Below, piece by piece: positions 1-47,828 of a stretch of DNA of 47,828 nt. Origin of the DNA: Deltaproteobacteria bacterium (lineage in GTDB: Bacteria > Desulfobacterota > DSM-4660 > Desulfatiglandales > HGW-15). Where the stretch lies: assembly GCA_016930835.1 (NCBI GenBank), contig JAFGGA010000080.1:1-47828 (forward strand), written 5' to 3'. The translations under genes and the position numbers were made by a program. The notes beneath the pieces are model-generated. The model saw only the letters and a list, made by a program, of their open reading frames with translations, did not search any database and was not told where the DNA came from. The first letter of the stretch is position 1; every line of letters begins with the position of its first letter.

Positions 1-197
1 ACGGTGATAATCGTTCAAAGGCACCAAATAGGAATTAAGAGAACAGTGATGGGGTATACGGTTCACTGCACATGATGATTTACGGTTTGCGGTATGAGGA
101 TTTGGTATTGAAGACAGAATCCCTTATGTCTTAAACCATATACTCTAATCTTTCCCGGCTTCTCAAAGATAAACAAGGAATCACTTGGGGGGAAAAC
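1..197. other. Leader of the dehydratase/CoA-transferase run
   Basis: No gene, no sigma-54 promoter (no GG-10-GC arrangement) and no clear sigma-70 promoter. The true transcription start may lie upstream of the window. Confidence 0.4.
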
Positions 198-1454
198 ATG
201 AATTTCTATGAATATTATATTGAGAGACTTCAGAAACGGATCAAAAAGATTGAAGAAAATCCAGATCCCACAAAACTGAAATCAAATAAAATACGTTATG
301 AGATGCAGCTTGAACTCGCTCAGGAGCAGCTTGAGGCATGGAGAACTGGAAAGCCTTTTTCGGAAGGAGGGGGCTTTATGGCCGGGACATTGGTCCGGGC
401 CATGGGTTTTATCCCGACAGGCAGCGTGGGTTCCGCATACATTACAGGAGAGCCGGATAAATATCTGGAAGAGGCTAGGACCAGAGGGCTTCCAGTGGAC
501 AACTCATGTGATATGACCTCCATGCCCTTCGCCATGGCGGAATGTGGGGACATGCCAAAGGAAGATTTGTATATATGCGACCAACACGCGTGTACCCCTA
601 TGTTATTATCGCATATTTTTACATCTCATTCGCAAAAACAGCATACATTTTCCATAGATGTGGGATTTCAGGAGGATGAAGCCAACCTGAAACATGTTAC
701 CCGGCAACTGGAGGCGTTTATTGAATTTGCCGAAAGGGCCTTTCCAGGGATGGTCAAATATGATGAGACCAAGCTTGTTGAATTGCAGGGATACGAGGAA
801 GAAGCCCGTCAATACGGTCTTGAGATGTACGAGATGCGCAAGCACAAACCCAGTCCCATCGCAGGCTACGATGCATTTACGGGTATGTACGGCGCCACAA
901 CACCAAAAGGCGTGGAATATGCAAAGGTTCGAAGGGATGAGATGGCGGAACGGATCGGGAAAGGAATCGCCGGTGTCCCCGGCGAGAGGTTACGCATCCT
1001 ATGGTCCGTGACGCGGCCGTTTTTTATGAACCCATTTCATGTGCTGGCCAAGAACAAGGCCTCCGTCATCTATTTTTATTCTGGACCATCCGGCTTGGTC
1101 ACGCCTCTGCCCAAGCCGGATTATTGGAAGAGAAAATTATCTCCCCTTGAGAAAGTGGCCGCAAATGTTATGCGTTCGACTTGGGGGGGGACCGGGAAAA
1201 AATGGGTGGATGGTATGGTCTGGGTCGCAAAAGATCTTGACGTTGACGCTGTTATCAATTATTGCATGTTGGGTTGTACAGCCACGCTAGGTCTTCGAAA
1301 ACTTACCGAAGATGCTATGGAAAAAGAATTAGGTATTCCAGTGCTTCAACTCGAAGGCAAACAATGGGACAGGGATTACGCGAGTGAAGCGACGTTAACC
1401 AACAGGTTGGAAGAATTCGCACAGATGTGTTTGGAAAGGAAAACCAGTGGATAG
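198..1454 (+). CDS. 2-hydroxyacyl-CoA dehydratase / benzoyl-CoA reductase-like subunit (HgdB/BcrB family)
   Basis: This family forms the [4Fe-4S] catalytic subunits of 2-hydroxyacyl-CoA dehydratases and ATP-dependent benzoyl-CoA reductases, which take low-potential electrons from an ATPase activator. The 418-residue protein has candidate cluster cysteines at C104, C116, C127 and C132. Its C-terminal part carries the usual layout of a Gly-Cys motif (MLGCTATLG) followed by LGIPVLQLEG and an acidic/basic tail. The ATG at 198 follows a purine-rich GGGGGGAAAA. The next gene starts inside its last codons (8 bp overlap), which suggests translational coupling. Most members work as a pair of related subunits, but only one is present here. 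The CoA-transferases and activator pair downstream support a CoA-thioester reductase or dehydratase role. The substrate cannot be read from sequence. Confidence 0.85.
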   Translation: MNFYEYYIERLQKRIKKIEENPDPTKLKSNKIRYEMQLELAQEQLEAWRTGKPFSEGGGFMAGTLVRAMGFIPTGSVGSAYITGEPDKYLEEARTRGLPVDNSCDMTSMPFAMAECGDMPKEDLYICDQHACTPMLLSHIFTSHSQKQHTFSIDVGFQEDEANLKHVTRQLEAFIEFAERAFPGMVKYDETKLVELQGYEEEARQYGLEMYEMRKHKPSPIAGYDAFTGMYGATTPKGVEYAKVRRDEMAERIGKGIAGVPGERLRILWSVTRPFFMNPFHVLAKNKASVIYFYSGPSGLVTPLPKPDYWKRKLSPLEKVAANVMRSTWGGTGKKWVDGMVWVAKDLDVDAVINYCMLGCTATLGLRKLTEDAMEKELGIPVLQLEGKQWDRDYASEATLTNRLEEFAQMCLERKTSG

Positions 1455-2694
1455 TCTATTAACCGGATATCGCGCCCTTGACTTAACCGATGAAAAAGGT
1501 TTCATGTGCGGAAAGATACTGGGGGCAATGGGCGTTGATGTCATCAAGATCGAAAAACCCGGAGGTGATTCCTCAAGGAATATTTTTCCATATGTAAATG
1601 ATGTTCAAGATCCGGAGCAGAGCCTTTATTGGCTTGCTTTTAATACGGACAAACGCGGCATTACCTTAAACCTGAAAAACAAAGACGGAAAAGATCTTTT
1701 TACTCGCTTGGTTCAACGGGCCGATTTTGTGATCGAATCTTTCCAGCCGGGTTATATGGAGGACCTCGGTCTGGGTTATGGAGCATTGAGCGGAATAAAT
1801 CCCAGAATCATTGTCACATCCATAACACCATTCGGGCAGAGTGGGCCATACGCTCACTTCAAAGCTTCCAACCTGGTGACCTATGCCATGAGTGGTGTAA
1901 TGATGACCAATGGAGACCTTGACCGTGCACCGGTTAAAGAGGCCGTTGATGTAACGTATTACGAGGCCGGTGCCCATGCCGCATTGGGGACAATCATCGC
2001 CCATTACCATAGGGAGAGAACAGGGGAAGGACAACAAGTGGATGTTTCTATCCAGGAGTCGACAGCCAACCGGGATTCCATCAATCTTTATGTTTGGGAG
2101 TTTGATAAACGATTTTTACAAAGGACCGGAAATAAAAGTTTGGTTGGTGCGAACGTCCCTTCCCAATGGATATGGCCCTGTAAAGATGGATATATCTTTT
2201 GGGCTTTTCGCGGGGGACCTGTTCCGATGGGGACCCCCGGCAATCAAGCATTATCAAAGTGGCTGGATGAAGAGGGCGCTGAAAATCCTTTCAAGACGGT
2301 AAATTGCTCAAAAGGTCTGGATATGGCTTCGCTCCCCCGAGAAACCCTCGATATATTTGAATCCATGTTGGGTCGATTTTTTCTAATGCATACACGGCAG
2401 GAAATAACCGAAAGGGCTTTTCAGACCGGTATGCAGGCGTGGGGCGTAAGTGATCCTGCGGAGGTTATGAAAAACCCTCAGTTGGATGCAAGGGCATTTT
2501 GGAAAAAAGTTGAGAATTCAGAACCCAACCAAGAGATTTTGTATCCCGGGTATTTTTTCCTTTGCAGTGAAACAGAAAATTTTATCAAAAGACAGGCCCC
2601 CCATATTGGGGAGCATAATGAGGAGATTTATATTGGAGAATTGGGATTGAGCAAGGATAAAATCAATGTGCTGAAGAAGAGAGGCATCATTTAG
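1447..2694 (+). CDS. Family III CoA-transferase (CaiB/BaiF), BbsE-like subunit
   Basis: Family III transferases move CoA between carboxylic acids through an Asp-anchored mixed anhydride. The 415-residue protein begins with the typical GYRALDLTDEKG segment, has VIKIEKPGGD near residue 35, and has an Asp at 168 (VDVTYYE) where formyl-CoA transferase carries its catalytic Asp169. It starts with GTG at 1447, inside the end of the upstream gene, with AAGGA just upstream. The next gene encodes a second, divergent family III protein. The pair resembles the heteromeric BbsE/BbsF succinyl-CoA:benzylsuccinate CoA-transferase, but the substrate is unknown. A close paralogue lies at 37193-38434. Confidence 0.85.
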   Translation: MDSLLTGYRALDLTDEKGFMCGKILGAMGVDVIKIEKPGGDSSRNIFPYVNDVQDPEQSLYWLAFNTDKRGITLNLKNKDGKDLFTRLVQRADFVIESFQPGYMEDLGLGYGALSGINPRIIVTSITPFGQSGPYAHFKASNLVTYAMSGVMMTNGDLDRAPVKEAVDVTYYEAGAHAALGTIIAHYHRERTGEGQQVDVSIQESTANRDSINLYVWEFDKRFLQRTGNKSLVGANVPSQWIWPCKDGYIFWAFRGGPVPMGTPGNQALSKWLDEEGAENPFKTVNCSKGLDMASLPRETLDIFESMLGRFFLMHTRQEITERAFQTGMQAWGVSDPAEVMKNPQLDARAFWKKVENSEPNQEILYPGYFFLCSETENFIKRQAPHIGEHNEEIYIGELGLSKDKINVLKKRGII

Positions 2695-2736
2695 TGTTCA
2701 TCCAGAAATGAACAATTTCTGGATATAGAGAGATCC

Positions 2737-3972
2737 ATGAAGACTGAAGACAAAAGAATACAAGCATTGGAGGGAGTGAAAGTACTTGATTTTGGTTGGG
2801 CACTTGCCGGAAGTTTGAATACCAAACATCTTGCGGATCACGGTGCACAGGTTATTCGTCTGGAGACGGCCAAACGCCAGTGTATGACCAGAACCAATCG
2901 TCAAGTGTCCATATCATCGAGAACAAACCCCGATGATAAGCCTTTTTTCCTTCATTACAACACCTCAAAATATAGCCTAACATTGGATATCAAACATCCG
3001 CGAGCGCGGGAAGTGCTAGACAGATTGATTCAATGGGCCGACGTGGTCAATGAAAATTTTATGCCTGGCACTTTAACAAAATTGGGTCTGGGATATGAGG
3101 ATATTCAAAAAATAAAACCCGATATTATTATGGTGAGCACCAGCATCTTCGGGCAAACAGGACCTTATGCCCATATGGGCGGCGTGGATGGGATGGGGAA
3201 TGCGATCTCAGGGCGCCTGGATCTTTCAGGATGGCCGGACAGGGGACCTGTGTCGCCATCCTCCTGTGCCTTTGGTGATGATATCCTCCCGCTGTTCACG
3301 GCCATGGCCATTGTTGCGGCTTTAGATTATCGTCGAAAGACCGGCAAAGGTCAATACATTGATGGGGCCATGCTCGAAGTTTGCGCCAATCAAATTGGAC
3401 CGGCTTTCTTGGATTGGCAGGCCAATGGACGAATTCAAACGCGAAACGGGAATCGTATCCATGAGGCTTCCCCTCATGGTGTTTTCCCCTGTAAAGGGGA
3501 TGATCGATGGTGCGCCATCAGTGTCTTCACGGATGAAGAGTGGAAAGCATTTTGCGGTGTTTTGGGGAGTCCGCCATGGACCAAAGAAGAGCGTTTCAGA
3601 GACCTTGCGTCCAGGAGGACAAATGAGGATGAATTGGAACTGTTCATTGCGGAGTGGACCTCCGAACGTGACCCCCAAGAAGTTATGCGGTTGATGCAGA
3701 AGGCTGGAGTGTGTGCGGGCATAGTGCAGGATGCCCGTGATTTAATGGAAAATGACCCGCAATTAAAAGAACGAAATTTTCTTCTGAACCTGAAACATCC
3801 AGTACTTGGTGTTTGCGCTCATCCTACCCCGCCTTATAAATTACTTAAAACCCCGGCACAGGTTAAAACAGCTCCGTGTCTCGGAGAACACAATGACTTT
3901 ATTTGTACCCGGATTTTGGGAATGCCGGATGAAAAATTCGTGGAGCTGCTTCAAGAGGGGGTTTTTCAGTGA
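2737..3972 (+). CDS. Family III CoA-transferase (CaiB/BaiF), BbsF-like subunit
   Basis: This is the second CoA-transferase of the pair, 411 residues. It opens with LEGVKVLDFGWALAGS, the N-terminal nucleotide-binding start typical of CaiB proteins. It has VIRLETAKR near residue 40 and an Asp pair at 181-182 (AFGDD) in the catalytic-Asp position. It follows its partner after 42 bp and is probably co-transcribed. In the BbsEF system both chains are needed for activity, so a heteromer is likely. Whether both chains are catalytic cannot be told from sequence. The paralogue at 35970-37196 shares the same motifs, for example SGWPDRGPV here and ATGWPDRGPV there. Confidence 0.85.
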   Translation: MKTEDKRIQALEGVKVLDFGWALAGSLNTKHLADHGAQVIRLETAKRQCMTRTNRQVSISSRTNPDDKPFFLHYNTSKYSLTLDIKHPRAREVLDRLIQWADVVNENFMPGTLTKLGLGYEDIQKIKPDIIMVSTSIFGQTGPYAHMGGVDGMGNAISGRLDLSGWPDRGPVSPSSCAFGDDILPLFTAMAIVAALDYRRKTGKGQYIDGAMLEVCANQIGPAFLDWQANGRIQTRNGNRIHEASPHGVFPCKGDDRWCAISVFTDEEWKAFCGVLGSPPWTKEERFRDLASRRTNEDELELFIAEWTSERDPQEVMRLMQKAGVCAGIVQDARDLMENDPQLKERNFLLNLKHPVLGVCAHPTPPYKLLKTPAQVKTAPCLGEHNDFICTRILGMPDEKFVELLQEGVFQ

Positions 3973-4096
3973 TACCACGGCTCGCTTATGTTGATAAATT
4001 TGTAAGGTATGATTTTTTGATGTTATAAATATATTTGTTTCGCTAAGAGGCGTATGACTCAAGGCGAAAGATTCAAGGCTTTCATTGTATTTTCTG

Positions 4097-4102
4097 TATA
4101 AT
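4097..4102 (+). promoter_or_regulatory. Possible -10 element ahead of the activator genes
   Basis: A perfect TATAAT occurs about 64 bp before the likely start of the first activator gene, inside a ~190 bp gap after the CoA-transferases. No good -35 box sits 16-18 bp upstream, so this is only a candidate second promoter. Confidence 0.3.
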
Positions 4103-4165
4103 GATAGACCTCTAGCCTTGCGCCCAGTGCGCTGCGACCGTCTTTTTCATTTATGGAGGTATAAA

Positions 4166-4942
4166 ATCATTTTAACGGCAGGCATAGACGCTGGAATGGA
4201 TCGGACCAAAGCGGTCATTTCAAAAGGCGATGGGGATCCTGTTTGGGTTATCGTCCCTGGAGGGACGGAGTCAACAGAAAAGGTTGCTCATATGGCGCTC
4301 CAACTGGCCGCTGAAAAAGCCGGTGTCGCCGCAACGGGCATTAGACACATCACCGCAACCGGTGCAGGGAGGGAATATATTTCTTTCGCAGATCAAGAAG
4401 CACCGGAGTTCCAATGTCTCGCCCGAGGAATCCATTCTATCTTACCTTCTACCAGAATCTTACTTGACCTCGGTGCCAGAAAATCGTTGGCCGTAAAATG
4501 CAAAGAGGGGCGGACCTTAAAGGTTGCCTCCAGCAGCAAGTGTGCGTCCGGTACCGGCACGTATATAGAAATGGTGTCGACAATCCTGGGGGTGGATTTT
4601 GTGGAGATGACGGAACTTGCACTTCAGTCTAAAGAAAACCTGACCATACAATCCACTTGCGCTGTTTTTGCGGAATCGGAAATCATTTCTCTGGTCCATG
4701 ATGGTGTAAAAATAGAAGACATCATCTGGGGTGTTTTTAGGGGGATTTCCGGCCGAATATATCCTCACCTGCTTGATTTGGGAATAGAGCAGGACATCAC
4801 CGCAGTTGGAGGCGTGGCCAGAAGCAAAGCCATGATTTTAGCCCTGGAGGAGATAGTCGGTTATAACATAAACGTTCCAGAGCATCCTGAGATAATCGGT
4901 GCTCTGGGAGCGGCGATGATTGGAAGGGATATTCTGTCATGA
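4166..4942 (+). CDS. BcrD/BadG-like ATPase subunit of a (R)-2-hydroxyacyl-CoA dehydratase/benzoyl-CoA reductase activator
   Basis: This is an ASKHA-fold ATPase that, with its partner, couples ATP hydrolysis to electron delivery. It keeps both cluster-ligand cysteines, C126 (KCASGTG) and C165 (STCAVFAES). Its phosphate loops are degenerate compared with the partner: GIDAGMDRTK instead of GIDIGSSTAK, and DLGARKS instead of DMGGQDC. This points to the D-type member of a heterodimer. No ATG or GTG lies at a sensible place. GGAGG at 4155-4159 is followed, 6 and 9 nt later, by ATC (4166) and ATT (4169) in frame with the conserved TAGIDAG, so an ATC/ATT start is proposed. The in-frame ATG at 4085 would add ~27 unconserved residues and bury the ribosome site. 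The gene overlaps the next by ATGA. Confidence 0.8.
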   Translation: MILTAGIDAGMDRTKAVISKGDGDPVWVIVPGGTESTEKVAHMALQLAAEKAGVAATGIRHITATGAGREYISFADQEAPEFQCLARGIHSILPSTRILLDLGARKSLAVKCKEGRTLKVASSSKCASGTGTYIEMVSTILGVDFVEMTELALQSKENLTIQSTCAVFAESEIISLVHDGVKIEDIIWGVFRGISGRIYPHLLDLGIEQDITAVGGVARSKAMILALEEIVGYNINVPEHPEIIGALGAAMIGRDILS

Positions 4943-5718
4943 TCGTAGCCGGTATTGATATAGGTTCTTCAACGGCTAAGGCCGTTATTATTAAAGATCA
5001 TTCCGTTCTTTCAACCGCAATCATTCCCACCGGCAGCAACAGCGCCGATACCGCTATGAAGGTCATGGATAGGGCGTTGACTCCCATGGGTCTATCTTTA
5101 AACGATATGGCATATATTGTATCGACCGGTTATGGACGCATCAAGGTTCCCTTCACGAAAAAAAATATTACGGAAATCTCTTGTCATGCCAGAGGGATTT
5201 CATCTGTATTTCCAACGGTTAGGACGATCTTGGATATGGGAGGGCAAGACTGCAAGGCTATTCAATGTGATGGAAATGGGAAGGTCCAAAATTTTGTCAT
5301 GAATGATAAATGTGCGGCAGGTACAGGGCGGTACCTTGAGCGGATCTCCAAAACCTTGGATGTTGCCATTGAAGATATCGGTGACTTATCACTCCTGACC
5401 AAGGAAGGACCTGCCACAATCAGTAGTTTTTGCGCAGTTTTTGCCCAAGGTGATGTCATCACGCTTTTAAGAAAAGGAACGTATGTGAATGATATCCTGG
5501 CCGGGGTGTGTGAGGCCCTAACAGAAAGGATTCAAAGGTTGATCAAACAAGTTGGAATGACTAAAGATTTTGCTATCAGCGGTGGTATTGCTAAAAATAA
5601 GGGGGTGGTGTCACGACTGGAAAGGAATCTGGAAGTAAAGGCACATATCGCCCCTGAACCCCAGATCATAGGGGCCTTGGGTGCGGCGCTTTTTGCGGAA
5701 GAATTGGCCGGAAAATAG
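4939..5718 (+). CDS. HgdC/BcrA-like ATPase activator subunit (BadF/BadG/BcrA/BcrD family)
   Basis: The 259-residue protein has the complete activator signature: GIDIGSSTAKAV at the N-terminus, DMGGQDCKAI, C125 in KCAAGTGRYLER and C165 in SFCAVFAQGD. These two cysteines per chain bind the bridging [4Fe-4S] cluster in HgdC-type homodimers. A C-terminal IIGALGAALFAEEL closes the ASKHA fold. Its ATG overlaps the stop of the preceding, more degenerate activator gene, so the two are translationally coupled and probably form a heterodimer like BcrA/BcrD. It would act with the dehydratase-like protein at 198-1454. It ends 54 bp before a convergent sensor kinase gene. Confidence 0.87.
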   Translation: MIVAGIDIGSSTAKAVIIKDHSVLSTAIIPTGSNSADTAMKVMDRALTPMGLSLNDMAYIVSTGYGRIKVPFTKKNITEISCHARGISSVFPTVRTILDMGGQDCKAIQCDGNGKVQNFVMNDKCAAGTGRYLERISKTLDVAIEDIGDLSLLTKEGPATISSFCAVFAQGDVITLLRKGTYVNDILAGVCEALTERIQRLIKQVGMTKDFAISGGIAKNKGVVSRLERNLEVKAHIAPEPQIIGALGAALFAEELAGK

Positions 5719-5772
5719 CGATCGAAAACAACGCGAATGTCAAACATGACTGGGCGGTTTTCAACACTATTT

Positions 5773-8319
5773 TTAAACAAATCTTCCAATTACATTAAAT
5801 AACTCCTGAGGTTGAATGGGTTTAGAAATATAATCATTCATACCCGCTTCAAGACAGCGTTCTCTGTCACCTTTCATGGCATGAGCCGTCATGGCAATGA
5901 TCGGAATGTCATGATCCATAACTTTGGATCGCAGGTCCCTGATAATCTTTGTCGCCTCAAGTCCGTCCATTTCAGGCATCTGAACATCAATCAAAACAAT
6001 ATCATATGGATAACTCTCCAACGCCTTCAGGGCCTCTTTTCCATTGGCGGCGGCATCCACCTTAAAGCCGAATTTTTCGATCAATCGCAGTGTCAGCTTC
6101 TGATTGACTATGTTGTCCTCGACAACAAGGATTCGGACCTTGCTCCTCCTCTCATCTGAAATTGAATGTTTTGTGATGATCCGGGCCTCCTGATTATGCG
6201 ACCTGTGCTCCCTGCTCCCTAACACGTTGACCAGACAACCAAAGAGCAGTGATCTTCGAATAGGCTTTGTCAGATACGCCGCAAAGCCCAGCTTTTCCAG
6301 CCTCGAAGCATCCCCTCTCAGCCCCGGAGAGGTAAGCATAATCATTATGGTGTCCTTTATCATGGGATTCATTTTGACCCGTTTCCCAATCTCGGCTCCG
6401 TCCATTCCGTGCATCTGCATGTCAATGATAACGGCGTCAAAAGGCGAATCGACTTTAGCGACAGCATTCATCAATGATAGGGCCATTTCTCCTGCATCGG
6501 CCACATCACAGTGGCAACCCCAAGATTCGATATAACCTTTGAGGATATTGAGGTTTGTTCGATGAGTACTGACCAACAGAAATCGTTTCCCTTTAAGCAC
6601 AACCGGCGGATCTGTTTCCTTTCTTTCTACATGGGGCTGCTTTTCAAAAAGAACGCTAAACCAGAATGTTGATCCTTCACCCTGTTCGCTCTCTACGCCG
6701 ATCTCACCATTCATGATTCCTGCAAGCTTTTTAGAGATACTCAAACCAAGACCTGTTCCTCCATACTCGCGGGTTGTGGAAGAATCGGACTGTTTGAAAG
6801 ATTCAAAAATAGTATCCAATTTATCTTTAGGTATGCCGATTCCTGTGTCTTTCACCTGAAACTTTATTTTTGCATGTGTATCTGTCTCTTCCTCTAAAAT
6901 GATATGTACCAGAACTTCCCCTTTTTTTGTAAATTTGATGGCATTATTAATCAGATTCAGGAGTATCTGGCGAAGACGCCCCGGATCTCCCCTGAGAAGT
7001 GACGGGACCCCATGATGGATCTGATAGGCAAACTCCAACCTCTTTTCATAGGCAAGTATCGCAGGAAGCTGTACGACTTCGTAAACAGTATTTCGGAGAT
7101 CAAAGTTGAGAAACTCCAGGTCCAGCTCCCCGGCCTCAATCTTGGAAAAATCAAGGATATCGTTAATCACGGTGAGGAGGCTATCTGAACTCCTTTTCCC
7201 GGTCTCGACAAGCTCCAGTTGCTCGTTATTGAGCTCCGTAGAAAGCAGGAGATTCAAAACCCCCATCACACCGTTCAAGGGTGTTCGTATTTCATGACTC
7301 ATGTTGGCCAAAAATTCGCTCTTGGCAAGGTTGGCTTTTTTTGCCTCATCAGCCATTTCATTGGCCCTTGAGATTACTTGTTCAAGTTGACGATTGGCCT
7401 CCAGCAATCGCTCCTCCGCCAACTTTCTTTCAGTAATATCGATAACGTTTCCTGATACGACCGGTTGACCTTTGTATGTGGTTGTGCTGACCAGCATATC
7501 ACACCAAATGGAATTGCCGGCTTTTCCGATCATTTTCATGACATAATTTTGATGAACAGATTCTTTCCTGTATCTTTTTGCGACTTTTCGTCTTACATCT
7601 TCCAACATATCTGGATGGACAGTCATTTCGAAACTCTGCCCGATTAACTCATCAACGGTATAACCAAAGATTTCTGAAAACCTGTGGTTAACATATACAA
7701 ACCTTCCATCTTGGTGAAAAAAAACCCCGGTTAATGAATTTTCCGCTAACAGTCTAAATTTTTCTTCACTTTCTTGAAGTGCCTGTTCCGCAAGTTCGTG
7801 ATCTTGTATTTTCGAATGCAATTTCTCATTGGCTTCTTTAAGCTCTTTCGTTCGGCTTTCTACCCTCATCTCCATTTCTTCATACGACCTTTTCAATTGC
7901 TCCTGAGCTTCTATGCGTTTAGAAATATCCGAATATAATGCATATCCACCTACCTTTTTCCCGTTAATGATGATGGGGGCAACTTTGCACAAAACATGAA
8001 TCATTCGACCTTCCTTAGTACGACGTGTCGCTTCGTATTCAAACCGTTCACCCATTTCCAATCTCTCAGTTAAATCGCTCGGTTTATCATCGGACTTATC
8101 TGGGAAAATGAGATCAATGATTGGCTTTCCTACTGCCTCTTCTGCTTTATACCCAAATATTCTCGTAAATTCAGGGTTAACACGTTCAATGAATTGATCA
8201 TTATTGGCGATAACAATTCCCAACTGGGCATTATCAAATACCTGTTCCAGTATCTCCATCTGCAAGAAGTGTCGTTTGTCAACATGACAAAGGTTACTCT
8301 TTTCCATACTCTCTTCCAT
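5773..8319 (-). CDS. Hybrid sensor histidine kinase, PAS-PAS-HisKA-HATPase-REC-REC
   Basis: This is an 848-residue cytoplasmic hybrid kinase with no predicted membrane segment. Order: PAS (about 20-140), coiled coil (~140-185), PAS (about 185-300), coiled coil, HisKA with phosphoacceptor H342 in MSHEIRTPLNG, a HATPase domain with LINNAIKF, DTGIGIP and GGTGLGL, and two receiver domains. The C-terminal receiver is complete (VVEDN, LIDVQMPEMDG, MTAHA, KP). The first receiver keeps an Asp (IIDMQMHGMDG) but lacks the N-terminal acidic pair (LLVSTHRTN), so it may not be phosphorylated normally. Its role is probably cytoplasmic redox or ligand sensing through PAS. A near-consensus sigma-54 promoter lies about 90 bp upstream. 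No separate DNA-binding partner is adjacent. Confidence 0.92.
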   Translation of the reverse strand: MEESMEKSNLCHVDKRHFLQMEILEQVFDNAQLGIVIANNDQFIERVNPEFTRIFGYKAEEAVGKPIIDLIFPDKSDDKPSDLTERLEMGERFEYEATRRTKEGRMIHVLCKVAPIIINGKKVGGYALYSDISKRIEAQEQLKRSYEEMEMRVESRTKELKEANEKLHSKIQDHELAEQALQESEEKFRLLAENSLTGVFFHQDGRFVYVNHRFSEIFGYTVDELIGQSFEMTVHPDMLEDVRRKVAKRYRKESVHQNYVMKMIGKAGNSIWCDMLVSTTTYKGQPVVSGNVIDITERKLAEERLLEANRQLEQVISRANEMADEAKKANLAKSEFLANMSHEIRTPLNGVMGVLNLLLSTELNNEQLELVETGKRSSDSLLTVINDILDFSKIEAGELDLEFLNFDLRNTVYEVVQLPAILAYEKRLEFAYQIHHGVPSLLRGDPGRLRQILLNLINNAIKFTKKGEVLVHIILEEETDTHAKIKFQVKDTGIGIPKDKLDTIFESFKQSDSSTTREYGGTGLGLSISKKLAGIMNGEIGVESEQGEGSTFWFSVLFEKQPHVERKETDPPVVLKGKRFLLVSTHRTNLNILKGYIESWGCHCDVADAGEMALSLMNAVAKVDSPFDAVIIDMQMHGMDGAEIGKRVKMNPMIKDTIMIMLTSPGLRGDASRLEKLGFAAYLTKPIRRSLLFGCLVNVLGSREHRSHNQEARIITKHSISDERRSKVRILVVEDNIVNQKLTLRLIEKFGFKVDAAANGKEALKALESYPYDIVLIDVQMPEMDGLEATKIIRDLRSKVMDHDIPIIAMTAHAMKGDRERCLEAGMNDYISKPIQPQELFNVIGRFV

Positions 8320-8640
8320 GATTATCCATTTGTGGAATACCGGGGATCCTCTTGGCCGATTTCAAATTTCGATCATTAAAAACCATTTAAAATACCATTA
8401 TCATTTAAGCAACAGGTGTGCCATTATGCTTTTGATCAGATCGGGTATTTTTTGGTGATTTTAACGCCTTGGTTTCACGATACTTGGAGGATGTTATAGA
8501 TAAGTGTCATGATATAGTCATTTCTTTGACGTTTGACGGTGTATTTTTTTCTGGAAATATCTCAGAAGGCCACTGGTGGCAGGGCCTGAAAATTCGGACG
8601 TATTATTTTCCTGATACCTGATCTCTAAAAGCTAAGATCT
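8320..8640. other. Gene-free interval between sensor kinase and sigma-54 activator genes
   Basis: About 320 bp lie between the start of the minus-strand kinase gene and the end of the minus-strand activator gene. The only clear signal is the sigma-54 promoter at 8408-8424. No convincing terminator for the activator gene and no coding potential were seen. Confidence 0.5.
8408..8424 (-). promoter_or_regulatory. Sigma-54 (-24/-12) promoter of the hybrid kinase gene
   Basis: On the minus strand the sequence reads TGGCACACCTGTTGCT, with GG and GC separated by exactly 10 nt. This matches the sigma-54 consensus TGGCAC-N5-TTGCW. It faces the kinase gene and predicts a start near 8397, about 78 nt before the ATG. 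Confidence 0.75.
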
Positions 8641-11600
8641 CTAAGCCTCATCACATATGACCTGCGTCCTTGTTTGAGCTCTTTTCGGCCGCTTGATGGA
8701 TAATTTTTTCATTCTGGACGCCAGTGTTGATGGATGAATATCCAGGAGTTCTGCGGCCCCGCCGGGTCCTCTTAATTTCCACCCCGTTTGCTGGAGTGCT
8801 TTTAATATGCATTGGCGTTCATTCTGGGCAAGGGTTGGGAAGGCCCCAGTCTCATCATGATTCGTTTTTATGGTTTGCAGGACTGGTAAGTATAAATAAG
8901 GCCCCGAACATAAAATAGTGCTGCGCTCTATGGTATGTTCCAATTCTCGAATATTACCCGGCCAATCATAATTCATCATCTTTTGCATTTCTTTATCAGG
9001 TATGCCTTTGAATGTCTTCCCGGATTTAGGACCGTAAATATTCAGAAAATGTTCGGCCAAGAGGGGAATATCTTCCTTTCTTTCTCTGAGAGGGGGTACA
9101 TGAATGGGAAAGATGTTAATTCTATAGTAGAGATCCGCGCGAAACGCTCCTGATGAGACAAGATTCTCAAGGTCCTGATTGGTGGCCACAATCAACCTGA
9201 AATCGGACGAAAGGATCTTGCCTTCACCACCTATTCGCTCGAATTCTTTCGTCTGAAGAACCCTCAATAGACGCACCTGGGTTTCTAGTGGCAAATCTCC
9301 GATCTCATCCAAGAACAATGTTCCCTTGTGCGCCAGCTCGAAACGTCCGATACGCCGGTAGGTAGCCCCGGTGAAAGCCCCTTTTTCATGGCCAAATAAT
9401 TCGGCAGTGATGAGACTTTCCGGTAGAGCGCTACACTGAAGCCTGATATAGGGTCCTTTTTCTCGCAGGCTCTTTTTTCGAATGGCCCTGGCTATCAATT
9501 CTTTTCCAACACCCGTTTCTCCAAGGATCAAGACGGTCGTATCAGTAGGGGCGGCCTGTGCTATCTGGGTCAAGACATTTTGGATAGCCTCGCTTTTTCC
9601 GATAACACCTTTCGGATTTTTTAACTGAATAGAAAGTGGTTTTTTATTAAGGTTCTCTTCATTGAATTTTTGTTTGAATTCTTTAATCACTTGATTGGTC
9701 CGCATATTTTCCAGTTGATAAGCGATTAAAATGGTACAAAAGGAAAGGAGTTCAAGGTCGGATTTTTTAAAGGCATCGGAAAGAAGCCGGTTATCGTGGT
9801 ATAGAACGCCCAATATATTATTTTTTAGAATGATGGGTACATATATACTGGAGCGAATGACATCGACGTTTCCGGATTGGCCGTTTTCGGCCTTTTTGGG
9901 GGCTTCACCCATGATGTGGCCCTTACCAGAATTGGCCACGTCTTTCATCGTTTTTAAAGAAACCGTAAAATCAGCATGATTGACTTGATCAATGGTCAAA
10001 TTTTTAGACGCCCTGATTTGAAAAGTCTGGGATTCTTTTTCAAACAGGAAAACAGCCCCTCTTTCAGCCCCTATCATTCGATTGGCCCTTGTTAGGATAT
10101 CCAATAATAATTGTTTATCATCATTTTGGTGAACCACTTGGGAACCAAGGTCGATCATCTCTTTTAGACGGGGTTCTTCATGACTGCGATGGGTAAGAAG
10201 CGATTTGAGTTCATCCGGTATAAGGGCGGGATTAAGCGATTCGAGCGTTTGAGAGGCCAATTGGGTTAGTCTTCTCCCCTTTGCCTCCTGGCCTGAAGAA
10301 AGGTACATCCGCGCCAACTCCAATTGGGATTTTGCCAGCTCAATGGGATTACCTGTTTTTTGGAGATATTCGATGGATGAATCAAGGGAACGCGCAATAT
10401 CCTTTTCCGGCCGATGGTTCTTTTTTTCGAGCATGGCTTTAAATCGATAGGCAACGCCTTTGGTAAAAGCGCTCTTCGCGTCCAACTGTAATTGAACCTG
10501 TTCTTCAATAGAAAGCCTTTTGATCTGCGAAAGGGTTCTTTCTTCCATGGCCCAGCAGATTTCCAAAAGCTGTGAATGGATCCATAAACTCACATTGGTG
10601 TCACTGCTGTGTTTAAGAAATTCACGCAGATAAGCTATGGATCGGCCTTCCTTTCCAGTCAGATAATAAGTATAGCCCAATAGGAATTTGGTGATGAGTA
10701 TGACATAATAATTTTGGCTTTTTATTCCTTCCTGGAGTGATTTATCCAAGTATTGTAATGCCTCGTTTAATCGACGGATGCTCACAAGGGCGCTGGCGAT
10801 CGTCAGTGCGGTTCGAGCCGCCATATATAGATTACCGATGGACAGGCAATGCTCACGGATATTGTCAAGCATTCCAAGACCTTGGGTAAACTGTCCGATC
10901 ATGGTATAGGCTCGGGCCACGGTGATCGCGGCAACCGTGGGGAATTGTCCAAGAGGATAATTATCCACATCCGGCCTTGAACGCTCATATTCCTGTATGA
11001 CTTCGCGGAAACGACCTTGCCAAAAAAGAAAATAGGTTTTAAATGCCGTCATGGGGCCCTGCAGCTCGGGATCCGCCAATTTTTTCGCTCTGGAAATGCC
11101 AGCCTCGAAATGCTCCAATGCCTCGTCGAACCTTGTAAGGAGCCATTTGTTTTTGGCGATGTGCATATCCAAGAGCGCCTGGTATCTTTCGATACCGTTT
11201 CTTTCGGCCCGGGCCATGGCATTCTGGAGCAGAGAAAGGATCTTCATGATATCATCGCGGGCGGTTGATATGTTGGAGTATTCAATCGCTGCCTCGATAA
11301 AAAGCAAATCTTCCTCTTCGCCCAATCCGGTTGAAAGGTCATTGATAATCTTATTAAAGCACTTGGCTGCTTCATCCATATTAAAAGCATCCATGTGCAT
11401 GTATCCGGCCTTGAGCAACCATCGGCAACACTTGGCATCATTGGTGGTGTGCAGAAGATGGCGGGCGATGGGAATGACATTATCAGGTTCCGGAAGCTCG
11501 CTCATGAATAGTGTGGCGATGGTTCGGTGAAATTGCTCTTTTTCCACATGGTTCAGATGATCCTGCCACTTTTTTTGAATTTTATTGTTTTTGAAAGAAT

Positions 11601-11811
11601 AGACACCGGGTTTTTTGCTGATCAACCATTGTTGACGGACCCCATTTTCCAGGACGGCCAGTAAGAGAGACGCTTTTTGTCCGGTTATATCCCCTAACCA
11701 ATCGATTAAGAAATCCCCCTCGAAGTGGGATGCCAGAGCGAGTAAGAAATCATGGTCTTTTGGAAAATTCCGAACGGGTATGGTTTCTTGGTGAATGGTT
11801 TGCTCCATCAT
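8641..11811 (-). CDS. Sigma-54-dependent transcriptional activator: TPR-like N-terminus, GAF, AAA+, Fis-type HTH
   Basis: The protein is ~1056 residues from the preferred ATG at 11811, which follows GGAGG (11817-11821) by 5 nt; an upstream ATG at 11877 has no such site. The first ~500 residues are helical TPR-like repeats resembling the sensory half of MalT-type regulators. A GAF domain follows (roughly 530-700). Next is the AAA+ domain with Walker A GETGVGK (~765), the sigma-54 contact motif GAFTGA (~811), Walker B TLFLDEIGD and LRERKEDIP. A C-terminal Fis-type HTH (GGAAELLDIHPSTLASRMKKL) binds DNA. The gene is divergent from the acyl-CoA dehydrogenase run, whose promoter is of sigma-54 type with repeated sites between. 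It is the natural candidate activator for both sigma-54 operons. The TPR-GAF sensory arrangement is unusual, and its ligand is unknown. Confidence 0.93.
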   Translation of the reverse strand: MMEQTIHQETIPVRNFPKDHDFLLALASHFEGDFLIDWLGDITGQKASLLLAVLENGVRQQWLISKKPGVYSFKNNKIQKKWQDHLNHVEKEQFHRTIATLFMSELPEPDNVIPIARHLLHTTNDAKCCRWLLKAGYMHMDAFNMDEAAKCFNKIINDLSTGLGEEEDLLFIEAAIEYSNISTARDDIMKILSLLQNAMARAERNGIERYQALLDMHIAKNKWLLTRFDEALEHFEAGISRAKKLADPELQGPMTAFKTYFLFWQGRFREVIQEYERSRPDVDNYPLGQFPTVAAITVARAYTMIGQFTQGLGMLDNIREHCLSIGNLYMAARTALTIASALVSIRRLNEALQYLDKSLQEGIKSQNYYVILITKFLLGYTYYLTGKEGRSIAYLREFLKHSSDTNVSLWIHSQLLEICWAMEERTLSQIKRLSIEEQVQLQLDAKSAFTKGVAYRFKAMLEKKNHRPEKDIARSLDSSIEYLQKTGNPIELAKSQLELARMYLSSGQEAKGRRLTQLASQTLESLNPALIPDELKSLLTHRSHEEPRLKEMIDLGSQVVHQNDDKQLLLDILTRANRMIGAERGAVFLFEKESQTFQIRASKNLTIDQVNHADFTVSLKTMKDVANSGKGHIMGEAPKKAENGQSGNVDVIRSSIYVPIILKNNILGVLYHDNRLLSDAFKKSDLELLSFCTILIAYQLENMRTNQVIKEFKQKFNEENLNKKPLSIQLKNPKGVIGKSEAIQNVLTQIAQAAPTDTTVLILGETGVGKELIARAIRKKSLREKGPYIRLQCSALPESLITAELFGHEKGAFTGATYRRIGRFELAHKGTLFLDEIGDLPLETQVRLLRVLQTKEFERIGGEGKILSSDFRLIVATNQDLENLVSSGAFRADLYYRINIFPIHVPPLRERKEDIPLLAEHFLNIYGPKSGKTFKGIPDKEMQKMMNYDWPGNIRELEHTIERSTILCSGPYLYLPVLQTIKTNHDETGAFPTLAQNERQCILKALQQTGWKLRGPGGAAELLDIHPSTLASRMKKLSIKRPKRAQTRTQVICDEA

Positions 11812-11947
11812 GGCGGCCTCCTTTGGGTCTGTTTTTTTGAGGTTCGAGGTATCCGAAATATGATGGTTAGATTTCAAAAGCGTTTAATCATGGCTTTTTA
11901 TCATAACGCATAAAAAAGTAGTTTACCGCATTAACCATTTTTTAATT

Positions 11948-12002
11948 CGATATGTCAAGCGATATGTGCGAAATTTCGATCTTTACACTCGAAATATCGA
12001 TC
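11948..12002. promoter_or_regulatory. Repeated activator-binding sites (putative UAS) between the sigma-54 regulator and acyl-CoA dehydrogenase genes
   Basis: Two direct copies, CGAAATTTCGATC (11969-11981) and CGAAATATCGATC (11990-12002), are spaced 21 bp apart, two helical turns. Just upstream are two copies of CGATATGT (11948-11955 and 11960-11967). The first copy has a perfect palindromic core, CGAAATTTCG. The sites end ~205 bp upstream of the -24/-12 promoter, a normal enhancer distance. The same word appears as an inverted pair at 44035-44067. Confidence 0.6.
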
Positions 12003-12491
12003 AATCAGATAGGTGATCCCCATTTATCAATGTGTCCTGGAAGGATATCCAACGCCATTATCTGTCTTCGATTCTTTACGAAAGGTCTTATCACATTTTA
12101 ACGCTCATGATAAAATTATTTATTACCTATTTATTTCAAATGGTTATAATTCTATTCAATCGGTTGATCAGGTGAATAAAGGGATTTTTAAACCTTTTAT
12201 AATATATTGGTACTCTTTTTGCTCCATCCCTCACTAGATCCAACTCCTGCGCCATAGAATCCCATGCAAACCCTATACATCTCCTCATAAAGGGCTTTCT
12301 ACATTGATCAACGACCTGAAAAACCCTCAGATGAGGTTAGAGGAGACTCCATTTCGATACGAGGCTTTTTCGTGTTTCATACGAACGAAAGGATCGGAAT
12401 TGAAAAATCAAAATAACGGTGATGATTTTTTAAAATGAATATCGCCAAACATAGTCCTGAACCAAAAACAGAATAAAGGAGGAAGACAAAA
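12003..12491. other. Long untranslated leader / intergenic region
   Basis: This region holds the sigma-54 promoter and then ~258 nt of predicted leader before the acyl-CoA dehydrogenase ATG, which has a good AAAGGAGG site. I see no convincing gene, riboswitch or terminator. An AT-rich 74-codon frame at 12013-12237 has no ribosome site and overlaps the promoter. Confidence 0.4.
12207..12223 (+). promoter_or_regulatory. Sigma-54 (-24/-12) promoter of the acyl-CoA dehydrogenase/Etf/transporter/GRE run
   Basis: The sequence TTGGTACTCTTTTTGCT has GG and GC separated by exactly 10 nt. It is almost identical to the minus-strand promoter at 43818-43834 (TTGGTACTCTTCTTGCT). The predicted start is near 12234. 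Matching upstream sites at 11948-12002 support it. Confidence 0.7.
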
Positions 12492-13703
12492 ATGGATTTA
12501 AATATCCCTTATCTTAGAGATGAAGATAAAAGTTTGGTCATGCTTATGAAGGAGTTTTGTGAAAGGGAGGTGGATCGGCAGGCCTTAAACGACCTGGCGG
12601 ATACGCCCATTCCCCCTAATGCAACCAAAAAAGATCTAATGGCCCGTATGCCGTGGGATTTAATCAGCAAGGCCCATGATGCGGAATTACGTCAATTGAC
12701 GGTACCTGAAGAATATGGTGGCGGCGGGTTTGGAGAAAACTGGCTGGCTTTGACTGCCCTTGCGGAAGCGGCGGGGTATTACGGCGGCCAGGTTGCTCGC
12801 ATCTTTACCATAGCCTGGAAACACATAGGCTCGTTGATTTATGCTCCAAAAGCAATACAGTATGAGGTTTTTACGGATTTTATGAACGATCGCAGGACCA
12901 TGTGCGCCGCTTCCATTACCGAACCTAACCACGGCAGTGACTACCTGTTGCCTTTTAATGACCCTTCCACCGGTAAATACTTTGCTGAGAAAGATGGCGA
13001 TGAGTGGGTGCTTAACGGTGAAAAGATGTTCTGTACCGCCGGAGGGGTCTCCAATTATATTATCGTCTCCTGCAGGACGGATAAAGATGCCCCAATTACT
13101 AAGGCCGTGACCACATTTGTCGTTCCCACAAAGACACCAGGGTGGTCTATTGCCCGTGTAAACGACATGATGGGAAATGAGATCACCGCCAATGTGCAAA
13201 TGCGGTTTGAGAATGTCAGGGTCCCCGATCGACTGCGAACCAGTCCTGTGAATGGTGGTTTTGAGATCATGAAATCCCGTCTTGCCGGAAAAACCATCCA
13301 CCTCATGGCGGCCCTGGGAGAGACCGAAAAGGTTTTGGAAGATATGATCGACTATTGCAAGGCCAGGATACAGGGCGGGAAACCGATTATCCAACATAGT
13401 AATGTCGGTGTTTTACTGGCTGAGGGGGACGCCCTTTTAAAAGCCGCTAGACTTATGATCTATCAAGATGCCTGGGAGAGCATGGGCAAAGGGGAATTGC
13501 TTGATCCGAAGGGATGGTGGTATGTGAATTGGTTCACCAAGAAAGTCATTCTGCGCATGGTGGAGATCGGTTTTGAAATTTATGGCGGAATGGCTCCCCA
13601 AAAAGAACTGCCGTTCGAACGTTGGGCCCGTATGCATCTGAGTATTTGGCACGGCGGATCAACGGGTACATTGAATATGATCAAGGCCTCGAAGGTTTTA
13701 TAA
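12492..13703 (+). CDS. Acyl-CoA dehydrogenase family protein with atypical catalytic region
   Basis: This is a 403-residue flavoprotein of the acyl-CoA dehydrogenase family, which oxidises acyl-CoA at the alpha/beta position and passes electrons to Etf. Family features are VPEEYGGGG, the FAD/substrate loop CAASITEPNHGSD, WVLNGEKMFCTAGG, and the C-terminal IYGG...LPFERWAR. The region that normally reads IYEGTSEIQ, holding the catalytic Glu of medium-chain-type enzymes, reads IWHGGSTGT here with no acidic residue. The catalytic base may therefore sit elsewhere, as in isovaleryl-CoA dehydrogenase, or the chemistry may differ. It is the first gene after the sigma-54 promoter, and etfB/etfA follow directly, so electron transfer through that Etf is likely. 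Confidence 0.9.
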   Translation: MDLNIPYLRDEDKSLVMLMKEFCEREVDRQALNDLADTPIPPNATKKDLMARMPWDLISKAHDAELRQLTVPEEYGGGGFGENWLALTALAEAAGYYGGQVARIFTIAWKHIGSLIYAPKAIQYEVFTDFMNDRRTMCAASITEPNHGSDYLLPFNDPSTGKYFAEKDGDEWVLNGEKMFCTAGGVSNYIIVSCRTDKDAPITKAVTTFVVPTKTPGWSIARVNDMMGNEITANVQMRFENVRVPDRLRTSPVNGGFEIMKSRLAGKTIHLMAALGETEKVLEDMIDYCKARIQGGKPIIQHSNVGVLLAEGDALLKAARLMIYQDAWESMGKGELLDPKGWWYVNWFTKKVILRMVEIGFEIYGGMAPQKELPFERWARMHLSIWHGGSTGTLNMIKASKVL

Positions 13704-13772
13704 GAGCCCGTAGATCCTGGTTATTCATGGCCTATTGGAACATTTTTATTGTTTTTTCCCCGACCCTCCGCG

Positions 13773-13841
13773 GAATATCGAGCAAGGAATGCCCCATCTT
13801 AAAGTGACGTATATTTTTCTACTGCTCCTTGTTCGATATTC
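13773..13841 (+). other. Long stem-loop between acyl-CoA dehydrogenase and etfB
   Basis: Arms 13773-13788 and 13826-13841 form a 16-bp stem with one G-U pair and a 37-nt loop, ending ~10 nt before the etfB ribosome site. There is no U-tract after it, so it is more likely an mRNA processing or stability element, or a protein site, than a terminator. The arm core GAATATCGA resembles the CGAAATATCGA sites, lacking one A. Confidence 0.55.
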
Positions 13842-13862
13842 AAAAATATTTCAGGAGTAATC

Positions 13863-14663
13863 ATGAACATTATCGTTTGCATGAAAGAGGTTAGAGACCC
13901 GGATGCCTCTTCTGACGTTTTTAAAATAGATATGAACAACAACACCCTGGTGAGCGCGGATAATGTCCTGAAGGTGGTCAATCCCTTTGATGAACAGGCC
14001 GTTGAAGCTGCCTTGCGAATCAAAGATAAAACCGGTGCGAAGGTCATTGTTCTAAACCTAGGTCATCAATTGGATTTGGTGGTCGCCCGGAAACCTTTAC
14101 TTATGGGGGCGGATGAATTTATATTGCTTGATGATGAGGGTTTCGTCGGCGGAGATAGCTGGTCAACCGCGCATGCTCTGGCAATGGCCATCAAAAAGAT
14201 CGGATCTTATGATTTGATCCTATGCGGTCGGCAAGCCGCTGATTCCAATGCCGGTCAGGTTGGTTTGGGCATCGCTCAAATACTGGGTATCCCCTGTGTG
14301 ACCATCGCGCGAAAAATTGAGGTTGAAGAAGGGAAGGCGACGGTTGAAAAAGTCACGCAAGATGGATATGAAATTATTGAAATGGCGTTACCCGCTCTTG
14401 TCACCGTGAGTAGTGAACTCGGACAACCCCGTTATCCATCCATCAAACGACTTCGCGCAGCAAATTCAATACAACCGCTTATCTGGAAACCGGCGGATAT
14501 CGGTCTGGAACCATCAGATACGGGGAAGGCCGGTCGACGAGCAAAGATCCTACGACTGTATCAACCGGTACGCGAAGTGGAGTGTGAATTCATTGAAGGC
14601 GAAACGATCCAGGAAGCAGCTGAAAACCTGGCTTTGAGACTACGGAGTCAAAAAATTATCTAA
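13863..14663 (+). CDS. etfB: Electron transfer flavoprotein beta subunit
   Basis: The 266-residue protein starts MNIIVCMKEVRDPD and has NPFDEQAVEAALRIKD and CGRQAADSNAGQVGLGIAQILG, the hallmark nucleotide-binding region of EtfB/FixA. With EtfA it accepts electrons from the dehydrogenase encoded just upstream and hands them to a membrane or cytoplasmic acceptor not present here. CAGGAG lies 6 nt before the ATG. It is separated from the dehydrogenase by a long stem-loop and from etfA by only 11 bp. Confidence 0.93.
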   Translation: MNIIVCMKEVRDPDASSDVFKIDMNNNTLVSADNVLKVVNPFDEQAVEAALRIKDKTGAKVIVLNLGHQLDLVVARKPLLMGADEFILLDDEGFVGGDSWSTAHALAMAIKKIGSYDLILCGRQAADSNAGQVGLGIAQILGIPCVTIARKIEVEEGKATVEKVTQDGYEIIEMALPALVTVSSELGQPRYPSIKRLRAANSIQPLIWKPADIGLEPSDTGKAGRRAKILRLYQPVREVECEFIEGETIQEAAENLALRLRSQKII

Positions 14664-14674
14664 AGGACGGTATA

Positions 14675-15676
14675 ATGGATATCTATAGGGGTATTGTCAT
14701 TTTTGGGGAGACCGCTGATGGAAAATTGGCCTCCATAACCAGGGAAATGCTCGGAGCGGGCAGAAGATTGGCGGATAACTTCGGAGAAGAGGTGCATGTC
14801 ATCCTGGTGGGCAGGGGTATTCAATCGGCAGTGGATGAAACATTCACCTATGGTGCTGACAAAGTCCATCTTCTGGATAACCCTAAAGTAAAGGAATATC
14901 AACCGGATTTGTTTGTGCAGTGTGCAATACAGGTATGTGAAAAAGCTAAACCGAAGGCGTTTCTTTTAGGGCATACGGATATGGGACAAGATCTCGGTCC
15001 GCGAATCGCTTTTCGCCTGAATACGGCATTGGTCACCGATTGTATTGATTTAACCATTGATCTTGATACAAAGAGGTGTATAATGGCCAAACAAGTTTAC
15101 GGTGGAAAAGCGCAGGCTGATTTTGATTGCGAAACCTATCCCCAGATGGCGACGATCCGTCCAAAAACCATGTCTCCTTTGGAGAAAGATGAGACACGGA
15201 AAGGAGAAATAATCCCCATCACGATTGATATCGATGACTCGATAATCAAGACTCGGCTCATTGATAAAGTAAACGAGGAATCACACGGTATCAAATTGGA
15301 GGATGCGGATATTATCATCTCAGGCGGTAGGGGAATAGGTGGGCCGGAAGGGTTTCAGCAACTGGAGGATCTTGCCGGATTATTTAAAAATGCTGCAGTA
15401 GGTGCATCCAGACCGGCTTGCGATGAAGAGTGGGTGTCAACCAAGATTCAGGTCGGGATCACAGGGAAAATTGTCGCTCCCCGGGTATATATCGCCGTGG
15501 GAATTTCAGGGGCCAGTCAGCACGTCACAGGGTGCTCTGGATCGGAAACTATTATTGCTATTAATAAAGATAAGACTGCGCCCATTTTTAAGGTCTCGAA
15601 GTTCGGTTTGGTAGCCGATTGGGAAACGGCTCTTCCAGCTTTTGCGAACAAGGTCAAAGAATTAATTAATGATTGA
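14675..15676 (+). CDS. etfA: Electron transfer flavoprotein alpha subunit
   Basis: The 333-residue EtfA/FixB protein has an N-terminal Rossmann-like half. The conserved C-terminal FAD domain follows: SGGRGIGGPEGFQQLEDLA, VGASRPACDEEW, QVGITGKIVAPRVYIAVGISGASQH, INKDKTAPIF and DWETALPAF. AAAGGA precedes the ATG. No ferredoxin-like N-terminal insertion is present. It pairs with the etfB just upstream to serve the acyl-CoA dehydrogenase at 12492-13703. Confidence 0.93.
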   Translation: MDIYRGIVIFGETADGKLASITREMLGAGRRLADNFGEEVHVILVGRGIQSAVDETFTYGADKVHLLDNPKVKEYQPDLFVQCAIQVCEKAKPKAFLLGHTDMGQDLGPRIAFRLNTALVTDCIDLTIDLDTKRCIMAKQVYGGKAQADFDCETYPQMATIRPKTMSPLEKDETRKGEIIPITIDIDDSIIKTRLIDKVNEESHGIKLEDADIIISGGRGIGGPEGFQQLEDLAGLFKNAAVGASRPACDEEWVSTKIQVGITGKIVAPRVYIAVGISGASQHVTGCSGSETIIAINKDKTAPIFKVSKFGLVADWETALPAFANKVKELIND

Positions 15677-15819
15677 TCAACGGTGCTTAGGGTTTTTCAA
15701 TCAGACCAAATCCTAATGCCTGACACAACGGATACGTGGTATAATCATTTTAGCGTAAATGAAGAGACGGAGGATGCTTCAATAATCAAGGACCTTTAAA
15801 AGAAAAGGAGGAGGGGATC

Positions 15820-17349
15820 ATGAAAAAATCGAAAAAGATCTTTATTTTCACATTGGTTTTATTGGGCGTTTCATCTTTTCTGCTTTGGGCGTATCCGCTT
15901 AGCGCGGAATCAGCACCGAAATCCGGTGGAACCTTTAAATTGATCCGATACACGGGGGCCGGGCGCAGCATTGGTTGGGGGCCAAGCATAGCAAGAACCG
16001 ACCGGACGGATGCCGAATGTGCTTTAGAATCGTTTTTGCGTCTTTATTTGGATCTGCGCATGGAACCTATGCTGGCAACGAGCTGGAAGATTGCACAGGA
16101 TCGAAGTTCCGTTACCTTTAATCTCCGAAAAGGGGTAAAATTTCATGACGGAACGGACTGGAATGCAGAGGCTGCCAAATTTAATCTTGAGGCATGCAAG
16201 GAGGCAAAGATTCCGGGATCAAACCGCTGGACCGCAATAAAAGTTATCGATAATTATTCGATTCAAGTCGACCTGAATGAATGGCAGAACACGGTCCTGG
16301 AGGATATCGGAACCGTATTAATGGTTTCTCCAACCGCCTATAAAACCATGGGCAAGGACAAAATGAATTGGCATCCCGTAGGAACAGGCCCCTTCAAATT
16401 CGTCAGTGTTGATCGTGATGTCTCCACCATCTATGAGCGCTTTGAGGATTATTGGCAAAAAGGTAAACCTTATGTGGATCGGGTCGAGCTGCTCGTGATC
16501 ACGGACCCGGTCACACAAGCCGCCGCCATGGAAGCGGGAGAAGGCGATGCGTTATACAGTCCGAACCTTAAAGTCGGCGCTGACCTGAAAGCCAAAGGAT
16601 TTGAGAGCATTTATCGGCATGATGGATCTTTTAATCTCATGCCCGATAGTGCCAATCCGGATTCTCCTTATGCCGACAAGAGGGTCCGCGAGGCCTTGGA
16701 ATATGCCCTTGATCGACCGGCGATCATGAAGGCATTAGGGCAGGGATTTTGGCAACCCGCGTACCAATTCCCATGTGATTACAATAAAGGTTACATCTCC
16801 GATTTTAAGGGCCGTGAATATAATCCGGCCAAGGCCAAATCATTACTCAAAGAAGCCGGTTACGCCAATGGATTTAAGACCACGATCATGATCTTCCCCG
16901 GGACATCGCGTGAAATCATGGCTGCCGTACAAGGCTATTACGCGCAGGTCGGGATCCAGGCCGAATTGGAGTTCCCGGATATGGGTAAGTACGGACAAGC
17001 CAGACGAGGCGGATGGAAGAACGGCCTGATGGCCGCCCCTTGGAGTATTTATGCAAACCTTGGCCGGACCTTGACGACTTATGCGGCCACCTCCAGCGGA
17101 GATTATGTCAATATGAAGAGGCCGGCGGGGATTGATAAATTAGTAGATGAAATAATCGGTACGATTGAGATAGATCAGAGCAAGATCGAGCAGGCGGTGA
17201 GATTATGGTCGGAGGAAGCCACGGCCATTCCATTGTGGTACATCGGGGCTCCTCGTTCATTAAGACCGGGCGTGGTACATGACACCGGATTCCTCGATTT
17301 TGCAAGCAACTACGATTGGGCGCCGGAAAGTGTCTGGCTAAGCAAGTGA
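15820..17349 (+). CDS. Extracellular solute-binding protein, family 5 (DppA/OppA type)
   Basis: The 509-residue protein has a signal peptide (KKSKKIFIFTLVLLGVSSFLLWAYPLSA, cleavage near residue 29) without a lipobox Cys at the junction. Family 5 features are RKGVKFHDGTDWNAEAAKFNLE, HPVGTGPFKFV, YADKRVREALEYALDR and AKSLLKEAGY. Members bind peptides but also nickel, glutathione, sugars and other organics, so the ligand is open. AAGGAGGAGG precedes the ATG. Two cognate permease genes follow, after a strong stem-loop. It is the first of three such binding proteins in the window. Confidence 0.92.
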   Translation: MKKSKKIFIFTLVLLGVSSFLLWAYPLSAESAPKSGGTFKLIRYTGAGRSIGWGPSIARTDRTDAECALESFLRLYLDLRMEPMLATSWKIAQDRSSVTFNLRKGVKFHDGTDWNAEAAKFNLEACKEAKIPGSNRWTAIKVIDNYSIQVDLNEWQNTVLEDIGTVLMVSPTAYKTMGKDKMNWHPVGTGPFKFVSVDRDVSTIYERFEDYWQKGKPYVDRVELLVITDPVTQAAAMEAGEGDALYSPNLKVGADLKAKGFESIYRHDGSFNLMPDSANPDSPYADKRVREALEYALDRPAIMKALGQGFWQPAYQFPCDYNKGYISDFKGREYNPAKAKSLLKEAGYANGFKTTIMIFPGTSREIMAAVQGYYAQVGIQAELEFPDMGKYGQARRGGWKNGLMAAPWSIYANLGRTLTTYAATSSGDYVNMKRPAGIDKLVDEIIGTIEIDQSKIEQAVRLWSEEATAIPLWYIGAPRSLRPGVVHDTGFLDFASNYDWAPESVWLSK

Positions 17350-17372
17350 TATCGTTTCAATGAATACCTTTG

Positions 17373-17407
17373 CGGGCACGATTTCAAAACAATCGGGATC
17401 GTGCCCG
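17373..17407 (+). other. Stem-loop between binding protein and permease genes
   Basis: Arms CGGGCACGAT (17373-17382) and ATCGTGCCCG (17398-17407) form a perfect 10-bp stem, followed shortly by ATTTTT. It lies 24 nt after the binding-protein stop. This is the usual place for an element that stabilises binding-protein mRNA or partly terminates before the permeases. Confidence 0.65.
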
Positions 17408-17433
17408 TGGATTTTTGAAGCAACAAGGCAAAT

Positions 17434-18390
17434 ATGACAGCATATATCATACGTCGATTCGTGCAATCCTTGTTTGTTTTTCTATTTGTCAGCATGACCG
17501 TGTTTTTTGCGATGCGCTTGTTACCGGGCGATCCTATCCTGGTGATCATGACCCCCGAAGAGGTTGGAAGGGTATCGGATGAACGGCTTGACGAAATCAG
17601 ACACGAGTATGGATTGGATCGACCGATGATGGTCCAGTATATTGATTGGCTTGTCCATGTCTTTCGCGGCGATCTTGGCAATTCATTGATTTATAATACG
17701 AGTGTGACGGATGAGATCAAAAAAAGGCTCCCTATAACACTTTATATCGGTCTACTGGCCATGATCTTCAGCGGTATCCTCGGTACGATTCTGGGTGTGG
17801 TCAGTGCGGTCAAACGTGGGCGATGGCTGGATTCATTGGTCACGATCACGGCTAATTTGGGTATCACTGTACCGTCCTTCTGGTTGGGGATCCTGCTGGT
17901 TTTTGTTTTTTCCATTTCCCTGAAAATCCTTCCGGTGCAAGGTTATACATCCCCCTTTAGTGATTTGATGATGAGTACCAAGCAATTGATCATGCCAGTC
18001 TTTTGTTTGGCCGTGTTTCCCCTTGCGACGGTCGCCCGTCAGACGCGATCAAGCATGCTTGAAGTAATGGGTCAGGACTATATACGAACCGCCTGGGCAA
18101 AAGGTTTAAAAGAGCGGATCGTCATATCGAGACATGCACTGAAGAATGCGTTTATCCCCGTTATGACCATGACGGGTATCGTGTTTCGCAATGTCCTGGG
18201 GGGCGCCGTGATTATTGAAACCGTATTTAATATTCCTGGTCTGGGAAGATTGGCTGTGTCAGGTATTATTACGCATGATTATGCATTTGTGCAGGGTGTT
18301 ATTCTTGTGATGGTCACAGCCGTATTATTCATCAACCTGATCATTGATCTCACTTACGGATGGTTGGATCCTAGGGTACGCTATGATTAA
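17434..18390 (+). CDS. ABC transporter permease, DppB/OppB type
   Basis: The 318-residue inner-membrane protein has six predicted TM segments. It shows the DppB N-terminus (YIIRRFVQSLFVFLFVSMTVFFAMRLLPGDP), the EAA-loop region around DYIRTAWAKGLKERIVISRHALKNAFIPV, and the C-terminal LTYGWLDPRVRYD. It forms the translocation pore with the next gene product. No ATP-binding subunit gene is found nearby, which is unusual for this transporter class. It has a paralogue at 42675-43631. Confidence 0.93.
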   Translation: MTAYIIRRFVQSLFVFLFVSMTVFFAMRLLPGDPILVIMTPEEVGRVSDERLDEIRHEYGLDRPMMVQYIDWLVHVFRGDLGNSLIYNTSVTDEIKKRLPITLYIGLLAMIFSGILGTILGVVSAVKRGRWLDSLVTITANLGITVPSFWLGILLVFVFSISLKILPVQGYTSPFSDLMMSTKQLIMPVFCLAVFPLATVARQTRSSMLEVMGQDYIRTAWAKGLKERIVISRHALKNAFIPVMTMTGIVFRNVLGGAVIIETVFNIPGLGRLAVSGIITHDYAFVQGVILVMVTAVLFINLIIDLTYGWLDPRVRYD

Positions 18391-18423
18391 GGAACAGGCT
18401 CTTTAATCGGCCGGGATAAATGT

Positions 18424-19305
18424 ATGAAGAAAGGGACTCAAAATAAACAGCCACCTCGTTCCACTGAGTTCAAACGTTTTTGTCGTGTTTTTTTTGGTAG
18501 AGGTCTGGTTGTATTCGGAATGGTCATCATTTTGGCGCTTATTATAACAGCTATTTTTGCACCCTGGGTAGCCCCTTATGATCCTTATGCCTTGGATATG
18601 AGCAAAACACTGCTTCAACCCTGTAAAGACCATCTGCTGGGGACGGACGCTCTAGGAAGGGATCTATTCAGCCGAATGATTTACGGTAGTCGCATCGCTC
18701 TTCTGGTGGGCGTATTCGCGGTCGGAGCAGCTGCTATCATTGGTATGACCATAGGCCTGATTGCCGGGTATTCGGGAGGCTGGATCAGTATGATTTTTAT
18801 GAGAATAACCGACGGTCTGCTGGCTTTTCCCATGGTTCTTCTGGCGCTTCTTATCGCCGGTATTCTTGGCGGCGGCCTGAAAAATGTGATCGTTGCGTTG
18901 ACAATCGGACTTACACCCTCCTATGCCAGGCTGATGTATGGCCAGACCCTATCGGTGAGAGAAAACGATTTTGTATTGGCGGGACGTTCGATGGGAGCGA
19001 CCAATATCCGCATCATGTTACGACATATTTTTCCGAATTGTTTACCTCCTTTAATCGTACAGATCACCATGATGATCGGGATGGCGATCCTGGCCGAGGC
19101 TTCATTAAGTTTTTTGGGTGTCGGGATCAAGCCTCCGATGGCTGCCTGGGGGACGATTGTTTATGAGGGTTATCAATACTTAAGAACTCATCCCTTCCTT
19201 TCTCTTATACCCGGTTTTGCGGTCATGGTTGTTGTATTCAGTTTCAACATGGTGGGAGACGGCTTAAGGGATGCCCTTGACCCAAGATTACGAGGAGTCT
19301 TGTAG
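18424..19305 (+). CDS. ABC transporter permease, DppC/OppC type
   Basis: The 293-residue second permease has the DppC hallmark APYDPYALDMSKTLLQPCKDHLLGTDALGRDLFSR split across the first periplasmic loop. The EAA loop is RSMGATNIRIMLRHIFPNCLPPL, and the end is NMVGDGLRDALDPRLRG. It follows dppB-like after 33 bp. Its paralogue at 41767-42663 is closely similar, including the short LQPCKxHxLGTDALGRD stretch. This suggests the two cassettes arose by duplication. Confidence 0.93.
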   Translation: MKKGTQNKQPPRSTEFKRFCRVFFGRGLVVFGMVIILALIITAIFAPWVAPYDPYALDMSKTLLQPCKDHLLGTDALGRDLFSRMIYGSRIALLVGVFAVGAAAIIGMTIGLIAGYSGGWISMIFMRITDGLLAFPMVLLALLIAGILGGGLKNVIVALTIGLTPSYARLMYGQTLSVRENDFVLAGRSMGATNIRIMLRHIFPNCLPPLIVQITMMIGMAILAEASLSFLGVGIKPPMAAWGTIVYEGYQYLRTHPFLSLIPGFAVMVVVFSFNMVGDGLRDALDPRLRGVL

Positions 19306-19354
19306 CTCTTCAATCTTTCATTTTTAAGCGACATAACCTTTAAAAGGAGAACCA

Positions 19355-20107
19355 ATGCCCTTAACCAAAAATGATTATGACATTTTTAAACAATTTCATT
19401 TTACTCGGTCTCCCGTATGCGTGAAATATACTTACAAACGACCTGAGCATCTTCAAAGGTTGGGTGAGAACACAACCTTATGTATCATGTTAAAAAAAGC
19501 TCAAGAAGGAAATGCCTTTTATATCGATAAAAACAATATCACTTGTGGTGGTGCCGTGGTAGGGATGGGGGAACATCTGCCAGTCTCCTTGAGCGGAGAG
19601 TTCGCGACGGCCATCGAGGTCTATGAAGAACCTCGATCCGCAAGTCGTTTGTATCCCCAACTTCCTGAAATCAGCAACGGATTAATCAATTATGTTTCTT
19701 TTGCACCGCTCAATAAGTTTTCCTTCGACCCGGATGTCTTGATTATCTTCACCGATAATACACGTCAAACACAAATATTGCTTAGAGCCGCCAGCTATCG
19801 AACGGCAAAGATTTGGACGAGTAAATTTACGTGCATAATGGGATGTGCCTGGATCTATGCCTATCCCTATTTGAGCGGGGAAATCAATTATGGGTTAACG
19901 GGTTTGAGTCATGGGATGGGCCGCCGTAATCTGTTCCCGGATGGATTACAATTCATCTCCATACCGTATCTCATGATGCCTTCAGTCCTGCAAGCCCTAC
20001 AGGATATGCAATGGGAACTTCCCGCTTTTAAACCGGATGGCGAGGCTTTTTTCGTTAAAACGAGGAAAAGATTGTCAGAGGAGTTGCCCAAACATGTTGT
20101 GACTTAG
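19355..20107 (+). CDS. DUF169 (COG2043) family protein
   Basis: The 250-residue protein has the DUF169 pattern: an N-terminal PVCVKYTY segment, CIMLKKAQEGNAFYIDKNNITCGGAVVGMGE, and a late hydrophobic SIPYLMMPSVLQALQDMQW. Two conserved cysteines (TLCIML and ITCGGA) suggest metal or thiol chemistry, but the family has no established function. DUF169 genes are often found beside anaerobic acyl-CoA pathways. Here it sits between the permeases and the MutL/GRE genes and is preceded by AAAAGGAG. No signal peptide is apparent, so it is probably cytoplasmic. Confidence 0.8.
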   Translation: MPLTKNDYDIFKQFHFTRSPVCVKYTYKRPEHLQRLGENTTLCIMLKKAQEGNAFYIDKNNITCGGAVVGMGEHLPVSLSGEFATAIEVYEEPRSASRLYPQLPEISNGLINYVSFAPLNKFSFDPDVLIIFTDNTRQTQILLRAASYRTAKIWTSKFTCIMGCAWIYAYPYLSGEINYGLTGLSHGMGRRNLFPDGLQFISIPYLMMPSVLQALQDMQWELPAFKPDGEAFFVKTRKRLSEELPKHVVT

Positions 20108-20304
20108 CGTATACCCGTTACTCTTCCTTATCCGGCTGGGAAGGAATTAGGGAGACGAATGTTGTCCTAGTAAACATTTTGACGGTCCATACTGCCCCCC
20201 GACCACTTATCAGTTAAGGATTAAACTGCGACCTGCGTCCAAAAATCAGGGAAAAAGCCGAAAGCTGATTTTCATCACTTACTCATTTCGAAAGGATTTT
20301 TAAT
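20108..20304 (+). other. 197-bp leader before the MutL-like gene
   Basis: It contains two modest hairpins: arms TTCCTT/AAGGAA (20124-20146) and AAAATCAG/CTGATTTT (20242-20272). The second ends ~33 nt before the TTG start and could influence translation. No riboswitch class was recognised. Confidence 0.3.
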
Positions 20305-21705
20305 TTGTCCCGGATCGGTCTTTTTACGGATTTTGGTAGTACATACACCAAAGTAGTAGCAATCGATTTAGACAATGAAGTCCTCGTAGGGCAAAGCCAG
20401 TCCAACAGCACGGTAGATCGAAATATTGAGATTGGCTTTCAGTCCGCTCTAAAGAGGCTTCGATCTCAAAATTCAGAACTTCTCGATTGCGAATTTCATG
20501 TCAAACTGAGCAGCAGCAGCGCCGCAGGAGGTTTGGGATTAGTTGTCATCGGATTGGTTCCCGGTCTTACAATGAAAGCGGCCCAGATGGCGGCTCTGGG
20601 CGCGGGGGCCAAAGTGAAAGGGGCATTTTGTTACAAGCTAAATCACGATGAAATTCTGAAGATGGAAACATTATGCCCTGATATTGTCTTGTTGGCAGGA
20701 GGAACCAACGGCGGCAATGAGGATGTTATCCTCCATAATGCTAGAATGCTGGCTGATTCAGACATTCAAGCACCGATCGTGGTGGCGGGCAACAAGGCTT
20801 GTGTGGATACCATAAAGAACATACTTGAACCAACCAAGCCAGGTGTGACGATTGTTGATAATGTTCTGGGAGATCTGGATAGATTGAATGTTGAACCGAG
20901 TCGTGAGGCCATTCGACAGATTTTCATGAATCGGATCATCCATGCAAAAGGTCTTGATAAGGCCATCACATTGGTGGATCAGGTCTTAATGCCGACCCCG
21001 ATGGCCGTACTTAAGGCAGCAGAAATCATGTCTTTGGGAAGTGGCCCTGAAAGCGGCTTGGGGGAGCTTATCCTTATTGATATTGGTGGGGCAACGACCG
21101 ATGTCCATTCCATCGCCCATGGACATCCCAGTGATCCAAACGTAATGGAAAAAGGCCTGCCGGAACCCTTTTCAAAAAGGACCGTTGAAGGGGATTTGGG
21201 CTTACGATATAATGCCGTATCGATCCTAGAGGCCGTGGGAATAGATCGGCTTTGCAGATATGGATTGCTGACCAGTTCACCCACGGCTCTGGAGGCAAAA
21301 ATCAAGCACTTGTCTGAAGACATCCGCGATCTTCCAAAGACGGATGAGGATTTTGAAATAGACATCGCCTTGGCTCGATCGGCCCTGGAGATGGCCGTGG
21401 AAAGGCATTCCGGGCAGTTGGAGCAGATTTTTACATCCACAGGGATGGTTCGGATTCAAAGAGGAAAGGACTTGACTCATATAAAGACAATCATTGGTAC
21501 TGGAGGTATTTTCGCGTTCGGAAAAAATCCACTCAAGATTTTAGAGGGCGCTTTATTTAGTGACAATAATCCTTTGATTCTTAAGCCGAAAAATCCAAAG
21601 TTTCTAATAGATAAAAAGTATATCCTTTTCGCGATCGGCCTTTTGGCTGATACGGAACCGGAGAAAGCGGTACGTATCGGGAAAAAGTATCTTGTTTCTA
21701 TTTAG
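20305..21705 (+). CDS. MutL/GlmL-family ASKHA ATPase (glutamate mutase accessory-protein family)
   Basis: The 466-residue protein has LFTDFGSTYTKVVAID, SSSSAAGGLGLVVIGLVPGLTMKAAQMAALGAGAKVKG (not quoted continuously in any database search here), LLAGGTNGGNED, VVAGNK, LMPTPMAVLKAAE and IDIGGATTDVHSIAHG. These are the distinctive motifs of the MutL family encoded with B12-dependent aminomutases, where it is thought to act as an ATP-dependent chaperone or reactivator. No B12 mutase subunits are encoded here; the next gene, 34 bp on, encodes a glycyl radical enzyme. The start is TTG at 20305, with AAAGGA 8 nt upstream. A maintenance role for the neighbouring radical enzyme is inference. Confidence 0.85.
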   Translation: MSRIGLFTDFGSTYTKVVAIDLDNEVLVGQSQSNSTVDRNIEIGFQSALKRLRSQNSELLDCEFHVKLSSSSAAGGLGLVVIGLVPGLTMKAAQMAALGAGAKVKGAFCYKLNHDEILKMETLCPDIVLLAGGTNGGNEDVILHNARMLADSDIQAPIVVAGNKACVDTIKNILEPTKPGVTIVDNVLGDLDRLNVEPSREAIRQIFMNRIIHAKGLDKAITLVDQVLMPTPMAVLKAAEIMSLGSGPESGLGELILIDIGGATTDVHSIAHGHPSDPNVMEKGLPEPFSKRTVEGDLGLRYNAVSILEAVGIDRLCRYGLLTSSPTALEAKIKHLSEDIRDLPKTDEDFEIDIALARSALEMAVERHSGQLEQIFTSTGMVRIQRGKDLTHIKTIIGTGGIFAFGKNPLKILEGALFSDNNPLILKPKNPKFLIDKKYILFAIGLLADTEPEKAVRIGKKYLVSI

Positions 21706-21738
21706 ATTAAAGATATTCATCTTTCTTAGGAGGTTAAA

Positions 21739-24144
21739 ATGAACGAAAGAACACAACGTTTAAAAGAGCGACTTCACGTGGATCGATATCCCATATGCGT
21801 GGAGAGGATAGGGTACATTACGGAATCACTCAAACAAACGGATCAAGAGCCGCAGATCCTGAGGATGGCAAAATCCCTCGCCCATTACCTGGATCACAAG
21901 ACTATCTTTATTGAAGATGACGAACTGATTGTGGGCAATGTCGCCAGTAAGCCCATGGGTATGGAAGCCGGTGCCCCCACCTGGCCACCTGAGGATCTTA
22001 AAGAGCTCAAGGAGGGAAAGGAACGGTTCTTTCTGACCGATGAAGATGAGGCGCTTTTGCGGACCATGGATGATTACTGGAAAGGTAAGGGTCGGCTGAT
22101 CCCGGAGAGGCAAGGCCAATTATACGACGATGAAAGGATGTGGCCCTTTATACAATCAGGTATCCTTTGCCCACCTTGGAAGGAAAAAGGTGTCGGTCGA
22201 GGTTTCGGCCGGGCCGGAGGCGGATGGGCTGGTTTCGGGGGCCGGGGCTTGGATGTCTTAGACTTTGGTAAGGTCCTTAATGTGGGATTCAATGCGATCA
22301 TTAGAGAAGCGGAGGAGGAGTTAACTAACTTACGTTACACCAGCCTAGAGGCTATTAAAAAGGCCCATTTTCTTCAAGCCGTGATCATAGCAGATCGCGC
22401 AGTGGTTCGAATTGCCGACCGATTCGGTGATTTGGCCTCGGATATGGCATCCAAGGAAAAAGATCCCGCACGCAAGAAAGAACTTGAGCGAATCGCAGAG
22501 GCCTGCCATAGGGTCCCGGGTGAACAGGCAAGAACTTTTTATGAGGCTATGCAGTCATTCTGGTTTACCTGGGTCTTGTTTGGGGGTGGAACAACGGCCG
22601 GTGGTAGGTTTGATCAGTTTATGTATCCGTTTTACAAGAATGATAAGGAAGCGGGTCTGATTACCGATGAAGAGGTCCTTGAATTGCTCATATGCCTGCG
22701 GATAAAAGTCATGCAGGTAAACGGTGTTGCAGGCGGAAAGCTCCAGCGGGAGAAGTGGTCGGGAATGGCACGATGGAACAACTGGGTAATCGGAGGGGTC
22801 ACACCCGAAGGAAAGGATGCAACCAATGAATTGACCTACCTTATCTTGGATGCCGCTAAAGAGTGTCAAACACCTCATCACACCATTACTTTACGGGTTC
22901 ATGACAAGACACCAGAAGACTTGATGCTCAAGGCCATAGATGTGGTCAAGACCGGAATAGGCATGCCCGCCTTTGTGGGTGACAAGTCATTCATCAATTA
23001 CTTTACCAATCAAGGAGTCCCTATTGAAGACGCCCGTGAATACGCCTTGGGTGGATGTCTGGAAGCCAATATACCTGGAAAATCGGGTGCCACCATGGCC
23101 TTCGGGATGTTCATAGCACCCAGGGTATTTGAAATCAGCTTGAATGACGGGTTCGATCCCCGGACAGGTAAACAATTGGGTCCTTTTACGGGCAAATTTG
23201 AAGATTTCAAGAGTTTCGATGAACTCGTGGATGCCTTTAAAAAACAGCTTCATTATTTTATGAGCATGACCGTTGAGGAACACAATATCCTTTTGCAGGT
23301 TATGGCCGATTTGACGCCGTCGCCGGTTTGGTCATCGTTGATGCATGATGCCATCAAAGCGGGCAAGGATGTTTATGAACGGACATTGCCTTTTGAAAAT
23401 GCGGCATGTCTTAATGTGGTCGGCATGATCAATGTAGCTGATTCCATGGCTGCCATCAAAAAATTGATCTTTGATGAAAAAAAGATCACCCAGGAAGAAT
23501 TGAAGCAGGCCCTAGTGGCGAATTGGCAGGGGGATCGAAACCAGGAAATCCGCAGGATGTGCCTCGCTGCACCCAAGTACGGAAATGGAGATGAATACGT
23601 CGACACCATAGCAAGGGATCTTTATCAATATTGGGCGGATACGACCGGATCTTTTTATTCCATCTTGGGTGGAACTTTCAAGCCTACCGGTATCTCCATC
23701 ACCGCTCATGGTCCGGGTGGTGCCATGACCGGGGCGACCCCTGATGGACGTTACGCCGGTGAAAACCTGGCTGACGGAACCATGTCGGCAGCCCAGGGTA
23801 AAGACACCCGCGGTCCTACGGCCCTGATCCGCAGCGCCATGTCCATTGATCAAGAACCTTACCAATCAACGTTGTTGAACATGAAGTTTCACCCTTCAGC
23901 CTTGGAGACCACGGATGATATGAGGAAACTATCCTATTTGATCAAGACCTATTTTAATCAAGGTGGAAAACACGTTCAATTCAACGTTACGACCAGGGAG
24001 ATCCTGGAGGACGCCCAAAAGCGACCTGAGAGACATCGTGATCTCATTGTCCGGGTCGCCGGATACAGTGCCTATTATGTGCAACTTACAACCGCCATCC
24101 AGGATGATATCATGGCAAGGATGGAATATGACAGGGCAGCCTGA
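21739..24144 (+). CDS. Glycyl radical enzyme of the GCxE (dehydratase/decarboxylase-like) class
   Basis: The 801-residue PFL-like protein carries the glycyl radical motif RVAGYSAYYVQL with Gly775. Its thiyl cysteine is C440 in GGCLEAN, with E442 two residues on. The Cys-x-Glu arrangement is that of diol/choline/hydroxyproline-type enzymes and arylacetate decarboxylases. It differs from pyruvate formate-lyase (Cys-Cys) and from benzylsuccinate synthase-type active sites. AGGAGG precedes the ATG. Neither a radical-SAM activase nor a small decarboxylase subunit is encoded in the window, so activation must come from elsewhere. Co-occurrence with CoA-pathway and uptake genes suggests it acts on an imported organic acid or alcohol. 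The exact substrate is not inferable. Confidence 0.93.
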   Translation: MNERTQRLKERLHVDRYPICVERIGYITESLKQTDQEPQILRMAKSLAHYLDHKTIFIEDDELIVGNVASKPMGMEAGAPTWPPEDLKELKEGKERFFLTDEDEALLRTMDDYWKGKGRLIPERQGQLYDDERMWPFIQSGILCPPWKEKGVGRGFGRAGGGWAGFGGRGLDVLDFGKVLNVGFNAIIREAEEELTNLRYTSLEAIKKAHFLQAVIIADRAVVRIADRFGDLASDMASKEKDPARKKELERIAEACHRVPGEQARTFYEAMQSFWFTWVLFGGGTTAGGRFDQFMYPFYKNDKEAGLITDEEVLELLICLRIKVMQVNGVAGGKLQREKWSGMARWNNWVIGGVTPEGKDATNELTYLILDAAKECQTPHHTITLRVHDKTPEDLMLKAIDVVKTGIGMPAFVGDKSFINYFTNQGVPIEDAREYALGGCLEANIPGKSGATMAFGMFIAPRVFEISLNDGFDPRTGKQLGPFTGKFEDFKSFDELVDAFKKQLHYFMSMTVEEHNILLQVMADLTPSPVWSSLMHDAIKAGKDVYERTLPFENAACLNVVGMINVADSMAAIKKLIFDEKKITQEELKQALVANWQGDRNQEIRRMCLAAPKYGNGDEYVDTIARDLYQYWADTTGSFYSILGGTFKPTGISITAHGPGGAMTGATPDGRYAGENLADGTMSAAQGKDTRGPTALIRSAMSIDQEPYQSTLLNMKFHPSALETTDDMRKLSYLIKTYFNQGGKHVQFNVTTREILEDAQKRPERHRDLIVRVAGYSAYYVQLTTAIQDDIMARMEYDRAA

Positions 24145-24242
24145 GAAGAAAGAAAGCAAAGGATGTTTTCGGTTTTTTGAAAAAGCATGTATTGGCCGAT
24201 GGTAGGATATTAATGCGAACAACTAAAGTAGGAGGGATGAAG

Positions 24243-25790
24243 ATGAAATGGATGAAAACCGGAATCTGTGTTCTCGTTTGCTTGGCCGTGTTGATCGTTC
24301 CCGTATGGGGGGCCTTTGCGGAATCAGGAGGTACACCCAAATACGGCGGGGTCCTCAAGATTATTGGAAGACGTAGTACGACGGTTTTGGGCGCCCCATT
24401 CGAAAGGGGATTGAGTTATCCAACCGCGGCACCACCGGTCATGGAAAATCTTATACGGATGGACTGGGAAGGCGAACCTCTTTTCGTCTTGGCCACATCT
24501 TTCGATATCAAGCCTGAAGCGAACGCCATTATTATGGGTATCAGGAAAGGGATCAAGTTTCAAGACGGCACGCCCTTTGACGCCGAGGCCGTGAAGGTCA
24601 ATTTTGAAACCAAGAACGAAAAGGGCGGTGTCATGATACGGGAAATAAAATCCGTTGATGTTGTTGACGACTATACCGTTCGCCTTAATCTCACCAAGTT
24701 CAGTACTTCCATCTTTTCCACCATGGCTCTGGGAAGCGGTATGATGGCATCGGCCAAAGCCATCAATACACCCACCACACCGGAAAAACGGGCCGAGGAT
24801 CATATGATCGGGACAGGGCCATTTAGATTCGTGGATTGGGAACGGGATCAATATATAAAGTATAAGAAATTTGATAGTTACTGGCAGAAAGGTAAACCTT
24901 ATCTAGATGGTATTGAATTTCTCTATATTGCCGATCCTATGACGGCTTTAACGGCATTTCAAGCCGGTCAAGGTCATTTGATCTATGAAATTACACCAAA
25001 GGACGCAAGTGACCTTAGGCAAAAAGGATATCGAATCACCGCTTCGAACGTTGGATATGGTTTACTGGTGGGTGACGGCGCCAATTCAAATTCCCCTTTT
25101 TACAACCAGAAGGTTCGTGAGGCCGTTGAATATGCCATCGACCGCAAGGTCATTGCTGATGGTCTGGGTTATGGATATTATGATGCCCTGACCCAGCCGG
25201 TTACCAATGGACATCGAATGGGGTATGTTTCAGGATTGAAGACTCGCCATTATAATCCAGAGATGGCCAAGCAATTGCTGAAAGATGCCGGGTATCCCAA
25301 TGGCTTTGAGTCAAAAATTATTGCCCAAACCACGGATGACCGGGATGCCTTGGTGGCGATTCAGAATTATCTGGGGGCTGTACGGATCAATATGAAACTC
25401 GAATTGGTTGATCGAGGTAAATATTATTCCATTCTCCGTGAAGGATGGCAAAATGCTCTTATTTACGGTCGCGCATCGGCCACCCCGGATCTGGCAGGCG
25501 ATTTTGAACGGTGGTATTATCCTAGGGGTGCCTTCACCTATGCAGGCAAAATGTATCTGCCTGACGGCTTTGTTAAACTGATGGATGATATGCTTGTGAC
25601 TTATGAACCCAAAAAGCATAAGGAATTGGTTCAAAAAGGGGTCAGAATGATGCATGAAGCTGCTTGCTTGACACCCCTTTGGGCTGTGCCGAATCTTGCG
25701 GCCTCTCATAAATCCGTTCATAGTGTGGGTTGGTATGAAAATGCCCTGAGTCAACATTGGACACCCGAGGATGCATGGTTGGATGATTAA
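24243..25790 (+). CDS. Extracellular solute-binding protein, family 5 (second)
   Basis: The ~515-residue family 5 binding protein starts at ATG 24243, 7 nt after GGAGG (24231-24235); upstream in-frame ATGs at 24177, 24213 and 24237 are worse placed. The signal peptide is MKWMKTGICVLVCLAVLIVPVWGAFA. Motifs are RKGIKFQDGTPFDAEAVKVNFE, MIGTGPFRFVDWERDQYIKYKKF, YNQKVREAVEYAIDR and AKQLLKDAGYPNGFE. It is closer to the third binding protein (38532-40160) than to the first; both share FVDWERD, FLYIADPMTA/FLYIADPVTA and LGYG[FY]Y. It lies directly after the radical enzyme gene and far from the permeases at 17.4-19.3 kb. Confidence 0.92.
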   Translation: MKWMKTGICVLVCLAVLIVPVWGAFAESGGTPKYGGVLKIIGRRSTTVLGAPFERGLSYPTAAPPVMENLIRMDWEGEPLFVLATSFDIKPEANAIIMGIRKGIKFQDGTPFDAEAVKVNFETKNEKGGVMIREIKSVDVVDDYTVRLNLTKFSTSIFSTMALGSGMMASAKAINTPTTPEKRAEDHMIGTGPFRFVDWERDQYIKYKKFDSYWQKGKPYLDGIEFLYIADPMTALTAFQAGQGHLIYEITPKDASDLRQKGYRITASNVGYGLLVGDGANSNSPFYNQKVREAVEYAIDRKVIADGLGYGYYDALTQPVTNGHRMGYVSGLKTRHYNPEMAKQLLKDAGYPNGFESKIIAQTTDDRDALVAIQNYLGAVRINMKLELVDRGKYYSILREGWQNALIYGRASATPDLAGDFERWYYPRGAFTYAGKMYLPDGFVKLMDDMLVTYEPKKHKELVQKGVRMMHEAACLTPLWAVPNLAASHKSVHSVGWYENALSQHWTPEDAWLDD

Positions 25791-25834
25791 TGCGTATTAA
25801 TCTTAAGTCGTAGATTAATTTAACAATAAACAAC

Positions 25835-25860
25835 GCCTCTCCTTTTTTCGAGGGAGAGGC
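25835..25860. terminator. Hairpin after the GRE/binding-protein run
   Basis: Perfect 8-bp stem GCCTCTCC/GGAGAGGC with a 10-nt loop, 45 nt after the binding-protein stop. The 3' flank on the plus strand is not U-rich, so termination there is uncertain. On the minus strand the flank is T-rich. Confidence 0.4.
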
Positions 25861-26338
25861 ACATACGGTTCTTGTCTACCACTTTATAAAGAGGTAAGCG
25901 CCAATGCTGTCGACTTAAGGTGTTGATCCGGGCTTTTCCCGGTGAGGGCCTAAGAATCAAATCATGCCCGTTTTTTAAAGGATCTCTCAATGGCATGCAA
26001 TCGGCGTGATTCATTCATCATCCAAGTTGAGCATTTTTTAAACTTTGAGGGGAAATACGACGTTTTCGGAGGCTTTCCCGTATTTGCCTGGTTACAAGTG
26101 GGAGACGACACGAGAAATCGTTTAACTTGGATATCGATGAATGATGCAATCACATCGTGAGTCAACAGCATTGGATGCTTAAGGTCGCCGTATCTTGGAT
26201 GTGTGAGAAGAGGAATACTACTCAGTTATTTAAACTTATTCTAAAAATTTTATCAAAATGGCGTCATTATTAGTCATTCAAATCATTTTATAATGATTGT
26301 AAATTCTCATAAATCGCATTACAGGAGGAAAATCGATC
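25861..26338. other. Intergenic region without a supported gene
   Basis: About 480 bp between the end of the GRE run and the oxidoreductase gene. It holds the inverted-repeat-bounded element at 25895-26181. After that comes AT-rich sequence with a TATAAT at 26289-26294, inside ATCATT-TTAT-AATGAT. This is a possible promoter and operator for the downstream genes, but no good -35 box was found. Confidence 0.4.
25895..26181. mobile_element. Possible MITE-like or IS-derived element bounded by imperfect inverted repeats
   Basis: The left end has TAAGCG then CCAATGCTGTCGAC (25901-25914). The right end has GTCAACAGCATTGG (26161-26174) then ATGCTTA. The arms match at 13 of 14 positions in the core, and the match continues outward with a single gap (TAAGC). 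The ~287-bp interior has only short frames with no recognisable transposase domain. A non-autonomous or decayed element is inferred. Confidence 0.45.
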
Positions 26339-28330
26339 GTGTTATACCCTAGATTATTTGAACCGATAAATATCGGAAAAGTGAAGATCAAGAATAGAAT
26401 CGCCATGGCCCCCATGGGCATTGTGGGTTTAACGGACCCGGAAGGAAATCCCACCCAACGCGCTATTGATTACTATATCGAAAGGGCAAAAGGTGGTGTG
26501 GGTCTTATTATCACTAGCCTCTTTAAAGTGGACAACACCATTGAGGTCAATAGAGGCAGGATGGAATTGGTAACGAATACATCACGACGCCCTCTAGGCG
26601 AACTTTGCGATGCTGTCCACTCATTGGGTTCAAAGATTTTTATTCAATTAACCGCGGGGTTCGGTCGCGTTATCCGGAAGGAACGGCTAACGACCGCCCA
26701 ACCTGTATCTGCCTCCGCCATACCCAATCATTCCGATCCATCTATTATTTGCCGACCGCTTGAAACCGAAGAGATAGAAAAATTGGTCAAGGCGTTCGGG
26801 TATGCAGCAGAAATTGCCGCTATTTCAGGAATGGATGGGATCGAACTTCACGGCCATGAAGGTTATATCTTTGATCAATTCACAACCCCCATATGGAACC
26901 ACCGGACGGATAAATACGGCGGTGATCTTCAAGGGCGGTTAACCTTCACCTTTGAGGTTTTACGAGAAATCAGAAAACGTGTGGGTGATGACTTTCCGGT
27001 CCAATATCGTTTCGGTCTGAAGCATTATATCAAAGGGCTCAACAAGGGCGCACTCAAGGAGGAGGATTTTACCGAGGCCGGACGGGATATTGAAGAAGGC
27101 CTTGAGATGGCAAAACTTCTGGAAGAGGCCGGTTTTGACGCACTGCACGTGGATGCCGGTTGCTATGATAGCTGGTACTGGCCCCATCCCCCATCTTATC
27201 AGGATTACGGCTGCATGGTGGATATGGCGGCCATGGTCAAGAAGGTAGTGAAAATCCCTGTGACCGCAGTGGGGAAACTGGATATCCCGGATTTGGCGGA
27301 AAAGGTGGTTGCGGAAGGAAAAGCGGATATGATCGCCATTGGAAGGGGACTTTTATCGGACGCCCACTGGTCCAATAAGGCAAGAGATGGTAGAGTGGAT
27401 GACATCAGGCCCTGTATCGGGTGTCACGGCTGTTTTTCGCGATTCATGAAGGGCAGGCCCCTTTCGTGTGCGGTGAATCCCACGTGTGCCAGGGAGAATA
27501 TCTATCCCATCACGCGTACGGAGCAGGCCAAGAAGATCATGATCGTGGGCGGGGGACTAGCCGGTATGGAAGCGGCCCGGGTGGCCGGCCTTCGTGGACA
27601 CGATGTCACCATTTATGAAAAAACCAATACTCTGGGTGGACACCTGATTGAAGCAACGGTCCCTGATTTTAAAAAGGACCTTAAACGATTGGGACAATGG
27701 TATGAAAGACAGGTTGATAAACTGGGTATCCATATCCGGTTTGGGACGGAAGTCACCACGGATTTTATCGGTCAGGAAAACCCCGATGCCGTTATTGTCG
27801 CCGTCGGTTCCAGGCCTTATATCCCCGATATCCGCGGAATGGATAAAAACAACGTCTACAACTGTATTGATGTGCTCCTTGGGAAAAAAGCGGTTGGAGA
27901 CAAGGTCGTTATCGCGGGTGGGGGGCTCATAGGCTGTGAAACAGCCCTGTGGCTTGCCCAACAAGGTAAACAGATGACTATCGTGGAAATGCTGCCGGAA
28001 CTTATGCAAAGTGGTCCCATCGTTCCCCCTATGAACCGTGTCATGCTCCTGGATCTCCTTGCTTTTCATAAGGTCAAGGCAGTTACGAACGCCACGATGG
28101 AAGAGGTAGCGGATAAAGCCCTGATCATCCTGGAGAGCAATACGTCAAAGAAAAAAGAGATTGAAGCGGAGACCATTATACTGGCCACTGGCATGCTATC
28201 GAATGACTTATTTTACGAAGAGGTCTTGAGGAGTGATATTGCCCAAGTCTATGCCATTGGTGATTGCAGGGAAGTTCGGAATGTATACGGAGCCATATGG
28301 GATGGTTTCGAAGTCGGCCGCGTAGTATAA
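26339..28330 (+). CDS. NADH:flavin oxidoreductase / 2,4-dienoyl-CoA reductase-like (old yellow enzyme plus FAD/NAD domain)
   Basis: The 663-residue protein has an N-terminal FMN TIM barrel (residues 1-~350) with KIKNRIAMAPMG, GMDGIELHGHEGYIFDQF and YGGDLQGRL. A [4Fe-4S] ligand set follows: C359, C362, C365, with C377 in the same loop. The C-terminal part has two dinucleotide-binding folds (VGGGLAGMEAARVAGLRGHD and IAGGGLIGCETALWLAQQGK). This is the FadH/BaiH-type layout that reduces conjugated double bonds in enoyl-CoAs or related substrates with NAD(P)H. It starts with GTG at 26339, 10 nt after AGGAGG. A rhodanese gene starts 33 bp after its stop, so it may head the exported redox cluster's operon, although it is itself cytoplasmic. 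Confidence 0.92.
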   Translation: MLYPRLFEPINIGKVKIKNRIAMAPMGIVGLTDPEGNPTQRAIDYYIERAKGGVGLIITSLFKVDNTIEVNRGRMELVTNTSRRPLGELCDAVHSLGSKIFIQLTAGFGRVIRKERLTTAQPVSASAIPNHSDPSIICRPLETEEIEKLVKAFGYAAEIAAISGMDGIELHGHEGYIFDQFTTPIWNHRTDKYGGDLQGRLTFTFEVLREIRKRVGDDFPVQYRFGLKHYIKGLNKGALKEEDFTEAGRDIEEGLEMAKLLEEAGFDALHVDAGCYDSWYWPHPPSYQDYGCMVDMAAMVKKVVKIPVTAVGKLDIPDLAEKVVAEGKADMIAIGRGLLSDAHWSNKARDGRVDDIRPCIGCHGCFSRFMKGRPLSCAVNPTCARENIYPITRTEQAKKIMIVGGGLAGMEAARVAGLRGHDVTIYEKTNTLGGHLIEATVPDFKKDLKRLGQWYERQVDKLGIHIRFGTEVTTDFIGQENPDAVIVAVGSRPYIPDIRGMDKNNVYNCIDVLLGKKAVGDKVVIAGGGLIGCETALWLAQQGKQMTIVEMLPELMQSGPIVPPMNRVMLLDLLAFHKVKAVTNATMEEVADKALIILESNTSKKKEIEAETIILATGMLSNDLFYEEVLRSDIAQVYAIGDCREVRNVYGAIWDGFEVGRVV

Positions 28331-28363
28331 TGAGTTTGAGAAAAGCGTTTTCAGAGGAATGAA

Positions 28364-28786
28364 ATGAGAGAGATTAATCGAGCAAGTATCATCAATATAA
28401 CCTTTTTTATTTTGATACTATTTAGCGCGTCTGTGATTTTTGGACAAGACACCCAGCTTCCCCATATTTCTGTCGATGAACTAAAGGCCTTAATGGACAA
28501 TAACACAGAGATTGTCATCTTGGATACACAGCCTAAAAAGCTTTATGACCGGGGACATATCAAAGGGGCAATCTCCTTTCCGTTTAAAATGAGATTGGAC
28601 GGGACAGAGGTCCTTGAATTGCCGAGGGATAAATTGATCGTCCTTTATTGCGATTGTGGACCCGGCGAAGCAGACAGTAATCACCTAGGCCTTCAGCTCA
28701 GAGAATTGGGGTTTTTGGATGTCAAGGTTTTGGCGGCCCCCTCGATCCGTGGTTGGAAGGAAAAAAATTTCCCCATGGGAGAATGA
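28364..28786 (+). CDS. Exported rhodanese-domain protein
   Basis: The 140-residue protein has an N-terminal hydrophobic signal (INITFFILILFSASVIFG) and a single rhodanese domain: ISVDELKALMDNN, VILDTQPKKLYDRGHIKGAISFP, then the active loop VLYCDCGPGEADS with Cys96 as candidate sulfur carrier and an extra Cys98. Rhodaneses carry persulfide sulfur or act in thiol redox. Export places this one in the periplasm. It is followed after 34 bp by a cytochrome/DUF1573 gene and then by a UGSC gene, which suggests joint thiol/selenol/sulfur chemistry. The UGA after its last Glu is a true stop, since nothing domain-like follows in frame. Confidence 0.85.
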   Translation: MREINRASIINITFFILILFSASVIFGQDTQLPHISVDELKALMDNNTEIVILDTQPKKLYDRGHIKGAISFPFKMRLDGTEVLELPRDKLIVLYCDCGPGEADSNHLGLQLRELGFLDVKVLAAPSIRGWKEKNFPMGE

Positions 28787-28820
28787 TTGATTACTCGTTG
28801 GAAGAAAGTATTCAGCGCCC

Positions 28821-30032
28821 ATGCATACCATTGCAAGGCTACGTATCGTGATATTTAAACCAACACTTTTTATCTTGCTGGGTCTTGTGTATTCCATTGC
28901 ATCTTTCCAACATGATGCTTTTGCCGAAATCTATGGACGGTTCATTGGATGGAAGGCATGTCAAGAATGTCACACGGAGATCAGCAATGGATGGGCCAGG
29001 ACAAGACATGCAAGCGCCTTTGAGAGTCTTGTAGAGTCAGGCCAGCAGGATCTACCGGATTGTCTGAGATGTCATGTGGTAGCATATGATCGACCTGGAG
29101 GATTTTTGGATCCGGATCTAACCATGGAACTTGCGGGTGTACAATGCGAGTCATGCCATGGCCCGGGGAAAAAACATCTATATCAGACTGAAGGGTCTGC
29201 GAGCATTATCCGGGAACCTACCGTTGAACGATGCCGAACCTGCCATACCACCGGGCAGGACCCCGATTTCGATTACACCAAAAAGGCGGCGTCGATTCAC
29301 GGGGAATTGTCCGTGCCTTCATCCACGTCATCCTTTTCTCCTAAGACATCCTCTTCATCCTCAAGGCTTTTTGTAGATCAAACTCTCTTTGAACTTCCTA
29401 GTGTTGATGAAGGAGTGCCGGTCATCGTCAATGTATTTCTGAAAAATATCGGATCAAGCGATATCCGCGTCACGGATTTGGTCACTTCTTGAGCCTGCAC
29501 GGAAGGAGTGCTTGGAAAGCGGCTCTTAAAATCCCAGGAAAACACGTTTTTGCGGATCGTATATCACACCAAGGATCGTCCAGGTCCATATGAAAAAAGA
29601 ATCTACCTGAGCACCGATATCCCCGATCAAGACGATGTCGTTATCACGATTAAAGGGATGGTCCATGAAGCGCCCATTGCCAAGATACGGGTCGAGCCAA
29701 AAAAATTTAAGGTGGAGCTGGTCAAAACAGGGCGTGTGATGAATCTTAACATCCTCATCAGCAATGAAGGTAGCGAACCACTCACCATCACGAGGATTCA
29801 AAACGAAAAGGGAACGAATACTTATTTTGAAGCCGGTAAACAGGGAGGTCTGGTCATAGGAGCAATGGGGTCAACAGGTTTTAATCTGGCCTTTCTCGCG
29901 AATCAAGCTAGCCCTTTCGTGCAAGTCATTTTTATCGAATCCAATGCACGAAATGTGTTAAATGGGCGTTATCCGATCATGATCATTGGTGAATCGGCGC
30001 CAAATGAAGTCTCCAACGAAAAAAAATTATAG
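28821..30032 (+). CDS. Exported tetrahaem cytochrome c-DUF1573 fusion with predicted selenocysteine (UGA at 29490-29492)
   Basis: Read through the in-frame TGA, this is a 403-residue protein. It has a signal peptide (ending near AFA-E36) and four haem motifs (C47QECH, C81LRCH, C109ESCH, C138RTCH). A Ser-rich linker (~167-181) leads to a DUF1573 Ig-like domain and then a second Ig-like domain lacking Cys. DUF1573 domains normally contain SCGCT; here the position reads S-UGA-A-C-T, so Sec224 would replace the first Cys. The DUF1573 fold continues in the same frame after the UGA (VYHTKDRPGPYEKRIYLSTD). A candidate SECIS hairpin follows. No start codon with a ribosome site begins the second half; the nearest is a GTG at 29508. 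Likely role: periplasmic electron transfer coupled to a selenol/thiol site (inference). Confidence 0.85.
29490..29525 (+). other. Recoded UGA and candidate bacterial SECIS (cytochrome-DUF1573 gene)
   Basis: After UGA (29490-29492), GAG (29506-29508) pairs with CTC (29523-29525). T29509 is unpaired opposite GG, and GCTT (29510-29513) pairs with AAGC (29517-29520), capped by loop GGA. A bulged U beneath a 4-bp stem with a G-rich loop ~20 nt after UGA resembles the E. coli fdhF SECIS. An alternative fold pairs GCAC (29497-29500) with GTGC (29508-29511). Confidence 0.55.
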
Positions 30033-30100
30033 GTCTTATTTCACTGCTTTTCATTGGCCTTATGGATGTGTTTGATAAACTTTATAATTAGGAGGAAAAA

Positions 30101-31927
30101 ATGAAGAACCAATTGAAGCGTAGTCTGTTTGTCACATTATTCATGGTCATGAGTTTATGGGTAATTGAGGTGTCAATCGCCCAGGTCACTTTGGAGGTGC
30201 TCAACCCCCGGGTTGAAATCGAACCACCTAAAACCATGGGAATTTCTCCACGCGTAACGAATTTGGCCGGTAAGACCATCGGCCTGTACGACAATGGCAA
30301 AACCGGGTTTACCGAATTCCTTGATGTGACTGAAAAGTTGCTAAAGGAGAAGTATCCGACGGTCACCATCAAGCGATACAGGGGAGGCTTTGATCTTGGA
30401 GCCCGCACCGCTGAGACCATGGCCAAAGAAGTGGACACCTTTATCTACGGCTCGGGAGACTGAGGTTCCTGCACCTGGCAAGGTACTGCCGGGATAGCAA
30501 GACTTGAAAAATTAGGCATTCCTGGAGTGTTTTTGGTTGCGGAAAATTTCGAACACGATGCCGAATCCGGTGCCCACGATAATGGAATGCCCGGTCAACG
30601 ACATGTTGTTTTGAAAGGATACTATTGGTATATTCCTCCCGCGGAATCCAAACCCATCGCGGAATCCCACATTGATAAAATTATTACGACATTAACCACA
30701 CCCCTGACCACGGAAGAGATCAATCCCCCACAGGCTCCAAAGGTGGTTTTCCCGCCAGTCAAGATTACGGCAGAGACCTACGCGGCGGCAGTTGAAAAAT
30801 TTCAAAAGCTTTTTAACGATAATCGTTGGAGTGACGGTCTAGCTATCATTCCACCCACAAGGGAGGCTGTTGATCTCATGCTAACTGGGACGAACCGTTC
30901 GCCTGATGAAGTCATCGGAACGGTCAAGGCCAAAAATGGGATTGCCACTGTTGAAAAAATCGCTATCAATGCGGTTATGGCCGGCGCAAGTCCCTCATAT
31001 TTGCCTGTCATTATTGCGGCCATGGAAGGCCTGAGCGATCCATCGTTTGATCTTCTACATCCCCAAGCGTCCTTAGGAGGTTTTGAATTGGCGATCTGGG
31101 TGAGCGGTCCCATGGCCAAGGAATTGAATATGAATTACAGGGATCGCCTTTGGACTTATGGAAATCGTGCCAACAGCAGTATCGGTCGCGCCATTGTTTT
31201 ATGCCGCATCAACCTGGGACAGATGTGGCCGGCTATCAATGATATGGCGAGGACACGAACGGTTCCCTTTACGAACTATATTTTTGCTGAAAACAACACA
31301 TCTCCCAATCCTTGGAAGCCCTATCACGTGATTCAAGGATTTGACGCGGAAGACAGTTGCGTATCGGTATCTACTGTCTGGCCGAGAACGGAAACCACTT
31401 ATTCCGGGGCAACGGCAAAGGATCTGTTAGATAAAGTTATCGAGGATATCCGTTCCAGCCGGTCGTCGGTATTTTTAAGGTATAAGCCCCTGGTGGCCAA
31501 TCCATCAGCCCATCCCCGTAAATATGTATTGATGGTATCGCCTGAGGCGGCCGAGGAACTGGCAGGTCTAGGATACACTCAGGAAGACCTGCGAAATTTC
31601 GTTTACGAGGCCACGCGTGTTCCTTATGAACAACTCAGCCCGGATGAAATAAACGGTATTCAGTCTCGGATAGACGTAAGCCTTTCGGGAAAGGGGATCT
31701 TTTCGGATCGGCTTCCTCCTGACCGGATACCGGTATGGCAGCAAGGTCTTAAACCCGGCGGAAAAGTACCGGTGCTTGTAACCCCTGAGGATCTTCATTT
31801 TGTTGTGGTCGGTGCGCAGGGAAAGTCCATCAGCGGATGGTATTATATCAGAGCCCCCTACACGTGGTCCTCCCATAACACCAAGAAGATTAAAGGGGCG
31901 ACACTTACCAAGGCTGGGCGAATTTAG
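30101..31927 (+). CDS. Exported UGSC-family selenoprotein (UGA at 30461-30463)
   Basis: Read through the in-frame TGA, this is a 608-residue protein with a signal peptide (MKNQLKRSLFVTLFMVMSLW..., cleavage near SIAQ). Residues ~45-190 form a UGSC domain: RVTNLAGKTIGLYDNGKTGFTEFLDV, IYGSGD then Sec121-Gly-Ser-Cys124-Thr, then LEKLGIPGVFLVAENF and the C-terminal part of the fold. Sec/Cys in UGSC would form a selenenylsulfide redox pair, as in the reductase selenoproteins. A ~400-residue C-terminal region (AINAVMAGASPSYLPVIIAAMEGL and onward) has no function I can name. I recall similar sequences accompanying UGSC proteins. AGGAGGAAAAA precedes the ATG. The second half has no credible own start. 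Confidence 0.9.
30461..30493 (+). other. Recoded UGA and candidate bacterial SECIS (UGSC gene)
   Basis: CCTGGCA (30474-30480) pairs with TGCCGGG (30487-30493), a 7-bp stem with one G-U, capped by loop AGGTAC (30481-30486). Counting from the U of UGA, G and U fall at positions 23 and 24. These are the positions of the SelB-contacted G23/U24 in the E. coli fdhF SECIS loop. Confidence 0.7.
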
Positions 31928-32199
31928 ATGGGATCCATCTAAAAATGCCCCAAGTTCTCTCCCCCCTTGAGAGGTTATGTCGTAATTCGTCATTCCGGTC
32001 AAATCCTGTGAAATGGGGCTCGAATCGGAGTCCTGATGCTTTTCAGAATTTCTGGTTTAATGACGGGTTTTACCTATTATGACATAATCTCACAGGGGAG
32101 GGGAGATGAATGGATGGACACTGCAAGATAACCTTGACGATAGAGGCATGTAAAAATTGTTCATTAAAATATCATGATACGTGATTTCAAGGAAAATAA
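31928..32199. other. Intergenic region with long inverted repeat
   Basis: A short perfect palindrome (stem TAGATGG/CCATCTA, 31925-31941) overlaps the UGSC-gene stop. It is followed by the repeat described at 31956-32106. No gene is seen. Confidence 0.4.
31956..32106. repeat. ~150-bp element with 31-nt imperfect terminal inverted repeats
   Basis: The arms 31956-31986 and 32076-32106 are imperfect reverse complements, sharing TTATGTC-TAAT and a run of C/G at the outer ends. A further CGTCATT match lies inside each arm after a gap. It could be a miniature transposable element or a long mRNA hairpin at the 3' end of the selenoprotein gene. Confidence 0.5.
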
Positions 32200-32757
32200 A
32201 TGAGAAATAGTCTGGTTATAAAATTGATTTTGACAACATGGGTACTTGCTTTGGGTACGATTTCCACTGTCTCCAATAGTTCCTCGGTCGCTACCCGTCA
32301 GGTGATCCCGGTTGGGATGCCCGTAAAGACCACAATTCATGTTTTTGGCACGGGAGCTTCAGAATACGGTATTGAGGAACCCTACGATGTGAAGATTACT
32401 GTACTCAAGATTCTGCGCGGAACACAAGCATGGGAAATGATTCAGGACGCCGAAGTCTCCAATAAGCCTCCTTCGAAGGGATTTGATTACATCTTGGCCC
32501 TTGTTGGCTTTGAATACGATGCCAAGAGTATGCCCGGGAATAAGCCCTTCATCATCAAACAGGATGATTTCAAGGCATATTCCATGGACAACCGGACTTA
32601 TCAATCACCATTCGTAAGCCTACCGGCCCCGCCGCTTATTGGTAAGGTTTTGCGGCCCGGTGATTCCCATGAAGGTTGGGTTGCGTTTTCGGTGGCACAA
32701 GAGGATGAGGAACCGTTGATGTTTTTTAGGGGCGGGATATGGTTCAAACTTTTTTGA
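32200..32757 (+). CDS. Exported DUF4352-like protein
   Basis: The 185-residue protein has an N-terminal hydrophobic signal (LVIKLILTTWVLALGTISTVS). An Ig-like beta domain follows whose layout matches DUF4352-type folds: PYDVKITVLKILRG, FDYILALVGFEYDA, FIIKQDDFKAY, and the strong closing motif GKVLRPGDSHEGWVAFSV. Such domains are structural or ligand-binding and have no catalytic residues. It is the last of four consecutive exported proteins but is separated from the UGSC gene by 272 bp containing an inverted repeat, so co-transcription is uncertain. The function is unknown. Confidence 0.65.
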   Translation: MRNSLVIKLILTTWVLALGTISTVSNSSSVATRQVIPVGMPVKTTIHVFGTGASEYGIEEPYDVKITVLKILRGTQAWEMIQDAEVSNKPPSKGFDYILALVGFEYDAKSMPGNKPFIIKQDDFKAYSMDNRTYQSPFVSLPAPPLIGKVLRPGDSHEGWVAFSVAQEDEEPLMFFRGGIWFKLF

Positions 32758-33064
32758 TCACCAAAAAGGTTTATAAGTCCATTGCAGGACGAATACCTGC
32801 TGCTATAAGCTGATTGCGGGTAGCGCGTTGTCCGTCCCTTGTTACGTCCGGAGGATAGAATCAAAAAATGTGTAACAATTTGGATCTTTTCAAAACCCAA
32901 ACATTGGATTCCGCGATCAAGTCGCGGAATGACGGGCGGAAAACAGAAATGACAAGTTACGGCCCTGTAACCGAGAACTATATTGGTCATTCCACGACTT
33001 GATCGCGAAATCCACGAATTTGGCCAAAGTTTTTCAAAAATTGAAAATCATATAAAAATGTTAT
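32758..33064. other. Convergent intergenic region
   Basis: About 307 bp lie between converging gene ends. It contains the two palindromic repeat copies at 32905-32936 and 32985-33014 and nothing else recognisable. Confidence 0.5.
32905..33014. repeat. Pair of oppositely oriented palindromic intergenic repeats
   Basis: Copy 1 (32905-32936) holds the hairpin TTCCGCGA-TCAAG-TCGCGGAA followed by TGACGGG. Copy 2 (32985-33014) is the same unit inverted, with two changes that break its own symmetry. Units of this type are common dispersed repeats in proteobacterial intergenic regions, and here they may also act as a bidirectional terminator. Confidence 0.65.
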
Positions 33065-34465
33065 TTATGGATGTGTCTCAGCCAGACACTCCACTACTTC
33101 TCTCACATTATCAAGATTTTCTAGGCTTAAAATCATTTGAGCTGCTTTTTTCAGATAATTTTCAGATATTCGTCCCGTGGAATGGGTCGCGCAGTCGATA
33201 AATTTTTCAACCAAGGCCTCATTGCTCATGGGGTTATTGGAATGGCCATAGAGAAATTCAACTCTCGTTGACTGAATTTCTTCCTGCTTTGTCTTGACAT
33301 GGACCAACCCTTGCGTTTCCAGCATATGATAATCAAATTGGGGTTGGATCTCATAGGTTATCTTTTGAGTCAAATTCAGGATCATTTGATCCTCCAATGC
33401 CTGAGGAAGAAAGTGGTCCAACTTAACGCTTTTATCTTTTAGGGCTGCGGCCACCACAAAAGGGATACTGAATTTGGCATCAATGGCCGTTTTGGGATTC
33501 TTTTTCCGGTCTATGGGTTCATAGAGCATTGTATGGATGGGTTTAGTGCCTACCAGAAGTCTAATTTCTTCAATATCATTCGGATTGATGTTGTATTGGT
33601 TGGCAATTTGAAGGGCCTCTTCCGCATAGGGATGCGTACCGCCGCAGGACGGCCATGGTTTAAAGCGAATATTACGGCTTTCAAACTCTTCTCCAAGCTT
33701 ATGGGTTAATATGTCCGGGTTATATTTGTTATTCGAGTATAGCGCAAAAAATCCTGCTTTTCCTTCAATGGGGTGATCAAACCCTTTTATCCCTTTTTGG
33801 GCCAAGAGTGCGGATAGCACGCCAGCCTTTGCAGCAAACGCATCCCGGACGGACCGGATCAGCGATTTTGGACTATGTATTAATTCAGCGCTGCATGTGG
33901 CTTGGCAAAGGGTTAATGAAAAGGCATCCACGATTTCCTCTGGGCTTAGCCCCAGCAGCTTACTAACCGCGGTGGTTGCCCCGTAGGCACTTAAAATGGG
34001 GGGAATATACCAGCCTGCCGTAAGCGGATCTTCTTCCCGGCTTCGGGCAAGGCTCAGCCTGCATACAATGTCACAACCGAGGGCCAGTGCCGTGACGAGG
34101 TCTTTTCCGTTCACGTCCCCTTTGGCTTCCGCAATAGCCAAAGCGGCGGGTATGGCTGAGGCATTGGGGTGGATTCCCGCCCCCAGATCTTCAAAATCCA
34201 AGGCATGGGACATGGAGCCATTCGCAAAGGCCGCCATATAAGAAGGCACTTTGGTATTGGTCCCAAGAATGGTGCTCTCCGTCTTCCCTCCCATGGCCGC
34301 TGCAATGCTCACAAATTGTTGACATCCTTCTCCCAGCCCACTGGCACCCAGCATGACACCTAGTCCGTCTAAAAAACTCTTTTTGGTGATGTCCACAACA
34401 TCGGTAGGTAGGTCGTTATAATCCGTGTCAACAATGTATTTTGCGAGTGTTTGTGATTCGTTCAT
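33065..34465 (-). CDS. MmgE/PrpD family protein (first of a pair by position)
   Basis: The 466-residue protein belongs to the 2-methylcitrate dehydratase/MmgE/IDS-epimerase superfamily, which includes aconitase-independent dehydratases and cis-aconitate decarboxylase-like enzymes. Motifs: AFANGSMSHALDFEDLGAGIHPNASAIPAALA around residues 85-115, ALALGCDIVCRL, and the mid-protein AFAAKAGVLSALLA and GKAGFFALY. It keeps the His/Asp-rich HALDFED stretch more completely than its neighbour. It is the last gene of the minus-strand run after two CoA-transferases. A hydro-lyase or related step on a branched di- or tricarboxylate derivative is possible, but the substrate is not inferable. Confidence 0.87.
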   Translation of the reverse strand: MNESQTLAKYIVDTDYNDLPTDVVDITKKSFLDGLGVMLGASGLGEGCQQFVSIAAAMGGKTESTILGTNTKVPSYMAAFANGSMSHALDFEDLGAGIHPNASAIPAALAIAEAKGDVNGKDLVTALALGCDIVCRLSLARSREEDPLTAGWYIPPILSAYGATTAVSKLLGLSPEEIVDAFSLTLCQATCSAELIHSPKSLIRSVRDAFAAKAGVLSALLAQKGIKGFDHPIEGKAGFFALYSNNKYNPDILTHKLGEEFESRNIRFKPWPSCGGTHPYAEEALQIANQYNINPNDIEEIRLLVGTKPIHTMLYEPIDRKKNPKTAIDAKFSIPFVVAAALKDKSVKLDHFLPQALEDQMILNLTQKITYEIQPQFDYHMLETQGLVHVKTKQEEIQSTRVEFLYGHSNNPMSNEALVEKFIDCATHSTGRISENYLKKAAQMILSLENLDNVREVVECLAETHP

Positions 34466-34523
34466 GATTTCCTCTATTGAATAATGTTAATAATCTGAAA
34501 AGGCCATTTCCCGTGAGCACTGA

Positions 34524-35885
34524 TTAACCGAGAATATCAATAATCTCTGTGACATCGTCCGTTTCTTCCAGGTGGTTGATCATTTGAAGAAAGGCTTCTA
34601 CATCTTCATCAGGTAAGGGCTTTACGGAAAAGCGGTTACACTTCTCAAATTTTTCAATCAGTTCTGAATCGGACACGGATTCCATTTCATTGATGGAGTT
34701 TTTATAGATACGCCCATTTTGAAGGATTATCTCGATTTCGATGCCCCTTTTTAAACCCGGGTCAGGGGTCACATCGATCTTGGGAATGAATTCCAGAACC
34801 GTCCGGTCTTGAATGGCCTCTTCGGTGAAATTGTCTACGAATAATTTGCCCTTTGTTAAGGCAACGGCAATGGAATATCGATAATTCCACAGTGCATCAG
34901 CCGATGTAATCGGGTCAAATTTGTTCTCTCCGCAAAGGCCATATGGCGTATCCCCAACACGTAATTGAATCTCAGCGATGTCTTTCGAGTCGATCTGATA
35001 TTGGGTTGCTAATTCCAATGCCCCGTAAACGGGAAACTGGGTTGCACCGCATCCGGGATACCTTTTGATTCCCGGGGAAAGTGATTCAAAACGTGTTCCC
35101 AGATCTCCCATTAATATCTCCGGGTCGTAATCTCCATTTCCGTACATGGTATAAATACCCCAAAGGCCGTCAATAATATCTTTATATGCCGTAAATCCAT
35201 TTTCAACCAGTAAGACACTCAGCACACCGGCCTTGGTGCCCAGTCCCTGGCTTAATTGGGCCATGAATCCTCCGCCCTCGCCGACCGTTGATCCATAGCT
35301 CCCGGAACATTGACCATAGGCGATCCCCATGGTATGGGCTATCTTGTTTTGGTCAAATCCAAGTAGATTTCCTCCGAGTGCCGCTATAGCGGGAGGGGCG
35401 AAGGTTTCAGCGAGCCACCCTCCGGACATGGTTGTGCTTTGACGTCCGGCAACCCTGAATCGCCAGTTCAAGTCATTACCCAATGCAATCGCCGTGATCA
35501 GGTTTTTTCCTTTGACGGGACTGCGATTGATATATTTCGAATATTCGCAAAGGGCAAAAGCCGCTGGAATAATACTCGCGCTGACATGGGTGGCTCCGCC
35601 TGATAGGAGGGGCTCAAAATCAAAACCCCTGCACATGACCGAATTGACCCATGCGGCTTCATGAAGGGGGACCTTCAATCCATATGAAAAAATAGTCCCT
35701 TCGGGTTTGCCGCTCCATTCTTTTACAAGAGCAATTAATTTTTTACTGCCTTCGGCCATAGTACCGGCCAATATAGCGCCGATACAATCCAGGATATGAG
35801 TTTTTACATCAATAACCGCTTGAGAAGGTAGATCATCATAAGTTAGTGTCTGAGCATAACGTGTGAGCTTGTCGATGGCTGGCAT
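34524..35885 (-). CDS. MmgE/PrpD family protein (second)
   Basis: The 453-residue MmgE/PrpD-fold protein shares with its neighbour the motifs GTKAGVLSVLL, IIDGLWGIYTMYGNGDY and YPGCGATQFPVYGALELATQY. In the region where the neighbour has HALDFED...HPNAS, this one has RGFDFEPLLSGGATHVSAS; the first His is replaced by Arg. Its activity may differ, or it may form a heteromer with the neighbour. AAGGAGG lies well upstream of the ATG in the minus-strand leader. It lies 84 bp after the CoA-transferase pair and 58 bp before the first MmgE/PrpD gene. Confidence 0.85.
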   Translation of the reverse strand: MPAIDKLTRYAQTLTYDDLPSQAVIDVKTHILDCIGAILAGTMAEGSKKLIALVKEWSGKPEGTIFSYGLKVPLHEAAWVNSVMCRGFDFEPLLSGGATHVSASIIPAAFALCEYSKYINRSPVKGKNLITAIALGNDLNWRFRVAGRQSTTMSGGWLAETFAPPAIAALGGNLLGFDQNKIAHTMGIAYGQCSGSYGSTVGEGGGFMAQLSQGLGTKAGVLSVLLVENGFTAYKDIIDGLWGIYTMYGNGDYDPEILMGDLGTRFESLSPGIKRYPGCGATQFPVYGALELATQYQIDSKDIAEIQLRVGDTPYGLCGENKFDPITSADALWNYRYSIAVALTKGKLFVDNFTEEAIQDRTVLEFIPKIDVTPDPGLKRGIEIEIILQNGRIYKNSINEMESVSDSELIEKFEKCNRFSVKPLPDEDVEAFLQMINHLEETDDVTEIIDILG

Positions 35886-35969
35886 GGATTATTTACTTCC
35901 TTTTCCTCCTTCACTAAGGGGACTGTGTTTTTGTTTTTCCTTACGCCCTGTGCATGTGCCAAGGGCTTC

Positions 35970-37196
35970 CTATTCAAAGACTCCTTGCTGTTCTAATGCA
36001 TTAAACATATTGTCCGTCATTCCTAAAAATTCCGTGCAGATATATCTCGTATGTTCCCCAAAGCAGGGTGATGTTCGAACCTGTGCAGGAGTCTCTGATA
36101 ATTTAAAGGGTGGAGCAGGATGCCCAAAAATTCCGATCACGGGATGCTCTAGATCAACAAGAAATCCTCGATCTTTTAATTGAGGGTCATGTTCGTAAAG
36201 GTCCTGCATGGATTGCACGATCCCGGCCGGCACACCGGATGCCTGCATGGTCTTCATGACTTCCTCCGCGGAATGATTTCGGGTCCATTGGGATACCCTT
36301 TCTTCCAGTTCGTCTTCATTTTGTTTCCTGGATTCTAAAGTCGCAAATTCAGGTGCTTTTGTCCAAGAAGGATTTCCCATAATACGACAAAAATGATTCC
36401 ATTCATCATCCGTAAATACGGCAATGGCTATCCACTGATCGTCACCCAGGCAAGGAAAAACAGCATGTGGAGCAGCGTGGATGACTCGATTTCCATTGCG
36501 GGTTTGCAAATTGTTGTTGGCTACCAGATCTAAAAGGGCAGGTGTCATTTGATGGGTACATATCTCGAGCATGCTGGAGTCAATGTACTGTCCTTCCCCG
36601 GTTCGCCTCCGATAATCCAGCGCCGCTGCCACCGCAGTGATGGAGATCAAAGGGACCAGGACATCGCCATAAGGTACGTTGGGTATTACGGGTCCTCGAT
36701 CCGGCCATCCGGTCGCATCCAAATATCCGGATAAGGCCGCCCCGTTTCCATCAATACCGCCCCGGTTTGCGTGTGGACCGGTTTGGCCGTATACACTGCC
36801 GCTCACCATAATAATCTGTGGTTTAATGGCCTTGGCGAACTCATAGTCAAATCCGAGTTTGGTAAGGGTGCCTGGTGAAAAATTTTCATTAATGACATCA
36901 GCCCATCGGATGAGTCTTTCAACGACTTCTTTTGCCTTGGGATGTTTTAGATTGAGACGTAGACTATATTTTGATGTGTTGAGGTGCGTAAACCACGGTT
37001 TGTCGTCGGGGTTTTTGGCGGATGACATAGAGAGCATGGGATTCATGCGGGGCATATCCATGCGCTTGCTGGATTCTACACGGATCACCTGCGCACCGAA
37101 ATCACCCAGGTATTTCCCGGTGATGGAACCTACCAGGCCCCAACCAAAATCCAGAACCTTGATATCGGTCAACGCCTGGTTGTTCGTGATACTCAT
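35970..37196 (-). CDS. Family III CoA-transferase, BbsF-like (second copy)
   Basis: The 408-residue CaiB-fold protein is paralogous to 2737-3972. It shares IKVLDFGWGLVGS, GAQVIRVESSKR, LNTSKYSLRLNLKHP, WPDRGPV, YGD with Asp178 at the catalytic position, and the C-terminal HPAPPFKLSETPAQVRTSPCFGEH. Its ATG overlaps the stop of the upstream partner (4 bp), so the subunits are translationally coupled. This pair belongs to the operon with the third binding protein and the MmgE/PrpD genes. It probably activates the imported acid or swaps CoA between pathway intermediates. Confidence 0.87.
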   Translation of the reverse strand: MSITNNQALTDIKVLDFGWGLVGSITGKYLGDFGAQVIRVESSKRMDMPRMNPMLSMSSAKNPDDKPWFTHLNTSKYSLRLNLKHPKAKEVVERLIRWADVINENFSPGTLTKLGFDYEFAKAIKPQIIMVSGSVYGQTGPHANRGGIDGNGAALSGYLDATGWPDRGPVIPNVPYGDVLVPLISITAVAAALDYRRRTGEGQYIDSSMLEICTHQMTPALLDLVANNNLQTRNGNRVIHAAPHAVFPCLGDDQWIAIAVFTDDEWNHFCRIMGNPSWTKAPEFATLESRKQNEDELEERVSQWTRNHSAEEVMKTMQASGVPAGIVQSMQDLYEHDPQLKDRGFLVDLEHPVIGIFGHPAPPFKLSETPAQVRTSPCFGEHTRYICTEFLGMTDNMFNALEQQGVFE

Positions 37197-38434
37197 ATCA
37201 CACCTGCCTCTTTTAACACAGCAACGTCCATGGACGTGAGTCCTAATTCATTGATATATACATCATCATTGTTCTCACCAATCCGTGGCGCCCGGCGTCT
37301 GACATAATTTTCGGTATGATTACACAAAAAGAAATGCTTGGGATTTGTCAACGTCTTTTGTCCATCGGGGTCTTCCAGATCAATCCAGAAATGCCGTTCT
37401 CGAAGCTGTACATATTCCAAGATATCAGCCGGATTATTGGCCATACATGTCTCAACCCCTCGTTTGACACCTTCTTCTGCGAGTTCTTTTTTGGTAAATT
37501 TCATAAAAAAGCGTCCAATGGACTCCTGGTATAGATTAATAGTCTCCTTTGGTAATCCAATGACGTCGAATGCTTCCCAGTATGAGATATTCAAAAAAGG
37601 ACTTTCGAAATTGACTTCCCGCATCCATTGGGCCAATGCCTGATTGACAGATGCCCGTTCGCGACCCCCTGCAAACATCCAGAACACGGCCCCATCTTTA
37701 CACGGCCAAAACTGGCGGGTGGAACGGGCGCCCACATTGCGGATGTTGCCACTTCGATGAATCAATTTTTTATCAAACATCCAGACCAACAGGTTGGATG
37801 GACTCCTGCTTGCGGCGACTTCTTGTTGCGATACATCCACGTGTTGACCCTGACCGGTTTTCTCGCGGTAAAGATGGGCAAGGACGGTTCCGGCAGCTGC
37901 TGCTGCGTTGGACTGGAAATAATTGGAATCCGGTCCTTCCCTGACAGGCGGTCGATCCGGATCCCCATTGGTTAACAGGACTCCACCCATGGCAGAGACA
38001 ATCAGTTCACTGCCTTTATAATGGGCATATGGTCCGGTTTGGCCGAAGGGAGTGATGGATGTAAGGATAATACGCGGATTGATGTCGCACAATGATTGGT
38101 ATCCCAGTCCAAGATCATCTAAAAACCCGGGTTCATGCGACTCCAGTACAAAATCCACATTCTTGACAAGCTTTTTGAAGATCTCTTGACCTTGGGGAGA
38201 TTGAATATCAAGGGTGATGCTCCGTTTATCCGTATTAAAGGCAGCCCAATACAGACTATTTTCCGGATCTTTCCGGTCTTGATAAAACGGTGGAATGTTA
38301 CGGTCAGGATCACCTCCGGGTTTTTCTATTTTCATGACATCAATCCCTAAAGCGGCCAAGATTTTGCCGCAGACAAATCCTTTATGGTCGGTAAGATCCA
38401 GGGCACGATAACCGCTGAGCAAGCCTTGAGACAT
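37193..38434 (-). CDS. Family III CoA-transferase, BbsE-like (second copy)
   Basis: The 413-residue protein is paralogous to 1447-2694: GYRALDLTDHKGFVCGKILAALGIDVMKIEKPGGD (split motifs), AAFNTDKRSITLD, ITPFGQTGPYAHYKGS, with Asp169 (GPDSNYF) at the catalytic position. It ends with APRIGENNDDVYINELGL, parallel to APHIGEHNEEIYIGELGL in the first copy. The strong similarity of both chains and their order indicates that the E/F pair was duplicated as a unit. AGGAGA precedes the ATG on the minus strand. A stable stem-loop separates it from the binding-protein gene upstream. Confidence 0.87.
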   Translation of the reverse strand: MSQGLLSGYRALDLTDHKGFVCGKILAALGIDVMKIEKPGGDPDRNIPPFYQDRKDPENSLYWAAFNTDKRSITLDIQSPQGQEIFKKLVKNVDFVLESHEPGFLDDLGLGYQSLCDINPRIILTSITPFGQTGPYAHYKGSELIVSAMGGVLLTNGDPDRPPVREGPDSNYFQSNAAAAAGTVLAHLYREKTGQGQHVDVSQQEVAASRSPSNLLVWMFDKKLIHRSGNIRNVGARSTRQFWPCKDGAVFWMFAGGRERASVNQALAQWMREVNFESPFLNISYWEAFDVIGLPKETINLYQESIGRFFMKFTKKELAEEGVKRGVETCMANNPADILEYVQLRERHFWIDLEDPDGQKTLTNPKHFFLCNHTENYVRRRAPRIGENNDDVYINELGLTSMDVAVLKEAGVI

Positions 38435-38453
38435 GATGCATCTCCTAATGATG

Positions 38454-38494
38454 ATCCCCCTTGGTCCTTTTCAACAAAGGACCGTTAGGGGGAT
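38454..38494 (-). other. Stem-loop between binding protein and CoA-transferase genes
   Basis: Two stacked stems, ATCCCCCT with AGGGGGAT and GGTCCTTT with AAAGGACC, enclose a short loop 38 nt after the binding-protein stop. No U-run follows. The position parallels the stem-loop after the first binding protein, suggesting differential mRNA stability or partial termination. Confidence 0.65.
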
Positions 38495-38531
38495 GAGTGT
38501 ATCGATGATGATCATCTATTTTAAAGCATTT

Positions 38532-40160
38532 TTATTTGCTTAACCAAGCATCAGCCGGGTACCAGATAAAGGGATGGGCAACATCATAATAATACCGAAT
38601 CCCATGTAGGGACGGATGCATGGCGGCGATCTCCGGTTGGGACCAAAGGGGGATCATGATGACCTCGTCATAAATGACTTTGATTACCTTCTGACAGAGT
38701 TCGGTTTGTTTTGCGAAGTTTCTTTCCTCGATGGCCTGATTCAATAATTCCTGGAAGCCGGGCGGCCTTAACGCGCTGGCATTGCGAATAGATTTTTTAT
38801 CAAGTGAACGTTGGACCCCGGATGGAACAACCGGACCGCCGATGAATACACTATAAAGAAGACCGTTTTGCCAACCCTCTTTATTGAGTTTTGAAACCCT
38901 GCCCCGGTCGCCGATATCCAATTTGGCCCTGATCCCGACATTAGCGAGGTAATTTTGAATTGCACCCAGGGCGTCACGATTCTCAAACTGCTCAGCGATG
39001 ATACGGGTTTCAAACCCATTGGGGTAACCGGCTTCAGCAAGAAGTTGTTTGGCCTTTTCCGGGTTGAAGCGACGTTCTTCCAATCCCGGATTAAATCCCA
39101 TGGGCCATATGCAGGACTGATAAACCGCTTTATAGAATCCATAACCCAGGGTTTGTGCAATGGTTTCACGGTCGATGGCATATTCGACTGCCAGGCGAAC
39201 CTTTCGGTTTGCGAAAGGAGAATCGGGATTGGCGCTATCACCGACAAGAGCGGGGCCGCTCATATTAATAGATTCAACCCTGAACCCTTTGTTCCTGAGT
39301 TCGTAGCCATCCTTTGCGGTTAGCCCGTTAATCAAATGGGCCTGTCCGGCCTCAAAGGCCAACCGGGCGGTTACCGGATCCGCGATATATAGAAATTCCA
39401 TGCCATCCAGATAGGGCTTGCCCTTTTCGTAATAGTCATCGAATTTTTTATATCTGATAAATACATCCCGTTCCCAATCTACAAACTTAAAAGGACCTGT
39501 CCCAATGGTATGATCTTTGGCCTGTTTTTCAGGTGTTGTCGGTTTGGCTATAGCCATGGGTGAGGCGATCATGCCGTGGCCGACAAAGAAATTCTCCAAT
39601 AAAGTGCCATCCCATTCCGAAAGATTGAGTCGAATGGTTTGGTCATTGATGATATCCATGGATGTTATTTTTGAAAATTTGACAGGAGAGTATTTCATGT
39701 TCTCGATGTGATATTTGACCGCAGCGGCGTTGAAATCCGTGCCATCATGGAATTTGGCCTTTCTGAGGTGTATCGTGACAGCCTTGCCATCCGGTGAAAT
39801 GTCAATGCCGGTGGCCAGCGTACTATGATCGAATAGCGGTTCCCCGGACAGTTGTAATTTCATAAGGACCGACATAACGGGATAGGCACCATCCACGTAT
39901 CCCCAACCTCGCGTGGTGGGAGACCCTAAGTTGGGTGGGCTTCGTCGCCATATCATCTTAAAAACCCCACCGTATTCGGGTTTAAGATCTTTTTCACTGC
40001 TTGCTGTGGAGGCTTGTGCCAGAACAAGGGGTCCTTTCATGTCGAGTGGTGAATTTTTCAAGACCGGATTGGCTTTGCTTATCTCTCCGGCAAAGGTTAT
40101 TCCGCTGAAGATCAGTACGAATGCAATAATGGTTAAAAAACAAATCCGTTTTTTCATCAT
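38532..40160 (-). CDS. Extracellular solute-binding protein, family 5 (third)
   Basis: The 542-residue protein has a signal peptide (MMKKRICFLTIIAFVLIFSG...TFAG) and family 5 motifs: HLRKAKFHDGTDFNAAAVKYHIENMKY, TIGTGPFKFVDWERDVFIRYKKF, ANRKVRLAVEYAIDR and AKQLLAEAGYPNGFE. GGAGG lies 6 nt before the ATG on the minus strand. It is closest in this window to the second binding protein (24243-25790), although its cluster context is the second permease pair. Residues ~25-60 form an extra polar linker before the mature domain. The ligand is unknown and may be an organic acid rather than a peptide. Confidence 0.92.
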   Translation of the reverse strand: MMKKRICFLTIIAFVLIFSGITFAGEISKANPVLKNSPLDMKGPLVLAQASTASSEKDLKPEYGGVFKMIWRRSPPNLGSPTTRGWGYVDGAYPVMSVLMKLQLSGEPLFDHSTLATGIDISPDGKAVTIHLRKAKFHDGTDFNAAAVKYHIENMKYSPVKFSKITSMDIINDQTIRLNLSEWDGTLLENFFVGHGMIASPMAIAKPTTPEKQAKDHTIGTGPFKFVDWERDVFIRYKKFDDYYEKGKPYLDGMEFLYIADPVTARLAFEAGQAHLINGLTAKDGYELRNKGFRVESINMSGPALVGDSANPDSPFANRKVRLAVEYAIDRETIAQTLGYGFYKAVYQSCIWPMGFNPGLEERRFNPEKAKQLLAEAGYPNGFETRIIAEQFENRDALGAIQNYLANVGIRAKLDIGDRGRVSKLNKEGWQNGLLYSVFIGGPVVPSGVQRSLDKKSIRNASALRPPGFQELLNQAIEERNFAKQTELCQKVIKVIYDEVIMIPLWSQPEIAAMHPSLHGIRYYYDVAHPFIWYPADAWLSK

Positions 40161-40405
40161 GGTCTCCCTCCTTATCGAGATATGGTTTAAAATGGGGGTT
40201 AATAATAGAAACTTCCAATACCTCCTTTGATTGATTTTTGTTTATACTGATTATCATGAGAAAAAATTTAGATTAGTATTCTTTGACCAGTCTCATATTC
40301 CATCCCCGCTCGATTATTTCATAATTGGATAGCTATCCGTAGAAAATTTTTTCCCTTTTTTGAATCCTTTGGGTTACATTCGATATCATGAAAACCGGCT
40401 TGTGT

Positions 40406-41515
40406 TTAGGGTGCGATCAGAATTTCGTCGCCATCCCATTGAAATTGTGCATTAAGATTGGCCGACTCAGTTATCTTTTTCATATAGTCAAAGGTTCGTT
40501 GACCATCGCTGTCGTGTTTGACAACTTGAGGGTGGCCTTTCTTATTAACGATTAACGGGATATAACTTGTTTTTGATATCCTTTTATCCTCGATCTGGCA
40601 CTTGGCGATGATCGTATAGATGGCCTCGGGATGAAAAGGGTAGGTGGGGTATTCCGGATCAGGTAAAAAGCCAAATAGCTCAATACGTCTTCTCGCCCAG
40701 GATTTAGGATCTTGACCGGGTTTTGGGGCCAGGAGGGGCAAATAGGTAACGAAATTACCCAGGCAATGAAAGATCGTCCGGCCCTTGTATTGCTCGATCC
40801 CTTTGAGGATGTGGGAATGGTGCCCTAAAATCAGATCCGCGCCCGCATCAATAGCGGCATGCGATATCTGCTGTTCATAGGCGGCGATCTTAATGGGCAT
40901 GTGCACGAGCCCCTTGTGAAAAGATACCACCAAGATGTCGCAAAGAGGTCGAAGTTGGTGGATATCATTTAACATGGCGTTAAGACTATCCGGTTCCGCC
41001 CAGGTGTAAATGGAAGGGGGGCCACCGGGATTTGCATGATCCAGTTCGTAATGTGTTAGGATATGCACGTAAGCGGCCCCTGCTTTTTCCGTTGTTGCCC
41101 AAGTTTCCTGAGGTCCGACGCAGTTGTAGGATAAGAACCCGAATCGCGTTCCATCTCGTTCGATCATCACTGGCTGTCTTGCTTCTTGGATGTTCATACC
41201 CGCGCCGATAGGGTGAATGTGATGTTCCCTGAGCCATTCAATGGTATCATGAATAGCTTCCGGGCCGGCGTCATGCACGTGATTCCCCGCGAGAGTCATG
41301 ACATGAAAACCGACTTTAGGCAAAATACCCAATGCCCTCATATCACGGCCAAGTTCAATGGACTTGGGATCATTGTCGGAATGTGTGACCTCCAATTGTC
41401 CGATGAGAATATCACATGCTTTCAATGTTGCCTGGACGTCGTCAAAATATGGATCCGTGTCAGGTCCTAAGATGATATCACCTACACCCAGCAGGGTCAG
41501 TGTCTTTGTTGCCAT
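40406..41515 (-). CDS. CapA/PgsA-type metallophosphoesterase-fold protein
   Basis: The 369-residue protein of the CapA (poly-gamma-glutamate biosynthesis-like) family contains the binuclear metal motifs: LLGVGDIILG near the N-terminus, TLAGNHVHDAG, VSFHKG and GHHSHILKGIEQYKGRTIFHCLGNFV. No signal peptide is seen, unlike many membrane-linked CapA proteins, so it may be cytoplasmic. Capsule genes are absent. It sits between permease and binding-protein genes in a catabolic run, so a hydrolytic role (for example on an amide or phospho bond of the substrate) is possible. This is inference only. It has ~250-bp gaps on both sides. Confidence 0.85.
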   Translation of the reverse strand: MATKTLTLLGVGDIILGPDTDPYFDDVQATLKACDILIGQLEVTHSDNDPKSIELGRDMRALGILPKVGFHVMTLAGNHVHDAGPEAIHDTIEWLREHHIHPIGAGMNIQEARQPVMIERDGTRFGFLSYNCVGPQETWATTEKAGAAYVHILTHYELDHANPGGPPSIYTWAEPDSLNAMLNDIHQLRPLCDILVVSFHKGLVHMPIKIAAYEQQISHAAIDAGADLILGHHSHILKGIEQYKGRTIFHCLGNFVTYLPLLAPKPGQDPKSWARRRIELFGFLPDPEYPTYPFHPEAIYTIIAKCQIEDKRISKTSYIPLIVNKKGHPQVVKHDSDGQRTFDYMKKITESANLNAQFQWDGDEILIAP

Positions 41516-41766
41516 GGATAAAATTTCCCTTCTTGCTATAGATTGTGCGCTTCACATTAATATCACGACTTAAAATGGCTAAAGATCATAGCCGGTCGGA
41601 TCATGATCCCAGAAACCACCGGTTGTTGCATGCTGTATGGAGATGAGGTCTGTCGCCATATCGAGAGCCCAATTATAGTATCCAGAATTGTTTTTTATTG
41701 GTAGCAAAAATGACAACACCTCCACGCCTTGGTTTGAAGTGGGGCTTTGCCGACTTTCTATTGGAA

Positions 41767-42663
41767 CTATATCGCTCCACGAAGTCTTGGATCCAGGGCG
41801 TCTCTTAGACCATCCCCCACCATGTTAAAAGAGAATACGACCAACATGATGGCCAAACCGGGTGCGATGGAAAGTATAGGGTGTGTCAAAAGGTATTTAT
41901 AACCGTCGTTGACCATGGCGCCCCAGGCTGCGCCCGGGGGCTCAATGCCGATGCCTAAAAAACTCAAGCCGGCCTCGGCCAATATGGTCATACCTAACTG
42001 CATCGTCACCAAAACGATCAGGGGTGGAAAACAATTGGGAAGAATATGGGCCAGCATGATACGCCTGTTTCGCGCACCCATGGCCCGGCTGGCCAGGATA
42101 TAATCATTTTCCCGGATAGTCAGGACTTGGCCGCACATCAGTCTGCAGTAGGCCGGTATCAAGCCGATACCCAGAGCGATCATGACATTCGAAAGTCCAC
42201 CACCCAGCACGGCGGCAATAACAAGGGCTAATAGTAGTAAGGGGACAGCCATCATGGCATCAATCAATCGCATGATAACGGCATTAACCATACCCCCGAA
42301 ATAACCTGCAAGGAGCCCCAGGGTCATACCGATGATTGCCGCTATGCCCAAGGCCACCACACCGACCATCAAAGAGGTTCGTGATCCGTAAATAATACGG
42401 CTGAGGGTATCACGACCCAGGGCGTCCGTACCCAACCAATGTGCCTTACAGGGTTGCAGGACTGCGCTTCGTAGATCCTGTTTGTAAGGGTCATATGGAG
42501 CGATAAAGGGGGCAAAAATAGCACAAAAAAGGAGTAATAAAATAATGAAAAGACCGAATATGACTATTTTGCGAGTAAAAAAAATTCTGAAAAAACGCCT
42601 CAAATTTGCGGATTGATAAACATTTTCTTCAAAATCATTCATTGCTGCTGTTTCTTGTGACAT
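41767..42663 (-). CDS. ABC transporter permease, DppC/OppC type (second)
   Basis: The 298-residue permease has a cytoplasmic N-terminus, about six TM segments, APYDPYKQDLRSAVLQPCKAHWLGTDALGRDTLSR split in the first periplasmic loop, the EAA-loop RAMGARNRRIMLAHILPNCFPPL, and the terminal NMVGDGLRDALDPRLRGAI. It lies 11 bp after its DppB-type partner. It is paralogous to 18424-19305. No ATPase gene follows; the next gene is CapA-like. Confidence 0.93.
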   Translation of the reverse strand: MSQETAAMNDFEENVYQSANLRRFFRIFFTRKIVIFGLFIILLLLFCAIFAPFIAPYDPYKQDLRSAVLQPCKAHWLGTDALGRDTLSRIIYGSRTSLMVGVVALGIAAIIGMTLGLLAGYFGGMVNAVIMRLIDAMMAVPLLLLALVIAAVLGGGLSNVMIALGIGLIPAYCRLMCGQVLTIRENDYILASRAMGARNRRIMLAHILPNCFPPLIVLVTMQLGMTILAEAGLSFLGIGIEPPGAAWGAMVNDGYKYLLTHPILSIAPGLAIMLVVFSFNMVGDGLRDALDPRLRGAI

Positions 42664-42674
42664 GAAATTTCTCC

Positions 42675-43631
42675 CTAATTGTAGCGAACCCTTGGATCAA
42701 GCCAACCGTATGATAAGTCAACCAAAAGATTTGTTATCACAACCACACCGGCGATGATAAGCGTTCCGATCTGGACGATCCCATAATCCTGGCTGAAAAC
42801 GGCATCTACCAGAAGTCTGCCCATGCCAGGTATATTGAAAACCGTTTCAATCAATACGGAACCGCCAAATATATAACGAACATTGAATCCGATGAGCGTA
42901 ACAACTGGGATAAGCCCGTTCTTAATGGCGTGACGAAATACAACGTCACGTTCCGGCAAACCTTTGGCCCATGCGGTACGAATATAGTCTTGATTGATGA
43001 CTTCAAGCATGCTGGATCGGGTTTGTCTTGCCGTTCCCGATAGTGGCACGATGGCCAAACAAATAACAGGCATGATGGCCTGTTTGGTGCTCATCCAAAA
43101 ATCATCAAAAGGCCAGGTATACCCAAATACGGGGAGCCATCCCAATTTCAGACCGAAAAAATAGATCATTACAATGGCCAACCAAAAAACCGGTACGGTG
43201 ATTCCCAGGTTGGCAAACAGGGTGACAAACGTGTCTACGTGTTTACCTCGTCTCAATGCGGATACGACGCCCGAAAAAGTGCCGAAAAGGATGCTCAATA
43301 TGGAAGCCAGTATACCCAGGTGAATGGTAATAGGGAGTCGTTTCGCGACCAGATAGCTGACCTGCATATCATAATGCATGGATTTTCCAAAATCTCCTTT
43401 GAAGAGACCGGCCACCCAATGAACGTATTGGACCAATAAAGGCTTATCCAGACCAAATTGCTTCCTTAATTTCATTAGATCATCATCCGTAAAGGTCTGC
43501 ATGTCCTCTTGCGATATATATATTAACACCGGATCACCCGGCAACATGCGCATTGCAATAAAAATCATTAAACTCACCAGAATGAGTACCAACAATCCTT
43601 GGATTAACCGTCTAATAATATATGTTTTCAT
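42675..43631 (-). CDS. ABC transporter permease, DppB/OppB type (second)
   Basis: The 318-residue permease, exactly the length of its paralogue at 17434-18390, begins YIIRRLIQGLLVLILVSLMIFIAMRMLPGDP. It contains RQTRSSMLEVINQDYIRTAWAKGLPERDVVFRHAIKNGLIPVV (split EAA region) and ends LSYGWLDPRVRYN. It is the first gene of the minus-strand run, ~187 bp downstream of a sigma-54 promoter and ~400 bp downstream of paired regulator sites. TGGAG precedes its ATG. Confidence 0.93.
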   Translation of the reverse strand: MKTYIIRRLIQGLLVLILVSLMIFIAMRMLPGDPVLIYISQEDMQTFTDDDLMKLRKQFGLDKPLLVQYVHWVAGLFKGDFGKSMHYDMQVSYLVAKRLPITIHLGILASILSILFGTFSGVVSALRRGKHVDTFVTLFANLGITVPVFWLAIVMIYFFGLKLGWLPVFGYTWPFDDFWMSTKQAIMPVICLAIVPLSGTARQTRSSMLEVINQDYIRTAWAKGLPERDVVFRHAIKNGLIPVVTLIGFNVRYIFGGSVLIETVFNIPGMGRLLVDAVFSQDYGIVQIGTLIIAGVVVITNLLVDLSYGWLDPRVRYN

Positions 43632-43817
43632 TAACGCTCCATTCTAATTGTACGTGGTGTAATAAGTCCTCTGATTGTTGCCCGAGATTAACATCATGGA
43701 TTCACATGCAGTGGATATGGCATCCATAATGATCTGTAAATGACTTGTGTTTTAAGTTTATCTTTTTTAGATAGAAAATCCAATTTGTATTGTGCGGGTG
43801 TGTGTTCTTAGAGGAAT

Positions 43818-43834
43818 AGCAAGAAGAGTACCAA
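43818..43834 (-). promoter_or_regulatory. Sigma-54 (-24/-12) promoter of the second transporter/CoA-transferase run
   Basis: The minus strand reads TTGGTACTCTTCTTGCT, with GG and GC 10 nt apart. It differs at one position from the promoter at 12207-12223. The predicted start near 43807 gives a ~175-nt leader. Confidence 0.7.
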
Positions 43835-44034
43835 AAAAATAGAAATTGAATATCTAAATAATCAAATCGCATCTTTGGTTTTTGTTGGTTTAAAAAAAAC
43901 ATAAAATTACACCCAATAACATAATAAATATACATTTTAGACACTTTCATCATTTGTCTTGAGGGAGACAGGATTGCTCGGAAAACCTTTTATTGTGATA
44001 GGGATTATAAACCAATAAAATTCCATAAAATTAT

Positions 44035-44067
44035 TCGATATTTCGTTCAACAACCACGAAATATCGA
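44035..44067. promoter_or_regulatory. Inverted pair of regulator-binding sites (putative UAS)
   Basis: TCGATATTTCG (44035-44045) and CGAAATATCGA (44057-44067) form a perfect 11-bp inverted repeat with an 11-nt spacer. They lie ~201 bp upstream of the -24/-12 promoter. The same word occurs ~205 bp upstream of the other operon's promoter. Confidence 0.65.
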
Positions 44068-44228
44068 TGTCCACTTGGTATAATGTTGTAAATTCTCTAT
44101 TTCTGCCCTGTAAACCTGCTGAAATCAGGTCTATCATCACATCCATCTAAAGATCGCCCGGTGAAATCTGCGATTAAAATTAATTGAATGATACTGCTTT
44201 TCACAAGTCGTCGGTATCTGCATTATGA

Positions 44229-44257
44229 TTGACATGTGCCCTGATCTTTGTTAATGA
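44229..44257 (+). promoter_or_regulatory. Possible sigma-70 promoter of tRNA-Leu
   Basis: A perfect TTGACA (44229-44234) is followed after 17 nt by TAATGA (44252-44257), a weak -10, just before the tRNA. Confidence 0.4.
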
Positions 44258-44269
44258 ACACTCGAAATC

Positions 44270-44358
44270 GCCTGGGTGGCGGAAATGGTAGACGCAAGGG
44301 ACTTAAAATCCCTCGGTCCTTAGTGACTGTACGAGTTCGATTCTCGTCCCAGGCACCA
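44270..44358 (+). tRNA. tRNA-Leu (anticodon UAA)
   Basis: An 89-nt class II tRNA. Acceptor arm GCCTGGG/CCCAGGC, discriminator A and encoded CCA. The anticodon loop CTTAAAA has anticodon TAA at 44304-44306. There is a long variable arm, and the T-arm contains GTTCGATTC. It reads UUA/UUG codons. A Rho-independent terminator follows immediately. Confidence 0.95.
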
Positions 44359-44370
44359 CGAAAGTTGGAA

Positions 44371-44404
44371 AGAGGCTTATTTTTCCGGGGATCAGCCTCT
44401 TTTT
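44371..44404 (+). terminator. Rho-independent terminator after tRNA-Leu
   Basis: AGAGGCT (44371-44377) pairs with AGCCTCT (44394-44400), followed by TTTT. It is also near-symmetric on the minus strand, so it may stop the convergent PAS/receiver transcript too. Confidence 0.75.
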
Positions 44405-44439
44405 GATGCTTTACTAAACCCTTCATCTTATGTGAAACA

Positions 44440-45618
44440 CTATTTGCCTTCTTGAATGATCCCTTGCAATACCCGCTTTCCGTCCAATATTACAATAGAC
44501 GCTGACAGTTCTACACGTACCGGTTTTCCATCGTTGGTTTGGATGGTATAGGTTTCCCTTGGCAGGCGACCGATATCATCATGGGACTGGGTTTGAATAT
44601 GCTCTTTCAATTTTTCCAGATCACCTGATGACATAAGGTCCCATAGGGAGAAGGTGAGCATCTCCTGCATCGAATAATGACATAGATCGCAGGCCTGTTG
44701 GTTAATCAGTAGAAAGTCGCCTGTTATAACATCGCAGATGAAAAAACCATTAGGGATCAATTCAACTAAAGAGCGATACCGCTCCTGGCTCTGAAAAAAC
44801 GTTTCCAATGCCCGCTTTTTTTCTGAAATATCTCTTCCTACGGATTGATACTCAATGATCTGCCCATGGTCGTCGAAAACAGCCCGGTCCGTCCATTCTT
44901 GCCAGCATATCACCCCGTTAGGTCCGTCAACCTTATGTTCAATAGTTTTCATGGGATTCTGCCGGCCAAGTGAAGCAAGATGCTTCTTGATATTAGCGTG
45001 CTCTTCAATGGGAATATGCTGCAGGAAGGACTCACCGACCAACCGGTTTTGTGCTTTATTCATATAGCGACAATAAGCATCGTTCACGTAAGTAAGAATA
45101 CCATCCATGGTAAAGCAGCGGATAAATTCATTTTGATCTTCAATAATAAGAGGAAGATGCTTTTTCGTCGTTGTAAAGCCCTCATCAAAGTTTTTGCTGG
45201 CCATTCGGTGGATGTGTTTCCGCACGGTATCAAAGAGCATAATGGGTAATTTATCTAGATAGCCCTGTGCGGGGTCCTTAACGAGGTAGTCATCCACGCC
45301 GATTTTAAGAGCTTCGGTGGCGATGCCGTTTTTATCCGTCCCTACCAAAAGCAGGATAGGCAAAGAGATGTTATTTTCTTTTAATTCCCTGCATAGTTCC
45401 AGGCCCGACATTCCAGGCAATTTATAATCCGTCACGATCAGGTCAAAATTTTTCGCGTCCGCTGAAAGGCGATCTAGGGCATCTTCAGCCCTTGAATAAA
45501 TAGCAAGATTAACGTCGGCACGGCCTTTTTGCAAGGCGGTTCGAAAGGATAGTACGTCATGCTCACTATCTTCCACGAGCAGAATATGCAATGGCCTGGA
45601 AAGGGACTTAGGGATCAT
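44440..45618 (-). CDS. Response regulator-like protein, REC-PAS-PAS, no output domain
   Basis: The 392-residue protein has an N-terminal receiver: LLVEDSEHD acidic pair, phosphoacceptor D64 in IVTDYKLPGMSG, and a conserved Lys in DYLVKD. Two PAS domains follow (about 150-270 and 275-390). It ends without kinase, DNA-binding, GGDEF or other effector domain. It overlaps the upstream sensor kinase gene by 4 bp (ATGA), so it is probably that kinase's partner. With no effector, it may pass phosphate or signal by protein contact. PAS-2 contains several cysteines (C in FFICDV, ACDLCHY), which could suggest metal or redox sensing. Confidence 0.87.
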   Translation of the reverse strand: MIPKSLSRPLHILLVEDSEHDVLSFRTALQKGRADVNLAIYSRAEDALDRLSADAKNFDLIVTDYKLPGMSGLELCRELKENNISLPILLLVGTDKNGIATEALKIGVDDYLVKDPAQGYLDKLPIMLFDTVRKHIHRMASKNFDEGFTTTKKHLPLIIEDQNEFIRCFTMDGILTYVNDAYCRYMNKAQNRLVGESFLQHIPIEEHANIKKHLASLGRQNPMKTIEHKVDGPNGVICWQEWTDRAVFDDHGQIIEYQSVGRDISEKKRALETFFQSQERYRSLVELIPNGFFICDVITGDFLLINQQACDLCHYSMQEMLTFSLWDLMSSGDLEKLKEHIQTQSHDDIGRLPRETYTIQTNDGKPVRVELSASIVILDGKRVLQGIIQEGK

Positions 45619-47606
45619 GGTTCCGTATCTGTTCTTGGTAATGTTATGAAAAAAGTAGTACCTCCACCGGGGGTGGATTCCAATCGAATAGAGCCTCGTA
45701 TCGCATAAACGGCTTTTCGGACAACAGCCAATCCGACACCGGTCCCCCTAAATTCTTTGAGTGTATGAAGTCGCTCGAAGATCCCAAAAATTTGTTCCAT
45801 ATAGCGCTGTTTTATTCCAATTCCGTTGTCTCGAACGAAGAATTCATACCTTTTGGTGTCCAGGCTTTTCCATCCTACTTGAATAAGTTTATGAGTCGCG
45901 GTGTTAAATTTGATGGCATTATCGATAAGATTCAAAAAAATCGTGCGGACCAGAGAAGGATCCGACTTAATCGTCGGCCAATCATTGCCCATGGCAATGT
46001 GCACGTCAGAAGGGACATTGATGCTCGCTATCAATTCTTGAAAAAATTTCCCCATATGGATCTCTTCGATACGGCTTTCCTGTCGATTGATTTGGGCCAA
46101 AGTGATGAGTCCTTCAACCATTTCTTCCGTTTCCCGTGCTGCTTGGATGAGACCATCCAAATAGGATTGATGATCATGACTAAGAACCGTTTTGAGATCA
46201 TCTTTTAAGAAGTTTGTATAATTTTTTACGGCGAATAAATGAGCCCTTAGATCATGTTCCATCGCGTGATTATACCGGGTAATCTCCACATCAAGATCCT
46301 TGAGTTGGGTGGCCGTTTGAAATAACTGCTCTTCTATGGTTTTCCATCTGGTAATATCATATCCAACGGAGACCATAGTTCCATCCGCAATGATGAAATG
46401 AGCCCATGATTGTTGGCGTTTGAAGCCGTTCTTGGCATGAATGATATAATCATGAAAAGTCTTGTTAGGCTTTTTGAGGTTGGTTTGTGCTTTTTCCAAT
46501 TCCTTTGATTCCGGGAACATAAGGGAGAGTAGACTTTTATGGCTACTGATCTCGTTCCTTTTCCAACCTAAATTTTTCTCGCATTCATTATTCCACAAAA
46601 CACAATTCCCTTGTAAGTCAAAACCGTAGATCATAAAGGGAGCGTTTTCGCAAATCATTTGATAACGTTTTTCATCGGTTCCTTTTGGAACGGAGTCCTC
46701 CAAGGGTGTAAGGAATAAGTAATAGGGCTGCGGGGTTACCTGATTGTCAATAAACGGATAGGCCATCACACTAATGGCAGCGGTTGAGCCGTTCTTCAGT
46801 GTAAATTCCATCTGAAGGGCTTGGGGTTCACCCGAGTCGACTAGGTTTTCGGCAACGTTGGTCAGTGATTCATGCCATTTTGACGGCATCAAGTCCGTGA
46901 GCCATGTGATCTTGTGCATTTCCTCTTTAGAATAGCCGACTAGATTGCAAAATGCCTCATTATAGGTCATTATCCTGCCGTCAGGGTAAGCAACGACAAG
47001 GGGTTGGACCACATTATCAAGAATTTGGGCTAGAAAACGTGACCGCTTTTGACTTTTACGCAATGACTCTTCAAGTAAGACCTTGTCTGTAATATCAATG
47101 GATGTGATGATAGCGCCACCGGCAAAAGGAGACATCCAGATATGCAAGAAATTACCGTTATAGCGTTGCTTGGGAAACTCTTTGGGAATATTGGTTTTTA
47201 TGCAGTCCATCAATTCCTGGTACATATTGATCTCATAATTGCTTGCATAATCTTTATACATGATATCCCCGATATTGGGGCCTTGTTCACCTCCGAGGGT
47301 ATCTGTAAGATTGGTTCCCGTTACTCTGGCTTCGGTATCTACAATAATCGTCTCAACGGGATTGTTTTCAAATAATGCACGATAATGGACTTCTAGGGCC
47401 ATCTGCTTCAGACCCATCAATTTTTCGAGATCAATTTCCCTTGAATCCCCCAGTGTATCCTCCGTCTTTTTTACCGCCTCTTTGCTTGCTTCCAATTCTG
47501 CCGCACGTTGACGGAGTTCAGTCAATTCATCAATGAGCTGATTTTTCAATGCTTTTTTTTCTTTTTTTAATGGAGGCATCTTTCCCCGAGAATCTGTTTC
47601 ACTCAT
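45615..47606 (-). CDS. PAS-domain sensor histidine kinase
   Basis: The 663-residue cytoplasmic kinase has an N-terminal coiled coil rich in Lys/Glu (~10-60), then about four PAS or PAS-like segments. The dimerisation domain has phosphoacceptor H451 (HDLRAHL), a phytochrome/NtrB-like H-box variant. The ATPase domain has LIDNAIKFN (N563), DNGIGI and RGTGVGLAVVRKA. There is no transmembrane segment. Its stop overlaps the start of the REC-PAS-PAS gene, so the two are co-translated. The ~220 bp upstream of it show no clear promoter. Its signal and targets are unknown. Confidence 0.9.
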   Translation of the reverse strand: MSETDSRGKMPPLKKEKKALKNQLIDELTELRQRAAELEASKEAVKKTEDTLGDSREIDLEKLMGLKQMALEVHYRALFENNPVETIIVDTEARVTGTNLTDTLGGEQGPNIGDIMYKDYASNYEINMYQELMDCIKTNIPKEFPKQRYNGNFLHIWMSPFAGGAIITSIDITDKVLLEESLRKSQKRSRFLAQILDNVVQPLVVAYPDGRIMTYNEAFCNLVGYSKEEMHKITWLTDLMPSKWHESLTNVAENLVDSGEPQALQMEFTLKNGSTAAISVMAYPFIDNQVTPQPYYLFLTPLEDSVPKGTDEKRYQMICENAPFMIYGFDLQGNCVLWNNECEKNLGWKRNEISSHKSLLSLMFPESKELEKAQTNLKKPNKTFHDYIIHAKNGFKRQQSWAHFIIADGTMVSVGYDITRWKTIEEQLFQTATQLKDLDVEITRYNHAMEHDLRAHLFAVKNYTNFLKDDLKTVLSHDHQSYLDGLIQAARETEEMVEGLITLAQINRQESRIEEIHMGKFFQELIASINVPSDVHIAMGNDWPTIKSDPSLVRTIFLNLIDNAIKFNTATHKLIQVGWKSLDTKRYEFFVRDNGIGIKQRYMEQIFGIFERLHTLKEFRGTGVGLAVVRKAVYAIRGSIRLESTPGGGTTFFITLPRTDTEP

Positions 47607-47828
47607 TTGAAATGGCTGAAAAGTATTGATATTGAATATAGGTAATAATGCAAATTTATGTCAAGTTAAAATAATATATATTAGGTTGCAGCAGGTACTT
47701 TTTAGTATGATTCGTTTTCTGAAAATTCGTCCGAATATTTTATGGGCATCATAAAAAATTCCCTTTAAAAACAATGAGCTGGAGATATCTACATACAATA
47801 TCTTGTTAATTGAAACATTATAACCACT

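Follow-up and report, generated by a model that had tools for sequence, protein, structure and literature searches.

The window, by which we mean the whole stretch of 47,828 nucleotides that was analysed, carries on its forward strand a gene at 28821-30032 that runs from an ATG to a TAG and whose frame is open except for one TGA, at 29490-29492, which is codon 224. This TGA stands where the S-C-x-C-T motif of a DUF1573 domain has its first Cys, and the motif would accordingly be written T-S-U-A-C-T. The original prediction had described two same-frame ORFs parted by a single TGA on that Cys, with the DUF1573 fold resuming in frame past it, and both descriptions held: frame and alignment agree on the position of the TGA, and the Pfam match to DUF1573 (PF07610; residues 185-281) spans it with 54.3 bits against a cut-off of 26.1. 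The features of this gene and of its two neighbours are as follows.

28364..28786, plus strand: exported rhodanese-like protein, 140 amino acids, Cys form with the motif YCDCGPGE; opens the cassette
28821..30032, plus strand: predicted tetrahaem cytochrome-DUF1573 fusion selenoprotein, Sec at 224; 403 amino acids, single internal TGA
28821..28925, plus strand: N-terminal signal peptide for periplasmic export, residues about 1-35 (...HDAFA-E); a hydrophobic stretch, read from the sequence
28923..29279, plus strand: tetrahaem cytochrome c554-type module, residues 35-153 (Cytochrome_C554, C-terminal part of NF041198, CxxCH motifs)
29373..29663, plus strand: DUF1573 Ig-like domain with the S-U-A-C-T site, residues 185-281 (PF07610, AlphaFold2)
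29490..29492, plus strand: in-frame TGA, predicted selenocysteine codon 224, in a TGA/Cys column shared by relatives
29504..29527, plus strand: candidate SECIS hairpin, AGGAGUGCUUGGAAAGCGGCUCUU, with GG in the apical loop and a bulged G on the 3' side
29685..29999, plus strand: second Ig-like (ASH/choice-of-anchor-D-like) domain, residues 289-393, pLDDT above 90
30101..31927, plus strand: exported UGSC-family protein, predicted selenoprotein, 608 amino acids, Sec at 121 (TGA 30461-30463, motif GSGD-U-GSCT)

The four CxxCH motifs of the cytochrome module stand at residues 47, 81, 109 and 138 (nucleotides 28959, 29061, 29145 and 29232), and Pfam recognised Cytochrome_C554 (PF13435) at residues 46-114 with 64.4 bits against a cut-off of 20.8. 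In the AlphaFold2 model, a helix is predicted at residues 2-29, in the signal peptide region, and a Ser-rich linker of about 25 residues between the cytochrome and the Ig domains is of low confidence; the cytochrome part is of low confidence too, and hence the haem-to-Sec distance is not readable from the model. By contrast with that part, residues 183-393 form two confident Ig-like domains with pLDDT mostly above 90; the second of these was matched by NF012200 at 26 bits, below the cut-off of that model. Residue 224 lies on the loop that joins strands 215-222 and 227-230, with pLDDT of about 90 on either side, and the predicted Ig fold passes unbroken through it. A structure search with the fused protein returned generic ASH/HYDIN-type and other Ig folds only, and gave no clue to an enzyme.

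Relatives, decoding machinery and the downstream hairpin

Alignment to the domain placed a TGA in the identical column in 39 distinct DUF1573 genes, that of the window included, and in 26 other DUF1573 genes the same column is a Cys in an S-C-x-C motif; because most of the TGA loci were fetched as TGA-bearing, the numbers of U and C genes are no census, and it is the fixed position that serves as evidence. A DUF1573 family search of the genome to which the window belongs (4.7 Mb, 224 contigs) gave six matches, and a single internal TGA is present in four of the six. A search of 395 genomes of the phylum with a profile of the group gave 35 matches with one TGA among the matches listed, and no TAA or TAG was found inside the DUF1573 matches listed for these genomes. 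In the whole window, ORFs split by a TGA with at least 90 amino acids on each side number only two, and they are adjoining genes (TGA at 29490 and at 30461). Since the only two such ORFs are adjacent, and since the column is conserved in 39 genes, the break in 28821-30032 is not a matter of chance.

The genome also encodes the machinery for selenocysteine, namely selA (616 bits), selB (404 bits), selD (374.5 bits, itself containing a TGA, in a G-S-G-U motif) and tRNA-Sec (selC, anticodon TCA). The original prediction had proposed as checks that homologues should cross the UGA with Cys or U and that Sec machinery should be present in the genome; both proved to be so, and the column shared by relatives together with selA, selB, selC and selD argues for the Sec that it had placed at position 224. 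We also observed a branch of Sec-DUF1573 proteins with P-C-U-G-V or a similar motif (L101, L104, L110, L111, L117, L120, L122, L124 and L126), which mostly have C-U and lack a second Cys two residues on, a different active-site layout; the genes of this branch carry GC-rich, very regular hairpins 3' of the TGA.

The candidate SECIS hairpin at 29504-29527 corresponds to nucleotides 15-38 counted from the U of the UGA, and the window copy can fold as AGGAGUGCUU-GGA-AAGCG(G)CUCUU, in which the G in parentheses is bulged. What had been expected here was an fdhF-like hairpin with a bulged U; the stem-loop with a GG-containing apical loop is present, whereas no clear bulged U was found and a G bulges from the 3' strand instead. 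The stability of the hairpin was determined for nucleotides 12-45 from the U of the UGA in comparison to synonymous-codon shuffles. The window copy did not fold clearly better than its controls (z -0.38 and -0.85). For the family, the mean z was -1.47 in the 39 TGA genes versus -0.72 in the 26 Cys genes, with a Mann-Whitney p of 0.003 that is rough on account of the small codon pool and the related sequences; the Cys genes show some structure in the SECIS region too. In seven sequences, those of the window and six close relatives, the helix formed by nucleotides 18-23 with 29-34 kept 95% of its pairs, in comparison to 19-52% in slid controls, and compensatory changes were seen at two of its pairs. 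An Rfam search over the hairpin region yielded nothing relevant, and minimum-energy folding of single 45-nt stretches was not informative. Together, these comparisons support a SECIS hairpin at the level of the family and make one plausible for the window copy.

The fusion and its neighbouring genes

In most close relatives the cytochrome and the DUF1573 protein are encoded by adjoining genes, both of which specify a signal peptide, a form that was found on two contigs of the same genome (C129 and C137), in G130 and G396, in an Acidobacteria MAG (L090) and in NaphS2, where SCACT stands in place of the SUACT of the window. In the window, the stop codon and signal peptide between the cytochrome and DUF1573 are replaced by the Ser-rich linker. 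A second fused copy was found in a Zodletone MAG (L089, JAFGSM010000211.1); it is 384 amino acids long, has a TGA at the same site, is 61% identical over the chain and lies behind a rhodanese gene 78% identical to that of the window, the contig ending after the fused gene. A third fused copy (G077) is on a contig that ends before the Sec column. The existence of these two further copies indicates that the fusion is conserved as a gene and did not arise by misassembly. One further candidate for a full-length fusion, G053, was rejected, as a TAG divides it into two genes. A scan of contigs with the whole fused protein found nothing, and an alignment-based scan did recover homologues. In the close S-[U/C]-A-C-T group, each of the eight full-length proteins inspected adjoins or is fused to the same type of tetrahaem cytochrome; the fusion thus hints at a partner for Sec-DUF1573, one that relatives keep as a neighbour.

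The gene in front of the fusion, 28364-28786, matched Pfam Rhodanese with 49 bits and the rhodanese-related (seleno)protein model NF041203 with 53 bits, which is below its cut-off; where that selenoprotein model has LYCAU at the site, the Cys relative in the window has LYCDC. A rhodanese homologue upstream of the cytochrome gene also occurs in C129, L089 and G396. On the other side, 30101-31927 matched UGSC (PF24696) with 95.5 bits against a cut-off of 25, its TGA at 30461 being followed by GSC. This predicted selenoprotein lies directly downstream of the fusion gene and was absent from the original prediction. Its C-terminal domain of about 400 amino acids, with the motif WSDGL..PPT, is without a Pfam match; the model of the protein is of low confidence (mean pLDDT 52), and a fold search with it gave no convincing match. 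A standard gene caller breaks both 28821-30032 and 30101-31927 at the UGA, by which two predicted selenoproteins are hidden.

The same genome holds 12 UGSC-family matches, 10 of them with one TGA (9 of 11 when 30101-31927 is set aside), on contigs C119, C221, C132, C167, C198, C223, C207, C129 (two), C142, C68 and C57. The UGSC selenoprotein family is thus strikingly expanded in this genome, and the relatives G004, G008 and G016 also have several members.

Genes in the order rhodanese, cytochrome, DUF1573(U), UGSC(U) recur on contig C129 of the same genome and in G396, which belongs to another family of the phylum. The three cassette proteins of the window begin with hydrophobic export signals, as read from the sequence, and the spacing of 34 to 69 bases suggests that their genes are probably transcribed as one RNA. 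UGSC genes are also found elsewhere without these cassette neighbours, and an association with rhodanese and UGSC is not in itself proof of a shared pathway. Near the cytochrome-DUF1573 pairs of L055 (C137), L092 (G130), L090 and L095 (NaphS2) we further observed a conserved membrane protein that reaches about 390 amino acids, which we take to resemble the YeiH/UPF0324 transporter family, and near several of these pairs a small exported helix-hairpin-helix protein. Two other parts of the window, 198-5718 and 12492-24144, encode benzoyl-CoA reductase/dehydratase-like subunits, activases, CoA transferases, acyl-CoA dehydrogenase, ETF and a PFL-like glycyl radical enzyme; this is an anaerobic degradation region.

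Reading of the UGA, possible function and known systems

Judging from the sequence comparisons, the UGA at 29490 is very probably decoded as selenocysteine by the genome's own SelA, SelB, SelC and SelD, helped by the downstream stem-loop. Were this UGA a real stop, the product would be a short tetrahaem cytochrome ending in a functionless tail, and DUF1573 would belong to a separate or decayed gene, i.e., a pseudogene or the product of a sequencing error; such a reading would accommodate the weak hairpin of the window taken alone, a GTG at 29508 that is formally able to start the downstream ORF, and the separate cytochrome and DUF1573 genes of relatives. The separate-gene relatives that were inspected, however, are split before the Ig domain, with a signal peptide of its own for DUF1573, and none is split inside it, whereas a stop at 29490 would cut the Ig domain of the AlphaFold2 model in mid-fold. 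As the TGA is also kept in the 61% identical fused gene of an independent genome, and in the same column of 38 other genes, a real stop is highly improbable. The frame that stays open past the TGA would suit a reading other than selenocysteine, e.g., Trp by a changed genetic code, or non-specific read-through, but TGA is the terminal stop of 9 of the 32 main ORFs of the window, where it is thus a normal stop and a changed genetic code is ruled out; in addition, the TGA-free relatives hold Cys, the counterpart of Sec, in the column, and the genome has a full Sec system. We regard such a reading as scarcely credible.

With selenocysteine at codon 224, the product would be one exported 403-residue chain made up of a signal peptide, a tetrahaem module, a flexible Ser-rich linker and two Ig-like domains. 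In the periplasm, the Sec-224/Cys-226 pair would alternate between a selenol/thiol and a selenenylsulfide state, electrons would reach or leave this pair through the tetrahaem module that is covalently joined to it, and a single chain would do the work of two adjacent genes in relatives. Passage of electrons between the haems and the Sec-Cys couple is suggested by the tetrahaem module in the same chain and by its constancy as a neighbour in close relatives, and we propose the haem-wired mechanism tentatively, as one possible account. About as likely is an independent thiol or binding role of the Ig domain, in which the fusion would only co-deliver two exported modules and the Sec-x-Cys would be a thiol/disulfide or a metal/selenium-binding site not wired to the haems; this alternative concerns the mechanism only and leaves the reading of the UGA as it is. 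It would agree with the long, low-confidence Ser-rich linker that parts the modules and with the closest folds, the ASH/HYDIN-type Ig domains, which are mostly binding domains, while the presence of the same tetrahaem type beside or within all eight inspected full-length members of the S-[U/C]-A-C-T group indicates a shared electron traffic and speaks against it.

Under the haem-wired mechanism, the fusion protein and its two exported neighbours, the rhodanese and the UGSC selenoprotein, would together make up a cassette for sulfur or thiol redox reactions in the periplasm, and sulfur or persulfide chemistry is suggested by the rhodanese. That the periplasmic cassette of rhodanese, tetrahaem cytochrome, Sec-DUF1573 and Sec-UGSC, put together more than once, wires selenol chemistry directly to a multihaem electron network, with two of the redox partners fused in this lineage, is a more doubtful proposal; if true, it would constitute a new electron-driven selenoenzyme system of anaerobic bacteria with a sulfur or thiol substrate. 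A haem-linked redox role of Sec-DUF1573 is now testable with one purified protein.

The original prediction had assumed that no Sec-containing DUF1573 protein was known. This was mistaken, as the Sec-containing DUF1573 family OS_HP2, with the motif UxC, is described (PMC2398784), DUF1573 selenoproteins with a UGC motif are reported (PMC9312934, PMC13188914) and an NCBI model, NF041425, exists; passages of PMC9312934 and PMC13188914 credit Sec-DUF1573 to Zhang and Gladyshev 2007. No function for the family was found in the literature searched. The prediction had also presented the c-type tetrahaem/DUF1573/Sec fusion as unknown, and here the exact fusion was indeed not found described, although Sec with multihaem cytochromes is known. 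No description of a DUF1573-cytochrome or c554-selenoprotein link was found in a search outside which subscription papers mostly lay, and the tetrahaem-DUF1573(Sec) fusion and its cassette appear undescribed.

OS_HP2 proteins have the same Ig-like domain as the window protein, Sec taking the place of the first motif Cys and a Cys following two residues on; they usually have U-G-C, in contrast to U-A-C in the window protein, where a tetrahaem cytochrome precedes the domain in the same chain. The OS_HP2_seleno model of NCBIfam (NF041425) scored 46.5 bits on the window protein against a cut-off of 100, so that the U-A-C branch would be missed and the protein would be left unnamed by the NCBI rule. 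The UshA-like selenoprotein model NF041198 (PCGU) matched the window tetrahaem module with its last approximately 120 positions (399-519) at 131.5 bits; the match is confined to these C-terminal positions and lies below the cut-off of 275. The Sec of NF041198 is in the UshA-like part (PCGU) and that of the window protein in the DUF1573 Ig domain, and since the end of NF041198 matches the tetrahaem module, the pairing of a Sec site with this type of cytochrome in a single chain has a precedent. ExtKL (NF040886) is a known case of Sec coupled to multihaem cytochromes. Cytochrome c554 (PDB 1bvb) has a four-haem c-type module like that of the window (profile positions 31-151); it is a relative by haem motif and profile only, lacks Sec and has another genomic setting. 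With the UGSC family (PF24696, NF041046), 30101-31927 has the exact U-G-S-C motif in common and differs from it in being extended by the C-terminal domain of about 400 amino acids; a fusion of UGSC with an unknown domain has already been mentioned (PMC2398784).
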